Shown here piece after piece: positions 1 through 64,000 of a stretch of 64,000 bases of DNA. The stretch spans positions 133,341 to 197,340 of the forward strand of contig DS999406.1 of the NCBI GenBank assembly GCA_000158155.1, given 5' to 3'. The notes under the pieces are model-generated. The model saw only the letters and a program-made list of their open reading frames with translations, made no database searches and had not been told where the DNA came from. Every line of letters starts with the position of its first letter. Position 1 is the first letter of the stretch. This DNA is from a gamma proteobacterium NOR5-3. GTDB taxonomy: Bacteria > Pseudomonadota > Gammaproteobacteria > Pseudomonadales > Halieaceae. The position numbers and the translations under genes are program-made.

Positions 1-2
1 GG

Positions 3-665
3 ACCCAGCGCCTGCAAGAAGACCTCGAGGGGTTTCTGCAGGTTTTGCCCAGCGACTTTTGCCCGGCAGGTGAACGCATCGAATCCGTGTTTGGCCTGTT
101 CCGCTCCCGCCGGCATATCGACGACTCCCTGCGCAGCCTCGCCCGGGAACACGGTCTGTGCCTGCGCATGCTCGGCGCCGAGCGAGGACGGGGGCCCTGT
201 TTCCAACATCAGATTGGTCGCTGTGGCGGCGCGTGTGCGGGTAAAGAGAGTCCACAGGATCACAACGCTCGCCTGCTGGCGGCGCTTGAACAGCAGCGGA
301 TTGCGGCCTGGCCATTTGCAGGCCCGGTACTGCTGGAAGAGGAACGAGTCGCGGTAGGTAAATCTTCAGAACAGGCACAGGCACTGCAACCGCGTCGTCA
401 GTTCCACTTACTCCATCACTGGTCTTATCTGGGAACCTACGAACGACGGGATCGTGCGCGCCAGGCGGCCAAACGGGACTGCGATCTGATTTTTGACCGG
501 GATACCTATCGCATCGCCATCCGATCATTGCGCCTCGGCGCCGGACAACTGCTCGACGGTCTTAGCGGTGAGCCTGTCAACAATCCCTTTGCCTCTTCGG
601 CCGCCGCGCCCGCAACGGGCAATGAGCGACAGACCCTGAAAGACCGTAAGGCCCGGCGCGCGTGA
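3..665 (+). CDS. 3'-5' exonuclease / GIY-YIG (Cho/UvrC-like) protein, C-terminal part
   Basis: The reading frame is open to the left edge, so this is the 3' part of a longer gene (about 220 codons visible). The visible part carries the segment found after the GIY-YIG nuclease domain of Cho/UvrC-type proteins, including the Cys-containing motif [13 protein letters not shown], followed by a divergent C-terminal domain. In gammaproteobacteria this segment normally ends a protein with an N-terminal DEDD 3'-5' exonuclease (DnaQ-like) and a GIY-YIG domain, thought to act in DNA repair. The exonuclease domain itself would lie outside the window, so that part is inference. The stop overlaps the photolyase GTG start by four bases (GTGA), suggesting a DNA-repair operon. 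The TTG at 45 is internal and not the real start. Confidence 0.75.
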
Positions 666-2128
666 ATACCCTGGTGTGGCTAAAACGGGACCTGCGCTTG
701 CAGGATCACGCGCCGCTGCGCGCGGCAATAGCGGCAGGCTCATCGACACTGCTGCTTTATTGCTTTGAACCTGAACTGCTGTCAGACCCGCATTACAGCG
801 ATCGACACTGGCGCTTTGTCTGGCAGTCGCTGGAGGATATGAGGCGCTCTCTCGGCCCGCAGGCAAGTGCCCTGCATGTCTGCCTGGGCGACCCCCGGGA
901 GATCTTCGCCAGGCTGTTGCAAGACGGGCAGCTGCAGCGCGTCTATTCTTACGAAGAAACCGGTCTGGCAAAAACCTTTGCCCGGGATCGGGATGTCGCC
1001 GCCATGTTGCAAAGTCACGGCATTCCCTGGGAAGAGTTCCCCAGCAATGGTGTGCAGCGGGGTCGCTGCAATCGCAAGGGCTGGAACCGCGACTGGGGCC
1101 GGCAGATGAACACACCCTGCGACACCACAAATCCCCAAGAGATTTATAGCAACGCTGCAGCTGGCAGCACCTTGAAGGCCTTTCATCTGACAGACCCACC
1201 GCAAAGCTGGACGGCCAGCCACAAAGATTTTCAAACCGGCGGCGAAAGCACTGCCAGGCGCACGCTGCGGGATTTTCTGGAGCGGCGCGTCTCTGGCTAC
1301 GCTCGCAACATCTCAAAACCTCTGGCGAGTCGCGAAAGCTGCTCCAGGCTATCGCCGTATCTGGCCTGGGGAAATCTCAGTATTCGACAGGTGTACCAGG
1401 CTCTGGGTGAAGCGCAGAATCGCGGCGGGCCAAGCCGGGCACTCCAGGCCTTTGAATCGCGGCTGCACTGGCACTGCCACTTCATTCAAAAGTTTGAAAT
1501 GGAATGTCGCATGGAACACGAAGACATCAATCGCGGGTATCTTGCGCACCCACGAGCATTTTGCGAAGACCGCGTGAGAGCCTGGGCACAAGGCAACACG
1601 GGCTATCCATTGATCGACGCCAGCATGCGCTGCCTGGCGGCCACGGGATACATCAACTTTCGCTCCCGGGCGATGCTGGTGAGCTTTCTGACACACCACC
1701 TGTGGCAGGACTGGCGTGTTGGCGCGGCGCATCTTGCGGGACTATTTTTGGACTTTGAACCGGGCATTCACTTTGCCCAGCTTCAGATGCAGGCCGGGGT
1801 CACCGGGATCAACACGATCCGCATCTATAACCCGGTAAAACAGTCTGAAGAACATGACCCGGACGGAGTGTTTATTCGCCAATGGGTACCAGAGCTTGCG
1901 GAGGTTCCTGCCCCAATGATCCATCGACCCTGGGATCTCAGTCCCATGGAACAGATAATCTATGGACTCGATACCAAAGCCTACAGCCCACCGATTGTAG
2001 ATGTTAGTGAAACCTATCGCAGCGCCCGAGACAGGCTCTGGGCTTTAAAGGACGACTCTGTTGTCCGACGGGAGAGAAAGCGCATCCTCTCGCGACACAT
2101 CGAGAAACGCTACCAGAGCGCTACATAG
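662..2128 (+). CDS. Photolyase/cryptochrome-family FAD protein
   Basis: A 488-residue member of the DNA photolyase/cryptochrome family. The N-terminal alpha/beta domain opens with [15 protein letters not shown], as in photolyases. The C-terminal FAD domain has the signature [13 protein letters not shown] followed by [11 protein letters not shown] and the [15 protein letters not shown] segment. Photolyases use blue light and FADH- to reverse UV pyrimidine dimers. The FAD half departs from the E. coli PhrB pattern: INFRSR replaces the usual MHNRVR, and [11 protein letters not shown] replaces WQW..G.G.D. It therefore belongs to a divergent bacterial clade whose repair substrate I cannot assign. 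The GTG start lies in a 4-bp overlap with the upstream nuclease gene, so the two are probably co-transcribed. The 3' end overlaps the convergent DUF3667 gene by 8 bp. Confidence 0.88.
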
Positions 2129-3020
2129 CGGCCAACACAGCAATAGCGGCGGCCACCATTCCTATAAACAACGCGATCGTATAACTGAGCAGTAAGGCCA
2201 GGGATTTACCGATGGCAGCACCCCAGCTGCTCCCATAGCACCGGTGGAGTGCCAGGGGCAGGTAAACAATCAATACGATAGAAAACAGACCGTCAATGTT
2301 CCAGCTGACGGCCTCGATAGCCGATGAAATGAGAAAGAGCAGGTAAACAAAGGTGTGGTAGTGCAGCGCAAATACAAGGTGCTGAAGGTAGTGATAGGGC
2401 GAAAAAAAGTAGGCCAGCTTCAGCAGAAGAGCAAACAGGGGCAGCATCACGAACATCACCTGCGGCAGATGCTCCAGCAGGTCATCAACATACTCCCGGG
2501 GGTCTTCCTTGACTCGCTGCGCATTGGCCTCCATGCGTTTTTCCAGTGCCTGCACCCAAGCCGGCCCATCCTCCATGAGATTGATGGTGACTTGATCCTG
2601 GTCTGACGCATCGCTGCCGGCCTCTGCTGCGATAGACGCATCTACATCCACGTCGACGCCGAGGGTCACCACCGACTCAGTGGACTCCTCGTTCCATTCG
2701 CCAGAGACAACCGCATCTCCGGCCGTCAGAGAGATCATTAGAAACATAAGGAAGGAAACTACGATGTAGAGGCGAAACGGTGGCATATAGCGCATGCGCC
2801 GACCCGCATTGAACTCGGCGCTCAAAAAACCGGGGCGGAACAATAAGGGAAACAGCGTCCGCCACACGCGGGAATCCCAGGTAAACACATCGCCGAGGAT
2901 ATCTTTCGCCGCCTCAGCGAAGTGCAGATCACCCCGGCCTTCGCGTTGGCCGCAGCTTTTGCAGTACTGCCCATCGATGAGCGCATCGCAGTTACGACAG
3001 TGTGTTGTAGACGCCTCCAC
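2121..3020 (-). CDS. DUF3667 family membrane protein
   Basis: A 299-residue protein of the DUF3667 type. It begins with a zinc-ribbon-like knuckle (CRNC near residue 8 and CKSC near residue 20). A segment with [10 protein letters not shown]...[19 protein letters not shown] follows, which is the family hallmark just before the first membrane helix. Four hydrophobic helices follow: one near residues 85-100 and three in the last 110 residues. An acidic, low-complexity loop (about residues 105-150) probably faces outside. The function of the family is unknown; it is a small inner-membrane protein. It converges on the photolyase gene with 8 bp shared, leaving no room for a terminator between them. 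No operon partner is visible upstream. Confidence 0.8.
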
Positions 3021-3084
3021 GCTGAGGGACTCTCCGGCTCATTTGCAGTGACCCCTAGTCTAACAGTGGCGGCAGATCAGAAAC

Positions 3085-3783
3085 TTAGTACGCACCCCTG
3101 GCGAAGAGAACCGCGGGCACTGTGGCAAACAGCAAGCGAATGTCCAACCACAAAGAACGCTCGTGAATGTAGCGAATATCAAGCTGAACCTGCTCATCAA
3201 AAGGAATGTCACTGCGACCACTAACCTGCCAGATGCAGGTGATGCCTGGCTTGACCGAGAGTCGAAGGCGGTCCATCGCCGTGTACTGTGCAACTTCTGC
3301 CGGGACCGGCGGGCGCGGACCTACCAGAGACATCTCGCCGATCCACACATTCCACAGCTGGGGCAGCTCATCAATAGAGGCTTTGCGGATAAAACGGCCA
3401 ACGCGGGTAATCCTCGGGTCGCGCTTCATCTTGAAGGTGGTCCCACCGTCCATTTCGTTTTGCGCCTGTAACTCTGCCTTGCGCGCCTCTGCATCGGTAT
3501 ACATAGAGCGAAACTTCCAACACTTGAATGCACGTCCGCGCCGACCAATACGCGTTTGAGAAAACAGCACCGGGCCCGGAGACTCCAGTTTCACAGTCAG
3601 GGCCGTGAGCAGGAGTAAAGGAAGCAGCAGCAGCAACGCCAGCGAACTCACCGCCAGGTCAATGCCTCGCTTTATAAAGGGATAGACACCGTCGTGGGCA
3701 TCACGGAGCCAACCGGTGTAGCTGCTGGCCAGTACCTGTGTGCCGGCGGTAACAATCTCACCGGGTCGAATAAGGGTGGTCAT
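3085..3783 (-). CDS. Initiating sugar transferase (polyprenyl-phosphate glycosylphosphotransferase) of the EPS locus
   Basis: A bacterial sugar transferase of the WcaJ/WbaP C-terminal type (about 232 residues). It has one N-terminal membrane helix (KRGIDLAVSSLALLLLLPLLL) and the catalytic core: SPGPVLFSQTRIGRRGRAF, KFRSMYTDAE, DELPQLWNV, MSLVGPRPP and KPGITCIWQVSGR. These enzymes transfer a sugar-1-phosphate from a UDP-sugar to undecaprenyl phosphate, the first step of polysaccharide repeat-unit synthesis at the inner membrane. The ATG at 3783 is preferred over the upstream TTG at 3819 because GGAG lies 8 nt before it. It is transcribed away from the rest of the EPS locus, from a promoter with a near-consensus sigma-54 sequence at 3827-3842. 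Confidence 0.92.
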   Translation of the reverse strand: MTTLIRPGEIVTAGTQVLASSYTGWLRDAHDGVYPFIKRGIDLAVSSLALLLLLPLLLLTALTVKLESPGPVLFSQTRIGRRGRAFKCWKFRSMYTDAEARKAELQAQNEMDGGTTFKMKRDPRITRVGRFIRKASIDELPQLWNVWIGEMSLVGPRPPVPAEVAQYTAMDRLRLSVKPGITCIWQVSGRSDIPFDEQVQLDIRYIHERSLWLDIRLLFATVPAVLFARGAY

Positions 3784-3826
3784 GATAGGAACTCCAAAAG
3801 TCGTGTGCGTTCGATACAACTTCTAG

Positions 3827-3842
3827 GGCAACCCTCGTGCCA
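3827..3842 (-). promoter_or_regulatory. Sigma-54 (-24/-12) promoter of the sugar transferase gene
   Basis: On the minus strand this reads TGGCACGAGGGTTGCC. It has the GG and GC doublets with 10 bases between them and matches TGGCACG-N4-TTGC exactly. Transcription should start about 12 bases downstream (near 3816), roughly 33 bases before the ATG at 3783. Confidence 0.75.
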
Positions 3843-3938
3843 TGTGCTTAATTATTTTTAAATATCTGTTTTATATAGATATTTTTTCATTCGCCTCAAT
3901 TACGGCATAGCGGCGCACAAACGAATTCGCATAAAAAA

Positions 3939-3951
3939 TTGCAATTTGCGA
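3939..3951. promoter_or_regulatory. Candidate activator site (LuxO-like palindrome) shared by divergent EPS promoters
   Basis: TTGCAATTTGCGA is a TTGCA-N3-TGCAA palindrome with one mismatch, very close to the site I recall for Vibrio LuxO. It sits midway between the two sigma-54 promoters. The likely binder is the response regulator encoded at 16557-18002 (inference). Confidence 0.5.
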
Positions 3952-4060
3952 TGCATAAACGAAATGCCGCTACGCAGCCGCCTCATCACAACATGACAGG
4001 AACGCCAAAAAAATCTATAAACCATTGATATTATTGAGTTTATTGCTAAAAAAGCGATGC

Positions 4061-4076
4061 TGGCACGTACTCTGCA
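4061..4076 (+). promoter_or_regulatory. Sigma-54 (-24/-12) promoter of the plus-strand EPS operon
   Basis: TGGCACGTACTCTGCA has GG and GC doublets at the correct 10-base spacing and one mismatch (CTGC for TTGC) to the consensus. The predicted start is near 4087, some 50 bases before the preferred ATG at 4140. Confidence 0.7.
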
Positions 4077-4139
4077 TGGTGTATGGCACGAATGCCACCG
4101 GACGACTAAGCCATGCCAACACATCACGAAGAGCTCAGC

Positions 4140-5006
4140 ATGATCACCTGCTCTTATGCACCCGACTTTCAACGCTGCGAGCGACTGTGCCGCTCCGTGG
4201 ATCGCTGGGTCAGCGGCGACATTGCCCACTGGCTGGTCGTACCTGCCAGAGACGTCGCCCTGTTTCGCAGACTGTCCAACGGGCGCCGACACGTTGTCGC
4301 CGTAGAGGATGTCGTTCCCGGCAAATTCTGGCAGCTTCCCAAAAGCACTCGCTGGTGGCTCGATAGCCTCGCCTGGCCGGTTCGGGGCTGGGTTATGCAG
4401 CAAGTGACCAAGCTGTCAGCGAACTTTGTCAGCAGTGCAGAGCACATCATTTTTGCCGACTCGGATTTGCAATTCGTTCGCCCATTTAGCCAAAAAAACG
4501 TATTCCGCGATGGCCAACTCCGCCTGCACCGCATCGCAGGGGCAAAAAGCAGCGGCGAACACCTGCTGTGGCACCACAAAGCGGCCGAGTTGATTGGCAC
4601 AAACAAGCAGTACTTTGGCCATGACTACATCGGTCAACTCATCACCTGGCGGCGCAGTCACCTGGAGGGGCTTCAGCAGCATCTGGAGCGGGAGCACAAC
4701 CGTCCCTGGTATCAGGGCGTAGCCCGGGCTTTCAAAGTCTCTGAATACATTTTGTACGGGGCTTATGTCGATGTCGTTGTGGGCGTCGACAAAAGCGGCC
4801 ACTTCTCCTGTGACCAGGATCCAGTCCATTGCTGCTGGTTCAAGGAAGAAGCCGACGCCCTGGCAAACGGTACAAACCCACTGGCGGAACGCGCTGTCGC
4901 CGTTCTTCTTCAATCAAATCTCGGACTTAGCGATCAGGACGAACAGCGCATTGTGCGCGACCTGAATGCCTCAAGCTTGCGCCCTATGGAGGGGCTCGCA
5001 TTATGA
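4140..5006 (+). CDS. DUF6492 family (putative glycosyltransferase-like) protein
   Basis: First gene of the plus-strand EPS operon, about 288 residues. It resembles DUF6492 proteins found in polysaccharide clusters, which look like small glycosyltransferases of the GT-A type. It starts MITCSYAPDF and has FADSDLQFVRP with a DxD-like motif (the usual metal/nucleotide-sugar site) and a later YGAYVD segment. No membrane helix is obvious. I prefer the ATG at 4140, which follows GAAGAG and fits the family start; an in-frame ATG at 4113 would add nine residues. The stop overlaps the next glycosyltransferase by four bases (ATGA). The sugar and acceptor cannot be told from the sequence. Confidence 0.7.
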   Translation: MITCSYAPDFQRCERLCRSVDRWVSGDIAHWLVVPARDVALFRRLSNGRRHVVAVEDVVPGKFWQLPKSTRWWLDSLAWPVRGWVMQQVTKLSANFVSSAEHIIFADSDLQFVRPFSQKNVFRDGQLRLHRIAGAKSSGEHLLWHHKAAELIGTNKQYFGHDYIGQLITWRRSHLEGLQQHLEREHNRPWYQGVARAFKVSEYILYGAYVDVVVGVDKSGHFSCDQDPVHCCWFKEEADALANGTNPLAERAVAVLLQSNLGLSDQDEQRIVRDLNASSLRPMEGLAL

Positions 5007-6256
5007 AAAAGCTACTGTTTATCACTCCCGAACTTCCTTACCCTCCGCAAAGTGGTGGCAAGGTCAAAAGCCTGAAGCTACTCGAAGCCCTGGCGGAGCG
5101 TTACGAGGTGACTCTGGTGTCGCCTCTTAAACTTGACGATGCGGACTATCGCCCCGCGTTCGAAAAGCAGTCCCCCTGCGTGCAGCACGTGCATCGCCGA
5201 ATCGACGTATCCCGGTCCGCAAAGAGTCTGCTGGGCAGCTATCTTCGGGGTACGCCGCTCAACGTGCATCGTAGCTACGATGCCGCCCTGGCACAGCAGG
5301 TTCGACGTCTTGCGCCTTCACACGACGTGATTTTTCTGGACCATTACGAAGTCTCAGCCTACCTGCCCGATAACTATCGGGGCATGGTGGTGTATCACGC
5401 GCACAATGCCTATCACCAGATCTGGGATCGCTATGCGCGACTCCCGGGCAACCCGGCCTTTCGAATTGCCGCGCTACTCGAGTCCCGGCGTGTGCGCCGT
5501 GCCGAAGAAAAGATCGCACATCGGGCAGACCTGGTCTTTGCATCCCCCAACGACACCGAAACCCTGGTAGAGAGCGGCATCAGTCCAAGCAAGATCTCGC
5601 ACACCTACCATCTGGGAGACGACAGTCAGCTTAGACTTCCCCAACTGGAATTCTCAGCGACACGCAAAAAACTCATGTACGTGGGCCTGCTGGGCTGGGA
5701 AGCCAATGTCGTCGGCCTGCTGTGGTTTATTGAAAGCGTGTGGCCGCGACTGCTGCAGGAGCACCCCGATCTGGAATTCGACATCGTGGGCAAAAACCCC
5801 GATCAGCGCCTGATCGATGCGGTCGCCATCTACCCCAATATTCGTCTGCGCGGATTTGTAGAGGATCTCCAGGAAATCTATAGAGACTCCCGTGTATCCA
5901 TTGCACCACTGCTGTTTGGCAGCGGCATGAAGGTCAAGGTGCTGGACGCCATGGCCCGGGGAATCCCCACGGTCACAACGCCAGTAGGCGCCGAAGGCGT
6001 GGACTACGCTAACAATCGGCATCTAAGCGTTGCGACAAATGCCGACGACATGGCGCTTGCTACACTGCAGCTGCTTGTTGATGAAACGCTTTGGAACCGT
6101 ATGCGCGACGAATCGCGACGGCTCATTGGTGAGCGCTATACCTGGCGCCAGCTGTTCTCGAGCATGCATGACGCTCTGGACAATGTGTTTTTAGAAAAGC
6201 ATGCCAAAGAACTGAGTAACAACCGCTGTTCGTCAGAAATGCTCCAGCATGCTTAG
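5003..6256 (+). CDS. Glycosyltransferase family 4, EPS assembly
   Basis: A 417-residue GT-B fold glycosyltransferase. The N-terminal Rossmann half starts FITPELPYPPQSGGKVKSLKLL, typical of GT4 enzymes with the glycine-rich acceptor-side loop. The C-terminal nucleotide-sugar half has KKLMYVGLLGWEANV, then PLLFGSGMKVKVLDAMARGIPTVTTPVGAEG, the GT4 donor-binding pattern (the GSGMKVKVLDAM stretch replaces the classical EX7E). It should act at the cytoplasmic face and add a sugar to the lipid-linked repeat unit. It is translationally coupled on both sides: 4-bp overlap with the DUF6492 gene and 8-bp overlap with the flippase gene. Confidence 0.9.
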   Translation: MKKLLFITPELPYPPQSGGKVKSLKLLEALAERYEVTLVSPLKLDDADYRPAFEKQSPCVQHVHRRIDVSRSAKSLLGSYLRGTPLNVHRSYDAALAQQVRRLAPSHDVIFLDHYEVSAYLPDNYRGMVVYHAHNAYHQIWDRYARLPGNPAFRIAALLESRRVRRAEEKIAHRADLVFASPNDTETLVESGISPSKISHTYHLGDDSQLRLPQLEFSATRKKLMYVGLLGWEANVVGLLWFIESVWPRLLQEHPDLEFDIVGKNPDQRLIDAVAIYPNIRLRGFVEDLQEIYRDSRVSIAPLLFGSGMKVKVLDAMARGIPTVTTPVGAEGVDYANNRHLSVATNADDMALATLQLLVDETLWNRMRDESRRLIGERYTWRQLFSSMHDALDNVFLEKHAKELSNNRCSSEMLQHA

Positions 6257-7574
6257 CAGCGCTGACACTATGGCCGCAATAGAGCACCGGTTTGCCAGCA
6301 AAATGTGGCGGGCCGGGACTTTGGCGCTCAGCCGCGGAACGGGAATGGCTGCCCAGATGGCGGTGCAAATCGCGGTAGGCGCCTTAGCCGGACCTGCGGG
6401 AATCGGCACGCTACAACTACATATGGCCTGGGGCAGCCTTCTGGGCGAACTCGTAGGAGCCGGCGAGCCTACTCGCGCCCTGCGGGATCACTCCCTGAAC
6501 AGGAATAAAGGCTCGGCGATCAAACGCGGACTCATCAGAGCCAGCAATAACGTCCTGATGTACGCAGCCGCACTGGCCGCCTTTGTTCTGGTGCTTGTTT
6601 TTTCCGGACTTGCCGATGCGCTGGGCCTGCAAACCGGCCCCCTATTGGCATCAATTTTAATCTCGGCACCCCTGTTTGCACTGACACGCCTGCTCGCAGA
6701 AACCCTGAAGGCTCTGGACATGGCAATGTGGGCGGTGACGCTGGAAAACACCGTCATGCCGGTAACGATTTTGGGGCTCTGCGCACTCATCGCTACCGGC
6801 GTGGTGGCCGTATCCCAGACTGCCATTCTTTGCTCAGCAGTTGCCGGACTGCTACTGGGTCTTGTCCTGATGGCGCTATCCCTGCGCCAGCGATGCCGTG
6901 GTGCAGACAACCGTACAGCCGCTAACACAGGCCATCCAGTAGCCGCTATCAGCGTACGCGGCGAATCCCTGCATTTCTGGCTCAACGGCCTCTTGAATAT
7001 CGCATTCCTGCAACTGCCCTTTCTGATCATGCCCTGGCTGGTCACAGTTGAGGACATCGGGCGTTACGCTGTGGCGCACAAGCTGCTGAACGTAATCACC
7101 ACCTTGCTGATTCTCCTGTCAGCGGTGTATGCACCGCGCTTTGCACGCGCCGCGGCGGCGACAAATGGCACGGAGCTTCGAGCCCTACTGGCAGCAACCC
7201 AGCGCATATCACTGGCGATCTTTGTCCCCGCAGCGGCGATTATGCTGGCCCTGGCGGAGCCGCTGGCGCAGCTTTTCAGTCTTCGTCCCGGCGACTTGCT
7301 GCCTCTCCTGCTGCTGCTTTGCGGTGGGCAACTACTGAACGCAGCCACCGGGCTGTCCGGCGTGCTACTCAACATGAGTGGTGCCGCGCACCTTGAATTT
7401 CGTTTGCTCATTGCAAGCTGTACGGCGACCGCGCTTATCGCCGCCCCCCTGGGTCTGTCTTTTGGTGCAAACGGTATCGCGGCGGCCATCGCCGGCGGTA
7501 TTGCGCTGCGCAACATCAGCAGCTTTCTGGCCGTTCGCCGCCACATCAACAATCTCGAGTCACAATCACTATGA
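6249..7574 (+). CDS. Wzx-like polysaccharide flippase (MATE/MOP superfamily)
   Basis: A 441-residue polytopic membrane protein with about 12-14 hydrophobic segments from residue 30 to the end, in the pattern of Wzx/polysaccharide-biosynthesis flippases. These move the undecaprenyl-diphosphate-linked repeat unit from the cytoplasmic to the periplasmic face. The short N-terminus contains a basic stretch (RFASKMWRAGTLALSRGTG) before the first helix, as usual in this family. The start overlaps the GT4 stop by 8 bp. A second in-frame ATG lies at 6270. The gene is followed directly by the sulfotransferase (4-bp overlap). Assignment rests on topology and position, since Wzx proteins diverge strongly in sequence. 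Confidence 0.82.
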   Translation: MLSSADTMAAIEHRFASKMWRAGTLALSRGTGMAAQMAVQIAVGALAGPAGIGTLQLHMAWGSLLGELVGAGEPTRALRDHSLNRNKGSAIKRGLIRASNNVLMYAAALAAFVLVLVFSGLADALGLQTGPLLASILISAPLFALTRLLAETLKALDMAMWAVTLENTVMPVTILGLCALIATGVVAVSQTAILCSAVAGLLLGLVLMALSLRQRCRGADNRTAANTGHPVAAISVRGESLHFWLNGLLNIAFLQLPFLIMPWLVTVEDIGRYAVAHKLLNVITTLLILLSAVYAPRFARAAAATNGTELRALLAATQRISLAIFVPAAAIMLALAEPLAQLFSLRPGDLLPLLLLLCGGQLLNAATGLSGVLLNMSGAAHLEFRLLIASCTATALIAAPLGLSFGANGIAAAIAGGIALRNISSFLAVRRHINNLESQSL

Positions 7575-8494
7575 AAACCCTGGATTTCATCATCATCGGC
7601 GCGCAAAAGTGCGCCACCACCACGCTCTTTGAGCTACTCAGACAGCACCCGGGCATCGCTATGCCGATCGAAAAGGAGCTGCCGTTTTTCACCAATGAAG
7701 ATTGCGGGCCAGAAGCATGGAGCGCTTTTGCAGATCAATATTACGGCGGGGCCGATGGCAAACTCTGGGGCAAAGCCAGCCCCCAGTACATGGCTGATGA
7801 GGACATTCCCCGGCGCATGGCGGCACGCATGCCCGACACCAAACTGATCGCAGTGCTGCGCGACCCCATTGATCGCAGTCGCTCACACTTTCGCATGGCG
7901 CTGCGGCGCAACACAGAGGCCCGCTCATTTGATGAAGCTATGATTGACAGGCTGTCCGCTGAGGCACTGCACAGCGCACGCAAAGGTGCGGCGCCCACCC
8001 ACACCCATGGCTACGAATCAGAGAGCGATTTTTATCTGGTGTGGAGCGAGTACGGCCGCATTCTGGAAAGTTACCGCCAGCACTTTGCCCAAAAACAAAT
8101 GTTGGTGCTTTATACAAACGAACTGGAGGCTGACCCCCAGGGAGTTCTTGAGCGGGTGTTAGCCTTCCTGGATCTGTCTGGCGAATTCCAGCCTCGCGGC
8201 CTGGGCGAGGTGATGCATGCAGGCGGCGGCGGTGCACGCGTACCCCACGGCCTGCGCGTCTGGCTGCGCGAGCGCACCATCATTAGCGGCTTGTGGAGCC
8301 TGTTACCGCCACAGCAGCAGGGTCGTATTCGCTTTCTCTACGAGCGCTGGAATAGCCACAAGCGCAAAGACCCACTGCCGCTCGATGCGTCAACGGAGCA
8401 AGCCCTGCGTGAGCACTTTGCCGAAGACGCAAAGCGCATAGAGGCACTGGGAATCAGTAGCCCACCGTGGTCTGCTGACTATCGAGCAGCCTGA
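7571..8494 (+). CDS. Sulfotransferase, probable EPS-sulfating enzyme
   Basis: A 307-residue cytosolic-type sulfotransferase. The N-terminal 5'-phosphosulfate loop is FIIIGAQKCATTTLFELLRQHPG, with the basic residue and Thr of the PAPS-binding P-loop. The 3'-phosphate segment is AVLRDPIDRSRSHFRMAL with the conserved Arg and Ser. The C-terminal third (KDPLPLDASTEQALREHFAED) resembles heparan/glycolipid-type bacterial sulfotransferases. It transfers sulfate from PAPS to a hydroxyl. Because it is embedded in the EPS operon (4-bp overlap with the flippase gene, last gene before the 186-bp gap) the acceptor is probably the polysaccharide or its lipid-linked unit, which is inference. A sulfated EPS would suit a marine bacterium. 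Confidence 0.88.
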   Translation: MKTLDFIIIGAQKCATTTLFELLRQHPGIAMPIEKELPFFTNEDCGPEAWSAFADQYYGGADGKLWGKASPQYMADEDIPRRMAARMPDTKLIAVLRDPIDRSRSHFRMALRRNTEARSFDEAMIDRLSAEALHSARKGAAPTHTHGYESESDFYLVWSEYGRILESYRQHFAQKQMLVLYTNELEADPQGVLERVLAFLDLSGEFQPRGLGEVMHAGGGGARVPHGLRVWLRERTIISGLWSLLPPQQQGRIRFLYERWNSHKRKDPLPLDASTEQALREHFAEDAKRIEALGISSPPWSADYRAA

Positions 8495-8541
8495 ACTGCG
8501 CGAAAAACGCCTCAAAGTGCCGCATTTTGCAACTAAAGTGA

Positions 8542-8573
8542 TCGCAATATGCAATGCATTAAGCAATACGCAA
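8542..8573. promoter_or_regulatory. Candidate activator sites upstream of the export operon
   Basis: TCGCAATATGCAA (8542-8554) matches TTGCA-N3-TGCAA with one mismatch. A related copy (GCAATACGCAA, 8563-8573) follows at a 19-bp period, and the shared core GCAATAYGCAA is repeated. They lie about 57-88 bp upstream of the sigma-54 promoter at 8630, matching the palindrome at 3939. Confidence 0.5.
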
Positions 8574-8629
8574 TCCTGGGAGCCCACCAAAATACCAATA
8601 ACCCATTGTTTTAATTAAATAAAATGATT

Positions 8630-8645
8630 TGGCACCGCACTTGCT
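8630..8645 (+). promoter_or_regulatory. Sigma-54 (-24/-12) promoter of the export/assembly operon
   Basis: TGGCACCGCACTTGCT matches TGGCAC-N5-TTGCW with correct GG/GC spacing. The predicted start is near 8657, about 24 bases before the GTG of the SLBB export gene. The preceding sequence (8580-8629) is AT-rich. Confidence 0.78.
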
Positions 8646-8680
8646 CTGTTTAAGGTAACAAGTATTCAGAGTACAGACCC

Positions 8681-11605
8681 GTGACACACTCGATTGAAAG
8701 CCTCAAGAACCGCTCTACCATCTGCCGCTGTATAAGCGCCGCACTGGTACTGACGAGCCTGTATGGCACACCGAGCTTCGCACAGGACAACTACCAGCCG
8801 TTTATCGAGCCGCTGCAGGTCACGCAAAACCGAGCCTATTACAAGGCGGCTCCCACAGGACAGGACGAGCCCCTAAGCGTTCCGTTTTCGCCAATCTCGG
8901 CGCCGGTAGAGGCCACTAGTGACGAAGAGTCGCGCCTGGAAGCCCTGGCGCGGGAGAAGCAGCAGGCCCTGTCATTGGAGGAAGGCTCTCAGGACCAGGC
9001 ACTGACCGATGAGATCGAGCAGTTTGGCTATTCGATCTTCAACCGCTCGCCCAGCACCTTCGCCCCGGTAGAAGGTATTCCGGTTCCCTCTGACTACCGT
9101 ATTGGGCCGGGAGACAACATCGTCATTCAGCTCTTCGGCAAGCGGAATGTTCAATACAACCTGGTTGTGACTCGCGAAGGCAAGATTCTGATCCCTGAGT
9201 TTGGCCCCATCACGGTTGGCGGCCTGAACTTTGACGACGCAGAGACATTGATCACCAGTGGATTTGATCAGCGCATGATCGGTGCCCGGGCCGTCGTCAC
9301 CATGGGAAAGCTGCGCACCATTCAGGTTCGCCTGGCGGGCGATGTAAAGCAGCCCGGCATCTATACCATCGGCGGACTTTCCAGCCTCATCGACGCACTG
9401 CTGACCACCGGCGGCATCGCCGGAACCGGCACGCTGCGTGATATTCAACTCATCCGCGACGGCAAGATTGTGACTCACCTGGATCTCTATGAACTTTTGC
9501 TCGCGGGCAAAAGCGAAAGCGACGCTTTTCTTCAGCATAACGATACGATATTTGTTCCCGCCATTGGCGACATCGTCTATGTCGGTGGTGAGGTGCAACG
9601 TCCGGCGATCTATGAACTTCGCGGCGAGAGCACGCTAAAGCAAGTGCTGAATATGGCCGGAGGTTTACTGCCCTCTGCATCGCTGGGCGAGTCACTGATC
9701 GAACGGATCCAGAAAGGCGGAAGCCGCACGGTCATCGACTTTCATACCCGGGGCACAGAGCAGAACATGGCGGCGATTCTCGCCACCAAAATGCGCTCGG
9801 GCGATGTGCTGCGAATCCTGCCCCTGGAAGACCGGCTTGATGCAGTAGTGATGCTTGATGGTCACGTGGAACGCCCTGGCGCTTATCAGTTCGAAGCGGG
9901 CATGCGTGTATCAAGCTTATTGCGCGGCACCCAGGCCCTATTGCCCGGCGTAGATATGCGCTTTGCAATCATCGAGCGGGAAGATCGTCGGACGCTGCAA
10001 AGCTCTGTGATTTACATCTCGCCGAAATCTGCCTTGCAGGCGCCAGGCGAAGATAGTGATTACTTACTTCAAGCTCGGGATCGCATTCGGCTTTTCCGTA
10101 TGAACGAGAATCGCGAAGACTCGCTTGCGGGACTCAGCGACAAGTTTGCACGTCAGGCTACAGACCCCCGAGCAGCAAACTTGCTGGAGCTCCGGGGTGC
10201 TGTCCGCCACCGTGGTCGGTTTCCCCTCGCCCAGGGTGCCCGCCTGATGGACGCCTTGAATCTGGGCGGCGGCATGCAAAGCGGTGGCGACTTCAATCAC
10301 GGCATGATCGTTCGAACCGAGCTGCCCGGCCTTAACATCAAGGCGCTATCTTTTAGTGTTGCGGCCGCACAATTGAATCCCGGCAGCGACGCCAATCCAC
10401 TGCTGCAGGCCGGTGATCGACTCTACTTCCTTGACGAAAACGGTACTCGCAGCCAACTCCTTGCCGATGAAATACAGCGACTGAAAGATCAGGCGCGCTA
10501 TGGCGAGGTAGAGCGTGTTGTCAGTATTCTGGGAGAGGTTCTGAGCCCTGGAGAATACCCACTGGTCGACGGCATGCGAGCCAGCGATCTTGTGTGTACT
10601 GCACGCGGCCTGTCACGCCGTGCTGACGGCCTCAGCATGCAGCTGTCCCGTCGCAACGCGACAGATAATGTGCTGCAGCATCAGTCATTGGAGACCCGCG
10701 AGCTAATGACACTCTGCGCGGACCTGCATCGCCTAAACCGTGGTGAGCTCGACGCTGCCGCCGAAACCGCGTTTATGCAGCGCTACACCGACGATGTGAT
10801 CAACCCGGCACTCACGGCCCGGGACCAGTTGGCGGTAAGCCTGAGAAGCGGTTGGAGCGAAACCGCATCGGTGACATTGCGCGGCGAAATCCACAAGCCC
10901 GGCGTGTATGCCATTGGTCCCGGCGAGACGCTGTGCGAAGTGCTGCGTCGCGCCGGTGGGTTAACCGAGGCCGCCTATGCTTTTGGCGCAGAGTTTACGC
11001 GCCAGTCTGTACTGGACATCCAGCAGCAAACGCTGGATGAGCTCCACGATCAACTCGATGACCTTATGGTTGAGCTGTCGCTGTCCCACTCCTTTGCTAA
11101 TGACGAAAAAGCCTCCCGGGAATGGGGTGGTAAGCAGGACACCCTTAAAGTTATTCAACAGCTGGAGCGTGCAGAAGCAACGGGCCGCATGGTGATAAAT
11201 CTGGACAAGGTCCAGCGCTGTCGCAGCCGCGACGCCCTGGCTCTGGAAAACGGTGACGATCTGATGGTTCCTCGCGCACCCAACCATGTACAGGTAGCGG
11301 GTCAGGTCTATGTTGCGACCTCACACCTGTACGACGAGTCCCGCAGCATCAAGGACTATGTGGAGCTATCTGGTGGATCCACGGTACTGGGTCGTGTGGA
11401 CCACACCTATGTCATTCAGGCCAACGGCGAAGTCCTGAACCTGAAAGGCAAGCGCAGCTCGCGCAGCATCGCACGCCAGAACGTTATGCCCGGCGCCCGC
11501 ATTTATGTGCCTATTAACGTTGATCGGATGAATCCCACAGAAAAAGCACAGAGCTGGGTTAGCACGCTTGCTCAGGCGGCGATCCTTGCCGGCATCGTAC
11601 TGTGA
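8681..11605 (+). CDS. Giant SLBB-domain polysaccharide export protein (Wza-like)
   Basis: A 974-residue secreted/outer-membrane export protein. It has an N-terminal signal peptide (hydrophobic ISAALVLTSLYG, cleavage near SFAQ) with no lipobox Cys at the cleavage site. The Poly_export domain starts DYRIGPGDNIVIQLFGK (about residue 140). At least five SLBB-like beta-grasp repeats follow, marked by repeating GEV..PG.Y.L..G....L...AGG patterns (near residues 225, 300, 390, 505, 620, 730). A C-terminal hydrophobic tail ends the protein. Wza proteins are usually about 380 residues, so this is more than twice as long, like the long SLBB proteins of some marine gammaproteobacteria. It should form the periplasm/outer-membrane export channel. 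The GTG start has a weak ribosome site and follows the sigma-54 promoter at 8630. Confidence 0.88.
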   Translation: MTHSIESLKNRSTICRCISAALVLTSLYGTPSFAQDNYQPFIEPLQVTQNRAYYKAAPTGQDEPLSVPFSPISAPVEATSDEESRLEALAREKQQALSLEEGSQDQALTDEIEQFGYSIFNRSPSTFAPVEGIPVPSDYRIGPGDNIVIQLFGKRNVQYNLVVTREGKILIPEFGPITVGGLNFDDAETLITSGFDQRMIGARAVVTMGKLRTIQVRLAGDVKQPGIYTIGGLSSLIDALLTTGGIAGTGTLRDIQLIRDGKIVTHLDLYELLLAGKSESDAFLQHNDTIFVPAIGDIVYVGGEVQRPAIYELRGESTLKQVLNMAGGLLPSASLGESLIERIQKGGSRTVIDFHTRGTEQNMAAILATKMRSGDVLRILPLEDRLDAVVMLDGHVERPGAYQFEAGMRVSSLLRGTQALLPGVDMRFAIIEREDRRTLQSSVIYISPKSALQAPGEDSDYLLQARDRIRLFRMNENREDSLAGLSDKFARQATDPRAANLLELRGAVRHRGRFPLAQGARLMDALNLGGGMQSGGDFNHGMIVRTELPGLNIKALSFSVAAAQLNPGSDANPLLQAGDRLYFLDENGTRSQLLADEIQRLKDQARYGEVERVVSILGEVLSPGEYPLVDGMRASDLVCTARGLSRRADGLSMQLSRRNATDNVLQHQSLETRELMTLCADLHRLNRGELDAAAETAFMQRYTDDVINPALTARDQLAVSLRSGWSETASVTLRGEIHKPGVYAIGPGETLCEVLRRAGGLTEAAYAFGAEFTRQSVLDIQQQTLDELHDQLDDLMVELSLSHSFANDEKASREWGGKQDTLKVIQQLERAEATGRMVINLDKVQRCRSRDALALENGDDLMVPRAPNHVQVAGQVYVATSHLYDESRSIKDYVELSGGSTVLGRVDHTYVIQANGEVLNLKGKRSSRSIARQNVMPGARIYVPINVDRMNPTEKAQSWVSTLAQAAILAGIVL

Positions 11606-11619
11606 ACGGAGACGAGTCA

Positions 11620-12570
11620 ATGACCCACAACAACCACGTTGTCCCCGCACATCAAACAGCGGCCGCGAGCCTCGATTTGATGCCCTTTGTGAACGCACTG
11701 CTTAGCGCAAAGTGGATACTCGCCGCTGCACTCGTTATCGGCGCAGGCATGGGCACCTGGTTATCTATGACCACACCCTACAGCTATGTGGCCGGCTCCA
11801 AGGTCAGCATTGTCGACATCTCAGATCCCGGTGGCGTGTCTCCCGATGATCGTCGCGCATCTGAAGTACTGACCCTGGTGGAGCATGGCTTTGTCATGGG
11901 TACCACCCGTGACAACTACGCCGAAGTGATGCTGGCACGCCTGCGATCACGCAGCTTCACACTGCACTTTTTGGAGACGCACAACATCTATCGCCACTTC
12001 TACCCGGCTAAGTGGTCCGAAGAAACACAGTCCTGGAAAGACGGTTTCACACCGGACATCGGTGAGAGCTTTACGCGCTTTCGCGATGAGATCCGCATGA
12101 TCACCGTGGATGAAGAAACTGACATCGTTACTGTAGCCATGCGCTGGCAGGAACCGACGCTACCCCGGGACTGGGCAAACATGTACGTCGACACCTTTAA
12201 CGAATACATGCGTGACCGCACCACCGAGGAAGTGGTCCGCAAGCAGGCTTTTCTCGAAGAAAAGCTCCGTCAGTCAGACGTGGTGGAAATCCAGAAGTCG
12301 ATTTACCGCCTGATTGAGGCACAGACCGCCATCATGATGTTAGCCAACGCCCGGGAAGAGTATGTGCTGGAGATCATCGATCCCGCCGCACGCCCCTATC
12401 GCAGCGTAAACATGTCCAGAAAGAAGAAGATCGTCGTCGGCGGTATCGTTGGCTTGATGCTGTCTGTCTTCGCAGTCTTGGCCATCACGCTTTTGCTTCA
12501 GCTCTGGAACAGCTTCCAGACGGCCCGCGCATTGCATAACCAAATTGCCACTCGCACAGATATTTCCTGA
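11620..12570 (+). CDS. Wzz-like chain-length determinant (no tyrosine-kinase domain)
   Basis: About 316 residues with the Wzz layout: one membrane helix near residues 30-55, a long periplasmic domain with a coiled-coil region (about 190-240), then a second helix near residues 270-295 (VVGGIVGLMLSVFAVLAITLLL). A Pro-rich stretch (DPAARPYRSV) just before the second helix is the family mark. It should set polysaccharide length together with the polymerase and the export protein. Unlike Wzc it has no C-terminal Walker-type tyrosine kinase, and none is encoded elsewhere in the locus. The ATG at 11620 is preferred to the GTG at 11602 because GGAG lies 8 nt upstream; the GTG would overlap the export gene by four bases. 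Confidence 0.82.
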   Translation: MTHNNHVVPAHQTAAASLDLMPFVNALLSAKWILAAALVIGAGMGTWLSMTTPYSYVAGSKVSIVDISDPGGVSPDDRRASEVLTLVEHGFVMGTTRDNYAEVMLARLRSRSFTLHFLETHNIYRHFYPAKWSEETQSWKDGFTPDIGESFTRFRDEIRMITVDEETDIVTVAMRWQEPTLPRDWANMYVDTFNEYMRDRTTEEVVRKQAFLEEKLRQSDVVEIQKSIYRLIEAQTAIMMLANAREEYVLEIIDPAARPYRSVNMSRKKKIVVGGIVGLMLSVFAVLAITLLLQLWNSFQTARALHNQIATRTDIS

Positions 12571-12579
12571 GGAATCACC

Positions 12580-14151
12580 ATGAGCACTCTTACTTACAAC
12601 CCCGGCCGCGACTGCTTCAACTCCCTGGGTATCCCGGTGGACAATCTGACTCTGGACAGCGCGGTTGAGCGGATCATCGCTATGGCGTCATCCAAGGATG
12701 GTCGCGCACGCCTGGTATCGACACTGAATGCGGATTTCCTCGTCAACTGTCTGGGCACGGCACTATCCCGCCCACGACACCCGGAACTGCTGGAGGTGCT
12801 GCGCAGCTCCGATCTGGTGACCGCCGACGGATTCCCCATCGTCTGGCTGAGCCGACTACTGGGCAGGCCTATCAAGGAGCGGGTGTGTGGCTCAGACCTG
12901 GTGCCAGCTATTGCTGCACGCGCCGCGCAAGAAGGTCTGTCGATTTTTCTTCTGGGCGGCGCCGCAGGCGTTGCCGCACAGGCTGGTCGTGTGCTGGAGT
13001 CGAGCTACCCCGGTCTGCGTATCGCGGGAACCGCTGCACCTTTTGTAAAAACTACCGGTCGGGATCTGGCCTCTGCCGCCGAGGACGACCGCGCGCTGCT
13101 TGAAGAAATCCACGCATCCAAAGCGGACATTCTGCTTGTGGGCCTGGGCAACCCCAAGCAGGAGCTGTGGTTTAACCGCAATCGCAAGCAGCTTAAAACA
13201 CCGGTTTCTATTGGTGTTGGTGGTACTTTCGAATTTGTTATCGGCACGGTTCGCCGTGCCCCTGCAATCTGGCAAAGCATGAATCTGGAGTGGGTGTATC
13301 GCATCCTTCAGGATCCGGCTCGTCTGTGGAAGCGTTATAGCAAGGGCCTGTTCAAGCTAAGTGCTCTGGCTGCGCCGGTGATCATGCAACGCATTGCCCA
13401 GACCTTCCGATTTGGAAAAGCCGAAGTACCCGGGCCCGGCGCCCTACCCTGGCGGCGCCTGTGGTCGTCCCGGGATCAGTCTATCGCTCTTTTACCTTTG
13501 CCGCGCCGCATTGGCGCAGAGTATCTGCAGCGCATCGTTGAAGACCTGGCCAAGGAAACAGGTGCTACGGAACTGCGCATCCTGGATTTTTGTGCTGTTA
13601 AACACATTGCCCTGAACGCGCAGCAGGAGCTGTTTAACCTCGCCAGTCTTCTGCAAACCCAGCGGGCAAACATCCAGCTCATGGGCATGTCATCACAGCT
13701 GCGCCGACAACTCACTGCGGCGCGACTTATGGATCTTCTTGAGAATGACAACAAAGGCACCCTGGATCGTCTCGCCAGCCGCCCCACGGATTTTGCCTCC
13801 TTTGCCTGCCAGTCTTACGCCCTGAAGGATTCAACTTTGGTCATGCTTTCCGGACGGATCAACCGTGACTCTCTCAGTGAAGTTGGATTTGTGGAATGCC
13901 TGCTCGATAGCGTGCGTGATCGGCATTGCATCATCGACTTTCGCAACGTGGATTTACTGGAAAGCTCCGGCATCGCTGAGTTAATCCCCCTGTTCACCCA
14001 CACGGGCCCCAACGGCTCTGCGGTATTCCTCAGCGGCGCAGGACACAACATCAAACAGATGCTGCGCATGGCAGAAGTCCACAGCACTGCCGAAATTATC
14101 AATGATCGACAGCTACTGGAGCGTATCAGCAAGGAGAATCGCAGTGAGTGA
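12580..14151 (+). CDS. WecG/TagA/CpsF glycosyltransferase fused to two STAS domains
   Basis: A 523-residue fusion. Residues about 15-250 are a complete WecG/TagA/CpsF (GT26) glycosyltransferase: STLNADFLVN, LVTADGFPIVW, ERVCGSDLVP, FLLGGAAGVA, VGLGNPKQELW and IGVGGTFEF..G...RAP. The family adds a UDP-sugar (often ManNAc or ManNAcA) to a lipid-linked acceptor. After a basic linker (about 250-300), residues 305-400 form a STAS-like domain without the usual serine (KHIALNAQQE). Residues 415-515 form a second STAS domain keeping the phosphorylatable position (DLLESSGIAEL, Ser462/463). STAS domains are anti-anti-sigma modules switched by Ser phosphorylation or partner binding, so the fusion suggests post-translational control of the transferase (inference). 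Overlaps the GT2 gene by 8 bp. Confidence 0.88.
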   Translation: MSTLTYNPGRDCFNSLGIPVDNLTLDSAVERIIAMASSKDGRARLVSTLNADFLVNCLGTALSRPRHPELLEVLRSSDLVTADGFPIVWLSRLLGRPIKERVCGSDLVPAIAARAAQEGLSIFLLGGAAGVAAQAGRVLESSYPGLRIAGTAAPFVKTTGRDLASAAEDDRALLEEIHASKADILLVGLGNPKQELWFNRNRKQLKTPVSIGVGGTFEFVIGTVRRAPAIWQSMNLEWVYRILQDPARLWKRYSKGLFKLSALAAPVIMQRIAQTFRFGKAEVPGPGALPWRRLWSSRDQSIALLPLPRRIGAEYLQRIVEDLAKETGATELRILDFCAVKHIALNAQQELFNLASLLQTQRANIQLMGMSSQLRRQLTAARLMDLLENDNKGTLDRLASRPTDFASFACQSYALKDSTLVMLSGRINRDSLSEVGFVECLLDSVRDRHCIIDFRNVDLLESSGIAELIPLFTHTGPNGSAVFLSGAGHNIKQMLRMAEVHSTAEIINDRQLLERISKENRSE

Positions 14152-15190
14152 TCTGCGCGGCGTCTATATTCTGCTGCTGAACTGGAATGGCTGGCGGGAC
14201 AGCATCGCCTGCCTCGAGAGTCTGCTGCCGGATATCCATCGGGGCGCGCGCGTCATACTGTGCGACAACCAGTCCTGTGACGACAGTCTTGCACACATTG
14301 AATCCTGGGCTGCGGGCCATATCAGCGCAGACAAGCCGGTGCGCTCCCGCCTGGCAGCACTGCAAAGTTACGCGCTGGCAAAGCCGACAGTGCAGCGCAT
14401 GACGCGAGCGCAGGCCGAATCCGGTGAAGCAGACGCATCCGCGCAACTACTGCTGGTCGATAATGCCGACAACCTGGGCTTTGCGGCGGGTAACAATGTG
14501 GGCATGCGCTTAGCGCTGGCACAGGGTGACATGACACATCTGTGGCTGCTCAACAACGACACCCTGGTAGAGGCAGACTGCCTGACACAGATGCGTGAGC
14601 GACTGCATCATCACCCCGAGCCGGCTGTTTGCGGCTCGGTGATTCATTTCTTCGATAATCCAGAAGTTATCCAATGCATTGGCGGCAACCGTTTTGACGC
14701 CCGCCGGGGGCGGGCCATGGAATCAGAAGGTCGTTATCTCAAGGAAAGCGAGCTGCACACGCACAGCAGCGCGGAACAAACGCTGGACTACCTCACGGGC
14801 TGCTCTATGCTGTTGACTCGTGACTTTCTGGAGACCGTAGGCCTGATGAACGAAGCCTACTTCCTCTACTATGAAGAAATCGACTGGTTTACTCGCGCAG
14901 CGGGTCGATTCGACCTTATCGTGGCCCATGACGCGCGTTTGTATCACCGCGAAGGCGGCAGCATCGGCTCACGCAGCTGGAATCGGGGCCCCTCGCTGAC
15001 GTCCGATCGACACATGTTCCGCAGCAGAATTTACTTTATGCAGCGCTACTATCCACAGCACCTCTGGCGCTGCACCGTCAGCAATTGGCTGGACGTCGGC
15101 AAGCGTTTACTGAAGGGACAATGGCGGAATGCGGGCGTCATCGCCCGGGAGATCACATCGAATCCTAGCAGGCCACGAATCGTCCAATGA
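14144..15190 (+). CDS. Glycosyltransferase family 2 (rhamnosyltransferase-like)
   Basis: About 348 residues, GT-A fold. It starts YILLLNWNGWRDSIACLESLL, then has VDNADNLGFAAGNNVGMRLAL and the donor-binding WLLNNDTLVEADCL with the N-D-D/T variant of the DxD motif seen in WbbL-type enzymes. FLYYEEIDWFTRAAG is the ED-type catalytic loop of the family. It should add one sugar, probably a deoxyhexose, to the growing repeat unit; the sugar cannot be assigned. The GTG at 14144 has AAGGAG 7 nt upstream, so it is chosen over an upstream ATG at 14102 that lies deep inside the STAS gene. It overlaps the WecG-STAS gene by 8 bp and the polymerase gene by four bases (ATGA). Confidence 0.88.
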   Translation: MSDLRGVYILLLNWNGWRDSIACLESLLPDIHRGARVILCDNQSCDDSLAHIESWAAGHISADKPVRSRLAALQSYALAKPTVQRMTRAQAESGEADASAQLLLVDNADNLGFAAGNNVGMRLALAQGDMTHLWLLNNDTLVEADCLTQMRERLHHHPEPAVCGSVIHFFDNPEVIQCIGGNRFDARRGRAMESEGRYLKESELHTHSSAEQTLDYLTGCSMLLTRDFLETVGLMNEAYFLYYEEIDWFTRAAGRFDLIVAHDARLYHREGGSIGSRSWNRGPSLTSDRHMFRSRIYFMQRYYPQHLWRCTVSNWLDVGKRLLKGQWRNAGVIAREITSNPSRPRIVQ

Positions 15191-16497
15191 ATGCTGCACC
15201 AACATCAGCCTCGCCTTTTCAGATCAGCCTCAATCCACTGATCTACGCAACGATTTTCATGGCCACTTTTGCGGGCTGCCAGGGCGGGCGCTATTACCTG
15301 TCAAACCGTTTACAGGAGCTGGGTATTGCCTGCGCATTGCTGCTCTTTGTCATGGGCTGCTGGCAGGGTCTCTTTCGGCTGCAATACCAGGAGTGGCGAA
15401 GCTGGGTACTCAGCCCCCTGATACTTATCGGGGGCATCATCGGCATCAGCAGTATTGTATTTGTGCTCAACTATTCAGGCAGCGTGCTGTACAGCGCGTT
15501 TTCCGCAAGAGAGTTTCTTCTGGCCTTTATGGGGCCGGGCATTTATCTGCTGTGTCGATGTGGTTTACCCCTGAAAAACGTCGAGCGCACCATCTGGATT
15601 GCACTATTTGCCCTGATGATTAATTACCTGTTGTTTTACTTCACCATGGATCTTCGCGCTGCGTTTTTTTCCTCGGATCATACGGTGAGTAACCTTGTCA
15701 CCTACGATGCCTGGCGTGGCTTTCGCCTGAAACCACCGCTGTTTGCCATTATGGTTGCCCTGCTCGGAGCGCTGGCTCTGATCATGCAGTCCCGTGGCAA
15801 GGCCGTTAAAACGGCGGCATTCGCCAGTGTCGCTCTGGCGGCCTACATCTGGAGTATCGTGCTGTTTCGCTCTACTTTGGCGACCATGATCCTCTCGGTG
15901 ATGCTGTATCCCCTGCTTTTGTCGCATCGCAACCGGCTCAAGCTGATTGTGGTGATGGCGCCGCTTGTGGTGCTCGCGGTTCCCGTCGTCGGATCTCTGG
16001 CGGTAGACAACTTTATGGAGGCTGATGGCGGCAGTATCCGCGCCAAGGCGTTTCTTAAGGCCATGGAACACATCGCCATGCATCCCATACTCGGCGCAGG
16101 TGAAGACAGCGCCTACGGTCTGTCCTATCAGGAAATTGTCGCGCCGTATTTCTTCCCTTCGGACTTGGGCCTCATGGGCGTGACTTACAAATACGGTGTA
16201 GTGGGACTGATTTTGTATCTCACCATGCACGGCAAGATATGGCTGTGCCTGTGGTCAGCGAACATGGATTGTCGAGCAGCAGACGGACGCATCAACCCAC
16301 TACTGTGGGGCATGTTTATCTTCATGACGGCGCAAACGTTTAACCTGGCCCTCAATCCGGGGCTCGCCTACGCCCAGGGCATCACTCTGGGAAGTCTCGC
16401 TCTTGCCCTGGCAAGCCTGCACCGTGTTCGCTGCGCCGGCGTCGCCGGTAACAACGCTCTTGCACCATCGCATAATCTCCCCATACTGGACGCCTGA
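15187..16497 (+). CDS. Wzy-like O-antigen/EPS polymerase
   Basis: A 436-residue polytopic inner-membrane protein with about 11-12 helices. A large periplasmic loop between late helices carries NFMEADGGSIRAKAFLKAMEHIAMHPILGAGEDSAYG, which matches the loop of Wzy/O-antigen-ligase (Wzy_C) proteins where the catalytic Arg and His residues lie. Polymerases of this kind join lipid-linked repeat units in the periplasm. The gene overlaps the GT2 gene by four bases and is the last structural gene of the EPS locus. The 59 bp after it contains no strong terminator, so read-through into the regulator gene at 16557 is possible and would give positive feedback (inference). Confidence 0.8.
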   Translation: MNAAPTSASPFQISLNPLIYATIFMATFAGCQGGRYYLSNRLQELGIACALLLFVMGCWQGLFRLQYQEWRSWVLSPLILIGGIIGISSIVFVLNYSGSVLYSAFSAREFLLAFMGPGIYLLCRCGLPLKNVERTIWIALFALMINYLLFYFTMDLRAAFFSSDHTVSNLVTYDAWRGFRLKPPLFAIMVALLGALALIMQSRGKAVKTAAFASVALAAYIWSIVLFRSTLATMILSVMLYPLLLSHRNRLKLIVVMAPLVVLAVPVVGSLAVDNFMEADGGSIRAKAFLKAMEHIAMHPILGAGEDSAYGLSYQEIVAPYFFPSDLGLMGVTYKYGVVGLILYLTMHGKIWLCLWSANMDCRAADGRINPLLWGMFIFMTAQTFNLALNPGLAYAQGITLGSLALALASLHRVRCAGVAGNNALAPSHNLPILDA

Positions 16498-16556
16498 AGC
16501 GTGTTTGGCCCAAACTCCATGATCAATGCGAACCTGAGATTCATCGGACCCACTCT

Positions 16557-18002
16557 ATGACGGACGCTCTCAAGCTAATGATGGTTGAGGACAGCCCGTC
16601 GCTGGCTGCGATCTATAACGCCTATCTGAAAGATGAAAACTACCAGACTGTCACGGTGGACTCTCTGGGACGCGCGCATGCCACGCTCGACGCCTTTGTC
16701 CCAGACCTGGTGCTGTTAGATATCGAGCTTCCCGACGGCAGCGGTATTGATTTCCTTGAGCACGCCATGGCCCTGGACAAGCCACCTAAAGTGGTGGTGA
16801 TGACCGCACATGGCACCTCGGATATGGCGGTCAATGCCATCCAGATGGGCGCTTCGGACTTCCTCACAAAACCTTTTGATGCTGCGCGTCTGAAGGTGAC
16901 CTTGGGCAATGCTGCCGCCCAGCTTGATCTTGGCAAGCGCATCGAAGAGTTGTCGAATAAACAACGCTCGAATTACGCCGGTTTTATCGGCGCGTCCAAC
17001 CCCATGCAAACCGTTTATCAGACCATTGATTCATTGGCGCCCAGCGATGCTACGGGCTTCATCGTCGGAGAAAGCGGTACGGGAAAGGAACTGGCCGCAG
17101 AAGCAATTCATGCTCATAGTAACCGCGCGGGCAAAGAGCTCGTCGCCATTAATTGCGGTGCTATTCCCGGCGAGCTCATGGAAAGCGAGCTCTTTGGTCA
17201 TGTAAAGGGTGCCTTCACCGGCGCCAGCTCTGCGCGTGAGGGCGCGGCGAGCGTTGCCAATGGCGGCACGCTGTTTCTGGACGAGATCTGTGAAATGGAT
17301 CTTGACCTGCAAAAGAAGCTACTACGCTTTATCCAGACCGGCACCTTTCGCAAGGTCGGCAGCAATACTTTAGAAACCGTGGATGTGCGCTTTGTCTGCG
17401 CGACCAATCGAGATCCCCTGGTTGAAGTGCGCGAAGGGCGGTTCCGGGAAGACCTGTTCTACCGACTGCACGTAGTGCCGTTGAGACTGCCGCCACTGCG
17501 CGAGCGCGACCGGGATATTTTGTTGATTGCCCGGCACTTTCTCGAGGTTTATGCGACTCAGGCGTCTAAAGACTTTAAACGGTTTTCGTCCGCTGCCGAA
17601 GAACAGATGCTCCGCTACGCCTGGCCGGGCAATGTCCGTCAGCTCCAAAACGTTATTCAGCAGGCGGTCGTGCTCAACCAGGGAGAGCAGATCGAGATCG
17701 ACATGCTGGCTCTGAATGTTCATCAAGGCTTAATCGACAGTTTGGAGGCCACCCCATCCGGCAGTAGCACACCGAAGAGTGCTGGCGGGGACACAGGGAA
17801 CCATAGCGACACCGAGCAGGGAGAGCTTGCAAAGCGACGCGCTATCGAGCCGTTATGGATGGTAGAAAAGCGCGCTATCGAAGCGGCAGTGGCGGCCTGC
17901 GACGGCAATATCAATCGCGCCGCGGGTTTACTCGAAGTGGCGCCATCGACGCTCTATCGTAAGCGTCAGGCATGGATTGACGACAACAATCATGAGGGCT
18001 AA
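16557..18002 (+). CDS. Sigma-54-dependent response regulator, LuxO/SypG type
   Basis: A 481-residue NtrC-family regulator with three domains. The receiver (about 5-120) has acidic pocket E11-D12, phosphoacceptor Asp55 in LVLLDIELPD, Thr83 and Lys105. The AAA+ domain (about 140-380) has Walker A GESGTGKE (171-178), the sigma-54 contact loop GAFTGA (218-223), Walker B TLFLDEI and an arginine-finger region FREDLFYRL. A Fis-type helix-turn-helix lies at the end (INRAAGLLEVAPSTLYRKR). It should hydrolyse ATP to open sigma-54 promoters once phosphorylated. The overall look is closest to LuxO and SypG of vibrios. It is the only sigma-54 activator in the window and sits next to an EPS locus with three sigma-54 promoters. 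The downstream H-NOX gene starts 3 bp after its stop. Confidence 0.93.
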   Translation: MTDALKLMMVEDSPSLAAIYNAYLKDENYQTVTVDSLGRAHATLDAFVPDLVLLDIELPDGSGIDFLEHAMALDKPPKVVVMTAHGTSDMAVNAIQMGASDFLTKPFDAARLKVTLGNAAAQLDLGKRIEELSNKQRSNYAGFIGASNPMQTVYQTIDSLAPSDATGFIVGESGTGKELAAEAIHAHSNRAGKELVAINCGAIPGELMESELFGHVKGAFTGASSAREGAASVANGGTLFLDEICEMDLDLQKKLLRFIQTGTFRKVGSNTLETVDVRFVCATNRDPLVEVREGRFREDLFYRLHVVPLRLPPLRERDRDILLIARHFLEVYATQASKDFKRFSSAAEEQMLRYAWPGNVRQLQNVIQQAVVLNQGEQIEIDMLALNVHQGLIDSLEATPSGSSTPKSAGGDTGNHSDTEQGELAKRRAIEPLWMVEKRAIEAAVAACDGNINRAAGLLEVAPSTLYRKRQAWIDDNNHEG

Positions 18003-18005
18003 CAA

Positions 18006-18560
18006 GTGTACGGTCTGATCAACAGCGCACTTCAGGATATGGTAATCACACACTTCGGCGAGGAGCGCTGGAAAGCTGTACATCAGCATTCAGGCGTGTC
18101 CGACGACTCCTTCCTCACCATGCGCCGCTACGACGACGAGACCACCTACAGGCTGGCCGGCGCCGCCGCAGAGGTTCTGGAGGCGCCCATAGACAGCTGC
18201 ATGGAGATGTTCGGCAAACATTGGGTGGATGCCATAGCCACGCGAAACTTCGCGCCGCTTATGGATGCAACCGGCAACGATACCGTCGGCTTTTTACACA
18301 ATCTGAATGCGCTACACGATCGTATCGCCAGCACATTTTTAGACTATGTGCCTCCGGAGTTTCGCGTTGAAGATGTAGATCCGGACGCTGGTAGATACTT
18401 CGTCCACTACTACTCTGAGCGTAAGGGTCTGACTTCTTTTGTCACCGGATTGTTAGGCGGTTTGGCCGATCACTTTGGTGATCAGCTCGAAATTCTTGCC
18501 GTGTCTATTGATGATGACGGCGAAGGCACACACAGCGTATTTGAACTAATTATTCAGTGA
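18006..18560 (+). CDS. hnoX: H-NOX heme nitric-oxide sensor
   Basis: A 184-residue stand-alone H-NOX (heme NO/O2-binding, HNOB) protein, the usual length. It starts MYGLINSALQDMV like other members. The proximal heme ligand is His104 (NALHDRI), followed by the conserved Pro near residue 116. The heme propionate clamp YxSxR is present (Tyr135, Ser137, Arg139 in HYYSERKGL). In facultative and aerobic bacteria these proteins bind NO at very low concentration and inhibit or modulate a partner histidine kinase. The GTG start has GAGGGC about 8 nt upstream. It lies 3 bp after the response regulator and overlaps the kinase by four bases (GTGA), so sensor, kinase and regulator form one operon. I cannot tell from sequence alone whether it also binds oxygen. 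Confidence 0.93.
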   Translation: MYGLINSALQDMVITHFGEERWKAVHQHSGVSDDSFLTMRRYDDETTYRLAGAAAEVLEAPIDSCMEMFGKHWVDAIATRNFAPLMDATGNDTVGFLHNLNALHDRIASTFLDYVPPEFRVEDVDPDAGRYFVHYYSERKGLTSFVTGLLGGLADHFGDQLEILAVSIDDDGEGTHSVFELIIQ

Positions 18561-20584
18561 ACACAGAGCCCCGTCTTTCCTGGAAACAGCTGGAGAAGCT
18601 GTTCACCGTCATCATGTGTATCAATGATGACGGCGAGATTCTCTATAGCAGCGAAACACCCAAACGGCATATTCCGACGCTGAGCGAAGGCTCGCGGTTT
18701 TTCGACCTATTCAAATTACTGCGGCCTGCGGGGGCGCGCAATGTAACCGAAGTGCGCAAGCACCTGACTTCCCTGTTTTTGGTAAAGAGCGTTGACGAGC
18801 GCTTTGCCATGCGCGGCCAAATGGTGAAAACCACCTGGGAAGGAACGCCGGTTTTATGTTTCTGCGGCTCCCCCTGGGTATTCTGGATGAATGCCCATTG
18901 CCCTGATATCAAACTTGGCATGAATGACTTCTCGGCGCAGGACTCGCAGCTTGATCAGCTGTTTCTCATGACCACCGAACAACGCATGGTCAGCGATCTC
19001 GAAAAACTTAACGGCGAACTCCAACAAGCCAAGCAAGACACTGAATCCGCCCAAATGGCCAAAAATGCGCTGTTTGCACGAATGAGCCATGAGATGCGCA
19101 CCCCCTTAAACGGTGTGGTCAGCGCGCTTTCCCTGCTGGGCGATCACCCCATGAGCGCGCAGGCTCAAGACCTGTTGAGATTAGCCAGCAGTTCCTCGCG
19201 TAATCTACTGCACGTAATCAACTACGTGCTGGACATCTCCAAGATCGAAGCGGGCGAAGAGGTCTTTGATGCAACGGTTTTCGAGCTAAACACGCTGCTG
19301 CGTTCAGTAACAGATATTGTCAGAGCCCGCGCTGTGGAAAAACGCCTGGAGCTGTCATGGTCTGTAAGTCCACTGCTCAGTGATCTGTATGTCGGCGACA
19401 AATCCAAATTACGGCAATGTCTGTTAAACCTCGTCACCAATGCCATCAAGTTTACAGATAGCGGTAGCGTCGCAGTTCGCGCACTGCCATCAGCATCCGA
19501 GGACGCCGTCCGATTTGAGGTAGAGGATACCGGCAGCGGGATAAGTGCTGACGATAAACCCCGTATCTTTGAGCCTTTCTGGACTGGCATGAACGACAAC
19601 CTGTCACAAGAGCGCGGTACAGGGTTGGGTTTGGATCTTGTGCGGCGCTATGTCGCTGTTATGCATGGCACGCTGGGCGTAGCCTCACATATCGACAGAG
19701 GCTCTCTCTTTTGGTTTGAGGTACCTCTGGAGGTAGGCAGCGAGGAATCACTGGACGCCCTGGACACTATGCCGGAGACACAGAATGTTCCCGCGCGGTT
19801 TAAAGGAAGAGTCCTGTTGGTAGACGATAACTCGACCAATATGCTCCTTGGACGCCTCATTCTTGAATCTCTTGGTGTGACCGTCGAAGAAGCCTGCGAC
19901 GGGTCCGTAGCAGTAAAAAAGGCATTGAGTAAGCCCTTTGATCTGGTGCTTATGGATCTCAATATGCCGGTAATGGACGGGGTAGCAGCCACCACACTGA
20001 TCCGCAAAGAACGTAGCGAAGACGTACTACCGGTGGTTGCCCTGACGGCCTACGCCAGCAGTGAGGAGAAGGAGCGCTGCCTGCAGGTGGGCATGAATGA
20101 CTATCTCACCAAGCCCATCGTAAGAGACCGCCTGGCAGAACAACTTAACCGCTGGCTGGACGCCGAGACCGAATCTGAACGTCCGGGAATACGCAAAGAC
20201 CCCATAGCCGCCCCCATGACAAGCGAGGAGGAAGTAGATGCTCCACCAACACTGGCAACCGACGTTCTGGACGAATTGCGGGCGCAAATAGGCGAGGCCA
20301 GCCTGACGGCGGTTCTGGAGCAGTTTGAAGCCGAGGTAAACAGTCGCCGTCAGCAGTTTTCTGCGGCCATCGCTGCGGCGGATCTGCATGCGATTGTCAG
20401 GGAGGCCCATACCCTGGCCAGCACCTGTCGAAGTCTTGGGTTAGCAAGGGCAGGCATGTATTTCGCCATGCTTGAGCAGCAAATGCGCGATAGCAGTATC
20501 GCGGCCACCGACGAGAACCTCACAGAAGCTAATGAACTGCTTCGCGGTGGTCTTAAGGCGCTTGACGATTATCGACAAGCCTAG
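18557..20584 (+). CDS. H-NOX-associated hybrid histidine kinase with receiver and HPt domains
   Basis: A 675-residue hybrid kinase. Residues about 5-140 look like the HNOBA (H-NOX-associated) input domain. A short coiled coil follows (about 140-170), then HisKA with phosphorylated His178 (ARMSHEMRTPLNG) and HATPase_c (N-box LLNLVTNAIKF, G-boxes VEDTGSGI and GTGLGL). A receiver holds Asp466 (LVLMDLNMPVMDG), and a C-terminal HPt has His617 (REAHTLASTCRSLG). No membrane helix is seen, so it should be cytosolic. The expected phosphorelay is His178 to Asp466 to His617 to Asp55 of the sigma-54 regulator at 16557, with NO-bound H-NOX setting kinase activity. This layout matches HahK/HnoK-type kinases. 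The GTG start overlaps the H-NOX stop by four bases. Confidence 0.92.
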   Translation: MNTEPRLSWKQLEKLFTVIMCINDDGEILYSSETPKRHIPTLSEGSRFFDLFKLLRPAGARNVTEVRKHLTSLFLVKSVDERFAMRGQMVKTTWEGTPVLCFCGSPWVFWMNAHCPDIKLGMNDFSAQDSQLDQLFLMTTEQRMVSDLEKLNGELQQAKQDTESAQMAKNALFARMSHEMRTPLNGVVSALSLLGDHPMSAQAQDLLRLASSSSRNLLHVINYVLDISKIEAGEEVFDATVFELNTLLRSVTDIVRARAVEKRLELSWSVSPLLSDLYVGDKSKLRQCLLNLVTNAIKFTDSGSVAVRALPSASEDAVRFEVEDTGSGISADDKPRIFEPFWTGMNDNLSQERGTGLGLDLVRRYVAVMHGTLGVASHIDRGSLFWFEVPLEVGSEESLDALDTMPETQNVPARFKGRVLLVDDNSTNMLLGRLILESLGVTVEEACDGSVAVKKALSKPFDLVLMDLNMPVMDGVAATTLIRKERSEDVLPVVALTAYASSEEKERCLQVGMNDYLTKPIVRDRLAEQLNRWLDAETESERPGIRKDPIAAPMTSEEEVDAPPTLATDVLDELRAQIGEASLTAVLEQFEAEVNSRRQQFSAAIAAADLHAIVREAHTLASTCRSLGLARAGMYFAMLEQQMRDSSIAATDENLTEANELLRGGLKALDDYRQA

Positions 20585-20651
20585 CTAACGGTTCGGACGG
20601 AGGTCTGCTAGGCTCAGGTAACGTGCTCTTTTAAAGTAAGGGAAATACCTC

Positions 20652-22514
20652 ATGCGCATCGTTCTCTGGTTACTGGGAATCCCGGCAGTACTACTGGTTT
20701 TAGCGGTACTGTTGGTGCCACTTTTTTTGGATGAAAAAGCTCTGGTGGATATCGCTGCCGAACGCATAAAGGCGCAAAGCGGTGCGATCCTGACCGTCAG
20801 TGGCGACACCTCTTTGTCGCTGTTTCCCAAGGTGGCGCTAGCAGCCAGGGACGTCAGCCTCGAGCTCCCGGATAGCCAAACACAAGTAGTCGCAAAGTCT
20901 CTGTCCGCCGGTGTTGCGCTCATGCCGCTGTTTCGCAGCAGCGTTGAAGTCGACAGCATCAAGATTGATGGATTGACGCTCACCACCGAAGCCGCCGACG
21001 AGGAGGCAGCAAAGGCTGTCGCCATCGATACGGCCACCCTCAGTAACTCCGAGCTGGACGAGTTCTATGCTTTGCGATCCAAAGCTCGCACACAGGCACA
21101 GTCAGAGGCCGCCGCCAGCGTACTGGCGGTACCGCTGGCACTGGAGGTAGGCGAAGTATCCTTGAGCAATATTCGTGTCATCACTGTCGATAGCCAGGGT
21201 AAACCCATTAGCGAGCTGCAGCTTAGGCAGCTCACCGCGAGTGACCTGAATCTCGACGGTCGCCCGGTGCCCCTGACTATCGACATCATCATTCCCTCTG
21301 GCAATGAAGCCCCGCCTATGGAGATTGCGCTTGCGGGCGAGTTCAGAACAGATCTGAACGCCGAGACGCTAAGCCTGGACAGCCTGAACGTGCGAATTAC
21401 GGGCGCCACCGCAGACCCTCTTACCCTGGGCCTAAGCGGTAAGGTCGCTCTGGATACCCAGATCGCCGACCTGAGCCTTCAATTGCAGACGGGTAAACTC
21501 AAAGGCAGCGGCACGGTACGCTATGCGAGTTTCGAGAGTCCTCAGATTGATGCAAATCTGGCACTCACCGAGCTCAATCCGGCCCTGTTGGTTTTAGCCG
21601 GCCCCGAAGCGACAGCCGACGTTGCAAACAGCCCGGAAGCATCGGGTGATGACATGCCTCTACCCCTGCACGCCCTGCGCATGGTCGATACCCGCGCCAA
21701 GCTACAAATCGACACGGTGGTATTGGACGTCCACGAGCTAACCGACGTGAGTGCGACGCTGCGTGTCGTCGACGGCGTTGCCACTCTCGATCCGGTGTCT
21801 GCCCAAGTACATGGCGGCGATATTGGGTTTAAAGCCGTGTTTAACGGCCGCTATAACCTTGCCACTCTCACTACCAAAGGCGGGGTTACGGGATTGAACG
21901 TTGCCCAGGCGGTATCGGCCATGGAACTGGGCATGCAGGCCCGCGGAACCGCCAATCTGGAATGGTCGCTCACCGGAACCGGCAAGAGCAGTAACAGTTT
22001 AAGCCAATCTCTCACCGGGCCCATAAGCTTTACCACCCAAGACATTACGCTTGCGGGCATCGCCATGGAGAAGATGTTCTGTCAGGGCGTTGCCCTGGTA
22101 AATCAGGATTCGCTGAGTGCGGAGTTTCCTGCAGACACCCGTTTTGATGCGCTGGAAGCCCAGATTCAATTGGCTGACGGTGTAGCAACGCTAAACCCAT
22201 TGACGGCGCAATTACCGGCCGTGGGACTCAGCGGCAAGGGCACGCTAAACCTGGAGTCGCAGGATTTACGGGCCAGTTTCCGAGCCCAACTCTCAGCGGC
22301 GCTGGGCGAACTCGATCCCGCCTGCCGAATCAACGAGCGCTACGCGGATTTACGCTGGCCCGTGGAGTGTAAAGGCAACCTGGCTGGCGACCCCGCAAGC
22401 TGGTGTGGGGTTAACACCACAGAGATCGTCAAGGATCTGGCTGAGGGTGAGCTTAAGCGCAAGGCCACCGACGAGGCCGGAAAGCTGTTCAAAAAGCTCT
22501 TGCAGCGAGACTAG
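20652..22514 (+). CDS. AsmA family protein
   Basis: A 620-residue AsmA-like protein. It has an N-terminal membrane anchor (VLWLLGIPAVLLVLAVLLVPLFL), the AsmA start pattern ISLFPKVALAARDVSLELPDS-like at about residue 55, a long beta-rich periplasmic body, and the C-terminal AsmA repeat near GPISFTTQDITLAGI...LDAL..QIQLADGVATLNPLTAQLPAVGLSGKGTLNLESQDL. The family belongs to the bridge-like lipid transport (repeating beta-groove) proteins and affects outer-membrane lipid homeostasis. It is slightly shorter than the E. coli protein plus its extensions. The ATG has a purine-rich AAGGGA about 9 nt upstream. It is transcribed alone after the kinase gene (67-bp gap) and converges on the glycine-zipper gene with a 4-bp overlap. 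Confidence 0.85.
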   Translation: MRIVLWLLGIPAVLLVLAVLLVPLFLDEKALVDIAAERIKAQSGAILTVSGDTSLSLFPKVALAARDVSLELPDSQTQVVAKSLSAGVALMPLFRSSVEVDSIKIDGLTLTTEAADEEAAKAVAIDTATLSNSELDEFYALRSKARTQAQSEAAASVLAVPLALEVGEVSLSNIRVITVDSQGKPISELQLRQLTASDLNLDGRPVPLTIDIIIPSGNEAPPMEIALAGEFRTDLNAETLSLDSLNVRITGATADPLTLGLSGKVALDTQIADLSLQLQTGKLKGSGTVRYASFESPQIDANLALTELNPALLVLAGPEATADVANSPEASGDDMPLPLHALRMVDTRAKLQIDTVVLDVHELTDVSATLRVVDGVATLDPVSAQVHGGDIGFKAVFNGRYNLATLTTKGGVTGLNVAQAVSAMELGMQARGTANLEWSLTGTGKSSNSLSQSLTGPISFTTQDITLAGIAMEKMFCQGVALVNQDSLSAEFPADTRFDALEAQIQLADGVATLNPLTAQLPAVGLSGKGTLNLESQDLRASFRAQLSAALGELDPACRINERYADLRWPVECKGNLAGDPASWCGVNTTEIVKDLAEGELKRKATDEAGKLFKKLLQRD

Positions 22515-22885
22515 TTGAGAACGCGATAGCCCCGACCGCTCAGGCAGCGCTTGACGACCCGCACTTCGTCTCGCGCACCTTCGGCTATACCTCGCGCGCC
22601 ACCGGTTACAGCGCCAACGCCGGCCCCTTGCACAGCACCTTCGGTGCTATCTCTAACAATGGCTCCCACCGCACCGCCAACAACGGCGCCTGAAGCCGCA
22701 CCGCGAGCGGCCTTTTCGCCGGTGCGCACCTCATCTGCGTAGGTTTCGCACTCTGCCTTATCGGCGGCGTAACGCGCCATGTCTACGCCTTTTCGGTCGA
22801 TGATAATCTCATCGGTGGTTGTGCAGGCACCCAGCAACATCAGGGGTGCCACCCATAAAACGACATAAACTCGGATCACACGCAT
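22511..22885 (-). CDS. Glycine-zipper lipoprotein
   Basis: A 124-residue small lipoprotein. The signal peptide ends in lipobox LLGAC, so Cys21 should be lipid-modified and the protein anchored to a membrane. The middle is a Gly/Ala-rich glycine zipper (RGAASGAVVGGAVGAIV and GAGVGAVTGGARG). The C-terminus has a single RCLSGRGYRVLN motif common in YMGG/OmpA-like glycine-zipper proteins of gammaproteobacteria. Its role is unknown; such proteins can associate with or form pores in membranes. It is convergent with the AsmA gene and shares four bases with it. Confidence 0.78.
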   Translation of the reverse strand: MRVIRVYVVLWVAPLMLLGACTTTDEIIIDRKGVDMARYAADKAECETYADEVRTGEKAARGAASGAVVGGAVGAIVRDSTEGAVQGAGVGAVTGGARGIAEGARDEVRVVKRCLSGRGYRVLN

Positions 22886-22959
22886 AACAACACTCCGTAC
22901 TGACAGGATTTGAGCTTATACGTCATAAAAGCCCTTATCTGTCGGACGGCAAAAAGACC

Positions 22960-24597
22960 CTAGCGTTCACTTTTTTCTGCAGCGACGAGCTCACGCACGT
23001 CCTCGAGCAACATTTTGGCGTCAAACACAATCCCATCGCGCACGGTGTAGCGCACGCCGCCCACCCGCTCCACCAAACCCGTTTCGCGATTCAGTCGGCG
23101 ATGCCCCGTACCGTAAAGCAGTTTGAAGTTAGCCAGAGGGTTCTCGTCCATAATCACCAGATCGGCCTTTTTACCCACTTCAACGGTGCCAATCTCCTGG
23201 TCCAGGCCCAAAAGCTCAGCGCCGTCCAGGGTGGCCGCCTTGATAACCTCAAGCGGATGAAATCCGGCCTCCTGAAGCAGCTCAAACTCCCGGATGTAGG
23301 AAAAACCGTACACTTTGTATATAAAACCTGCGTCAGAGCCCACCACAACACGCCCGCCCGCATTTTTGTAGTCGTTTACAAACTCCATCCAGCGTCCGAA
23401 GTTTTGTTTCCAATCGATTTCTCGCTGAGTGGTCCAGTCAAAGAAATAGGAACCGTGAATATCCGGATTCGCCTCAAACGCACGCTCCATGTAGGAAGGC
23501 ACATAATCCTCCATCCAGTCGGCGTTGCGCGCTCGCATCAGATCGCGATTAGCCTCATAGATGGTGAAGGTCGGTGAGAGTGTAAAGTCCAGATCCACCA
23601 GTTCGGCAAGCGTTCGCTGCCAGGTCTCGGAGCCCGGCGCTGCGGCCTGCATCCACAGGCGGCCCGCTTCACCAAATCGATCCTGCTCATTACTGTAGTT
23701 GTAATCGTGGGGGTAGTCCTGAATAACGCGGTCCTCAAACATTGCCTCGGGCAGACCGTACCAGTGCTCCATGCTATCGAGGCCCAAACGCGCGCTATCA
23801 AGAACATTGGTCTGCACCACTGATAACTGCGCATGGTGATAAGAGGTCTTCATTCCCAGACGCTTGGCCTCTTCCATGGCAGCGGCAAAAGGCTCGGCTC
23901 GAGCGCCCCGAAATTTCACGCCGTCAGCTCCGCGCTTACGTACGGCCTTGACCCAGTCTCGAGCCTCATCGGCAGTAGCCGTCGAGGGAGGAAACATCGC
24001 ATGCACACGCATGCGCGGTGCGCTGATCTCTCCGGCGGCAGCGAGCTCCCGGTGTTTCAGCGTCCAACCCAGGCCCATCACCGCACCCACATCGCGCACC
24101 ATGGTGACACCATGGGCGAGCCACAGCTTGAGTACGTATTCTGAATCGGTAAGCGCCCCGGCCTGAGCATGTCCCGGGGTTCCAAGATGCGTGTGGGCAT
24201 CTATAAAGCCGGGCAGCACATAACCACCATTCACATCGATGACCTCGGCGCCGGCAACATCAGCATCATTTGAATGCCCACCGCCAATGGAATAAATACG
24301 ATCACCACGAACCTCGATGCTCACAGGCCCTCTCGGTGGTGCTCCGTTGCCCACCACCAACATCGCGTTTTTAATGATCAAGCGATCAAAGGGGCCCTTC
24401 GCTTCATCCCCTCTTAGCGGCGCCAACTTGGGTGGAGCAAAGCCGGCCGCCAACGCAGGCGCGATGCCCTCTTCTCCAGGCTCGGGCCTTTCGACGGCTA
24501 AAGCCGTCGATGCAGCCATAGCGGCAATCAGCGAGACGCTGGCAATCGCTTTGCTGGAAAGGGCTCGCGCAGTTTTGCCGCTGATCTTCGCTGGCAT
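22960..24597 (-). CDS. Secreted amidohydrolase family protein
   Basis: About 545 residues with an N-terminal signal peptide (hydrophobic AIASVSLIAAMAASTALAV, cleavage after ALA). The amidohydrolase fold has the metal ligands DAHTHLG (HxH), a Lys-containing strand (RGADGVKFRG), HH in KTSYHHAQ, SMEHWYG and VVGSDAGF (metal Asp). It resembles imidazolonepropionase-like/prolidase-type periplasmic amidohydrolases. They hydrolyse amide or ring C-N bonds; the substrate is not known. The ATG at 24597 is chosen because GAGGAG precedes it by 7 nt; a longer reading from 24660 lacks such a site and would delay the signal peptide. It is divergent from the nucleoside hydrolase gene (160 bp between them). 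Confidence 0.85.
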   Translation of the reverse strand: MPAKISGKTARALSSKAIASVSLIAAMAASTALAVERPEPGEEGIAPALAAGFAPPKLAPLRGDEAKGPFDRLIIKNAMLVVGNGAPPRGPVSIEVRGDRIYSIGGGHSNDADVAGAEVIDVNGGYVLPGFIDAHTHLGTPGHAQAGALTDSEYVLKLWLAHGVTMVRDVGAVMGLGWTLKHRELAAAGEISAPRMRVHAMFPPSTATADEARDWVKAVRKRGADGVKFRGARAEPFAAAMEEAKRLGMKTSYHHAQLSVVQTNVLDSARLGLDSMEHWYGLPEAMFEDRVIQDYPHDYNYSNEQDRFGEAGRLWMQAAAPGSETWQRTLAELVDLDFTLSPTFTIYEANRDLMRARNADWMEDYVPSYMERAFEANPDIHGSYFFDWTTQREIDWKQNFGRWMEFVNDYKNAGGRVVVGSDAGFIYKVYGFSYIREFELLQEAGFHPLEVIKAATLDGAELLGLDQEIGTVEVGKKADLVIMDENPLANFKLLYGTGHRRLNRETGLVERVGGVRYTVRDGIVFDAKMLLEDVRELVAAEKSER

Positions 24598-24757
24598 AAA
24601 GTTCTCCTCGTTATTGGTTGCCGATGTTTTATAGCACGACCTTAGCGCTTTTTTCTCCAAAGGACCCGCCGCTATACTGAGGCATTAGCATGAATTTTCC
24701 TGGTCCGGATCCCGGACCTTAAGCCGTGCCCAAGCCACAGGGAGCTTTGCCAAGACC

Positions 24758-25750
24758 GTGATACGACGACGCCAGTTCACGCGCGCAGGCCTGCTGCTTC
24801 TACTGGTCGGCGGATTCAGCTCCTCAGCGAGATCAACGCCCGCAGATGATAGTCGCCGCAAGGTTCTTCTGGATACCGACATCGGCAGTGACATCGACGA
24901 TGCGGTAGCCCTGGCCTACCTGCTTCGCCAGCCGCGCTGTGAGCTGCTGGGCATCACCACGGTCACCGGCGATGCTCAGGGTCGTGCTCAGCTGGCTGCT
25001 GCGCTTTGTCGCGCAGCAGGCGTCGAAGCGCCGATCTATCCGGGAGCCGAATCACCTTTAGTTGTCGAGTCGATGCAAAAAGAAGCCCCGCAAACGCAAC
25101 GACTCCAGGGGGCTCAGCCGCAATTCGTCAATGATCAGGCCATAGAATTTTTACGACAGACCATTAGAGCGAACCCTCGGGAAATCACACTGCTGGCAGT
25201 TGGGCCCCTGACTAATATAGCCACGCTCTTTGCACGCGATCCAGAGATACCGGGGCTTCTGGCAGAGCTGGTTATCATGGGCGGCAAGTTTTCTGATTAT
25301 CCAACGCCCTGGGGTGCTACCGAGTGGAACATCATCGTAGACCCCCATGCGGCCAAGCAGGTATTTGCTGCCCGCGTCCCAAAGATCACTGCCATAGGCC
25401 TGGACATTACCTGGCAGGTCAGCATGAGCCCGGCGGACGTCGCCCGACACTTTAGACAGGACCCACTGCTGGAGGTTGTGCTGGATTGGTCGTCGGTATG
25501 GTTCGCCGAGCGCGAGCTTCTGCATTTTCATGACCCGCTTGCCGCAGCGGTGCTCTTTAACCCCGGCCTGTGCAACTTTACCGCCGGGACCGTAGACGTG
25601 AATCTCCAGAGTGAGCCCACTCCCGGGGTCACATCCTTTGCGGCAAACACAAACAGCGTGACGCAGGTGGCCAGTCGCGTTCAGGCGGAGGCATTTTTTG
25701 CGGAGTACTTCAGCGTGTTTGATCGAGGTCCTCGACTGACCGAGCGCTGA
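24758..25750 (+). CDS. Exported nucleoside hydrolase (IunH family)
   Basis: A 330-residue inosine/uridine-preferring nucleoside hydrolase. The calcium-binding signature DTDIGSDIDDAVAL follows the leader, then GNxxx-like GITTVTGDAQGRAQLA, LLAVGPLTNIA, ELVIMGGKF, WNIIVDPHAAKQVF and HDPLAAA with the catalytic His region. It cleaves the N-glycosidic bond of nucleosides. The N-terminus RRRQFTRAGLLLLLVGGF looks like a Tat-type signal (RRxF with following hydrophobic core), so the enzyme is probably periplasmic, as in several scavenging bacteria. The GTG start has a GGAGC about 16 nt upstream and no stronger site, so the exact start is uncertain. It is a single gene divergent from the amidohydrolase. 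Confidence 0.85.
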   Translation: MIRRRQFTRAGLLLLLVGGFSSSARSTPADDSRRKVLLDTDIGSDIDDAVALAYLLRQPRCELLGITTVTGDAQGRAQLAAALCRAAGVEAPIYPGAESPLVVESMQKEAPQTQRLQGAQPQFVNDQAIEFLRQTIRANPREITLLAVGPLTNIATLFARDPEIPGLLAELVIMGGKFSDYPTPWGATEWNIIVDPHAAKQVFAARVPKITAIGLDITWQVSMSPADVARHFRQDPLLEVVLDWSSVWFAERELLHFHDPLAAAVLFNPGLCNFTAGTVDVNLQSEPTPGVTSFAANTNSVTQVASRVQAEAFFAEYFSVFDRGPRLTER

Positions 25751-25900
25751 GTGATCAACCCGCGCTGACTACTTTGGCTTCCAACTCGTTACCGGCGTGC
25801 AGGCAACCCCAATCTGTCCGCGGGTGATTACCAGCTTGTGTTTTCCTGACTGTGAAATACAGTAGACGGGTTGCTCCATCATTGTGGAAAGAGACTACTA

Positions 25901-26668
25901 GTGATCATAGCTCGCGTCGCCCGCTCGTTTCGCCAACATGACTGGTTTACGGCTGCTGTGGAGCTGGTCCTGCTTAGCGCTGGTCTCTTTGTTGGTTTTC
26001 AGCTCGATCGCTGGAACGATGAGCGCCTCGATCAACAGAAGGCTAACGAATATCGAGAACAGTTGATTGCGGACCTCACCGTCGAGCGTGATGACGTTGA
26101 CCAGCTAACTGCCTATCACGAGCAAGTGCAAAAATATGCGATGACCGCACTGACGGCCTGGAGTGAAACACCAGCGGCGAATCCGCAAGAGCTCATCGTC
26201 GCACTCTATCAGGCGTCCAATGTGATTCCGGTAACGTCGGTGCGCGGCGCTTACGATGCGCTCTCCAATAATGGCCTTATTGATCTGGTTGCCGATCCCG
26301 CACTGGCGTCGAGGCTGTCGGGCTACTACGGACAGCAGTTAAGTATTTTCTTCACCGAAGTAAAGCGCTATCGCCTGGAGCTGCGCGGAGTGATGCCGGT
26401 CTATGTGCAGACGCGTATCAGGGATAATTGCACGCAGATCTCGGCGGCCCAGCGGATCATGGAAGAGCTGAGAGCCGATTGCGACCTGGGGCTCGAGCAA
26501 GCTGAGGCAGAGCAGATTCTCGCAGACATTGTTGCTCACCCCGAAATGCGCGCCTATCTGCGGCAAGGCATATCGCGTGACGGCATCTCGATACAGGTGC
26601 TCCATTCCAAGCGATCCTTTATTGAGGATCTGTTAGCGGACCTACAAGCGCTTGGGCAGCGGCCCTAG
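25901..26668 (+). CDS. Small single-pass membrane protein (DUF6090-like)
   Basis: About 255 residues. One membrane helix lies near the N-terminus (AAVELVLLSAGLFVGFQL) followed at once by DRWNDERLDQQKANEYREQL, the layout of DUF6090-type proteins (helix, then a W-N-E/D-R motif and a long helical domain). The remainder is helical and soluble, with possible coiled coil near residues 35-60 and 205-230. Function is unknown. I choose the GTG at 25901 because GGAAAGAGA lies about 8 nt before it; an in-frame TTG at 25871 would add ten residues. A weak promoter-like pair (TTGTGT near 25838, TACAGT near 25858) precedes it. It stands alone between the nucleoside hydrolase and the flavin oxidoreductase. 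Confidence 0.65.
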   Translation: MIIARVARSFRQHDWFTAAVELVLLSAGLFVGFQLDRWNDERLDQQKANEYREQLIADLTVERDDVDQLTAYHEQVQKYAMTALTAWSETPAANPQELIVALYQASNVIPVTSVRGAYDALSNNGLIDLVADPALASRLSGYYGQQLSIFFTEVKRYRLELRGVMPVYVQTRIRDNCTQISAAQRIMEELRADCDLGLEQAEAEQILADIVAHPEMRAYLRQGISRDGISIQVLHSKRSFIEDLLADLQALGQRP

Positions 26669-26720
26669 CCAACATTCAAAGGCGACGACGATGAGGCTGC
26701 GCCTGCGCTAGACTGTTTGC

Positions 26721-27755
26721 ATGCTTAAACTCTCTGTACTTGATCTGGCCAATATCGGCGAAGGCTTCACCGCCGCCGACGCACTCGCCAATGCACTTGA
26801 CCTCGCACAGCACGCCGAGGCTGCCGGCTATCATCGATTCTGGCTCGCCGAGCATCATAATCTTGCGGGTATTGCCAGCGCGGCCACTGCCGTGTGCATC
26901 GGTCATGTTGCCGGTGGCACCAGCACCATTCGAGTGGGTGCCGGCGGGGTTATGCTGCCCAACCATTCGCCTATGGTGATCGCCGAACAGTTCGGCACCC
27001 TCGCGACGCTGTACCCAGGACGCATCGATCTCGGCCTGGGCCGCGCACCGGGGACCGATCAGCACACCATGCGTGCGCTGCGTCGCGGTCCCGAGTCGTC
27101 GGAGCGTTTCCCGCAGGACGTGATTGAACTGCGCACCCTGCTCGGACCGCCACAGGAGCACCAGACTCTCCATGCTATTCCCGGCGAAGATACCAACGTG
27201 CCGCTGTGGATACTCGGGTCCAGTCTGTTTGGCGCGCAGCTCGGTGCGGCACTGGGTCTGCCCTATGCCTTTGCGTCGCATTTTGCGCCGCAGGCGCTAA
27301 TGCAGGCGGTGCAAATCTACCGCGAACGGTTCGAGCCCTCAGAGCAGCTGGCCAAACCTTACGTGATGGTCGGCTGTAATGTGATCGTTGCTGATACAGA
27401 AGAAGAGGCGAAGCGGCTGTTCACCTCGACGCAACAGACCTTCACCCGCATGGTGCGCGGGGGCCGGGGCAAACTGCCGCCGCCCATTGACGATATAGAG
27501 ACCTTCTGGTCGGGTGCCGAAAAGGCCCAGGTATCGTCGATGCTGGCTTGCTCGTTTTACGGGTCTCCGGAGACGATTACGGCAAAACTCCAGCCATTGA
27601 TCGACGCCACCGGTGCTGACGAGCTCATGATCTCCGCTGCCACCTGGGACCACAAGGCACGGGTGCGCTCCTACGAACTGCTGGCCCAGGCCCTTAGAGA
27701 AAAAACGCCCCATGCCGCGGAGGTTACAAAGCGGTCTTCTTCAGCTTTGTCCTGA
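26721..27755 (+). CDS. LLM-class flavin-dependent oxidoreductase (luciferase-like)
   Basis: A 344-residue bacterial-luciferase-like monooxygenase of the MsnO8 type. It starts [14 protein letters not shown], then has [59 protein letters not shown], the most conserved block, and a C-terminal [15 protein letters not shown]. The family uses reduced FMN or F420 to oxidise organic substrates. The GLGRAPG motif and length favour the FMN group. Substrate is unknown. It converges on the amidohydrolase gene, with only 9 bases between the stops. Confidence 0.86.
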
Positions 27756-27764
27756 ACTTTACAC

Positions 27765-29708
27765 TTAGGCTGCGCGAAGCGCCCTGCCCAGCGTCTCTTC
27801 GCCCAGGACCTGGGTGAACTCACCGTTTTCCCAGACCAACTGCCCCCGGATCATCACTTCCTGAACAATAGCCGGCGGGCGATTAACCATTTGGTGATGC
27901 CCGAACAGATCCCGGAATATGTACTCTCGTGTGTCATTGCAGTCCCAGTCCCGCAGTTGCTCGGGATCGATCAGCACCATGTCAGCCTGAGCACCAAGAT
28001 CCAGTGTGCCCACATCGATATTAAAAAACTCCGCAGGTTCGCGGGTAAGACGCTTGACCATCTTGGCGACCATGGCATCCCCATGCTGCTGTGCCAGTTT
28101 GAGAGACATCAGGTTACCGTCAAAAAATGCCATGTTCGTCAGGTGCGCGCCGGAGTCATTAAAGCCCGGCAGCGCCTGAGGGTGCATGAGGTAGTCCATG
28201 GTCGCGCGATTGCCGATATTGGATACATCGGCCCAGTAGCGAAAACCCTTGTCGTAGCGGCGCATAAGAAACAGCATAAAGTCCGCGTCGTCCACGGGGC
28301 GCTGCTCCAAAGAACTAAAAGCCTCGCGCTCGGCCTCGGATCGAGCCTGAGTTGCATCACCGTCCATGAAGCGAAGTAAGCGGTGGTGAACCTGATCAAA
28401 ACTCTCGCCGTCCCAATCGCTGACCGGTGCTCCATCAAAAACCAGACGGTGCATATCGCGAATCACCAGATGATCCGGCATGCCCAGCTTCGCCTTAAAA
28501 CTGGCCCAGTCGCCCCCGGTGCGTCCGTGCATCCAGTCACGCTTAAACTGCTCTACCCACACAGGATCGTGCATGAGCGCGTGACGCCCTTCCGCATCGT
28601 CATACTCAAGGGCAATGAGCTGCGCTGTGGAGGGTAATTCTTCGTAAAGCGGGCTCACAATTCCGTCGGACCAGACGCGGAAGTTAGTCCCCAGCGCCTG
28701 AAAATGCAGACTGCCCTTAAACAACCAGCTATTCATGAGCTTGGCAAAACCCAGAAATGCCTTGGTCGCCCGCGGCGCCAGCACCAGCTCCATGGCGGAT
28801 AGAGCAGAAACCTTGAGGGTCTTTTTAAACAGCCGTCCGCTGGTCAGCGCAAAGTACAGGAGCGCCGTGGCGCGGTTCTCGATAATTGGTGTCGTTTGCC
28901 ATACCCGATCGTATTTGCGCACCACTTTGAGTAAACGGCGCAGCTCCTTAAAGCTGGCAAACTGTGTGGGAATACGCTTGTCCGTGTGCGGCTCATTGGA
29001 CAGGTAATGAAAGGGCAAGCCGTCGGTAGACAGTCCCAGATAACCCTGCTGCATGGCCCGCTCAAGGAGTGACTCCATCTGCTGGAACTCTTGCTCGGTG
29101 GGATCGCGGCTAATAGCCGCTTCCATGCCCATGACCTCTACGCGAAGCATGGAATGGGGAACAAAAGCGCCGACATTGGGACCCAGTGGCATTTGCGCAA
29201 AATGATCCATATAGCCGCCGGTATCCGACCAGCTGATGGCGTCAACACACTTGCGCAACACCGGCTTGGGAATGTTCTCTACGCGGGTAAAGCAATCAAC
29301 GATGGGGTCTTGACCACTGTCATCGCGCTGGTGGCCAAAACAGGTACCCAGGCTGCAGTTCCCAAAAAGCACCGTGGTGGTCCCGTGGCGGACCACTTCA
29401 GTCAGTCGTGGATCCAGATCAACTTCCAGGTCCAGATGCGTATGGATGTCCAGAAGGCCGGGCATCAACCACTGGCCGCTGGCATCGATAGTACGCCGCG
29501 CCGGGCCTTCGGGAAGCGCTGTTCCTTTTGCCGCTATACGCCCTCGGCGCACCGCAATATCCATACGCCGGGGTGCCTCCCCGCTGCCGTCAAAAACCGT
29601 GGCATTTCGAAACAGCACATCCCAGGCAAAGTCATCGACCTTGTCCTGCCACTCCTTATCGGCCATCTCATCTGTTGCGTTCTGCCCGTCCTGATCCACC
29701 AACTGCAC
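27765..29708 (-). CDS. Amidohydrolase of the N-acyl-D-amino-acid deacylase type
   Basis: A 647-residue cytosolic amidohydrolase without a signal peptide. It has the start FRNATVFDGSGEAPRRMDIAVRRGRI, metal ligands DIHTHLDLE, GTTTVLFGNCSLG, a substrate-domain insert, and the late block ALPGFNDSGAHLTNMAFFDGN with the catalytic Asp. This matches the D-aminoacylase/amidohydrolase-3 subfamily, though the protein is longer than typical D-aminoacylases (about 480-530). It may deacylate N-acyl-D-amino acids or related amides. The GTG start has a perfect AAGGAG 7 nt upstream, so the start is firm. It is divergent from SelO with 112 bp between. Confidence 0.85.
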   Translation of the reverse strand: MQLVDQDGQNATDEMADKEWQDKVDDFAWDVLFRNATVFDGSGEAPRRMDIAVRRGRIAAKGTALPEGPARRTIDASGQWLMPGLLDIHTHLDLEVDLDPRLTEVVRHGTTTVLFGNCSLGTCFGHQRDDSGQDPIVDCFTRVENIPKPVLRKCVDAISWSDTGGYMDHFAQMPLGPNVGAFVPHSMLRVEVMGMEAAISRDPTEQEFQQMESLLERAMQQGYLGLSTDGLPFHYLSNEPHTDKRIPTQFASFKELRRLLKVVRKYDRVWQTTPIIENRATALLYFALTSGRLFKKTLKVSALSAMELVLAPRATKAFLGFAKLMNSWLFKGSLHFQALGTNFRVWSDGIVSPLYEELPSTAQLIALEYDDAEGRHALMHDPVWVEQFKRDWMHGRTGGDWASFKAKLGMPDHLVIRDMHRLVFDGAPVSDWDGESFDQVHHRLLRFMDGDATQARSEAEREAFSSLEQRPVDDADFMLFLMRRYDKGFRYWADVSNIGNRATMDYLMHPQALPGFNDSGAHLTNMAFFDGNLMSLKLAQQHGDAMVAKMVKRLTREPAEFFNIDVGTLDLGAQADMVLIDPEQLRDWDCNDTREYIFRDLFGHHQMVNRPPAIVQEVMIRGQLVWENGEFTQVLGEETLGRALRAA

Positions 29709-29820
29709 GCGCTATCTCCTTTGAATTCTCCATGGCGAAGGTTGCCGTGAGAGCCCAGAAGGGTAACCATGCTGCGGTTACAAGCCAAGCCCATTCCACT
29801 GGCAGATTTTCGGAGTTTTA

Positions 29821-31290
29821 ATGTCTATTGCTTTTGACAACAGCTTTGCCGCGCTGGGTTCGCCTTTTGGCACCGTTACAGCACCGGACCCGGTAAAAAA
29901 CCCGGCGCTGATCAAGGTCAACGGTCCCCTCGCTGAACAGCTACAGATCGACCCTAAATGGCTGGAAACGGCCGTGGGTATTGAGGTGTTGGCGGGTAAC
30001 CGTATCGCCGAAGGATCCGAACCGACCGCCGCTGCCTATGCGGGTCATCAGTTTGGTCACTTCAATCCCCAACTGGGCGATGGCCGCGCCGTACTGCTTG
30101 GCGAAATTCTGGACAAAAACGGACATCGGTACGATGTGCAGCTCAAAGGCAGCGGACGAACCCCCTGGTCCCGCGGTGGCGATGGCCGCTCCCCCATTGG
30201 CCCTGTGCTGCGCGAATACATTGTGAGTGAAGCCATGGCGGCCTTAGGCGTACCCTCAACGCGAGCGCTGGCGGCAGTGACCACCGGCGAGCGCGTAGTT
30301 CGCGATGGCATTGCCCCCGGCGCCGTACTCGCCCGGGTCGCCTCCAGCCATATCCGGGTGGGTACCATGCAGTACTTTGCCGCGCGGGAGGATCGGCAGT
30401 CTCTGGCAACGCTGGTGAATTACATACTCGAGCGCCACTACCCCGAACGTCTCGGCTCCGACAACGCTGCGGTAGCGCTCCTTGAAGCGGTGATCAAGGC
30501 GCAAGCCCAGCTCATCGCTCGCTGGCAGCTTTTGGGCTTTGTGCATGGAGTTATGAATACCGACAATATGCTGCTATGTGGTGAGACGGTGGACTACGGA
30601 CCCTGCGCCTTTATGGAGGAATATCACCCAGAGACTCTGTTTAGCTCCATCGATCAGCAGGGCCGCTATGCCTACTGCAACCAGCCCGGTATCGCCCAGT
30701 GGAACCTGTCACGGCTGGCCGAAACACTGCTTCCGCTCATTCATGAAGATACAGATACCGCAGTAATCGAGGCCAAAACGGTCCTCCAGCGTTTTCCGCA
30801 GATTTTTGAGAGCGCCTATGAAACGGGTCTTGCGGACAAACTGGGGCTGAGTGCGATGAATGAGTCAGACATCGCGCTGGCGGATGACCTCTTTAGCGCG
30901 CTGCAGGAAGACAAGGCGGACTTTACGCTGGCTTTCCGATTTTTAGCCGACCAGGTCAATCCGGGTGCCAGGAATACGGGGGCAGGCGAGCTGTTCTCCC
31001 CCGGCCAAAAACTACTGGAGTGGCTGCCGCGCTGGATGCAACGCCAGCAGACCGAAGACGGAGACCCTGGAGAGCGGCAAACCCGGATGTTTGCGGCAAG
31101 CCCGGCGTTCATACCGCGCAACCATCTTGTGCAGCGGGCGATTGAAGACGGCGAAAGCGGCGACTATGCGCTGTTCCATCGTTTAGTCGCGCGTCTGGCT
31201 GACGCAACGAGCTATAGCAATGACGATAGAGACCTGGCGCTGCCGGCCGAGCCTCAGGAGCGGGTAACGCGCACCTTCTGCGGGACCTGA
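29821..31290 (+). CDS. selO: SelO protein adenylyltransferase (YdiU family)
   Basis: A 489-residue SelO pseudokinase. Family blocks are AAYAGHQFGHFNPQLGDGRAVLLGE, DVQLKGSGRTPWSRGGDGRSPIGPVLREYIVSEAM, PSTRALAAVTTGE, GFVHGVMNTDNMLLCGETVDYGPCAFM and YCNQPGIAQWNLSRLAETLLPL. SelO binds ATP in a flipped orientation and transfers AMP to Ser/Thr/Tyr of target proteins; in E. coli it acts on proteins of redox metabolism. The C-terminus TFCGT places Cys third from the end, where eukaryotic SelO has selenocysteine. Another Cys in the active-site region (GPCAFM) could pair with it, as in the E. coli enzyme. CGGAG lies 6 nt before the ATG. Confidence 0.93.
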   Translation: MSIAFDNSFAALGSPFGTVTAPDPVKNPALIKVNGPLAEQLQIDPKWLETAVGIEVLAGNRIAEGSEPTAAAYAGHQFGHFNPQLGDGRAVLLGEILDKNGHRYDVQLKGSGRTPWSRGGDGRSPIGPVLREYIVSEAMAALGVPSTRALAAVTTGERVVRDGIAPGAVLARVASSHIRVGTMQYFAAREDRQSLATLVNYILERHYPERLGSDNAAVALLEAVIKAQAQLIARWQLLGFVHGVMNTDNMLLCGETVDYGPCAFMEEYHPETLFSSIDQQGRYAYCNQPGIAQWNLSRLAETLLPLIHEDTDTAVIEAKTVLQRFPQIFESAYETGLADKLGLSAMNESDIALADDLFSALQEDKADFTLAFRFLADQVNPGARNTGAGELFSPGQKLLEWLPRWMQRQQTEDGDPGERQTRMFAASPAFIPRNHLVQRAIEDGESGDYALFHRLVARLADATSYSNDDRDLALPAEPQERVTRTFCGT

Positions 31291-31304
31291 GCGCCCACGC
31301 GCCG

Positions 31305-31310
31305 TATAAT
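31305..31310 (+). promoter_or_regulatory. Candidate -10 box for the pyrDK fusion gene
   Basis: A perfect TATAAT lies 49 bases before the TTG start, just after the SelO stop. No good -35 hexamer is visible 17 bases upstream, so support is partial. Confidence 0.35.
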
Positions 31311-31358
31311 CACGCTTTTATCATCCGCCCAACCCCCCAATCTTGGAAGGCAGCTGCG

Positions 31359-32984
31359 TTGAGCATCGAATTTTTTGGCAAAACCCTATCCGGTCCCTTC
31401 ACGATTCCCTCGGGAATCGTGACGACCGCACCGTCAATCATCCAGTACTTTTTTGACCACGTGCCGCAGATCGGCGTCATTACTACCAAGAGTATTGGTT
31501 TGGCCCCCCGCGCGGGGAACCGCGAGCCGGTCTACTCCCAGTACGCACCGGGCTGCTTTGTAAACGCAGTGGGCCTCACCAACCCCGGCGCCGAAGCGGC
31601 CCTGGCCGGCATTCGGGATCTCAAAGTCCCCGCCGATCGCTTTTTGCTGACCTCAATATTCGGCGGCAGCGTCGAAGAGTTTGTAGAAGTCGCCAAGCTG
31701 CTCGCTCCGTTCTCCGATGGCTTGGAACTCAACCTTTCCTGCCCCCACGCCAGCGGCTATGGCATGGCCATGGGACAGGACCCGGTGGTCGTCGCAGAAA
31801 TCGTCGCTGCGGTAAAAGCCGCCGTAGATGTACCTGTAATTCCCAAGTTAACACCCAACACGCCAGACATAGGCGCCATCGCCAAGGCTGCAGCAGGCGC
31901 TGGTGCTGACGGCTTCTGCGCCATCAATACCGTGGGTCCCGGCTATACCTCCTCCCATGGCGAGCCGGTGCTATCCAATGGCGTTGGCGGCATGTCCGGT
32001 AAGGGCGTACTGCCCATCGCACTTAAGTGCATCCGGGAGATACGCGAAGTCAGCGATTTACCCATCGTTGGCTGCGGTGGCTTCTCCAGCGCATCAGATG
32101 TCGATGAAGCCTTTAAGGCTGGCGCCGATGTGATCGGCGTGGGCTCAGCGCTTACCGGCATGAACAGCGAGGAGATTGGCACATACTTCTCGCAGCTGGA
32201 GAAGGACCTTGAGCGCAAAACGGACTTTGCCGAGGCCATGGTTCGCTACGACATCGACATGAAGTTTGAGCCCGTGACACTGGTTGAAAACAAACGCGTT
32301 TGCGAAGACATCGCCCTGCTTACCTTTGACCGCCCCATCAACATTCAGGCCGGCGAATTCATCTACCTATGGATTCCGGGCCTGGGCGAAAAGCCGTTCT
32401 CGGCTCTGGTCGACACGCCCTTCACTCTGGTGGTCATCGACGTGGGCCAGTTTACCCATGCGCTGATGGACCTACCGCCCGGCACCGAGGCCTATGTGCG
32501 GGGTCCCCACGGCGTTCCCGTAGCGCCGCCGGACGATGCACACATCATGGCCGTTGCCGGCGGCACGGGACTGGCGGCGGTGTATCAAATCGCCCGGGAT
32601 TTTGGCAATTCGGAGTTCTTTATCGGCGCACGCAGCGAAGACCGACTGTACTTTTTGGATGAATGCGCCGAAGTCGCCGAGCTACACGTAGCCACCGACG
32701 ATGGCAGCCGCGGCTATCACGGCCGGGTGACCGAGATGCTGCGCGAGCGCCTGGCGGGCATGAGCGAAGCGGAGCTGGCAAAGCTCGTGTTCTACAACTG
32801 CGGTCCGGAACCCATGGTTCGAGCTGCTATAGCGGTAGAGCGCGAGTTTGTTAAAGAGGAGCAGATCCTCAGCGCCGTGGACTACATGACCAAATGCGGC
32901 GTGGGAATCTGCGGTGCCTGCGCGACGCCCGACGGGCGCCGCATCTGCGTAGACGGACCTTTTCTCAGTGACCTGAACCCCTAA
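31359..32984 (+). CDS. Fused dihydroorotate dehydrogenase PyrD-PyrK (class 1B type)
   Basis: A 541-residue fusion. Residues 1-300 are a class 1 DHOD: PFTIPSGIVTTAPS, NAVGLTNPG, ELNLSCPHASGYGM with catalytic Cys, KLTPNTPDIG, GGFSSASDVDEAFKAGADVIGVGSAL (FMN phosphate). Residues about 305-541 are a PyrK-like ferredoxin reductase: FAD/NAD module (IQAGEFIYLWIPGLGEKPFS, AVAGGTGLAAVYQIA, FYNCGPEPM) and a C-terminal 2Fe-2S site CGVGICGACATPDGRRIC. In class 1B enzymes these are two separate proteins that pass electrons from dihydroorotate to NAD. Here they are one chain. The TTG start is supported by GGAAGG 8 nt upstream. A different flavin oxidation by this scaffold cannot be excluded. It converges on the molybdenum enzyme genes. 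Confidence 0.88.
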   Translation: MSIEFFGKTLSGPFTIPSGIVTTAPSIIQYFFDHVPQIGVITTKSIGLAPRAGNREPVYSQYAPGCFVNAVGLTNPGAEAALAGIRDLKVPADRFLLTSIFGGSVEEFVEVAKLLAPFSDGLELNLSCPHASGYGMAMGQDPVVVAEIVAAVKAAVDVPVIPKLTPNTPDIGAIAKAAAGAGADGFCAINTVGPGYTSSHGEPVLSNGVGGMSGKGVLPIALKCIREIREVSDLPIVGCGGFSSASDVDEAFKAGADVIGVGSALTGMNSEEIGTYFSQLEKDLERKTDFAEAMVRYDIDMKFEPVTLVENKRVCEDIALLTFDRPINIQAGEFIYLWIPGLGEKPFSALVDTPFTLVVIDVGQFTHALMDLPPGTEAYVRGPHGVPVAPPDDAHIMAVAGGTGLAAVYQIARDFGNSEFFIGARSEDRLYFLDECAEVAELHVATDDGSRGYHGRVTEMLRERLAGMSEAELAKLVFYNCGPEPMVRAAIAVEREFVKEEQILSAVDYMTKCGVGICGACATPDGRRICVDGPFLSDLNP

Positions 32985-33008
32985 AAGGGGCCCAGGCACC
33001 GCAAAAGT

Positions 33009-35222
33009 TTAAGCCAGCGCCTGATCCTTCACGGGCAGATTACGGATTCTAACCCCGGTTGCTGCGTACACGGCGTTAAGCACTGCGGGCGCGCCAACGG
33101 CAATCGTCGGCTCGCCTACCCCACCCCAAAAACCACCGGACGGCATAACAGTTACCTCTACCTCGGGCATCTGAGCGAGCTTCAGAGAGGGATAACTATC
33201 GAAGTTTTCCTCCACCATAGCGCCGTCCTTGACCGTCATCTCGCCGTAGAGCGCAGCGCTCAGTCCGTAAACAAACGATCCGCCAACCTGCGCCTCAATC
33301 TGCTGCGGGTTCACCGCAAAACCCGGATCAGTAGCCGCCCAGATCTTCTTCATCTGTAGCTTGCCATCGACCACGGCGACTTCGGCGCAGCCGGCCACGT
33401 AACTGCCAAAGGCCTTGCAAACGGCAAGACCCAGTCCATGACCTTCGGGCATTTTTCGGCCCCAACCGGCTTTTTTCGCGACTTCTTCAAGTACAGCAAG
33501 AGCGAGCGGGCTTTCTTTTAACAGCTCGCGGCGGTAATCCAGAGGATCCGCGCCAGCTTGCCTGGCAAGCTCATCCACAAAACTCTCCATATAGAAGACA
33601 TTCTGATTAATGTTCACGCCACGCCAGAACCCGGGTCGCAGATGCGTGTTACGCATGGCGTGATCGGCAAGCAGATTGGGCACCGAGTAAATCATGGCGT
33701 GGTCACCCTCGGGCGCCATGGACTGGAACACCACCGGGTCCATTTCCGGCTCACCCAGGGCCGGCCTGAAGAAAGCCAGAATCGACTGTCCGGAGATACG
33801 CACATGCAGGGCATCGAGCTTGCCGTTGCTATCGATACCCGCTGTCATGCGACTGCGAGTGGTGGGATGGTAGTAACCCCGTCGCTGATCTTCCTCACGA
33901 CTCCAAAGCAGTTTTACCGGCGTGCCGGGCATCTGCCTGGCAATCGCCACCGCCTGCTCTACAAAATCATGCGCGCCGCGACGACCAAAGCCACCGCCGA
34001 GAATCATGCGGTGCACCTCGCACTGCTCCGGGAACAAACCCGCCGCAGTGGCAACAGTCTCAAGCGCGGCTTCGCCGTTTTGCGTGGGTACCCAGGCTTC
34101 ACAGCGATCCGCCGTCCACAAGGCCGTAGCATTCATGGGCTCCATAGGCGCATGGTTCTGGTAGGGATAACTGTAATCAGCGGTGAGCGTCTTGCTGGAT
34201 TTGCCCAGGGCTGTTTTCACGTCGCCGTGTTCGTTGCCCACAAACGCATCATCTGCCGTGAGGCCCTGTTCGAGCATCTGGCGAATACTTTCGCTGGTCA
34301 CCTTGCCCGCTTCACCGGTTTCCCACTCAATCTCAACCGCATCCAAGGCTTTTTTGGCCTGCCACCAGCTGTCTGCGACTACCGCGACGGCGTCATCGCC
34401 GACTTCGACCACCGCGCGCACCCCGGGCATGGTCTTGGCTTTACTGGCGTCGTAGCTGCTGCGCTTGCCCGTGTGTACCGGACAGGCGTGAATAGCAGCG
34501 TGAAGCATGCCCGGAAGCATCACATCGGCACCGTACTGCAACTTGCCGCTGACCTTGTCCACGGTATCAAGCCGCGCCACGGAATGCCCCACCAGGGCCC
34601 AGTCCTTGGGATCTTTAAGGGTTACAGAGTCCGGTGCGCTCAGCGTCGCCGCCGTCGCAGCAAGCTCACCGTAGGTCATGGTCGCGCCACTGGGCGTGTG
34701 GGTCACAACGCTCTTTTTCGCAGTACACTCTGCGACAGGCACACCCCATTCTTTGCTCGCGGCCATAATCAACAGCTCGCGGGCCAGGGCGCCGCCTTCT
34801 CGCACATACTGGTGACTGCCACGAATCCCGCGACTACCACCGGTAGCAAAGCTACCCCAGACGCGTTTGCGGGCCAGGCTCTCCGCCGGTGAGGCGAACT
34901 CCCAGCTCACCTTATCCCAATCGCATTCAAGCTCTTCGGCAACTAACTGCGCAAGGCCGGTCAGCGTGCCCTGCCCCATTTCGGCGCGGGCAATACGAAT
35001 CGTCACGGTGTCATCGGGGTCAATCAAGACCCAGGCGTTTACTTCTGTCGCGCCATCTTGCGCATGTGCACTCATGCTGCCCAAAGGCAATTGCATAGCC
35101 ACCATCAGTCCCGCGCCAGCGGCTGCAGAACCAACCACAAAACGTCGGCGGCTAATATCCACAACGCCTGACTTCTCGTTGTGACCGTCTTCTGCGGCAC
35201 CCATCAGTTTGCTGATATTCAT
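33009..35222 (-). CDS. iorB: Molybdenum hydroxylase large subunit (isoquinoline 1-oxidoreductase/xanthine dehydrogenase family)
   Basis: A 737-residue molybdopterin-binding subunit. The N-terminus carries a Tat signal ([20 protein letters not shown]), typical of periplasmic IorB-like enzymes. Molybdenum-cofactor segments include [48 protein letters not shown] and the C-terminal [22 protein letters not shown], which places the catalytic Glu. The family hydroxylates N-heterocycles or oxidises aldehydes with water as oxygen source. It pairs with the 2Fe-2S subunit upstream (4-bp overlap), giving the two-subunit form without a separate FAD subunit. A cytochrome subunit, often a third gene, is not seen. 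The substrate is unknown. Confidence 0.87.
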
Positions 35223-35692
35223 GATTGCGCTCCTTCATCACCGGCGGCGATGGCAGCAGCCCGATGAATGCCCTCTCGCACCCGCGGCAGCGTGCCGCAG
35301 CGGCAAATATTGGTCATTTTCTGATTGATGTCCGCATCCGTGGGATTGGGGTTTTCGGACAGTAAGGCAGAGGCAGCCATAATCATGCCGGGCTGACAGT
35401 AGCCACACTGAGGGGTATCGATCTCTACCCAGGCTTGCTGCACGGGATGGCTGGCATCCTCGGACAAACCCTCTATGGTGGTGATGGATTTGCCGGCCGC
35501 CGCACTGGCGGGGTACACGCAGGCGCGTATTGCCTTGCCGTCAATATGCACGGTACAGGCACCGCATTGGGCAATGCCGCAGCCGTACTTTGTACCGGTA
35601 AGACCCAGATGGTCTCGCAGGACCCACAACAAGGGCGTCGATGGATCAGCATCCGCCTCCATGGACTTACCGTTAACCATTAATTTGAGCAT
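35219..35692 (-). CDS. iorA: Molybdenum hydroxylase 2Fe-2S subunit
   Basis: A 157-residue small subunit with two 2Fe-2S clusters. The plant-ferredoxin-type site is [12 protein letters not shown]...RAC; the second four-helix site is [10 protein letters not shown] and CRCGT. It carries electrons from the molybdenum centre of the neighbouring large subunit. The ATG at 35692 follows GAGGAA about 8 nt upstream and matches the usual MLKLMVNG start; a longer reading from 35728 would add twelve residues without a good ribosome site. It lacks a signal peptide, as usual for this subunit, which is co-exported with the Tat-dependent partner. It is first in the two-gene operon and overlaps the large subunit by four bases. 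Confidence 0.9.
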
Positions 35693-35837
35693 TCTGGGTT
35701 CCTCTATTGGCAACTCGCTAAGACTCACCAGACTATAGCGACAATGACAGAAAATACAGCACCATAATCACAGTCGACCCACTGCTCGATACACGCGTGT
35801 TAGCCTGCGAGGACAAAGAAAACCTAAGGGGATCCCA

Positions 35838-36737
35838 ATGCGCTGGATTATTAGAGTCATTGTCATTGTCTTGCTGTTGAGCGTAGCTGGTCTCGCCGCG
35901 TTTTTGGGTCCCGCGCACCTGCAGATTCGAGGCATTGAACCAACGCTACCCACAGAGGCGGAGCTGCGAGCTCTGGCAAACGTCCCCGGTGGGCCTACTA
36001 CGATCCGTATCGCACAGTCATCCTCTCAAGCCGGTGCCGAAAGAGTCTTGGGGCACAGCCTGGTGATTCTCGAATGGGCTAATGGGCGCCGATTCATGAT
36101 CGATGCAGCTATGGATCAACAAGCCAGCGAAGAGTTTGGCGAACTTGTCGCAAAGATGTCGCCGGGCATGGGGCCGGTCAACTATCACGGCAACGTTGCA
36201 GAGCTTTTAGGGGCAGAGCTAAGTACGGTGCATGGGGTGGGCTTTACCCATTTGCACGCCGATCATGTACAAGGCATCGATGCTTTTTGCGCCGCGCGTG
36301 GCCCCGGAGCCCGCAGCTATCAAACGGTGGCTCAGGCAACGCAGCACAACCTGCATACCAAAGAGAGTGCCGAGCAACTCGCTTCATCGTGTTTAGAGCC
36401 AACGGTACTGGACGGCGACGGTCTGCTAAGCATCAGCGACTTCCCGGGACTTGGAATAGTGAGTCTTGGTGGCCACACACCGGGTTCGACACTTTTTGCG
36501 GCACATATCGATGGCACCCTGTGGCTCATGAGTGGCGATATCTCAAACGTTAAGAGCAAACTGATGAGCAACACCGGCAAGGGCTGGCTATACAGCACCC
36601 TCTTTGTTCCAGAGAACACGTCGCGTACCGAAGAACTCCGTTTGTGGTTGAGCGCTCTGGATAGACAAGCGAATACTGAAGTCATCGTGGCCCACGATTT
36701 TGCGGCAGCGCTAGACAGCGGTATGCCATCATTCTAG
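35838..36737 (+). CDS. MBL-fold metallo-hydrolase
   Basis: A 299-residue metallo-beta-lactamase-fold protein. An N-terminal hydrophobic segment (IIRVIVIVLLLSVAGLAAFL) is a membrane anchor or signal. The metal motif THLHADHVQG (HxHxDH) lies near residue 137, followed by the later ligands GGHTPGST and a final AHDF His. It is probably a periplasmic or membrane-anchored hydrolase, possibly a lactonase- or thioesterase-like enzyme; the substrate cannot be assigned. It diverges from the iorAB genes (145-bp gap) and could share a promoter region with them, but nothing else links them. Confidence 0.82.
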   Translation: MRWIIRVIVIVLLLSVAGLAAFLGPAHLQIRGIEPTLPTEAELRALANVPGGPTTIRIAQSSSQAGAERVLGHSLVILEWANGRRFMIDAAMDQQASEEFGELVAKMSPGMGPVNYHGNVAELLGAELSTVHGVGFTHLHADHVQGIDAFCAARGPGARSYQTVAQATQHNLHTKESAEQLASSCLEPTVLDGDGLLSISDFPGLGIVSLGGHTPGSTLFAAHIDGTLWLMSGDISNVKSKLMSNTGKGWLYSTLFVPENTSRTEELRLWLSALDRQANTEVIVAHDFAAALDSGMPSF

Positions 36738-36861
36738 ATCAATCTTAAGGTAATGCCTGTTGGTTAGCTGGCCGGAAAAGACAAAGCTTGGGCCTGTGTA
36801 TACATTGTGATGTCCATCGTCTACAGCCAAAGTTAGCCAACCCAAAAGGCGGAGAACAAAC

Positions 36862-37920
36862 TTGAGCACATTTAGAATTGCCGTGATCCCCGGTGATGGT
36901 ATCGGCACAGAGGTTATGCCCGAGGGCGTTCGAGTATTAGAGGCTGCCGGCAAAAAACACGGCGTAAGCTTTGAGTGGACAAGCTTTGACTGGTCCTGCG
37001 AGCACTATGCCAAGCATGGCGCGATGATGCCCGAGGACGGCATCGAGCAATTGCGAAGCTTCGACGCGATCTATCTGGGTGCAGTGGGTTTTCCTGGTGT
37101 TCCGGACCATGTCTCTTTGTGGGGCCTGCTAATTCCCATAAGGCGGGAATTCGACCAGTACATTAACCTGCGTCCCGTGCGACTCTTCGAAGGCATTCCT
37201 TGCCCGCTGGTGGGACGTGTCCCAGGTGACATCGACTTTATGGTAGTACGCGAAAACGTCGAGGGCGAGTATTCAGCCATCGGGGGAATTCAATACGAAG
37301 GCACCGAGCAAGAGGTGGTGGTGCAGCAAAGTGTATTTACCCGTCGCGGTGTAGATCGCGTGCTTCGCTATGCATTTGACCTGGCGCAAAGTAGACCCGA
37401 AAAACATCTCAGCTCAGCGACTAAATCCAACGGCATCATCCACAGCATGCCTTACTGGGACTCACGTGTTGAAGCAATGTCTGCGCAGTACCCACAAATC
37501 ACTGTAGATCAGTATCACATCGACATTCTCACCGCGAATTTTGTGCGCATGCCGGATCACTTTGATGTCGTAGTGGGCAGTAATTTGTTCGGGGACATTC
37601 TCTCGGACCTTGGCCCGGCCTGTACCGGCACCATCGCCATTGCCCCTTCGGCGAACATTAATCCAGAGCGCAGCGGCCCCTCGATGTTCGAACCCGTGCA
37701 TGGCTCCGCACCCGATATCGCCGGTCAGGGCGTCGCCAACCCCATAGGCATGATCTGGTCTGGCGCGATGATGCTCGCTCATCTTGGCAGGCAGGATGTG
37801 CACGACAGCATCATGCAAAGCATTGAGAACGTCCTCAAAGAAGGCGCCTGCCTCACGCCAGACATGCAGGGCAGCGCGACCACCGAGGAACTAGGCAAAG
37901 CCATTGCCGAAGCTGTTTAG
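36862..37920 (+). CDS. Tartrate dehydrogenase/D-malate dehydrogenase-type decarboxylating enzyme
   Basis: A 352-residue member of the isocitrate/isopropylmalate dehydrogenase family. It starts IAVIPGDGIGTEVMPEG. The substrate-site segment SLWGLLIPIRREFDQYINLRPVRL and VRENVEGEYSAIGG replace the LeuB pattern and are typical of TtuC/DmlA enzymes. The metal Asp residues lie in GSNLFGDILSDLG, and VHGSAPDIAGQGVANP is the NAD-binding block. It should oxidise and decarboxylate tartrate, D-malate or a similar 2-hydroxyacid with NAD. The TTG start is backed by GGAG 7-8 nt upstream. The aldehyde dehydrogenase gene follows after 47 bp on the same strand, so the two may be an operon of the catabolic island. 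Confidence 0.86.
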   Translation: MSTFRIAVIPGDGIGTEVMPEGVRVLEAAGKKHGVSFEWTSFDWSCEHYAKHGAMMPEDGIEQLRSFDAIYLGAVGFPGVPDHVSLWGLLIPIRREFDQYINLRPVRLFEGIPCPLVGRVPGDIDFMVVRENVEGEYSAIGGIQYEGTEQEVVVQQSVFTRRGVDRVLRYAFDLAQSRPEKHLSSATKSNGIIHSMPYWDSRVEAMSAQYPQITVDQYHIDILTANFVRMPDHFDVVVGSNLFGDILSDLGPACTGTIAIAPSANINPERSGPSMFEPVHGSAPDIAGQGVANPIGMIWSGAMMLAHLGRQDVHDSIMQSIENVLKEGACLTPDMQGSATTEELGKAIAEAV

Positions 37921-37967
37921 GGTGATCAGAAATACAGCCTGCGGACAGAATAAAAGGAGTAATAGTT

Positions 37968-39467
37968 ATGGATGACGTAGTAACGACATTTATCAACGCC
38001 CAGGGCGTAACCGAAGCCACCAGCGCATTCCTGGCGCGCAGCAAAGCCCACTTTATTGCTAACGAGTGGCACCCATCTGGAGAATCCATGGCAGTGCTGG
38101 AGCCCTCAACCGGCGGCCTGCTTGCAGAAGTACCCTGTGGAGACACTGCCACCGTCAATCTTGCCGTTGCCGCGGCTAACACCGCGTTTAAAAGCGGCGA
38201 GTGGTCTCAGTGGACTCCCGTACAGCGCGAACGAGTGCTGATGCGTCTTGCTGATCTTATAGAAGAAAATCTCCAGACCCTCGCCGAGATAGAATCCCTG
38301 GATGCCGGTAAGGCGATCGCAGGCTGCAAAGAAGTCGATATCGGCGGCTCTATTGATGTGCTGCGCTACATGGCCGGCTGGGCAACCAAGATTGACGGCG
38401 CCACCCGCAGCGTCTCCGTGCCCGGCGAGCATTTTGCCTACACCTTAAAGGAGCCGGTGGGAGTAGTGGGCGCCATTGTGCCCTGGAACTGGCCTTTTAA
38501 TATGGCGATCTGGAAGCTGGCTGCGCCACTGGCCGTAGGTTGCAGCATTGTGCTCAAGCCGGCCCAGCTAACCCCGCTCTCCATGCTCTACTTTGCCGAA
38601 CTCTGCCTCGAAGCAGGCCTTCCACCTGGTGCCTTCAATGTTGTTCTGGGCCGCGGGTCGGTGGTTGGCGAGGCACTGGTGAATCACCCGGACATTAACA
38701 AGGTGTCCTTTACCGGTTCGACCCCGGTGGGTATCGGCGTGGGACAAGCTGCCATCGCTAACCTCAACCCGGTCACTCTGGAGCTGGGGGGCAAGTCTCC
38801 TATGGTGGTATTTGCCGATGCCGATATCCAGCGTGTTGTGGATGCGACGCAACAAAGCGTGTTTTTTAATACTGGACAGGTGTGCAGCGCTGGATCCCGA
38901 ATCTACGTACAGCGTGATATCTACGAACAGACCGTTGCGGCGATCGCTGAGCGCGCCGCCAGCATGGTGGTCGGTCATGTACTGGACGAGGCAACCGAGA
39001 TGGGGCCGGCCATCTCTGCAGGACAAAAAGCGTCGGTGCTCGAATACATCGCTATCGGCAAGAGTGAAGGCGCACGGGTGGTCTGCGGCGGCGAGGACCC
39101 AGGAGGCGAAGGCTACTTTGTTCAACCCACCTTGCTCGCCGATTGTCACAATCAAATGCGCGTGGTGCAGGAAGAGATTTTTGGTCCGGTACTGGTTGCC
39201 ATTCCTTTTGATACTGAAGAAGAAGCCATTGCTCTGGCTAACGACAATATCTACGGACTGGCCGCCAGCGTGTTTACACAGGATGTATCTCGTGCACACC
39301 GCCTGGTGCGCCAGTTAGAAGCGGGCACCGTGTGGGTCAATACCCACGACATGATTGATGCGAACACACCTTTTGGCGGAGTGAAACAATCGGGCTTTGG
39401 CAAAGACCTCGGCCCCGAGCAGCTCGACCATTACCTGAAGACTAAATCTGTATGGATGGCTCTGTAG
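37968..39467 (+). CDS. NAD(P)-dependent aldehyde dehydrogenase
   Basis: A 499-residue aldehyde dehydrogenase. It has the Rossmann signature PWNWPFNMAIWKLAAPLAVGCSIVLKPA, the VSFTGSTPVGIGVGQ nucleotide site, the catalytic Glu in TLELGGKSPMVVFADAD and the catalytic Cys in FFNTGQVCSAGSRIYVQ. The C-terminal EEIFGPVLVAIPFDTEEEAIALANDNIYGLAASVFT block is standard. It matches betaine/phenylacetaldehyde-type class-1/2 enzymes. It should oxidise an aldehyde made in this catabolic island to the acid. AAAAGGAG lies about 9 nt before the ATG. It converges on the MFS genes with 59 bp between. Confidence 0.9.
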   Translation: MDDVVTTFINAQGVTEATSAFLARSKAHFIANEWHPSGESMAVLEPSTGGLLAEVPCGDTATVNLAVAAANTAFKSGEWSQWTPVQRERVLMRLADLIEENLQTLAEIESLDAGKAIAGCKEVDIGGSIDVLRYMAGWATKIDGATRSVSVPGEHFAYTLKEPVGVVGAIVPWNWPFNMAIWKLAAPLAVGCSIVLKPAQLTPLSMLYFAELCLEAGLPPGAFNVVLGRGSVVGEALVNHPDINKVSFTGSTPVGIGVGQAAIANLNPVTLELGGKSPMVVFADADIQRVVDATQQSVFFNTGQVCSAGSRIYVQRDIYEQTVAAIAERAASMVVGHVLDEATEMGPAISAGQKASVLEYIAIGKSEGARVVCGGEDPGGEGYFVQPTLLADCHNQMRVVQEEIFGPVLVAIPFDTEEEAIALANDNIYGLAASVFTQDVSRAHRLVRQLEAGTVWVNTHDMIDANTPFGGVKQSGFGKDLGPEQLDHYLKTKSVWMAL

Positions 39468-39526
39468 TATCGATTCAGAGTCGATTGAGCTGTGATTTTG
39501 CAGTGTTCGATGGGACTGGTTTGGGA

Positions 39527-40705
39527 TTAGCGCGGCTTGCGACCGCTGGAAAACCGCATTAGCGCAACGGCGATGAATATCGCCCCTCCGGCGGCGAGTA
39601 ACACCGATGAAAATCCGGCAAAGTCTGCCAAAGTCCCAGATATGCCAGGGCCAAACATCGCCCCCATACCAATAGCCGGTACGCTAAGGATGATAAAGCG
39701 TCCATCCGCGTCGAGCTCTGCGACTTCGGCTATGGCAAAAGGCAGACCCATACCAATGGCAAAGGTCAAAATACAGGTGGCTGTGGCAAACACTGCAAAT
39801 CCGCCCGATGTGCCGAGCAATAGGAGTGAGAGTAAAAACGCGGCGCAGGCCGCATAAAAAGGACGGGTATTGCCTAAACGCTCTCCCAGCCATGCTGTAA
39901 GCAGGGAGCCACCGGTTGCACACAGCAAGGTAATCGACAGCAGCAGGCCTATGCTCTCAGGACTAAAGCCTCCGTTTGCCCCGATACGCTCAATGAACGC
40001 CCACATACCGGATGCCGCGGAGAAAAACACGAACGTCGCTGCCAGCGCGCCCAGAATCGCAGTGCGATCCAAGGACGCATCACCTGCGTCAAGCGCCTCC
40101 TGCTCAGCGGTACCTTCAAGCTCTGCCCGCCCCTGCTTTGGCAATAAAAACAGCAGTGGCGTCAGTAGCAGGGCCACGGCCCCCATGCCCAGGGCCATAG
40201 CATTGAACCCCGCCAGGGGAGTAAGCACAGATGGGATAACAAACAACAGCACGGCGCCAGGAAAAGCCTCGGCCGCAATCTTGACGCCGTACCAGCGTGC
40301 GGGATTACTGGTATCGGCCAGGATCGTCGTGCCAATTCCGTAAAGCGCAGCAAAACCACCACCAGCCACCGCAGTGCTCAGTAGCAAAATACTGTAGCTC
40401 GCGGCATACCCTCCAGCCAGGAGTCCCAGCAAAGCGATGGGCAGCGCTACCGCGGTAACCCAGCGCCAGTTCCAGCGCCGAATCCAAAAAAATGCCCACA
40501 CCGTGGTGAGGTTGTAACCCAGAAAAAAGGCCGAGCTGATAAAGCCTGTCTGCTGATTATTGAGATCGCGAAAGTCTTGAGCAGACCCCAGGTAAAGCGG
40601 CAGTACGTTGTAAAACAGTGCGCCAATAGCCGATATCGCCAAAGCCGACAGAATAATCGGCGTACGATCAAAGGAGTTACGCTGCTTGTTGTCGGTCTGT
40701 GTCAT
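39527..40705 (-). CDS. MFS transporter (second of a tandem pair)
   Basis: A 392-residue major facilitator with about 12 hydrophobic helices and short loops. It starts after a basic N-terminal segment (KQRNSFDRTPIILSALAISAIGALFYNVLPLYLG). A conserved MFS-type loop is not strongly kept; the protein belongs to the group of small YNFM/CynX-like or aromatic-compound carriers. The gene start overlaps the preceding MFS gene by 29 bp on the same strand, and the two proteins share length and layout, so they look like tandem paralogues co-translated. GGAG lies 11 nt upstream of the ATG, inside the first gene. Uptake of the substrate of the catabolic island across the inner membrane is the likely role (inference). 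Confidence 0.82.
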   Translation of the reverse strand: MTQTDNKQRNSFDRTPIILSALAISAIGALFYNVLPLYLGSAQDFRDLNNQQTGFISSAFFLGYNLTTVWAFFWIRRWNWRWVTAVALPIALLGLLAGGYAASYSILLLSTAVAGGGFAALYGIGTTILADTSNPARWYGVKIAAEAFPGAVLLFVIPSVLTPLAGFNAMALGMGAVALLLTPLLFLLPKQGRAELEGTAEQEALDAGDASLDRTAILGALAATFVFFSAASGMWAFIERIGANGGFSPESIGLLLSITLLCATGGSLLTAWLGERLGNTRPFYAACAAFLLSLLLLGTSGGFAVFATATCILTFAIGMGLPFAIAEVAELDADGRFIILSVPAIGMGAMFGPGISGTLADFAGFSSVLLAAGGAIFIAVALMRFSSGRKPR

Positions 40706-41840
40706 GTTTTATGTAGCTCCGCCAAGCGGGGTAATAAGAGACGAACGCCGCGATCCAAAGTAATGCGGTGACCGTGAACGCAACGAGATAGCCCCCTCGA
40801 ACAATCAGCATACCCGCCATCAAAGGGCCCAGGGTGTTCCCCAGAGTTTGCATCGATGGAATAAGCACGGTGAATCGACCAGTGGTATCGAGCTTGGATA
40901 CAAGCCCCATACGATAGGCCGCGCCGAAGTTCCAGGCCCAGCCGTTTACAAAGGACGCCGCCAGCAATACCGGGACCGACCCCATCAGGCTAAACATCGC
41001 AACGGAGATGACGGACAAAGCAATGGCAATCGCCATGGGCCAAAGGTAGCCCCAGCGTTCACCGAGAAACACCGCCGTAAGAGAACCCACCGCCCCAGCG
41101 CCGAGGTTCACACTCACTAGCAAACCACCGACCTCGGTACTGTGCTGCGCGTGGCCTATGCGCTCAAGAAAAACCCAAATGCCCGCATCACCAACAAACA
41201 CCAGAAGTATCGCCATAAGCCCCAGAACCACAGGTAGTGGTGGCAACAAAGTGCGCTTGACCAAGGTCGCAGTGGATTGGAGCATCTTACTGCTGGAGCT
41301 CGGCAACCTTCCTGCAAGTAGCGCGCTGCTAAGGCCAATAAAGATCATGATGACTGCAACCGTAGGCAATACCTGAACTGGCTCTACGTTGCGCGTCAGC
41401 AAGGTGCTCACGGCTATCCCAAACACGATCTGCAAAAAAAACACGAGTGCGTAGCCTCGGGCAGGCTGCTTTTCTTCACCCAACAGCGCCATTACTACGG
41501 CATAGGCAATCCCCAGGCCAAGACTCGCAATAAAATGGCCACTTGCCAGGGCAGCAAAGGAATCATCAGACAGCACCACCACAAAACCCACTATGGTGAT
41601 CAAGGCCCCGCCGCGGATCAACCAGATCCAGTTAGCGCGCTGTATCCACAGCATGCTGGAGGTAGTGGTGATGAACGTACCTGCGGCATACAGGCTGGCC
41701 AACACACCCAGGGAGTCCTCGGCGTAACCACGACTGTCGGCAAGAGAGCCCAGCACCACCGGCATAATGAGCCAGTAAAGAAACATCATCGAGCCAATGA
41801 GAATGGCAAGCAGCGCGTTTGGGGAAGGGAGTCGCATCAT
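40677..41840 (-). CDS. MFS transporter (first of a tandem pair)
   Basis: About 387 residues with 12 predicted helices. It resembles the next MFS gene in length, loop positions and in beginning LAILIGSMMFLYWLIMPVVLGSLADSRGY directly after a short polar start. A mid-protein cytoplasmic loop (about residues 185-205) separates two six-helix bundles. The start could be either of two adjacent ATGs (41840, 41837); a TTG at 41849 is in frame but less likely. It lies just downstream of the TonB-receptor terminator at 41870-41897, so it is either transcribed by read-through or from its own weak promoter. Paired with the next gene it may form a heteromeric or dual-substrate uptake system. Confidence 0.82.
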   Translation of the reverse strand: MMRLPSPNALLAILIGSMMFLYWLIMPVVLGSLADSRGYAEDSLGVLASLYAAGTFITTTSSMLWIQRANWIWLIRGGALITIVGFVVVLSDDSFAALASGHFIASLGLGIAYAVVMALLGEEKQPARGYALVFFLQIVFGIAVSTLLTRNVEPVQVLPTVAVIMIFIGLSSALLAGRLPSSSSKMLQSTATLVKRTLLPPLPVVLGLMAILLVFVGDAGIWVFLERIGHAQHSTEVGGLLVSVNLGAGAVGSLTAVFLGERWGYLWPMAIAIALSVISVAMFSLMGSVPVLLAASFVNGWAWNFGAAYRMGLVSKLDTTGRFTVLIPSMQTLGNTLGPLMAGMLIVRGGYLVAFTVTALLWIAAFVSYYPAWRSYIKHDTDRQQAA

Positions 41841-41869
41841 ATGAAGCAACCGTATCGGCTACCGCAGGT

Positions 41870-41897
41870 AAAAAAAAGACCCGCACAAGGCGGGTCT
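41870..41897 (-). terminator. Rho-independent terminator after the TonB receptor gene
   Basis: On the minus strand AGACCCGC, a 5-base loop and GCGGGTCT form a perfect 8-bp stem followed by a run of T (eight T, one in the stem). It lies 37 bases after the receptor stop and before the MFS gene, separating the two transcription units. Confidence 0.85.
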
Positions 41898-41933
41898 CCT
41901 GCTATAGGTCGGTGTAAAGCGCCGACTGTAAAC

Positions 41934-44132
41934 TTAAAACTGATAGCGAACTTCAGCTCGGATCGCGCGTCCGTAACCCGGAGCGGACATTGGCAACAGG
42001 AAGTTAATCATCGCGTTGATGTACTCCTCGTCAGCCAGGTTTTCACCTATGAGCGATGCACCCCAACCTGAAGGGCTGTTGTAGTCCAGGCGCGCATTGA
42101 TCAGGCTGTAGTCCGATGCCAAAAGGTCCGTAGAGTTATCTGCGGTAAAGAACATCTCATCTACATAGGCATAATCGACTCGGGCATCGATAGTTTCGGT
42201 GACGTTCCATGTGGCAGCCAGAGAATAGGTGTTTTCTGGTGCGCGCAATGCACGATTGCCCGCAAGATCCAGAGAACCACCGGCGTCATCCTCAATAACA
42301 CCTTTCTGGAACTCGGCATCCAGATAAGCATAAGTGAAGCGCAAATCGAAGCTGTCGCTGATCAACCAAGTGGCATCAATCTCCAGACCCGAGGTCTCCA
42401 AATCTGCGACGTTCTGAATAAGAATCGACGCATTGTCGTTGGTCTCAAGCTGATAATCCGTGTAGTCGTACATGAATAACGACACATTCAAGCGCGCGCG
42501 ACGATCAAGAAACTCCGCCTTGAGTCCAATCTCATAAGCATCATTCTCTTCTGGATCGAATGCCAGGATAGACGTCGCACCGGGTGCTGTTGGTTGACGA
42601 TTGAAGCCTCCGGACTTAAAGCCCTTGGCGTAGCTCGCATACAGCAACGTGTCATCAGACAGCTTGTAATCCAGTGCGACGCGAGGATCAAAGGATGTCC
42701 ATGATTCTGAGTCCGAAATAGTTCCGGGAGTGAAGTTAAAAATCGCATTGTTCGCACCACCGGTGACAGCACCGATAAGGGCCGTTGTGGTGGAGTCTGT
42801 GAGTGGCGTATTGAGGCTCATGTCCTTTTCTTCGTCGGTGTAACGCACACCAACCGTCAATGCCAGACGATCACTCATGTCCCAGGTCACATCACCGTAG
42901 ACAGCGTAACTGGTGGTGGTGTTCTCTGCGTCACTATTCTCAACATGCACACCACAGGCTAGGCCGAAATCTTCAGCCACAAGGCATAGGCCTTCGTCCT
43001 CAAACAGAACGTCCAGACCGGGATCTTCGTAGATCGTTACCGCGCTAATAGCCCGCGCTGTTTCCTCGTAATAGCTTGCGCCCACAAACCAGTTGATACG
43101 ATCCCCGGTGCCGTTGATGCGAAACTCCTGAGTGAACTGCTCGAGATCCCAAGGCTCTATAAAATCAACGATCGGTACATCGCCGGTGTCAGCATCTGTG
43201 GGAATAGCTACGATGTCACTGCCGTAGTAGCCCGTGGTGGACGTGAAGGAAAGCGTGTCGTTGATATCCCAGCTGACCTTTAGCACCGCTAGATCTGCAT
43301 CGATTTCTTGTTCTGGCTGGCCATTTACATTGATCGTGTCTGCAAATACATCATTGCCCCACACACCAAAGTTATCGACCATCTGCCAGCGGTTGTTCAT
43401 TTGGAAGTTTTCGTAATAGGCGTTCACCAATACAGAGTCACTCGCGGCCCAGGTAAAGCCAAGACGCACCTGGTCGTGATCTCGGCCATTGAGCTCATCG
43501 CCGGTAACGCCGTTTTGATAAGTGCCGTCTCGCTCGTCGTGGCGAGCGGCTACGCGGACGGCGAAGCTGTCGGATACGACATAGTTGGCGATACCCTCGT
43601 ATAGCAACTGCCCTTCGTCACCCGCCGAAGCGCGAAGCGAGCCAGAGTTTTCTTCAAGAGAGGCGAAGCTGTTGGTTACGCTTATCGCGCCTGAGGATGT
43701 GTTACGACCGAAAAGTGTGCCCTGAGGGCCTTTCACCACTTCGACGCGCTCGACGTCCAGATAACCCATACCACCAATGTTTCGACTGACGGGCACTTCA
43801 TTGAAGTAGGTACCCACACTGTTATCAGCACCGGGACTAAAGGCGCCGGTTCCGATGCCACGGATCGTCAGTACGCTCTGAGTATCAGAGTCCGCGCTTC
43901 CAGACAGTCCCGGGGTGCTTAGCACAATAGACCGAAAACCCTTGGCATCCATTGCTTCAAGCTCATCGGAGTTGAATGCACTGATCGCCAGTGGCACATC
44001 CTGCACGCTCTGTGCGCGTTTCTGCGCGGTAACAATGACTTCTTCGAGTTGCGCCAGCGCGACGTCTGCGCCGACAAAGCTCGCCATTGCAACAGCGACT
44101 GACAGTGTGGTCTTTTTATTCATTGTGTGCAT
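41934..44132 (-). CDS. TonB-dependent outer-membrane receptor
   Basis: A 732-residue receptor of the kind used by marine gammaproteobacteria for organic substrates. It has a signal peptide (cleavage after ADVALAQ), a TonB-box-like EEVIVTAQKR, and a plug domain with VPLAISAFNSDELEAM, LTIRGIGTGAF and VEVVKGPQGTLFGRNTSSGAISV. The 22-strand barrel ends in the aromatic terminus EVRYQF. Energised by TonB/ExbBD it imports a large or scarce molecule through the outer membrane. The substrate is unknown but its neighbours are catabolic enzymes, not iron genes. Two close ATGs (44132, 44123) are possible starts. It has its own promoter region with an AraC-type repeat (44191-44218) and a strong terminator. 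Confidence 0.9.
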   Translation of the reverse strand: MHTMNKKTTLSVAVAMASFVGADVALAQLEEVIVTAQKRAQSVQDVPLAISAFNSDELEAMDAKGFRSIVLSTPGLSGSADSDTQSVLTIRGIGTGAFSPGADNSVGTYFNEVPVSRNIGGMGYLDVERVEVVKGPQGTLFGRNTSSGAISVTNSFASLEENSGSLRASAGDEGQLLYEGIANYVVSDSFAVRVAARHDERDGTYQNGVTGDELNGRDHDQVRLGFTWAASDSVLVNAYYENFQMNNRWQMVDNFGVWGNDVFADTINVNGQPEQEIDADLAVLKVSWDINDTLSFTSTTGYYGSDIVAIPTDADTGDVPIVDFIEPWDLEQFTQEFRINGTGDRINWFVGASYYEETARAISAVTIYEDPGLDVLFEDEGLCLVAEDFGLACGVHVENSDAENTTTSYAVYGDVTWDMSDRLALTVGVRYTDEEKDMSLNTPLTDSTTTALIGAVTGGANNAIFNFTPGTISDSESWTSFDPRVALDYKLSDDTLLYASYAKGFKSGGFNRQPTAPGATSILAFDPEENDAYEIGLKAEFLDRRARLNVSLFMYDYTDYQLETNDNASILIQNVADLETSGLEIDATWLISDSFDLRFTYAYLDAEFQKGVIEDDAGGSLDLAGNRALRAPENTYSLAATWNVTETIDARVDYAYVDEMFFTADNSTDLLASDYSLINARLDYNSPSGWGASLIGENLADEEYINAMINFLLPMSAPGYGRAIRAEVRYQF

Positions 44133-44163
44133 CCCCGGGTGGTATTACTTTTGTCTTGAGTTA

Positions 44164-44218
44164 AGACTAGAAGCACATGCCATTTCACAAAATGATATTT
44201 AAGGCCCATTGAATTACA
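44164..44218 (-). promoter_or_regulatory. Candidate AraC-type activator site and -10 box of the TonB receptor gene
   Basis: On the minus strand AAATATCATT (44200-44191) is followed after exactly 21 bases by a candidate -10 TAGTCT (44169-44164). A weaker half-site TGTAAT lies 21 bp upstream of TATCAT. The same 10-mer with the same 21-base spacing to a -10 box is found before the alcohol dehydrogenase gene at 47605. Confidence 0.45.
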
Positions 44219-44238
44219 TTTGTGTCCCGGGGTGCGCG

Positions 44239-45291
44239 CTACTGAATCGCGTTTGCATCCCGAAAATACTCCGGTGCAAGACCGCAGTAACGCTTGAATG
44301 CTCTGCTGAAAGGTGCCGGAGTCGAATAGTCCAGAAGGTAGGCGATTTCCTGCACTGACAGCCCAGTGTCCAACAGGTAATGCCGCGCCAGCTCCATACG
44401 TATCTCAAGGACAATCCGCTTGTAGCTAGTACCCTCGCGATACAGGCGCTTTCTGAGCTGTCCGGGAGTCAAATGTAATTGCTGCGCCGCGGCTTCCAAG
44501 CTTGGCATATTCCGACCAGCGCGGCTTAAAAGAAGGCGTCGAACCTGCTGGGCCGGGTCTTTTGCAGCGCCGCCAAGACCCAGCACGCGCTGACACATCG
44601 CGGTGTATACCTCAGAGAGCGCACCACTTCCCCGGTGCACAGGCAAGTCCAGCCACGCTGCAGGAAACTCCAAGCCGGTGTAGTCCGCATCAAAAAAACA
44701 ATTAGGACCGAATATGGTGTTGTAGGTTTCGGCATAATCGGGGCTCCGGTATTCCAGATGCAGCGATATCTCATCGGCATCAGCGAGCGGCCCCAACAGT
44801 AACTTCAATGCTCGCCAGTTACCGCTGAAGCTGTCTTCACAGATGTTTTGAAAGTCCTCCGCATGACCGGGGAGCGGTGTGGGGCTGACCCTGGCCACGC
44901 CATCGTCGATGCTCAGCTGATCGGTGTAACGATCAGATGCGAGGCTGTGATATTGATACATAACCCGGATTGCCGCGCCTACGGAATCACTATTAATCGC
45001 GGCATAACCCACCAACCCCAAATCAAGAATTTCTGCCTGATCAAAAAGTCGCAAGGTCACATCAGGAATCTGTGTGCGCAGGCTTATCAAGACAGCATCA
45101 AGATCGCGCTGGCGCAGACCTTCTGCAGTTTGTAACGCTGCTTCAGTTACTCCAGCCTGGGCAAGCGCCGAGACATACAGTGGTCTATGGGCTTCGCTCG
45201 CTAAGGTATCTCTGAGCCGTTCCAACCAAATCGCGACGATCCGGGCTTCTTCGGCCTCTCGACTGGAGCGGTAGCTGGGCTCTAGGGTCAT
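44239..45291 (-). CDS. AraC family transcriptional regulator (first)
   Basis: A 350-residue AraC/XylS-type regulator. The N-terminal two thirds match the arabinose-binding-like domain (PF12625 type) of OruR/ArgR-like regulators, with FDQAEILDLGLVGYAAINSDSVGAAIRVMYQYHSL. The C-terminal about 100 residues hold two helix-turn-helix motifs (MPSLEAAAQQLHLTPGQLRKRL and VQEIAYLLDYSTPAPFSRAFKRYCGLAPEYFR). It should sense a small molecule and activate transcription. It is the last gene of the minus operon VOC-VOC-SDR-AraC, starting 3 bp after the SDR stop, and it sits next to the TonB receptor gene. It is a good candidate for the shared control of receptor and oxidation genes. Confidence 0.87.
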   Translation of the reverse strand: MTLEPSYRSSREAEEARIVAIWLERLRDTLASEAHRPLYVSALAQAGVTEAALQTAEGLRQRDLDAVLISLRTQIPDVTLRLFDQAEILDLGLVGYAAINSDSVGAAIRVMYQYHSLASDRYTDQLSIDDGVARVSPTPLPGHAEDFQNICEDSFSGNWRALKLLLGPLADADEISLHLEYRSPDYAETYNTIFGPNCFFDADYTGLEFPAAWLDLPVHRGSGALSEVYTAMCQRVLGLGGAAKDPAQQVRRLLLSRAGRNMPSLEAAAQQLHLTPGQLRKRLYREGTSYKRIVLEIRMELARHYLLDTGLSVQEIAYLLDYSTPAPFSRAFKRYCGLAPEYFRDANAIQ

Positions 45292-45294
45292 TTA

Positions 45295-46065
45295 TCAGCC
45301 CGGAGCAGTTGCCGAACCGGTGATACGCTCGAGGAGCGCGCTGGTAGGACCACAGGACCAACCACCATCTACCTTTAACGCTTGCCCGGTCATGTAACGA
45401 CTCGCGTCCGCGGCTAAAAATACATAGACGCCACTCATGTCATCGACGGTCGCTGGCCTACCCAGGGCAGTGAAGGCTTCGCAGATCGCGCGGCCCTCTT
45501 CGGCGCTTCCCATCGCGGTATCGGTGTAACCCGGGCACACGCAGTTGACACGGATACTTCTGTTGCCCAATTCCAGTGCTGCCATTTCCGTAAGGCTCAC
45601 AACCGCTTTTTTGCTGGCCGAGTAGATAGCTGCACCAGGCACATTAATGAATGCTGCCATGGAAGAGGTACTGATAATCGACGCACCATCATTCATAACG
45701 GCGCCCGCGTGCTTCAGTCCGTAGACAACACCCCAATAATTGATTTTAGTGACCTTCTCGATGAGAGCCTGGTCCGTATCTTTAAGCTCAGGGCCTACAT
45801 CACCGACACCGGCGTTGAGCACAACGATATCCAACAGGCCCTCTAATAAATCACTGGCCGCCCTAAGCGCACCGGCAACACTATCTTCATCCGACACATC
45901 GCAATGCACATAACTGGCACCGATTTTTGCGGCAGCGTGGGAGGCATCTGCGATGTCAGCAATTACCACACGCACGCCACGTTCTGCGTAAGCAGTGGCT
46001 ACCGCATAGCCGATACCACTGGATCCACCGGTAACAAAGGCGCGTTTTCCTTCAAGATTAAACAT
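45295..46065 (-). CDS. Short-chain dehydrogenase/reductase (first)
   Basis: A 256-residue classical SDR. NAD(P) binding is VTGGSSGIGYAVATAYAE with acidic VIADIAD after beta-2, favouring NAD. VLNAGVGD is the NNAG-type motif. The catalytic triad is Ser in SIISTSSMAAF and YSASKK (YxxxK). The C-terminal VDGGWSCG is standard. The enzyme should oxidise or reduce a secondary alcohol/ketone in the pathway. Its ATG overlaps the VOC gene stop by one base (TAATG), and the AraC gene follows closely, so it belongs to a tight minus-strand operon. Confidence 0.9.
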   Translation of the reverse strand: MFNLEGKRAFVTGGSSGIGYAVATAYAERGVRVVIADIADASHAAAKIGASYVHCDVSDEDSVAGALRAASDLLEGLLDIVVLNAGVGDVGPELKDTDQALIEKVTKINYWGVVYGLKHAGAVMNDGASIISTSSMAAFINVPGAAIYSASKKAVVSLTEMAALELGNRSIRVNCVCPGYTDTAMGSAEEGRAICEAFTALGRPATVDDMSGVYVFLAADASRYMTGQALKVDGGWSCGPTSALLERITGSATAPG

Positions 46066-46553
46066 TAGTGGTGTTCCTGTAATGAGCTGATGCCTGGCAA
46101 CTTTCGAAGATCTTCATCCGGCGAGGGGCATTCACACAACTCGATAATGTTGCCATCGGGATCCCGAAGATACACTGCCGTAATACCCGCCGAAGTTTGT
46201 GGCTCTCCGAGCGGCTGCGCACCCAGTGTCATGAGCCGCTTGTATTCGACATCGACGGCGTCCACAAAAAAGGAGAGATGCCGAAGTCCCAACTCGTGGG
46301 GCCCCAATGCGGCAGGATCAGGACCGGTCTGGCTTGGCTGCGCAAACACGAAAAGCTCCAAAAAACAGTTGTGCCCGGCGAGCATATAACCGCGACACTT
46401 TGAGTCATGACTACCAATCGCCGCGTCGAGCTCTGGCGAGTCGCTCCATCCCTCGTCGCTGAGCACCCAAAACCCAAAAGCCTTGCTGTAAAAATCCCGC
46501 GCACGCTCAAGATCAGAGACAACAATGGCGGGATGAGCAAAGCCAAGAATCAT
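46065..46553 (-). CDS. VOC family protein, single glyoxalase-like module
   Basis: A 162-residue vicinal-oxygen-chelate protein. It starts MILGFAHPAIVVSDLERARDFYSKAFGFWVL, with the first metal ligand His, and ends with ITAVYLRDPDGNIIELCE, carrying the metal Glu. HELGLRHLSFFVDAVDVEYKRL is the middle ligand region. The family includes glyoxalases, extradiol dioxygenases and isomerases; this small form could be a lactoylglutathione-lyase-like or epimerase-type enzyme. The ATG at 46553 lies 5 bases after the stop of the larger VOC gene upstream, indicating coupled translation; the longer reading from 46592 is less likely. Confidence 0.83.
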   Translation of the reverse strand: MILGFAHPAIVVSDLERARDFYSKAFGFWVLSDEGWSDSPELDAAIGSHDSKCRGYMLAGHNCFLELFVFAQPSQTGPDPAALGPHELGLRHLSFFVDAVDVEYKRLMTLGAQPLGEPQTSAGITAVYLRDPDGNIIELCECPSPDEDLRKLPGISSLQEHH

Positions 46554-46557
46554 CGCT

Positions 46558-47469
46558 TCAGGCCGCAGCTGCCAGCTCGGCGGCCGGTGCATAGTTTTCG
46601 GTAAGCATGATCACGTTGCCACCACAGGGCTCAGCAAGATAAGCCGTGCGTAGACCCGTCAAAGGATCTGTTGCCGGTGCCCGCACTTCCGTCATACCTG
46701 CCCACAAAGCGTCTTCCCAGGCCCGATCCACATCCTTGGCCTGGTAAATAATCGACGAGATATAGGGACCATGCTCAGCCATATGGACTTTCTCAAAATC
46801 CTGACGAGCGTTTTGCAGAATAAAAAGGCTCCGGCGTCCCACGGGGTCGTAGTCCCGGTCGCTCATAACCACAACTTTATCCTCGCCCTCTTCAAAGACC
46901 TCAAGCACTCGTAGGTCCATCACCTGCTCGTACCACTGCACCATGGCGTCAACGTCCCGGCAAATCTCAGCATTGCCCACGATCTCCAGGCCACACTCCC
47001 CGGAGGGTGCATGCGTGAATTCCTGTACACGGAAGTTGTCGTTGGTGTATTCCATGATCTCAATCCAGCGACCCTCGGGGTCATGCACCACGAAGCCGTC
47101 GTAGGTAGGAAACTCCTCAAAGGGCATAACTTCGGTAGCCCCGTTAGCCAGCAAATGATCCATAGAGGCCCGGGCGTCCGACGTAACCCAGCAAATGTGG
47201 TTATAGCCGCGGCCATGGTCGCGCCACCAGTTGCGCTCGTACTCAAACTGAAAGGGAGGTGCTTCTATCTGAATTTGATAGGCACGGCCGCCGCAACCCA
47301 TAAAGGTGTAGTCCGAATGACCCTCATCGGTAACGTGGAATACCGCACCAGAGAAAAAGTTGGTAATGCCATGATGCCAACGCAAGTAGGGGAACATATT
47401 ATCCCGCGGCTTATCGTCATAAATGCATAGATGATGGAGGGTGTAATTCAAATCGCGTGTATCTGTCAT
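46558..47469 (-). CDS. Two-module VOC protein, extradiol-dioxygenase-like
   Basis: A 303-residue protein with two VOC modules. The first (about 8-140) has LHHLCIYDDKP, GRGYNHICWVTSDARASMDHL and DPEGRWIEIMEY, giving a possible two-His one-Glu metal site. The second (about 155-295) is SGECGLEIVG...VDAMVQWYEQVMDLRVL with PYISSIIYQAKDVDRAWEDAL and GGNVIMLTENY. The two-module layout with length near 300 matches ring-cleavage extradiol dioxygenases, but the sequence is divergent and the reaction is not proven. The ATG at 47469 is chosen for AGGAAG 6 nt upstream; a longer reading from 47529 is not supported. It is the first gene of the minus operon and is divergent from the alcohol dehydrogenase. 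Confidence 0.8.
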   Translation of the reverse strand: MTDTRDLNYTLHHLCIYDDKPRDNMFPYLRWHHGITNFFSGAVFHVTDEGHSDYTFMGCGGRAYQIQIEAPPFQFEYERNWWRDHGRGYNHICWVTSDARASMDHLLANGATEVMPFEEFPTYDGFVVHDPEGRWIEIMEYTNDNFRVQEFTHAPSGECGLEIVGNAEICRDVDAMVQWYEQVMDLRVLEVFEEGEDKVVVMSDRDYDPVGRRSLFILQNARQDFEKVHMAEHGPYISSIIYQAKDVDRAWEDALWAGMTEVRAPATDPLTGLRTAYLAEPCGGNVIMLTENYAPAAELAAAA

Positions 47470-47582
47470 AGCGCTTCCTGCGTCGTTAATACCAGAGCCC
47501 CAGACTAGTGAGCCGCAAGGCACTGGCAAATGGCCTCAGAGGACAGTTTCAGGGTGATCTGCGGCCATACTCGCTTCGGACT

Positions 47583-47641
47583 AAAGTATCATGCAATAAA
47601 ACAGAAATATCATTAATACGATTGTCGGTAGTCCCTACACT
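47583..47641 (+). promoter_or_regulatory. Candidate AraC-type operator and -10 box before the alcohol dehydrogenase gene
   Basis: TATCAT occurs at 47587-47592 and again at 47608-47613 (21-bp period, two helix turns), the second within AAATATCATT (47605-47614). A candidate -10, TACACT, follows 21 bases later (47636-47641), 36 bases before the ATG. The layout matches the TonB receptor promoter. Confidence 0.45.
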
Positions 47642-47676
47642 GTGTTCAGACAATAAAAACCGGGTAAGAAAAGCGT

Positions 47677-48786
47677 ATGTCGCCCTCAGCTAAGACCAAC
47701 ATTGCGCTCACCATCCCAGAGCCGGGGAAATTTGAGTTGGTAGCGCGCCCCTACCCCGTCATCAAAAGCGGCTACGCGATCATTAAGACGGAAATCGCTC
47801 CGATCTGCCTGGAAGGTTCACGCATCTGGGCAGAGCACGACTTTGAGTTTCACGACGATCCACAGCATCTGGGACACGAGGGTGTGGGGACGGTAGAAGA
47901 TGTACTTCCGGGATCCAACTTCGCCGTGGGTGACCGGGTCATTGTCTTTCAGGGCGATCACTGCGGACATTGCCACGCCTGCACCCAGGCGCTATCACCT
48001 ACCTATTGCGACGCCAATGACCCGGACATCCGCGGCAACGACGGCAGCGCCATGCGCGGTATACAGAACCGCAACGAAAGCCCCTCGGGTGGATTTGCTA
48101 TGGAACGCTATCGCATAGCCCCGGAGGCAAACCTTATCCGTATTCCCGATGCACTGGAGTTTCGTTACGCGGCCTCTGCAAACTGCTCTTTTGGCGTGGG
48201 CTTCTCCAATCAGGAAGCGATGGACGTAAAAGCAGGCGACACAGTGCTGGTGGGCGGCGTCGGTTTTATAGCACTGGGACACATCATTGCGGCGCTATAT
48301 CGCAATGCCACAGTTATCGCGCTGGCAAGAAACCCCTATCGAATCGATTTAATGCGCCGCATGGGCGTAGAGCACGTGATCAATCCGGATGACCCTGATT
48401 GGCTGGAGCAGGTGCGAGCGCTGAGTTACAAAGGTCAGGGAGTTGACGTCGCTATCGATGGGTCCGGCGTTACCTATTATCAGGAAAAACTCATGAAAGC
48501 CGTGCGCAAATACGGCCAGATCAACTTTAGTGGGCATACACCGGGCGCGCATTTAGAGCTTAGCCCGTTGCATCACGTTATTGATCCTGCACATACGATA
48601 TTCGGACAACATGATGTTCGTGCCAAGGATCGCGAACGTCTGGTCAGAGCACTGTGTGATCCAAAGGTACAGGCAATGGTTGATGTGATGGTGACCCACG
48701 AATTCCCCATGTCCCGCGCTGGTGAGGCGTTCGACGTTCAGGTCGGCAAGCAATGCGGCAAAGTTTACCTGTGGACTCAACAATAA
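47677..48786 (+). CDS. Zinc-containing alcohol dehydrogenase (MDR superfamily)
   Basis: A 369-residue medium-chain dehydrogenase. The catalytic zinc region includes APICLEGSRIW and LGHEGVGTVEDV (GHE). The structural zinc ligands lie in CGHCHACTQALSPTYC (Cys pattern 2-2-7). The Rossmann site is VLVGGVGFIALGHIIAAL, followed by ALARNPYRIDLMRRMGVEHVINP. It should oxidise an alcohol or polyol with NAD(P). Compared with ordinary alcohol dehydrogenases the first zinc Cys is replaced within a C-L-E-G-S context typical of sorbitol/threonine-type MDRs. It lies 20 bp before the second SDR and is expressed from a promoter with an AraC-type repeat. Confidence 0.87.
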   Translation: MSPSAKTNIALTIPEPGKFELVARPYPVIKSGYAIIKTEIAPICLEGSRIWAEHDFEFHDDPQHLGHEGVGTVEDVLPGSNFAVGDRVIVFQGDHCGHCHACTQALSPTYCDANDPDIRGNDGSAMRGIQNRNESPSGGFAMERYRIAPEANLIRIPDALEFRYAASANCSFGVGFSNQEAMDVKAGDTVLVGGVGFIALGHIIAALYRNATVIALARNPYRIDLMRRMGVEHVINPDDPDWLEQVRALSYKGQGVDVAIDGSGVTYYQEKLMKAVRKYGQINFSGHTPGAHLELSPLHHVIDPAHTIFGQHDVRAKDRERLVRALCDPKVQAMVDVMVTHEFPMSRAGEAFDVQVGKQCGKVYLWTQQ

Positions 48787-48806
48787 AAATTACGCAAGGA
48801 TTCTCT

Positions 48807-49580
48807 ATGTATTCGTTAGACGGAAAAGTCGCCCTCGTCACCGGTGGCACCTCAGGTATCGGACTGGCCGTCGCCAAAAGTTTTTTGGCCAGTGGCGCGA
48901 CGGTGGGCATTAGCGGCAGACGAGAAAACGGCGCAGAAATCGCCGCCGAGATTGGAGCGACTTTTTTTCAGTGTGATGCCACCGATGAACAGCAGGTCAT
49001 AGACATGCTCGGTGCCGCACACGATATCCTGGGTGCACTCTCCATCTTCGTGATCAATGCCGGCACCGCAGACGACGAAGGCAGCATCGAGAGTTTCGAT
49101 TCAGCTGGCATGCATGCGCTCATCGACCTGAATCTCAAAGGCGCGTTCTATGCTTTAAAGCACGCCCCACAAAATTTGGCCGACGGCTCTTCAATCATCT
49201 ACACAGGATCGGTAGCCGGATCGGGTATTGCGCATGCCGGGGCGGGAGTCTACGCAGCAAGTAAAGCCGGGGGCGCGTATCTGGCACGCACCAGTGCCAT
49301 CGAAAATGCACCGCGAGCTATTCGCGTAAATGCCGTTTGCCCGGCGCTCATTGCCGACACGGGCATGATGGTCGCCGATGACGGTAACGACACCGCACAA
49401 TTTCTCAGCACTCTCAACGCGTTTGGACGCATGGGACATCAGGACGAAGTCGTAGGAATCTACAACTTCCTGGCTAGCGACGCATCTACCTTTATCACCG
49501 GACAAGAAATTCGCGTCGATGGCGGGATGTCTGCGGGACTCGGCTTGCCGCTATTTGGCGCAATCGCTGGCGAGGGCTGA
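48807..49580 (+). CDS. Short-chain dehydrogenase/reductase (second)
   Basis: A 257-residue SDR. It has VTGGTSGIGLAVAKSFLAS, VGISGRR after beta-2 (basic, suggesting NADP), VINAGTADD, Ser in IIYTGSVAGSG and YAASKAG (YxxxK), and VDGGMSAGLG at the end. The ATG at 48807 has AAGGA 6 nt upstream; the longer reading from 48753 would begin inside the alcohol dehydrogenase and is rejected. It forms a two-gene operon with that gene and is convergent with the second AraC gene, whose stop lies one base away. It may act on the product of the alcohol dehydrogenase. It is only distantly similar to the SDR at 45295. Confidence 0.9.
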   Translation: MYSLDGKVALVTGGTSGIGLAVAKSFLASGATVGISGRRENGAEIAAEIGATFFQCDATDEQQVIDMLGAAHDILGALSIFVINAGTADDEGSIESFDSAGMHALIDLNLKGAFYALKHAPQNLADGSSIIYTGSVAGSGIAHAGAGVYAASKAGGAYLARTSAIENAPRAIRVNAVCPALIADTGMMVADDGNDTAQFLSTLNAFGRMGHQDEVVGIYNFLASDASTFITGQEIRVDGGMSAGLGLPLFGAIAGEG

Positions 49581-50627
49581 TCAAGGACCGGTGGGAGCCG
49601 CGGTTTGCTCTCCTGCCCTGAACTCTCCGGGGGTCGCACCGTAGTAGCGACTAAAGGTCCTGTGAAAGTTTGACGCATCGGCGTAGCCCGCAAGAAAGGC
49701 GACTTCTTGAATTGTCATTTCTCGCCCACGAAGATAGCTGGACGCAAGCTCCATGCGAAAATCCAACACCACTTCTTTGTACGTGGTCCCCTCCTCGCTA
49801 AGCCTCCGCCGCAGGGACCGCTCACTCATGGCAAGCTTGCCCGCCGCGTCTTCAATAGAAGGATGATGGCCGGGAGCATTTGCCAGCAGCCTTCGAACCT
49901 GACCGGTAAACCCCTGCACAGCCTGCATCTGTCCCAGCAACGCCGCGCACTGCTGCTCGCACAGCGCTGCCGCTTGCTCGTTGGCAAAGCTCAAGGGGAG
50001 TTCCAGGAGAACTCTGGGAAAAACAATTTGCGTGTGCGCTTTTTCAAAGTGAAGGTTTGGCCCGAGCACCTCCTCGTAAAGCGAAATATACTCGGGCGCG
50101 GGATAGTCAAGATCAATGCGCGAGTACCACTGCCTTGACTCCCCAAAGGCCGGTCCAATCTCGGCCCATTGAGCAAGAAGACGCTCAGTTTCGTAATGTA
50201 GTTTGGCGGGGGTATTGACCAGTTCCGGGCGAACTATTCGAACAACGCGCAGACTTGCAAGCCCACCTTCTACAAACAAACTGGTCTGCAGCGCTGCGCC
50301 AATGACATCTTGATACTTACTGTGCCGCTCGATGGCTTTCCCCAGATTCTGGCTGGCGAACATGGCGTAACCCAGCAGGCCGTGCTCCAACAACGTTACC
50401 CCGCGACCATCCCGCAACCCGAGACCCAGATCAGGGTGCCGAGCAATAATCTCGCCCAGCAGGCGGCTGTAATCAGACTGCGAGAGTTGATCCTCCTGCG
50501 TGTCTAACGCCGCCAGATCGATACCGAAATCCTCAATCAGGGGGCGCACATCGATATCCTGATCCTCAAGGACCCGGAGCGTATGGCGAACGTAACTGTT
50601 GAGCTCTTTGGCTTCCACGCTGCTCAC
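49581..50627 (-). CDS. AraC family transcriptional regulator (second)
   Basis: A 348-residue AraC-type regulator with the same layout as the one at 44239: an N-terminal arabinose-binding-like domain (LLEHGLLGYAMFASQNLGKAIERHSKYQDVIG) and a C-terminal double helix-turn-helix (HPSIEDAAGKLAMSERSLRRRL and IQEVAFLAGYADASNFHRTFSRYYGATPGEFR). The two are paralogues. It diverges from the 2-oxoacid dehydrogenase operon, with about 105 bp between the GTG starts, so it probably controls that operon and perhaps the alcohol dehydrogenase/SDR genes too. The start is a GTG without a strong ribosome site; nothing better is in frame nearby. Confidence 0.87.
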   Translation of the reverse strand: MSSVEAKELNSYVRHTLRVLEDQDIDVRPLIEDFGIDLAALDTQEDQLSQSDYSRLLGEIIARHPDLGLGLRDGRGVTLLEHGLLGYAMFASQNLGKAIERHSKYQDVIGAALQTSLFVEGGLASLRVVRIVRPELVNTPAKLHYETERLLAQWAEIGPAFGESRQWYSRIDLDYPAPEYISLYEEVLGPNLHFEKAHTQIVFPRVLLELPLSFANEQAAALCEQQCAALLGQMQAVQGFTGQVRRLLANAPGHHPSIEDAAGKLAMSERSLRRRLSEEGTTYKEVVLDFRMELASSYLRGREMTIQEVAFLAGYADASNFHRTFSRYYGATPGEFRAGEQTAAPTGP

Positions 50628-50733
50628 TGACTGTGGCCGGAAATGACAGAGACTAGGCCCGTGGGTCCATTGTTGTCAATTTGTCCCCGCGCCACTATCA
50701 GTGCTCATAAGACAAGTTTCCAGAGGTGGTCCG

Positions 50734-51717
50734 GTGGCGCTCAGTACAGAACAAAAAACCACCCTGTATCGCAATCTCATCCGCGCAGACGAGTTCAATC
50801 GGATGATGTATCGCCGCATGATGCAGGGCAAGCTCATTGGCTTTTATCACCCAGCAGAAGGTGCGATCGCGCCCGGTGTCGCCGCTGCCAGCTTTCTCAA
50901 TCAGGACGACAACCTGTCGCCACATCACCGGGGGCACGGCATCACGCACATGCTCAGTAAAGGTATTGATATCAAGTACTACCTTGCCGAACACACGGGT
51001 AAAGATACCGGCTGCTGCAAGGGTCGCTCTGCATTCCACTTCAGCTTTCCAGAGCACAAGGTTTACATGATGTCCGGCTTCATCGGCTACAACTTCGCAC
51101 CGGTGGTGGGATGGGGCTTTGCAGCTAAGCGACGCAATCAGGGCCAGGTCGTGATGAACTGTTCCGGCGATGGGTCTTACGGTCAGGGACGGGCTCACGA
51201 AGCGATGCTTATGGCTCAAAACTGGAAACTCCCGGTTATTTTCTTCTGTGAAAATAATGGCATGAGCATCTTTTCCACCGCCATGGAAATGCATCCCAAA
51301 GAACACATCTCGTCCCTCGCAGACGGCTACGGCATGCCCTCGACCATCGTGGATGGGCAAGACGTCTTTGCGGTTGCGGAGGCCTGCGTTGAGGCGATCG
51401 CTCGAGCGCGACAAGGTGACGGCCCGACATTTATCGAGGCTAAAACCCTGCGCTTTAACGAACACGATATCGGCACGCCTGATTTGTCGGGCTGGGAGGA
51501 GCGCAGCGAAGAAGAGCACGCCAGCATGCGCGAGCGAGAGCCTGTGCGCATTGCTACGGCAAGAGTATTAGACGAAGGACTTTTGAACCAGGCAGCCATT
51601 GATCAAATCATCGAAGAAACCAAGGCCGAAGTTCAGGGGGTTGAAGATTTTGCTGACAGCAGCGAAATTGCTCGGCCAAGTGTAGAAGAACTCATGGATG
51701 GCGTGTTCGCCAAGTAA
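50734..51717 (+). CDS. 2-oxoacid/acetoin-type dehydrogenase E1 alpha subunit
   Basis: A 327-residue TPP-dependent E1 alpha subunit. HRGHGITHML and GRSAFHF are conserved active-site regions, and the TPP motif is CSGDGSYGQGRAHEAMLMAQNWKLPVIFFCENN (GDG...NN). The length and the HPAEGAIAPGVAAA block are closer to acetoin dehydrogenase (AcoA-like) than to classical pyruvate or branched-chain E1 alpha. It decarboxylates a 2-oxo or acyloin substrate and passes the unit to lipoate. GTG at 50734 is preferred because AGAGGTGG lies before it; a GTG at 50701 is in frame. It begins a co-directional operon E1 alpha, E1 beta, E2, E3, aminotransferase. Confidence 0.85.
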   Translation: MALSTEQKTTLYRNLIRADEFNRMMYRRMMQGKLIGFYHPAEGAIAPGVAAASFLNQDDNLSPHHRGHGITHMLSKGIDIKYYLAEHTGKDTGCCKGRSAFHFSFPEHKVYMMSGFIGYNFAPVVGWGFAAKRRNQGQVVMNCSGDGSYGQGRAHEAMLMAQNWKLPVIFFCENNGMSIFSTAMEMHPKEHISSLADGYGMPSTIVDGQDVFAVAEACVEAIARARQGDGPTFIEAKTLRFNEHDIGTPDLSGWEERSEEEHASMREREPVRIATARVLDEGLLNQAAIDQIIEETKAEVQGVEDFADSSEIARPSVEELMDGVFAK

Positions 51718-51728
51718 AGGAGCGCGTG

Positions 51729-52697
51729 ATGAGAACAATTACATTTATCGATGCCATCAGAGAGGCCATCGAAGAAGAAATGCGTGCCGACAATGATGTG
51801 TTTGTTGTTGGCCAGGACGTACGCGGCGCGATTTTTCCGCACACTAAAGGATTGGTAGACGAGTTTGGTCCCGAACGGATCGTCGATACACCCATCGCCG
51901 AGTCGGGAATGTACGGTGTCGCCTTTGGCGCAGCGCAGGAAGGCATGCGCCCGATCTGTGACTTTATGTTCGGCGGCTTTTCTTATGTGACGTTTTCCGA
52001 GTGCTCGGTAACCACGGGGCAATACCACTTCCTGCATGGCAGTCAGCACCCGCTCCCGCTAGTGATTACCGCTGGCGTGGGTACTGGGCAACGCCTGGCG
52101 AATGATCATGCCATGAGTATCCATGGCACGTTTGCCCACCATCCTGGCATCAAGGTCGCCATGCCATCGACGCCCTACGATGCCAAGGGCATGTTTAAGG
52201 CTGCGATTCGTGACAACAATCCAGTCGTCATTCCCTGGCACATGGGAATCATGATGCAAAAAGGTGAAGTGCCCGATGTCGGCGACGATTACATCGTTCC
52301 CCTGGGCTCTGCAGACGTAAAACGCGAAGGAAGCGACGTAACGGTTCTGGCTAACTCACTGCAGCTTCAACATGCCCTGGAGGTTGCCGAAAAACTAAAA
52401 GACGAAATTTCTATTGAGGTTATCGACCCGCGCAGCTTTGTACCGTTTGATATGGAGACCTTATTAACCTCGCTCGAAAAGACCAACCGTCTGGTCGTTG
52501 TCGACGAAGACTGGGAGTCCGGTGGCTTTGCGGCCACGGTGTCCGCGCGAGTGATGGAGCAGGGTTTTGATCTTCTTGATGCGCCGGTGATTCGCGTCAC
52601 GTTGCCAAACATGCCCGTGCCCGGCGGCTACATGGAAGAGTATGTTGCCCCCAACCCCGAACGCATTGAGGCTGCCGTCCGCGCAGTCTGCGCCTAA
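51729..52697 (+). CDS. 2-oxoacid/acetoin-type dehydrogenase E1 beta subunit
   Basis: A 322-residue transketolase-like beta subunit: ITFIDAIREAIEEEMRADNDVFVVGQDV, FGPERIVDTPIAESGMYGVAFGAAQEGMRPICDFMFG (conserved Glu that activates TPP), and the C-terminal PRSFVPFDMETLLTSLEKTNRLVVVDEDWESGGF block. It forms the alpha2beta2 E1 with the preceding gene. The ATG at 51729 follows AAGGAG by six bases; the GTG at 51726 is too close. The stop is 12 bases before the E2 gene. As with the alpha subunit, the overall likeness is to the acetoin-type complex, but the substrate is not shown. Confidence 0.86.
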   Translation: MRTITFIDAIREAIEEEMRADNDVFVVGQDVRGAIFPHTKGLVDEFGPERIVDTPIAESGMYGVAFGAAQEGMRPICDFMFGGFSYVTFSECSVTTGQYHFLHGSQHPLPLVITAGVGTGQRLANDHAMSIHGTFAHHPGIKVAMPSTPYDAKGMFKAAIRDNNPVVIPWHMGIMMQKGEVPDVGDDYIVPLGSADVKREGSDVTVLANSLQLQHALEVAEKLKDEISIEVIDPRSFVPFDMETLLTSLEKTNRLVVVDEDWESGGFAATVSARVMEQGFDLLDAPVIRVTLPNMPVPGGYMEEYVAPNPERIEAAVRAVCA

Positions 52698-52709
52698 GGG
52701 AGAACTGTC

Positions 52710-53924
52710 ATGGCAATAGACTACACAATGCCAAAGCTGGCAATGGCAATGAACGAGGGCACCATCGCCGAGTGGTTGGTGAGCCACGGTGACCACGTCG
52801 AAAAAGGACAGGCGCTGGCCAGTATAGAAACCGAAAAAGTCGCCTACGACGTTGAGTCACCCGAGGCCGGCTACTTACACATTGTTGTAGAGGCCGGAGA
52901 GACTGTGCCTTGCGAGACATTGATCGCCTACTTCCTGGCGACGCCGGATGAAGAAGTCGCATCGGGCACGTCCGAGAGCGCCGATGAAGCCAACAGCAAA
53001 GTCGAGGCTCCAGCCGTCGCCAGCTCCGTGGGCGCTGCGACAAAACCACAGCGCATCAAAGCCTCACCGCTGGCAAAGAAAATCGCCGCTGATGCAGGAC
53101 TGAATCTCGGGGACATTACCGGCACCGGGCCGGGAGGGCGCATCGTCAAACGCGATGTAATTGCGGCTCAGGAATCACAAGCTCGGACATCGCACAGTCG
53201 AGGCGGCACCCGAGTTCTAGCCGAGGTACCACTCAAAGGTATGCGCGGCACCATCGCCTCTCGTATGCAGGAAAGCCTGCAGTCCACAGCGCAACTGAGC
53301 TCAAACTGGGAATCGGACATCACCACGCTGCTCGCGATGCGAAAGAGTTTTGTCGCCAGAGAAGACGCACTGGGGACACGTGTCTCCTTTAACGCGTTCC
53401 TCATTAAAGCCATGGTCTATGCCATTCGACAGGTACCGATGGCCAACGCCTGCTTAGAAAACGATCTGATTTCGGTTTACGAGAACATCAACATGGGCAT
53501 CGCGATATCAATGCCCGGGAATAGTGAGTACGACAGCGCTCTTGTCGTGGGTGTACTACGCGACGTAGATCAAATGGGTGTTGTGCAAATCGATAAACAC
53601 ATGCGAGCGCTTATTGAACGCGTGCGCAGCGGCGAAGCCACAGCAGACGAGCTGTCTGGCTCAACGATCACCTTATCGAGTACCGCCGGCATCGGACCGC
53701 CGGGGCTCATGAGCACGCCAGTGCTCAACCTACCCAATGTCGCCTTGCTGGGACCGTCTACACCCATCGAGCGAATCGTTCCCGTGAAAGGCAAAAAGCG
53801 CATCCGCACCATGCTTCCCCTGTCTTTTACCTTTGATCATCGGGCTCTGGACGGCGATCCGGCCGCGCGTTACATGAGCGCACTGCATGACGCACTGGAA
53901 AACCCCGAACTACTGCTGGCCTGA
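52710..53924 (+). CDS. Dihydrolipoamide acyltransferase E2
   Basis: A 404-residue E2. One N-terminal lipoyl domain (about 1-78) carries the lipoylated Lys43 in ETEKVAYDVES. An Ala/Ser/Glu-rich linker follows, then a peripheral-subunit-binding domain near 112-150 (SPLAKKIAADAGLNLGDITGTGPGGRIVKRDV). The catalytic 2-oxoacid acyltransferase domain (about 170-404) ends with LSFTFDHRALDGDPAARYM and its active-site His and Asp. It transfers the acyl group to CoA and forms the complex core. A GGGAGAA ribosome site lies close before the ATG. Single lipoyl domain and size resemble acetoin or branched-chain E2 rather than the triple-lipoyl E. coli pyruvate E2. Confidence 0.88.
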   Translation: MAIDYTMPKLAMAMNEGTIAEWLVSHGDHVEKGQALASIETEKVAYDVESPEAGYLHIVVEAGETVPCETLIAYFLATPDEEVASGTSESADEANSKVEAPAVASSVGAATKPQRIKASPLAKKIAADAGLNLGDITGTGPGGRIVKRDVIAAQESQARTSHSRGGTRVLAEVPLKGMRGTIASRMQESLQSTAQLSSNWESDITTLLAMRKSFVAREDALGTRVSFNAFLIKAMVYAIRQVPMANACLENDLISVYENINMGIAISMPGNSEYDSALVVGVLRDVDQMGVVQIDKHMRALIERVRSGEATADELSGSTITLSSTAGIGPPGLMSTPVLNLPNVALLGPSTPIERIVPVKGKKRIRTMLPLSFTFDHRALDGDPAARYMSALHDALENPELLLA

Positions 53925-53933
53925 GGTAACAAA

Positions 53934-55322
53934 ATGTACGATCTAGCCATTGTGGGCGCTGGCCCCGGGGGATACGTAGCTGCCGTGCGTGCCGCACAAA
54001 AAAACCTCAAGGTCGTTGTTATCGAGCGCGACGCCCCCGGAGGGGTGTGTCTGAACTGGGGCTGCATTCCGTCCAAAAACCTGATTCATCAGGCGGAGAT
54101 GTTCGCAAGCCTCTCACACATGGAATCCGTGGGCGTTACCGTCGACAGAAGCTCTCTGGACTATGGCGCCGTACAACAACAGTCCCGGGAAGTAGTAAAA
54201 ACCCTAACCGGTGGTGTCGCAGGACTCCTCAAGAAAAACAAAGTGGACTATGTGTCCGGCACCGCAGAGCTTGTGAGCCCCACAGAGCTCAAGATCGACA
54301 ATGCGGATGTCATCAAAGCCAAACACATTATGCTTGCGACGGGCTCTCGTCCTATGGAAGTTTCGGGCTTTGAATTCGATGAAGATCGAGTTCTGTCGTC
54401 CACTGGCATTCTCGCTCTGAAAACTCTCCCCGATAGCCTGCTGATCCTGGGCGCGGGAGCCATCGGCTGTGAGTTTGCCTTTGTCATGGCAAGCTTTGGC
54501 GTTCATGTCACCCTGGTGGAGGCACAGCAGCACATCCTGCCTGCAGAAGATTTTGAAGTTTGCGAAGTTCTCCATACTGCGCTTAAAAAGCAGGGTGTTG
54601 ATGTCCGCGTGAGCACACGGGCGCAATCCTTAGAGCGCCACAGCACCGGTATTGTTGCCACGCTTGTAGACGGTAGTGGTTCGCAGCGCACCCTGGAAGC
54701 AGAGCGAGCATTGGTGGTTTTTGGCCGCCAACCCAATACACAGAATCTGGGCCTAGCCGCTATCAACCTTGAGACAGACGACCGTGGATATCTCGTAGTA
54801 GACAGTGTGGGCCGCACCGCCGTCTCTACGGTCTACGCTATCGGCGACATTGTCCGCAGCGCGGCGCTGGCTCATGTGGCATCTGCTGAAGGTGAACGCG
54901 CGGTGGACCACATAGCCGGTGGCCTACCAGACAGCGCCGAACCCATGAACCCAGAACTGGTGCCCTCTGCCATCTATTGTGAACCGCAAGTTGCGGGGTT
55001 CGGATTACGCGAAGACCAGGCGAAATCACAGGGTATAGCTTTCAAAAAAGCAATTTTTCGTTATCAAGGGGCTGGCAAAACCATTGCCATCGGTAAACCA
55101 GAAGGTTTGGTGAAGGTGTTATGCGACCCAAAGACCGACGAAATTCTGGGCTCTCATATTGTGGGGCACAATGCCACAGAGCTCATTCACGAGTTACTAT
55201 TAGCCAAATCTTCCGAACTATTACCCGACGACATAGCACATATGATGCATGCTCACCCGACGATTTCTGAGGCTATTATGGAGTGTATGCACGGCATCAA
55301 TGGCAAGCCGGTACACGGCTGA
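53934..55322 (+). CDS. lpdA: Dihydrolipoamide dehydrogenase E3
   Basis: A 462-residue flavoprotein disulfide reductase. FAD binding is [17 protein letters not shown]. The redox disulfide is Cys39-Cys44 in [18 protein letters not shown] binding is [21 protein letters not shown]. The catalytic His-Glu pair is in [16 protein letters not shown]. It reoxidises dihydrolipoate of the preceding E2 with NAD. The gene starts 9 bases after the E2 stop, so this is a dedicated E3 for the cluster complex. Two Cys residues, length and motifs are all intact. Confidence 0.92.
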
Positions 55323-55339
55323 GACAAGAGGCAAAACCC

Positions 55340-56695
55340 ATGACCAACGTCATTTATCCAACTACTAATTTTAAAGCCACGGAACAGATCGTTGTGGAGC
55401 GTGGCGAAGGCGTTTACGTTTACGACAACAAGGGCAAACAGTACCTCGAAGGTTTGGCGGGACTGTGGTGCACATCGCTGGGTTACGGCAATCAGGAGCT
55501 CATCGATGCCGCTACGGCGCAAATGGGTCAGCTGTCCTACTACCACGCCTTCGGTGGCAAGACCCACCCTACGATGATGGCCTTAGCCGACAAGATTCGG
55601 GATATGGTGCCGGTAGATAACGCCAAGATTTTCTTTGGCAACTCGGGCAGTGATGCCAACGATACTTTTATCAAGATTCTGCGTTATTACGCTAACGCCA
55701 CCGGCAGACCCGAGAAGCGCAAGATCATCACCCGGGAGCGCGGCTATCACGGCGTTACCGTAGCCTCTGGCGCACTGACCAGTTTGCCCGCCAACCTCAC
55801 GCACTTTGATGCTCCGGTGGATGCCTTGGGAATTTTGCGCACAGACCATCCTCATTACTACAAGGGTCGCAACCCCGGCGAAACCGAAGCCGCTTTTGTC
55901 GATCGCATTGTTGGCAATCTTGAGAACCTCATTCTTGCCGAGGGCGCAGACACCATTGCTGCCTTCCTTGCCGAGCCCATCACCGGTGCCAGCGGCGTCA
56001 TTGTCCCGCCTGCCGGATACTACGAGAAAGTCCAGGCGCTGCTGAACAAACACGACATCCTGTTCTGGGCTGATGAGGTCATCTGCGGATTCGGGCGAAC
56101 CGGCAACGACTTTGGCTGCACCACCATGAACATCGAAAAGCCTGCGCTCATGACCTTGGCCAAACAGCTTTCCTCGGCGTACGTACCCATCAGTGCCTCG
56201 GTGGTTCGGGGCGATATCTACGAGGCGTTGGTAGAACCCGTGTCAGAAGTCGGCGTATTTGGTCACGGCTACACCTACTCGGGTCACCCCTTAGGCTGTG
56301 CTGTGGCTCTAAAGACATTGGAGATTTACGATCGGGATAATATTTTTGCAAAAGCCGCCGAGACCGGCGCTTACATGCAAGAAAAGCTCTCGGTCTTTAG
56401 TGATCACCCGCTGGTAGGTGAAGTTCGCGGCAAAGGATTGATCGCTGCTCTTGAGCTTGTAAGCGACAAATCAACGGGTGAGGGATTCCCGCCGTCGGTT
56501 GCCGGGTTCCTGACCAATGCCTGCGCCGAGGCAGGACTTATCGGCCGACCCGTCGCGGGTACCGCCTTTGCGCTCTGCCCACCACTGATCATCACCAAAG
56601 CACAGATCGACGAACTGGTAGAAAAACTGGGTATCGGGCTTGATGCCACGCTTGAGCACGCTCATAGCGAAGGGCTATTGAAGGCTGCCAGCTAG
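55340..56695 (+). CDS. Class-III (omega) aminotransferase
   Basis: A 451-residue PLP enzyme of the aspartate-aminotransferase-fold class III. It has NSGSDANDTFIKILRYY, ITRERGYHGVTVASGALT, FLAEPITGASGVIVPP, ILFWADEVICGFGRTG and the PLP Lys in ALMTLAKQLSSAYVPISA. It resembles omega-amino acid or beta-alanine:pyruvate aminotransferases and putrescine-type enzymes. It would interconvert an amine or omega-amino acid and a keto/aldehyde compound, which fits the aldehyde and alcohol dehydrogenases nearby. The ATG at 55340 follows AGAGGC by about 7 nt and lies 17 bp after the E3 stop. The longer reading from 55283 overlaps E3 and is rejected. Confidence 0.9.
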   Translation: MTNVIYPTTNFKATEQIVVERGEGVYVYDNKGKQYLEGLAGLWCTSLGYGNQELIDAATAQMGQLSYYHAFGGKTHPTMMALADKIRDMVPVDNAKIFFGNSGSDANDTFIKILRYYANATGRPEKRKIITRERGYHGVTVASGALTSLPANLTHFDAPVDALGILRTDHPHYYKGRNPGETEAAFVDRIVGNLENLILAEGADTIAAFLAEPITGASGVIVPPAGYYEKVQALLNKHDILFWADEVICGFGRTGNDFGCTTMNIEKPALMTLAKQLSSAYVPISASVVRGDIYEALVEPVSEVGVFGHGYTYSGHPLGCAVALKTLEIYDRDNIFAKAAETGAYMQEKLSVFSDHPLVGEVRGKGLIAALELVSDKSTGEGFPPSVAGFLTNACAEAGLIGRPVAGTAFALCPPLIITKAQIDELVEKLGIGLDATLEHAHSEGLLKAAS

Positions 56696-56816
56696 GCCGA
56701 TGTCTCATGAAAGCCCGGATTTGATGGCGCTCCCCGGAAATGCCCGGTTGTAATAGATGATTCAATTCCCAAAGTCAGTTTCTGCGCCCTTTGGGGCCTA
56801 GAGTCCGGAACGGCGA

Positions 56817-57698
56817 CTAGGCATGGGACTCCAACAGTCGCCGCACCTCATCGATCCGTCGCCTGCTGACCGGCACCTCATCGCCATTGCGCATCTCTAC
56901 GACGCCCTGGCGACCGAGTCGGCGCACGCGAGTTGCCTGACTAAGGGCAATCCAGTGGGAGCGGTGGGTCTGCAGACCGGGAACCGCCGACAGTTCAGCT
57001 ATCGCGTCACGCAGATTGTAGAGGATCAGGCTACGCCCACGCTCAGTGATGACGGCCAGGTAATGCAGTTCCGCCTGCAGGTAGAGCACAGAGCCACGCA
57101 TATCCGGTGCAATTAGCGACATAAATGGCACTGTTTCAAGGCCGCGCTCCGCCGCGAGCATGCCGGGCGATGGCGAACCTTCTTCCGGGCTGTCCACCGG
57201 TACCGTGTCGTCCGCACTACTCACGCCGGCACCGCGCAGCCGCAAACCGAAGACAAACGGCGCATTGATCGCGAGCCAGGTGAGCGTCACCGGCGGCCAC
57301 AGGTTCCAAAATTCACCGGCCATCTCAGACAAAGACAGGGCTTCGTCATCGCCCATTAGCACCACATCGATGAGCAGGGCTAGGGGAGAGAACAGCAGCG
57401 ATCCCGTCATACCCGAAACCAGCAGTTGCACCCACGGGCCTGTTTTCTCAAACCAGCGGAACCGGGACCAGCCCATATGCGCGATCAGCAGCAGAGCCAT
57501 GGGCAGGCAGCTCTGCAACTGCCACAGGAGCAGGCTGTGGAACAGTCCAGGTCCGCCCTGATCGTCGCTGGTGGTGAAAGCGAATAGCAACCCAAGCACC
57601 ACGGCGATTGTAAAAAAGTATCGCCGCGGGGAGAGATCACCGATGTCAGTCAGTGCGGTCACAGCGCGATCTGCCCACTCATACAAAAACCTGCCCAC
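56817..57698 (-). CDS. LytTR-domain transcriptional regulator with membrane helices
   Basis: A 293-residue regulator with an N-terminal membrane part (about four hydrophobic helices in residues 25-175) and a C-terminal LytTR DNA-binding domain (about 195-290: LQAELHYLAVITERGRSLILYNLRDAIAEL, HRSHWIALSQATRVRR and VPVSRRRIDEVRRLLE). No receiver domain is present, so it is not a usual response regulator; such membrane LytTR proteins can sense envelope signals directly. The start is a GTG with no strong ribosome site, embedded in a 20-bp tandem repeat (57671-57710). The gene is divergent from an outer-membrane protein gene, a likely target. Confidence 0.82.
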   Translation of the reverse strand: MGRFLYEWADRAVTALTDIGDLSPRRYFFTIAVVLGLLFAFTTSDDQGGPGLFHSLLLWQLQSCLPMALLLIAHMGWSRFRWFEKTGPWVQLLVSGMTGSLLFSPLALLIDVVLMGDDEALSLSEMAGEFWNLWPPVTLTWLAINAPFVFGLRLRGAGVSSADDTVPVDSPEEGSPSPGMLAAERGLETVPFMSLIAPDMRGSVLYLQAELHYLAVITERGRSLILYNLRDAIAELSAVPGLQTHRSHWIALSQATRVRRLGRQGVVEMRNGDEVPVSRRRIDEVRRLLESHA

Positions 57699-57710
57699 TC
57701 GTACAAAACA
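57671..57710. repeat. 20-bp tandem repeat at the LytTR gene start
   Basis: Two adjacent 20-bp copies (57671-57690 and 57691-57710) share CTGCCCACTCRTACAAAA. Copies agree at 17 of 20 positions. LytTR proteins usually bind paired direct repeats about two turns apart, so the repeat may be an autoregulatory operator as well as coding sequence. Confidence 0.6.
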
Positions 57711-57806
57711 TTGCTTTTCATGTACTTACGTTTGTTTTTGGGCCGTAGATTAGGAAGTGCAGCGCGATGGACGCCGCTGTACGAAAACCCATGAGGAGAC
57801 CCGAAC

Positions 57807-58484
57807 ATGCAAATCAAAGACTACGCGGCCGTGACCGCCACCACCACCCTTGCCATCGCCCTACTGGCGCCGGGCACGCTCGCCCAGGATGCTGACCCCG
57901 CAGGCTGGTTCGCCCGCGCCTGGGGTGGCTACAGCGGCCTGGCCGATACGGACGGAACCATTGATGGTTTCCCGGGCACAACACCGTGGGACACTGTGGA
58001 TGTGAGCACCACGGGTGGATTTACCGCCGGGGCCGGTGTGGGCTACCGCTACAACCAGCGACTCGGCGTGGAACTGGCCTGGGAATACCGGAGCAACGAT
58101 TCCGAGACGGAATTTGGCGATGGAACCTCGTTCAGCGATGGTAACTACGCCTCAAATACGTTCTTTCTGAACGGCTACTACTACCTCGCGCCGCGCGGGG
58201 CATGGGAACCCTACGTGGGCGCCGGCCTGGCCTGGATCCAGGAGGTGGATATCGACCTGGAGGGCAATGGACCGGAGCGGTCCTTTTCCAGCGACGGCGA
58301 TGTTGGGCTACAGATGTTTGTTGGCAGCACCTACTCCCTCGGCGAGCGTTGGGCAGCCCACGGCGAGTTGCGCTACGGCGCTATCACGGGTATCGACCTT
58401 GAGGGCGAAAACAACGCCGGTGTGATCAGCGGCTTTGATTACGAGCCCTTCACGCTACAGATCGGGCTGACCTATCGATTTTGA
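57807..58484 (+). CDS. Outer-membrane beta-barrel protein (porin-family/OmpW-like size)
   Basis: A 225-residue exported protein. It has a signal peptide (AVTATTTLAIALLAPGTLAQ, cleavage near Q/D) and then eight or so alternating amphipathic beta-strands, with GGFTAGAGVGYRYNQRLGVELAWEYRS, APRGAWEPYVGAGLAWI and a C-terminal FTLQIGLTYRF, the aromatic-terminated strand recognised for outer-membrane assembly. It resembles OmpA-like/porin-family small barrels with opacity-type folds. The acidic loops (SDTDGT, EFGDGTSFSDGNY) are probably surface-exposed. GAGGAG lies 8 nt before the ATG. Its divergent partner is the LytTR regulator. Confidence 0.84.
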   Translation: MQIKDYAAVTATTTLAIALLAPGTLAQDADPAGWFARAWGGYSGLADTDGTIDGFPGTTPWDTVDVSTTGGFTAGAGVGYRYNQRLGVELAWEYRSNDSETEFGDGTSFSDGNYASNTFFLNGYYYLAPRGAWEPYVGAGLAWIQEVDIDLEGNGPERSFSSDGDVGLQMFVGSTYSLGERWAAHGELRYGAITGIDLEGENNAGVISGFDYEPFTLQIGLTYRF

Positions 58485-58644
58485 TGGGCCGGCAGTTAGC
58501 AGTGATGATCGTAACAACTTTGGAAGAAGCGGCCTTTCTGATAACCGTACAGGGAGATATCAGTAGCATGGAAATCCAGAATCAGGCGCGGTGGTACTTT
58601 TTGCTATGCCTTTTTTCTACCTTCTTATGAAATTTCCGCAGCAG

Positions 58645-59286
58645 CTAGGCCGCTGCTTTCGCCTCGAGCTTGTTGAGGACTCGCACAAAGGTATTGGCTT
58701 CCTGTGCACCGAGCACAGAATATTTATCGTTAAAAATAAAGGCCGGTACCGCGTGAATCTCCCGATCCAACCACCAGCGCTGATCCTCGCGAACGTCCTC
58801 AGCGAGGCTACCCGTTGTAAGCACGTCTGCTGCCTCAGCCCTGGATAGACCCACACTCTCGACGACGGATAACAGTACCGCATCGTCACTGACATCTTGT
58901 CGTTGACTGAAAAAAGCAGAAAATAAAGCGAGCTTCAGTTCGGTTTGTTTACCCTGGCGGTCAGCCCAATGAATCAACTGATGCGCCCGAAAGGTATTCA
59001 CCACGCGCATGCCATCGAAGTAGTCAAAGTGAAACCCGAGGGAGTCGCCGATGCTCGATAGTCGCGCCCGGGCCTGCTGACTCTGCTCGGCAGAGGAACC
59101 GTACTTCTGGGCGATGTGCTCCCTAAGGTCCTGCCCTTCTGGCGGCATTTGCGGATTCAATTCAAAGGGTCGCCAATGCACGCTCACATCAAAGCGACCG
59201 GGCAAGGCCGCTAAGGCTTTTTCGAACTGCTTGTAGCCGATGACACACCAGGGGCATACGACGTCGGACACAATATCAACTTTCAG
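58645..59286 (-). CDS. DsbA-family FrnE-like oxidoreductase (start codon uncertain)
   Basis: A 213-residue thioredoxin-fold protein of the FrnE/DsbA type. The catalytic site is CPWC and the family line MKVDIVSDVVCPWCVIGYKQFEKAL fits the reading. A canonical ATG is missing. The closest standard codon, GTG at 59271, would cut the strand that begins the fold. A CTG at 59286 gives the usual length. An upstream GAGGA (ribosome site) lies 7 nt before an ATC codon at 59301. The C-terminal part (VGLSRAEAADVLTTGSLAEDVREDQRWW) and FIFNDKYSVLGAQEANTF are typical. It probably reduces or oxidises protein thiols or assists metal/stress tolerance. The epimerase gene ends 15-30 bases upstream, so it is in one operon. 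Confidence 0.75.
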   Translation of the reverse strand: MKVDIVSDVVCPWCVIGYKQFEKALAALPGRFDVSVHWRPFELNPQMPPEGQDLREHIAQKYGSSAEQSQQARARLSSIGDSLGFHFDYFDGMRVVNTFRAHQLIHWADRQGKQTELKLALFSAFFSQRQDVSDDAVLLSVVESVGLSRAEAADVLTTGSLAEDVREDQRWWLDREIHAVPAFIFNDKYSVLGAQEANTFVRVLNKLEAKAAA

Positions 59287-59316
59287 AGCTAGGGCGGTGA
59301 TAGAGAAATCCTCTAT

Positions 59317-60228
59317 TTAGAAGGTGAACAGCTCGCGGAACTTTACCAAATCTTCGGCCATGGTGGATCCTCCGGGGAGCATCTCTTGCAGGCGCTCGTC
59401 GCAGCGCATGGTCAGATCATAAAGGGGAATATGCTGATCCACAAAGATCGTCTCAAGCTCCGGGTACAGCTCTTTGAGTGAATCGACCAGATCCATGGAA
59501 GAAAAATCCCGATGCGAGAGGTTATACACGTCCGAGTCCATCTCGCGCTTGATCATGCGCGCGAGTACCTCCACGAGGCGATAGACGCTGATATGACTCA
59601 GGGTATGGCCGGGGTCGCCGTGAATCGCCACGCGATTAGTAAAATGTGCATCAAAGACGAATTGATTCACCGTGGTCTCAAAGCGCAGGTTCTTGGAGTA
59701 TCCGTACACGTTGGCGCAGCGCAGCAGCTGCACCGGGATTTTCTCCATGAGCCGCATGACGTGCTCTTCGCCCCGCATTTTAGAAATGCTGTAGTAACTG
59801 CTGGGAACGCGGGGATGATCGGTGCTGGCAACCTCGCCCTGCCCATACACCGACTGGCTGCTGAGGTAGATTAAACGGCCAATGCCCACTTCCTCGGCGG
59901 TGTAAACAACCTCGGCGGTGCCCCAGTGGTTGGTCTGCTCAAAGTCATGGGCGTTTTGATCAGCAAAGGGCGTCTCCACTTTGGCCGCCAGATGAATCAC
60001 TACATCCATGCCTTCCATACAGCTGCGCAAACTACGCGAATCGAGAATATCCGCCTGAATAAAGCGCACATTGTTTCCCGGCACCTTGCGCAAACCGGTA
60101 AACAGGTTGTAGTTGCCCTTACACAGATTGTCGTAAACCAGAATATCTTTAATGCTGGGCTCAGCCGAGAGCCGATACACCAGTTCGTTGCCGATATAGC
60201 CGGCACCTCCGGTCACCATCACTTTCAT
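59317..60228 (-). CDS. NAD-dependent epimerase/dehydratase (extended SDR)
   Basis: A 303-residue extended SDR. NAD binding is MVTGGAGYIGNELVYRL, with ILVYDNL at the end of beta-2. The catalytic Ser/Tyr/Lys are in YLSSQSVYGQGE and SSYYSISKMRGEEHV (YxxxK). IHLAAKVETPFAD is the usual NAD segment. It acts on a nucleotide sugar, perhaps for cell-surface glycans, but no sugar-specific motif can be read. The ATG at 60228 overlaps the reductase stop by one base (TGATG); the longer reading from 60267 begins in the previous gene. AGGCGG precedes the ATG. Confidence 0.88.
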   Translation of the reverse strand: MKVMVTGGAGYIGNELVYRLSAEPSIKDILVYDNLCKGNYNLFTGLRKVPGNNVRFIQADILDSRSLRSCMEGMDVVIHLAAKVETPFADQNAHDFEQTNHWGTAEVVYTAEEVGIGRLIYLSSQSVYGQGEVASTDHPRVPSSYYSISKMRGEEHVMRLMEKIPVQLLRCANVYGYSKNLRFETTVNQFVFDAHFTNRVAIHGDPGHTLSHISVYRLVEVLARMIKREMDSDVYNLSHRDFSSMDLVDSLKELYPELETIFVDQHIPLYDLTMRCDERLQEMLPGGSTMAEDLVKFRELFTF

Positions 60229-60920
60229 CAGTTGCCGCCTGATACTAAGGTTGTATTGAGACCGCACTCGGTTTTATTCATGCCAAACCAGCGCGCATTT
60301 CGAGAGTTGCCTTCGCCGAAGGCCTTCATGGTGCAGGGCTCACAACCGATGCTGAGATAACCCTGTGCTTCCATGGGGTGCTCAGGAAGGTCGTGATTTT
60401 TACGATAGAAATACACCATGCGTGAATCCCAGCCCAACATGGGGTGAAATCGTGTGCAACCATGCTGGGCGGGCTCTTCTACCTGCATCGCAGCGCGCAC
60501 GGAGCTTTGATCCGAACGCACCCCGTTTACCCAGATGTCATGCTCTCGAAGCACCGGTTCCAGCGGCTGCACCTTATTCAGATAGCAACAATGGTCCGGG
60601 TCCGAGGCGTACAGGAATCGCTTCTCGCGATCCAGCTGCTTGATCTTGGGTACCTCCGGGCGCAGGGCAATCACGTTCAAACCCAGGCGCTCCGCCAGCT
60701 GGTCCGCAAAACGAATAGTCTGCGCAAACAGAAAACCCGTGTTGGTGTAATACACGGGAATATCACGATCCACCCGGCTGATCATATGCAGCAGGGGCAG
60801 GCTCTGGGACTGAAAGGAACTGGTGGTGAACACTTTTTTGCCCGCATCCAGATAGGCGTGCAGTTGCTCCACCACCTTGTCGGCACGTGCTTCCAGATCT
60901 TTTTTGTCGAGAATATCCAC
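60228..60920 (-). CDS. cysH: Adenylyl-/phosphoadenylyl-sulfate reductase, 4Fe-4S type
   Basis: A 230-residue member of the PAPS/APS reductase family. It has FTTSSFQSQSLPLLHM in the place of the PP-loop, YTNTGFLFAQT, and the C-terminal KTECGLN, whose Cys219 is the catalytic thiol. Cys-Cys at 111-112 and Cys193/Cys196 (GCEPC) are the four ligands of the 4Fe-4S cluster seen in APS reductases and absent from pure PAPS reductases. So APS is the likely substrate, reduced to sulfite for cysteine synthesis. The GTG start is inferred. It is first in the operon reductase-epimerase-FrnE-like protein, an unusual partner set. Confidence 0.86.
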   Translation of the reverse strand: MDILDKKDLEARADKVVEQLHAYLDAGKKVFTTSSFQSQSLPLLHMISRVDRDIPVYYTNTGFLFAQTIRFADQLAERLGLNVIALRPEVPKIKQLDREKRFLYASDPDHCCYLNKVQPLEPVLREHDIWVNGVRSDQSSVRAAMQVEEPAQHGCTRFHPMLGWDSRMVYFYRKNHDLPEHPMEAQGYLSIGCEPCTMKAFGEGNSRNARWFGMNKTECGLNTTLVSGGN

Positions 60921-61016
60921 TCGTTACCCGCTGATGCTCATGAGGCGGGAAGTCTAATGGCATTGCGGCTTGAAGTATTAGACAGCTTTGTTTCTTGCTA
61001 ATGCTTACACGGAATA

Positions 61017-62321
61017 TCAGCCCAGCAACAAATGATAGTAGTGGGGCGCTTTGTCCACCGCCAGCGCGATAGAAATTGTCAGTCCAATCACCAAAATGAC
61101 GTTGCGCCACCACTCGACCTTGAACTGCCCCATGACGCTATCGTTGTTTGCCAGCAGAATCACAATCACAAAGGCCAGAGGGATAACGACAACGTTAATG
61201 CCCATAAGCAGAATGACCTTGAGTAAGGCGGGAAAGTCCCAAAATGGCGCCAAAGCAGCGGCCGCAATCACAAACACAGTGAGCACCCGGTGATAAAGCG
61301 TGTTGTCTGCAGAAAAACGCCACTCCTGCCCGGCCATATCCAACATAAAATAAATCGTGACCTGCGCCGCGACGACCAGCGTGGTCATCGCCGCTGTGAA
61401 CAAGCCCAGAGAAAATATTGTCGGTCCAAGGGTGGCGAAAACGCCGGGGAGTGCATCCCTGAACACCGCCGAAGCCTGCCCCACGTCGGCAAAGCTCGCG
61501 TGATCGGGCAGAGAATACAGCGCATAGCCTCCGGCGATGACGACGAACACCGCGTAAGCGCCAAAGATCAGTCCCATATTGATGATCGCCTGCCGAAAGG
61601 CCTGAGTCAGTTGCTCACGATTGCCGCCATCGTCGGCGCAAAGATACGGCATCCCTAACAATGCCGCCGGCGCTACCGCCGCCCCCACCATGGCAATGAT
61701 CGAGCTGGTGGCAACACGGGGCGTATCGCTGCCCGGTACCGGTAGGTCCGCCGGTAGTGACGGGACAAAACCTGCAAGGATCGCCGGCAGTTCCACCAGG
61801 CCGCGCAGCGCGACCACAAAGAAGCACACAAACATCAACACCATAAGCAGGGTCATGACCCGCTGCATACGCTCGTAACCCCGGGAGAACACCAGCCACA
61901 AAACCGCAGCGGACAGCAGTACTGACAGCAGTACCTGAAGTCCGAGAGAGCGTGATCCATCCATCGAATCGACAGGCAAGCCCAACAGCGCCATAAACGC
62001 CGATGACATGACCGAGATCTGCCCCATGGTTACCAAAAAGTGCACAGGCACGATGAGTAGCAAGATAATCCAGGCGAGGCTGGCACTGATCCGACTGCGC
62101 ACCAGCGCAAACATTCCCTCATCAGGATTCAGCGCACCAATGCGCGATGCCGTGTCTACAGAGACTACAAACACCGGCAGCATTGCCAGAATTACCCACA
62201 GAAGATCGTAGCGAAACCAGGCGCCGGCGAGCAAAAACGAGGCGACAGCGCCCGCTCCCATAGTCCCGGCAGCCATCACCGCGGCGGGGCCTACGAGGTT
62301 GCTGAACACACGCAGAATCAT
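61017..62321 (-). CDS. Nramp-related transporter lacking the canonical metal-binding motifs
   Basis: A 434-residue membrane protein with about 11 helices. The first helix region LVGPAAVMAAGTMGAG and the loop RYDLLWVILAMLPV..SVDTASRIGALNP match the Nramp fold. In true Nramp proteins helix 1 has DPGN and helix 6 has MPH; here these are GAGA (about 22-25) and APAA (about 217-220), so both metal-binding motifs are lost. It may carry something other than Mn/Fe or be an Mg-type or non-metal relative. The start is an ATG at 62321 with weak ribosome context. It shares strand with cysH and the amidohydrolase but has 96 bp and 32 bp gaps. Confidence 0.78.
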   Translation of the reverse strand: MILRVFSNLVGPAAVMAAGTMGAGAVASFLLAGAWFRYDLLWVILAMLPVFVVSVDTASRIGALNPDEGMFALVRSRISASLAWIILLLIVPVHFLVTMGQISVMSSAFMALLGLPVDSMDGSRSLGLQVLLSVLLSAAVLWLVFSRGYERMQRVMTLLMVLMFVCFFVVALRGLVELPAILAGFVPSLPADLPVPGSDTPRVATSSIIAMVGAAVAPAALLGMPYLCADDGGNREQLTQAFRQAIINMGLIFGAYAVFVVIAGGYALYSLPDHASFADVGQASAVFRDALPGVFATLGPTIFSLGLFTAAMTTLVVAAQVTIYFMLDMAGQEWRFSADNTLYHRVLTVFVIAAAALAPFWDFPALLKVILLMGINVVVIPLAFVIVILLANNDSVMGQFKVEWWRNVILVIGLTISIALAVDKAPHYYHLLLG

Positions 62322-62353
62322 TACCGAGTTATCCGGGCCCTGGTCTGCGCTGG

Positions 62354-63643
62354 CTATTGGGCGAGACCGTCATCGTCGCGATACACCTTGCCGCCTTTCA
62401 TGACAAAGCTGATGCTGCGAAGCGCACTGATGTCGGCACTGGGATCAGCACTTACCGCGACGATATCTGCATACTTGCCCGCTTCCAAAGAGCCAATGGA
62501 ATCCTCTGCGCCCAGCATCCTGGCGGTCTGAACAGTGGCAGAGCGAAGCGCCTGCAAAGGCGTCATACCCGCCTCGACGTAGTACTCGGCCTCGCGCACC
62601 GTCGCCGTCGTACCGTCGTTCGGCTCCTGGGGAAGCTGATCCGTACCCAGAGCGATATTTACACCAACATCAATAGCCGTACGCAAGGCTTGCCAGTGCT
62701 GTTTACCCACAGAGTCGCGACGCTCGAGATACCACTGCGGCGAGCCAATGCGCTCAAAAAAGGGAGCTGTCGCCGGCTGGCTGACAACAATGGTAGGCAC
62801 CAGCCAGGTGCCTGCGCGCTGCATCTTCTGCAATACCTTTTTATCCAGGGTGTAACCGTGCTCAATGCTATCCACCCCGGCATCCACCGCCACAGTGGTG
62901 GCCATAGACGACCCCGAATGCGCCGCAACTTTGGCACCATAGCGATGCGCCGCATCCACCACGGCATTGATCTCTTCGGGCGTCATCAGCGCCTCGGCGA
63001 TATCACCGCCATCGGTGGCAATACCGCCGGAAATCAGGATCTTTACCCAGGACGCACCCAGGCTGATCTGCTGCCGCGCCGCTTTGACCAATTCATCGGG
63101 ACCATCGGCGTAGACAACGCCTGGCTTTGAGCCATGACCGCCGGTGATAATCAGGGACTCACCCGCAGAAAAGATACGCGGGCCGTCAGACTCACCCTTG
63201 CGAATGGAACGGTCTAACGCGAGATCTGCATGCCGATCGTCACCGGGAATACGAATGGTGGTCACACCAGCCGTCAGCATCCCACGCGCTGCCGCGGCCA
63301 TGCGCAGCGCTAACGCCGGGTCGGTTTCATCGGCCAGCTCGTTCGCCATTTTTCCCGGCAATATCAAACCCGGATGTACATGCATGTTCATGAGCCCGGG
63401 GATCAGCCACCTGCCCGACGCATCTATGAGCTGCGCATCGTCAGGGATAGCAACATCGCTGCGACGACCAATGCTCGTAATCCGCTCTCCGTCAACAAGG
63501 ATCACCGCATTTTCAAGCGCAGCACCGCCGTCCAGATTCACGACATTCCCTCCCACGATGGCTGTGACTGCAACAGCGACCTGCGTGAAAGCCAAACTGG
63601 ACAGGAAGGCCATAAGACCCAGGGTTTTTACTGCGATATTCAT
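62354..63643 (-). CDS. Secreted amidohydrolase family protein
   Basis: A 429-residue amidohydrolase with a signal peptide (IAVKTLGLMAFLSSLAFTQVAVAV). The metal site has MNMHVHPG (HxH), GASWVKILISGG (bridging Lys), KVAAHSGSSMATTVAVDAG, SIEHGYTLD and ALGTDQLPQ (Asp). It is closely similar in style to imidazolonepropionase-like dipeptidases and to the enzyme at 22960, though shorter. It likely works in the periplasm on a cyclic amide or dipeptide. The ATG at 63643 has AGGAAC about 8 nt upstream; the longer reading from 63718 lies in the neighbouring gene region and is rejected. Confidence 0.86.
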   Translation of the reverse strand: MNIAVKTLGLMAFLSSLAFTQVAVAVTAIVGGNVVNLDGGAALENAVILVDGERITSIGRRSDVAIPDDAQLIDASGRWLIPGLMNMHVHPGLILPGKMANELADETDPALALRMAAAARGMLTAGVTTIRIPGDDRHADLALDRSIRKGESDGPRIFSAGESLIITGGHGSKPGVVYADGPDELVKAARQQISLGASWVKILISGGIATDGGDIAEALMTPEEINAVVDAAHRYGAKVAAHSGSSMATTVAVDAGVDSIEHGYTLDKKVLQKMQRAGTWLVPTIVVSQPATAPFFERIGSPQWYLERRDSVGKQHWQALRTAIDVGVNIALGTDQLPQEPNDGTTATVREAEYYVEAGMTPLQALRSATVQTARMLGAEDSIGSLEAGKYADIVAVSADPSADISALRSISFVMKGGKVYRDDDGLAQ

Positions 63644-63683
63644 AATTACGTTCCTGTTGTTCACCGGCGCCCCCAACACAGGG

Positions 63684-64000
63684 CTAGGGCGTATTCGGTC
63701 GGTTGAGTTCTGCCTCAAGCAGGGTCATGGGTAGCGGCCCCGCCCGCAGAACCGCATCTACCCACAGGTAGGTCGGCTCATCATCGGCAGATTCAAGATA
63801 CTCACGGTAAAGACGGCCAAAGGCTCGATAACCGGTGAAGTAGTCGGTTATCTGTAGCGGAGAGTTCACCACCCGCTGCCATAAATTGGTCGCGAACTGC
63901 GGCGCCAACAGGCCCTCTTCCCGGGCGAAACGCAAGACCTGTGCCTCACCCCAGCCGGCGGTATTTACCTGTACGCTGACGTAAGCACGTGTCGCATTCT
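63684..64000 (-). CDS. DUF885-like protein, C-terminal part
   Basis: The frame is open to the right edge, so only the C-terminal about 104 residues are visible. NSPLQITDYFTGYRAFGRLYREY and AVLRAGPLPMTLLEAEL match the C-terminal pattern of DUF885 proteins, a zinc-peptidase-like family often exported and found near amidohydrolases. The TTG at 63935 is an internal codon, not the start. The stop lies 40 bp before the amidohydrolase ATG on the same strand, so the two could be an operon for a shared substrate. The family assignment is moderate because the catalytic part lies outside the window. Confidence 0.6.
   Translation of the reverse strand, partial: NATRAYVSVQVNTAGWGEAQVLRFAREEGLLAPQFATNLWQRVVNSPLQITDYFTGYRAFGRLYREYLESADDEPTYLWVDAVLRAGPLPMTLLEAELNRPNTP

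What the first reader, a model, noticed from the sequence alone, without database searches (positions are those of the whole stretch)
16557..20584. H-NOX sensor, HPt-containing hybrid kinase and sigma-54 regulator as a complete nitric-oxide switch
Sequence: one tight operon encodes a sigma-54 response regulator (Asp55, GAFTGA), a stand-alone H-NOX (His104, YxSxR) and a hybrid kinase with HNOBA-like input, HisKA, receiver and HPt (His178, Asp466, His617). Knowledge: related parts occur in vibrios (H-NOX/HahK feeding the LuxO or SypG branch), but the kinase, HPt and sigma-54 regulator are usually scattered. Inference: here the whole relay, His178-Asp466-His617-Asp55, is self-contained and adjacent to the EPS genes it should control.
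Basis: partly seen in the sequence, partly recalled or inferred. Interest (0 to 1): 0.85.

Follow-up and report, generated by a model that had tools for sequence, protein, structure and literature searches.

The report
Built-in nitric-oxide switch for slime genes
Beside its predicted genes for a sugar coat (slime), a marine bacterium carries genes for a nitric-oxide-type sensor, a relay kinase and a gene activator, and likely landing sites for that activator stand in front of the coat genes in every relative examined, so nitric oxide would control the coat through one built-in circuit.

Summary
Window 16557-20584 encodes a LuxO-like sigma-54 response regulator, a stand-alone H-NOX and a hybrid kinase (HNOBA/PAS input, HisKA, receiver, HPt) in one tight operon; two residue numbers were one too low (receiver Asp467, HPt His618). 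The genome is a Congregibacter relative. The triad recurs at 33 of 40 H-NOX places in 140 family genomes; in 12 genomes it sits in or beside one conserved polysaccharide island. The new evidence is the output side: the three best sigma-54-type promoters of the window lie in front of island operons, each with a LuxO-type operator (TTGCAWWWTGCAA, 1-2 mismatches) upstream. Operator and promoter recur in 12 of 12 and 11 of 11 genomes examined, with spacing phased to the DNA helix most clearly at one promoter; 0 of 64 other promoter-like sites in the genome have the operator. Likely mechanism: H-NOX gates a kinase whose phosphorelay (His178-Asp467-His618-Asp55) drives the regulator on the polysaccharide promoters, a one-cassette version of Vibrio HnoX-HahK-SypF/LuxU-SypG. 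NO binding, phosphotransfer, sign of control and the product are untested. New variant of a known kind.

The parts
16557..18002 (+). LuxO/SypG-like sigma-54 response regulator (RR): receiver Asp55, AAA+ with GAFTGA (residues 218-223), Fis-type HTH
18006..18560 (+). stand-alone H-NOX, proximal His104, YxSxR 135-139; the only HNOB match in the genome
18557..20584 (+). hybrid histidine kinase: HNOBA/PAS input + helix (about 1-168), HisKA His178, HATPase, receiver Asp467, HPt His618
3939..3951 (.). predicted operator TTGCAATTTGCGA (LuxO UAS TTGCAWWWTGCAA, 1 mismatch), between two divergent sigma-54-like promoters
3827..3842 (-). sigma-54-like promoter TGGCACGAGGGTTGCC in front of the sugar transferase gene
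4061..4076 (+). sigma-54-like promoter TGGCACGTACTCTGCA in front of the 4113-8494 operon
8520..8566 (.). predicted operator cluster: CCGCATTTTGCAA 8520 (2 mm), TCGCAATATGCAA 8542 (1 mm), ATGCATTAAGCAA 8554 (2 mm)
8630..8645 (+). sigma-54-like promoter TGGCACCGCACTTGCT, best-scoring of the 64-kb window, in front of the export-gene operon
3085..3819 (-). polyprenyl-phosphate sugar transferase (Bac_transf; EPS_sugtrans over cut-off)
4113..5006 (+). DUF6492 protein, first gene of operon
5003..6256 (+). glycosyltransferase group 1
6249..7574 (+). flippase-like polysaccharide biosynthesis protein (Polysacc_synt_3)
7571..8494 (+). sulfotransferase
8681..11605 (+). polysaccharide export protein (Poly_export, SLBB)
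11602..12570 (+). chain-length-determinant-like protein (no Pfam match; weak NCBIfam match only, E 0.00092; name by position)
12580..14151 (+). WecG/TagA/CpsF glycosyltransferase fused to STAS; used as island marker
14102..15190 (+). glycosyltransferase family 2 (longest ORF; true start may be later)
15187..16497 (+). conserved protein in polymerase/ligase position (no family match)

Best explanation
This window carries a LuxO-like sigma-54 regulator, a stand-alone H-NOX and an HNOBA-hybrid-HPt kinase in one operon beside a polysaccharide island whose promoters bear likely sites for that regulator, so it is predicted to be a one-cassette nitric-oxide switch for polysaccharide production. Steps: (1) NO would bind the heme of H-NOX (inferred: heme ligand and YxSxR conserved). 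(2) H-NOX would dock on the kinase's HNOBA/PAS-helix input, as a split version of soluble guanylate cyclase, and inhibit its autophosphorylation (inferred; sign taken from Vibrio and Shewanella work). (3) Phosphate would run His178 -> Asp467 -> His618 -> Asp55 (the three kinase residues are invariant in 30 of 30; transfer untested). (4) Phosphorylated regulator would bind TTGCAWWWTGCAA-type operators about 55-160 bp upstream of -24/-12 promoters and open them with sigma-54 (sites shown and conserved, binding untested). (5) This would transcribe the sugar transferase gene, the 4113-8494 operon and the 8681-16497 export/polymer operon; with NO the island would go down. In this genome the sensor operon follows the island by 59 bp with no terminator-like site found in 16300-16700, so read-through would give positive feedback (inferred). 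The confidence below is for the wiring; the sign taken alone I put at about 0.65-0.7.
Against: No biochemistry. The operators have 1-2 mismatches in this genome. Genome-wide the operator is no commoner than its reversed control (7 against 6 sites), and in the window the looser TTGCANNNTGCAA has 6 one-mismatch sites against 3.5 in shuffles, so only position and conservation are informative. 21 of 33 triads are not beside this island, and 19 of those 21 show no operator (<=1 mismatch) within 300 bp of the regulator, so their targets are unknown. Helix phasing is weak at the third promoter (386 of 5000) and rests on hand-chosen operators in region B. Relatives are not independent samples. Terminator-like sites occur inside the island operon at about the rate of shuffles (19 against 15.7 over 3000-20800), and a weak sigma-70-like site at 16448 could drive the triad by itself. 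No NirK or NirS in the genome, so NO would have to come from outside or from another enzyme. The HNOBA score of this very protein is below Pfam's cut-off.
Confidence: 0.75

Rival explanations
1. Same circuit with the opposite sign: NO-bound H-NOX releases or activates the kinase, so NO switches polysaccharide production on, for instance as a shield or as an attachment cue.
For: The sign cannot be read from sequence; a review read in passages says NO-bound H-NOX may promote or repress biofilm depending on species, and low NO thickens V. harveyi biofilm (passages).
Against: [quoted passage not shown] passages).
Confidence: 0.25
2. The H-NOX senses something other than NO (oxygen, redox state, heme supply), so the wiring is right but the signal is not NO.
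For: Other signals are reported for H-NOX (a listed abstract describes redox sensing by heme-free Vibrio cholerae H-NOX); no NirK or NirS in this genome.
Against: Heme ligand and YxSxR invariant in 19 of 19; closest solved relative is Alr2278, an NO-binding Nostoc H-NOX (recalled); same kind of partner proteins as NO-responsive vibrio circuits. The distal pocket was not mapped here.
Confidence: 0.15
3. The triad is only a neighbour: it regulates genes elsewhere and the island is controlled by another sigma-54 activator.
For: 21 of 33 triads lie away from this island; the genome has seven other matches to the regulator at E <= 1e-60 among 11 candidates scored.
Against: The operator is that of LuxO, and the best other own match scores 291 bits against 1068 for the regulator itself (11 of 31 candidates scored); island genomes and close regulators coincide (12 of 14 each way, Fisher 1.1e-13, not corrected for kinship); in G036/G037, which lack the full regulator beside the island, a piece with its DNA-binding domain is still kept next to the island.
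Confidence: 0.1

Closest known systems
Vibrio fischeri HnoX-HahK-(SypF/LuxU)-SypG-syp
   Same: H-NOX gene in an operon with a hybrid kinase; relay through an HPt to a sigma-54 regulator that drives a polysaccharide locus (passages); overlapping LuxO/SypG operators (passages)
   Different: There hnoX-hahK is a separate operon and HahK works through the HPt of SypF or through LuxU; here kinase, HPt and regulator are encoded together with H-NOX and beside the island, in Halieaceae
Vibrio harveyi / V. parahaemolyticus H-NOX-HqsK-LuxU-LuxO
   Same: H-NOX-controlled hybrid kinase feeding LuxO through an HPt (V. harveyi: passages; V. parahaemolyticus: listing only)
   Different: Output there is quorum-sensing small RNAs; HqsK is described as lacking a sensory domain; here an HNOBA input is present and the output sites are polysaccharide promoters
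Nostoc H-NOX and HNOBA-PAS histidine kinase (PDB 2p04/2p08)
   Different: No LuxO-like regulator or polysaccharide island known to me there; that the two Nostoc proteins work together is recalled, not tested
Soluble guanylate cyclase (H-NOX + HNOBA + coiled coil + cyclase)
   Same: Same sensor and relay domains in the same order if H-NOX and kinase are read as one split protein (domain order of sGC recalled)
   Different: Two proteins, and a phosphorelay kinase in place of the cyclase
Shewanella / Pseudoalteromonas H-NOX-kinase networks
   Same: H-NOX next to a histidine kinase (passages)
   Different: Output there runs through c-di-GMP enzymes and other regulators

Membership tests
H-NOX (HNOB) proteins | HNOB profile match over cut-off | tested here: met
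   151.8 bits against 25.5
H-NOX (HNOB) proteins | proximal heme His and YxSxR (motif names recalled) | tested here: met
   His104, Y135-S137-R139; invariant in 19 of 19
H-NOX (HNOB) proteins | heme and NO binding | not testable with these tools
   needs purified protein
HNOBA input domain | Pfam HNOBA over curated cut-off in this protein | tested here: not met
   19.4 bits against 23.4; yet 20 of 30 homologues match at E <= 0.01, so I call the domain HNOBA-like
HNOBA input domain | fold of the sGC/Nostoc kinase PAS domain (that this is the HNOBA fold is recalled) | tested here: met
Hybrid histidine kinase with HPt | HisKA, HATPase, receiver, Hpt with phospho-residues | tested here: met
   all four over cut-off; H178, D467, H618 invariant in 30 of 30
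LuxO (Vibrio equivalog NF041946) | score over the equivalog cut-off | tested here: not met
   607.7 bits against 800; best family by far, so LuxO-like but not filed as LuxO
LuxO/SypG-type activator (works like) | receiver + sigma-54 AAA with GAFTGA + Fis HTH | tested here: met
LuxO/SypG-type activator (works like) | TTGCAWWWTGCAA operators upstream of sigma-54 promoters of its presumed targets | tested here: met
   12 of 12 and 11 of 11 genomes with <=2 mismatches; consensus from passages of PMC10162802; binding not tested
LuxO/SypG-type activator (works like) | fed by an HPt phosphodonor | not testable with these tools
   HPt is in the neighbouring kinase; transfer not shown
Vibrio syp-type polysaccharide locus | orthologous syp genes | not tested
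   island compared only within the family

The most novel reading that the evidence does not exclude
H-NOX feeding a LuxO-type activator on TTGCAWWWTGCAA/sigma-54 promoters of polysaccharide islands is an old matrix-control cassette of gammaproteobacteria, carried whole by the island and headed by a split guanylate-cyclase sensor; the Vibrio quorum-sensing LuxO and symbiosis SypG branches are later, scattered re-uses of it. A distant lineage (G292) with H-NOX directly beside a LuxO-like regulator and a polysaccharide export gene fits this.
Probability: 0.15. Interest if true: 0.85.

Novelty: new variant of a known kind. Interest (0 to 1): 0.62.

Why it matters
It would give a complete, testable gas-to-matrix circuit in a marine gammaproteobacterial group (Halieaceae, OM60/NOR5), with sensor, relay, activator, operators and promoters all placed on a short stretch of DNA. 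It makes the question of how H-NOX speaks to a kinase approachable (a split sGC with a phosphorelay in place of a cyclase), and points to LuxO-type operators at work outside quorum sensing. If NO lowers the polysaccharide, NO from plankton or neighbours would tell these bacteria when to leave or stop coating particles.

Tried and rejected
Artefact or chance: rejected; the triad and its order recur at 33 of 40 H-NOX places, and the operators beat shuffles and eight scrambled palindromes. Of the 33, G077's regulator frame is broken by a stop and G097's kinase is cut by the contig end.

Operator as a genome-wide regulon: sites with at most one mismatch are no commoner in the genome than the reversed control (7 against 6), and none of the 64 other sigma-54-like sites has an operator 30-260 bp upstream (the promoter pattern itself occurs 67 times against 34 for its reversed control). 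So I claim only the island here.

Class-wide spread: of 370 class genomes, 26 have HNOB in 30 places. Of the 29 places other than the window none shows this triad; one (G292) has H-NOX next to a LuxO-like regulator. These loci had flanks of at most 1.5 kb, so a triad farther off would be missed.

H-NOX without the triad in the family: a second H-NOX of G027, and G001, G003, G004, G036, G037; G084's contig ends after the H-NOX. In G037 another H-NOX with a different kinase, an HD-domain protein and an NtrC-like regulator lies about 5-9 kb from the island; G036 has an H-NOX and an NtrC-like regulator at similar distances, its kinase and HD gene not scanned.

Qrr-like small RNA: an operator plus promoter downstream of the kinase in some relatives was thought of first as a possible sRNA gene; in L041 and L038 a short ORF follows instead and in L042/L047 a secreted-looking ORF. 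Not pursued.

Own NO source: no NirK, no NirS. NorB, NOS, Hmp not searched.

Literature: no held paper has both Congregibacter and H-NOX. In PMC2654016 (C. litoralis) 'nitric oxide', 'exopolysaccharide' and 'polysaccharide' occur 0 times in the main text (H-NOX was not among the terms); in PMC10100682 (Halieaceae genomes) 'H-NOX' and 'exopolysaccharide' occur 0 times; in PMC8895600 (evolution of two-component quorum sensing) 'H-NOX', 'Halieaceae' and 'SypG' occur 0 times. The rows shown (parts of longer lists) name no such operon in this group. PMC8846402, the one paper with both H-NOX and HNOBA, was not opened. The library is open-access only, so 'not in print' is not claimed. Nothing was read in supplements.

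Rows dropped: the regulator of L050 (broken frame) from the tree; kinases of L050, L051 and L058 from the 30-row alignment (L046 has none); 13 of the 32 H-NOX, and G014's, from the 19-row one, without a test of bias. In the phasing test the 12 distances of region B were chosen by hand (one operator per genome), a weak point; region A has one operator per genome. G032 and G036 (contig ends) are not in region B; G014, G032 and G036 are not in region A; G046 shows only one of the two region A promoters because its contig starts there.

Full report
What is there. Three genes in one tight operon (gaps 3 and -4 bases). 16557-18002 is a sigma-54 response regulator, 18006-18560 a stand-alone H-NOX, 18557-20584 a hybrid kinase with HisKA, HATPase, receiver and HPt. 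The H-NOX is the only one in the genome, and this HPt is one of two HPt domains found. The closest named relatives of the kinase are from Congregibacter, and the G012 contig has the length of the C. litoralis record listed there, so the family is taken to be Halieaceae.

Relay. His178, Asp467 and His618 are invariant in 30 of 30 kinases. Transfer to Asp55 is inferred from the operon.

Output regulator. Its best NCBIfam model is LuxO, 607.7 bits against 385.8 for the next, but under the equivalog cut-off of 800; its best solved relative is LuxO (427 bits; then LuxO pieces at 330 and another NtrC-family protein at 294). It is LuxO-like, not filed as LuxO. The best other match in its own genome scores 291 bits (11 of 31 candidates scored).

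Conservation. In 140 family genomes H-NOX occurs in 39 (40 places). A script found the regulator-H-NOX-kinase triad on one strand at 32 of 40; G014 was missed because of a long H-NOX start but has it, so 33 of 40; among these G077's regulator frame is broken and G097's kinase is cut by the contig end. The island marker (WecG-STAS) occurs in 14 of 140 genomes, all 14 with H-NOX and 12 with the triad in or beside the island (Fisher 2.3e-9 and 3.2e-7, not corrected for kinship). G013, of the same genus and 91% complete, lacks H-NOX, marker and close regulator together. The front part of the island (sugar transferase, DUF6492, glycosyltransferase, flippase, sulfotransferase, export) is conserved in the relatives fetched, apart from DUF6492 in two of them and contig ends.

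Promoters and operators. A weighted -24/-12 scan of the whole window puts its three best scores at 8630+, 4061+ and 3842-, all in intergenic DNA in front of island operons (the weights are mine, consensus recalled). The published LuxO operator is TTGCAWWWTGCAA (passages of PMC10162802). The looser TTGCANNNTGCAA has six one-mismatch sites in the window against 3.5 in shuffles; the two with an A/T spacer, 3939 and 8542, are the ones in those two regions. The whole genome holds seven sites with at most one mismatch to the full pattern, and six for its reversed control. In relatives, region B (before the export gene) has operator and promoter in 12 of 12 genomes, and region A (between divergent operons) has an operator in 11 of 11, with promoters on both sides in 10 (G046 is cut by the contig start). 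Together 36 operators with at most two mismatches, where dinucleotide shuffles average about 1 per region set (maximum 5) and eight scrambled palindromes gave 0-5. In the own genome 67 sites fit TGGCAYN5YTGC, 34 its reversed control: the three at the island have an operator 30-260 bp upstream, the other 64 have none. At the sugar transferase promoter the distance takes the values 71, 82-83, 92-93, 103-105, one helical turn apart (R 0.92; 0 of 5000 null draws, 26 of 5000 with each value counted once); region B agrees with hand-chosen operators (8 of 5000); the third promoter does not reach this (386 of 5000). RpoN is present.

Autoregulation. In 8 of 33 triad loci an operator with at most one mismatch lies within 300 bp upstream of the regulator gene (shuffles: mean 0.17, maximum 2); one search pairs none of these with a sigma-54-like site. 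LuxO is recalled to repress its own gene. In this window no such site is seen. The operon follows the island by 59 bp with no terminator-like site in 16300-16700 and one weak sigma-70-like site at 16448; over 3000-20800 terminator-like sites occur at about the rate of shuffles, some inside the island genes (19 against 15.7). Read-through from 8630 is possible but untested.

Rewired cases. G036 and G037 (one genus) keep the island and, in G037, operators and promoters (G036 could not be examined), but beside it only a short piece with the regulator's DNA-binding domain. In G037 an H-NOX with a different kinase, an HD-domain protein and an NtrC-like regulator lies about 5-9 kb away. In a far lineage, G292, H-NOX lies directly beside a LuxO-like regulator (534 bits to LuxO) and a polysaccharide export gene, with no kinase match within 1.5 kb. 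The regulator tree puts 11 of 12 island regulators in one moderately supported group (84/92) with G027 and G118 inside it; G010 falls outside.

How it works. H-NOX would gate the kinase through the HNOBA input; phosphate would reach the regulator; the regulator would open the island's sigma-54 promoters. In Vibrio fischeri NO-bound HnoX inhibits HahK, which acts through SypF or LuxU on SypG and the syp polysaccharide locus (passages of PMC12369376), and in V. harveyi HqsK acts through LuxU on LuxO (passages of PMC6769237). By analogy NO would lower polysaccharide; the sign is my least certain step (about 0.65-0.7).

What is new. The parts are known; the arrangement is a compact, island-borne version with its own HPt and regulator, in a group where I found no description (and the rows shown; open-access library only), and the output side is located to the base. 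New variant of a known kind.

Noticed in passing
L041 about 12515-12880 and L038 about 7551-7240 (minus strand): An operator plus sigma-54-like promoter precedes a short ORF (about 80 aa) with a shared motif around LFxxLCKLGxS in both relatives; function unknown.
   Followed up: partly
L042 6795-7407 and L047 7701-7000 (minus strand): A perfect operator and a sigma-54-like promoter precede an ORF that by eye looks like a secreted repeat or matrix protein (not scanned).
   Followed up: partly
L068 6314-8577: In G037 a perfect operator (8577) lies in front of a DUF4842/GEVED gene beside another H-NOX operon; no sigma-54-like site was paired with it.
   Followed up: partly
L198 7852-11275: G292, another family of the class: H-NOX next to a LuxO-like regulator and a polysaccharide export gene, no kinase match within 1.5 kb.
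   Followed up: partly
L065 about 15464-15680, L068 about 4220-4423: Short piece with only the DNA-binding domain of the regulator kept right after the polymerase-like gene in G036 and G037.
   Followed up: partly
12580-14151: WecG-type glycosyltransferase fused to a STAS domain, a pairing that seems unusual to me.
   Followed up: no
7571-8494: Sulfotransferase inside the island suggests a sulfated polysaccharide.
   Followed up: no
G077:C88:2723-4084 (L050): The regulator match contains one in-frame stop and its ORF is broken; maybe sequencing error or decay.
   Followed up: no
g21 genomes such as G060: Close relatives of the regulator occur in a number of genomes without H-NOX; in G060 (L200) it stands without H-NOX or kinase beside it among the ORFs listed.
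   Followed up: partly
own genome: Neither NirK nor NirS found, so an NO source of its own by denitrification is not evident.
   Followed up: partly
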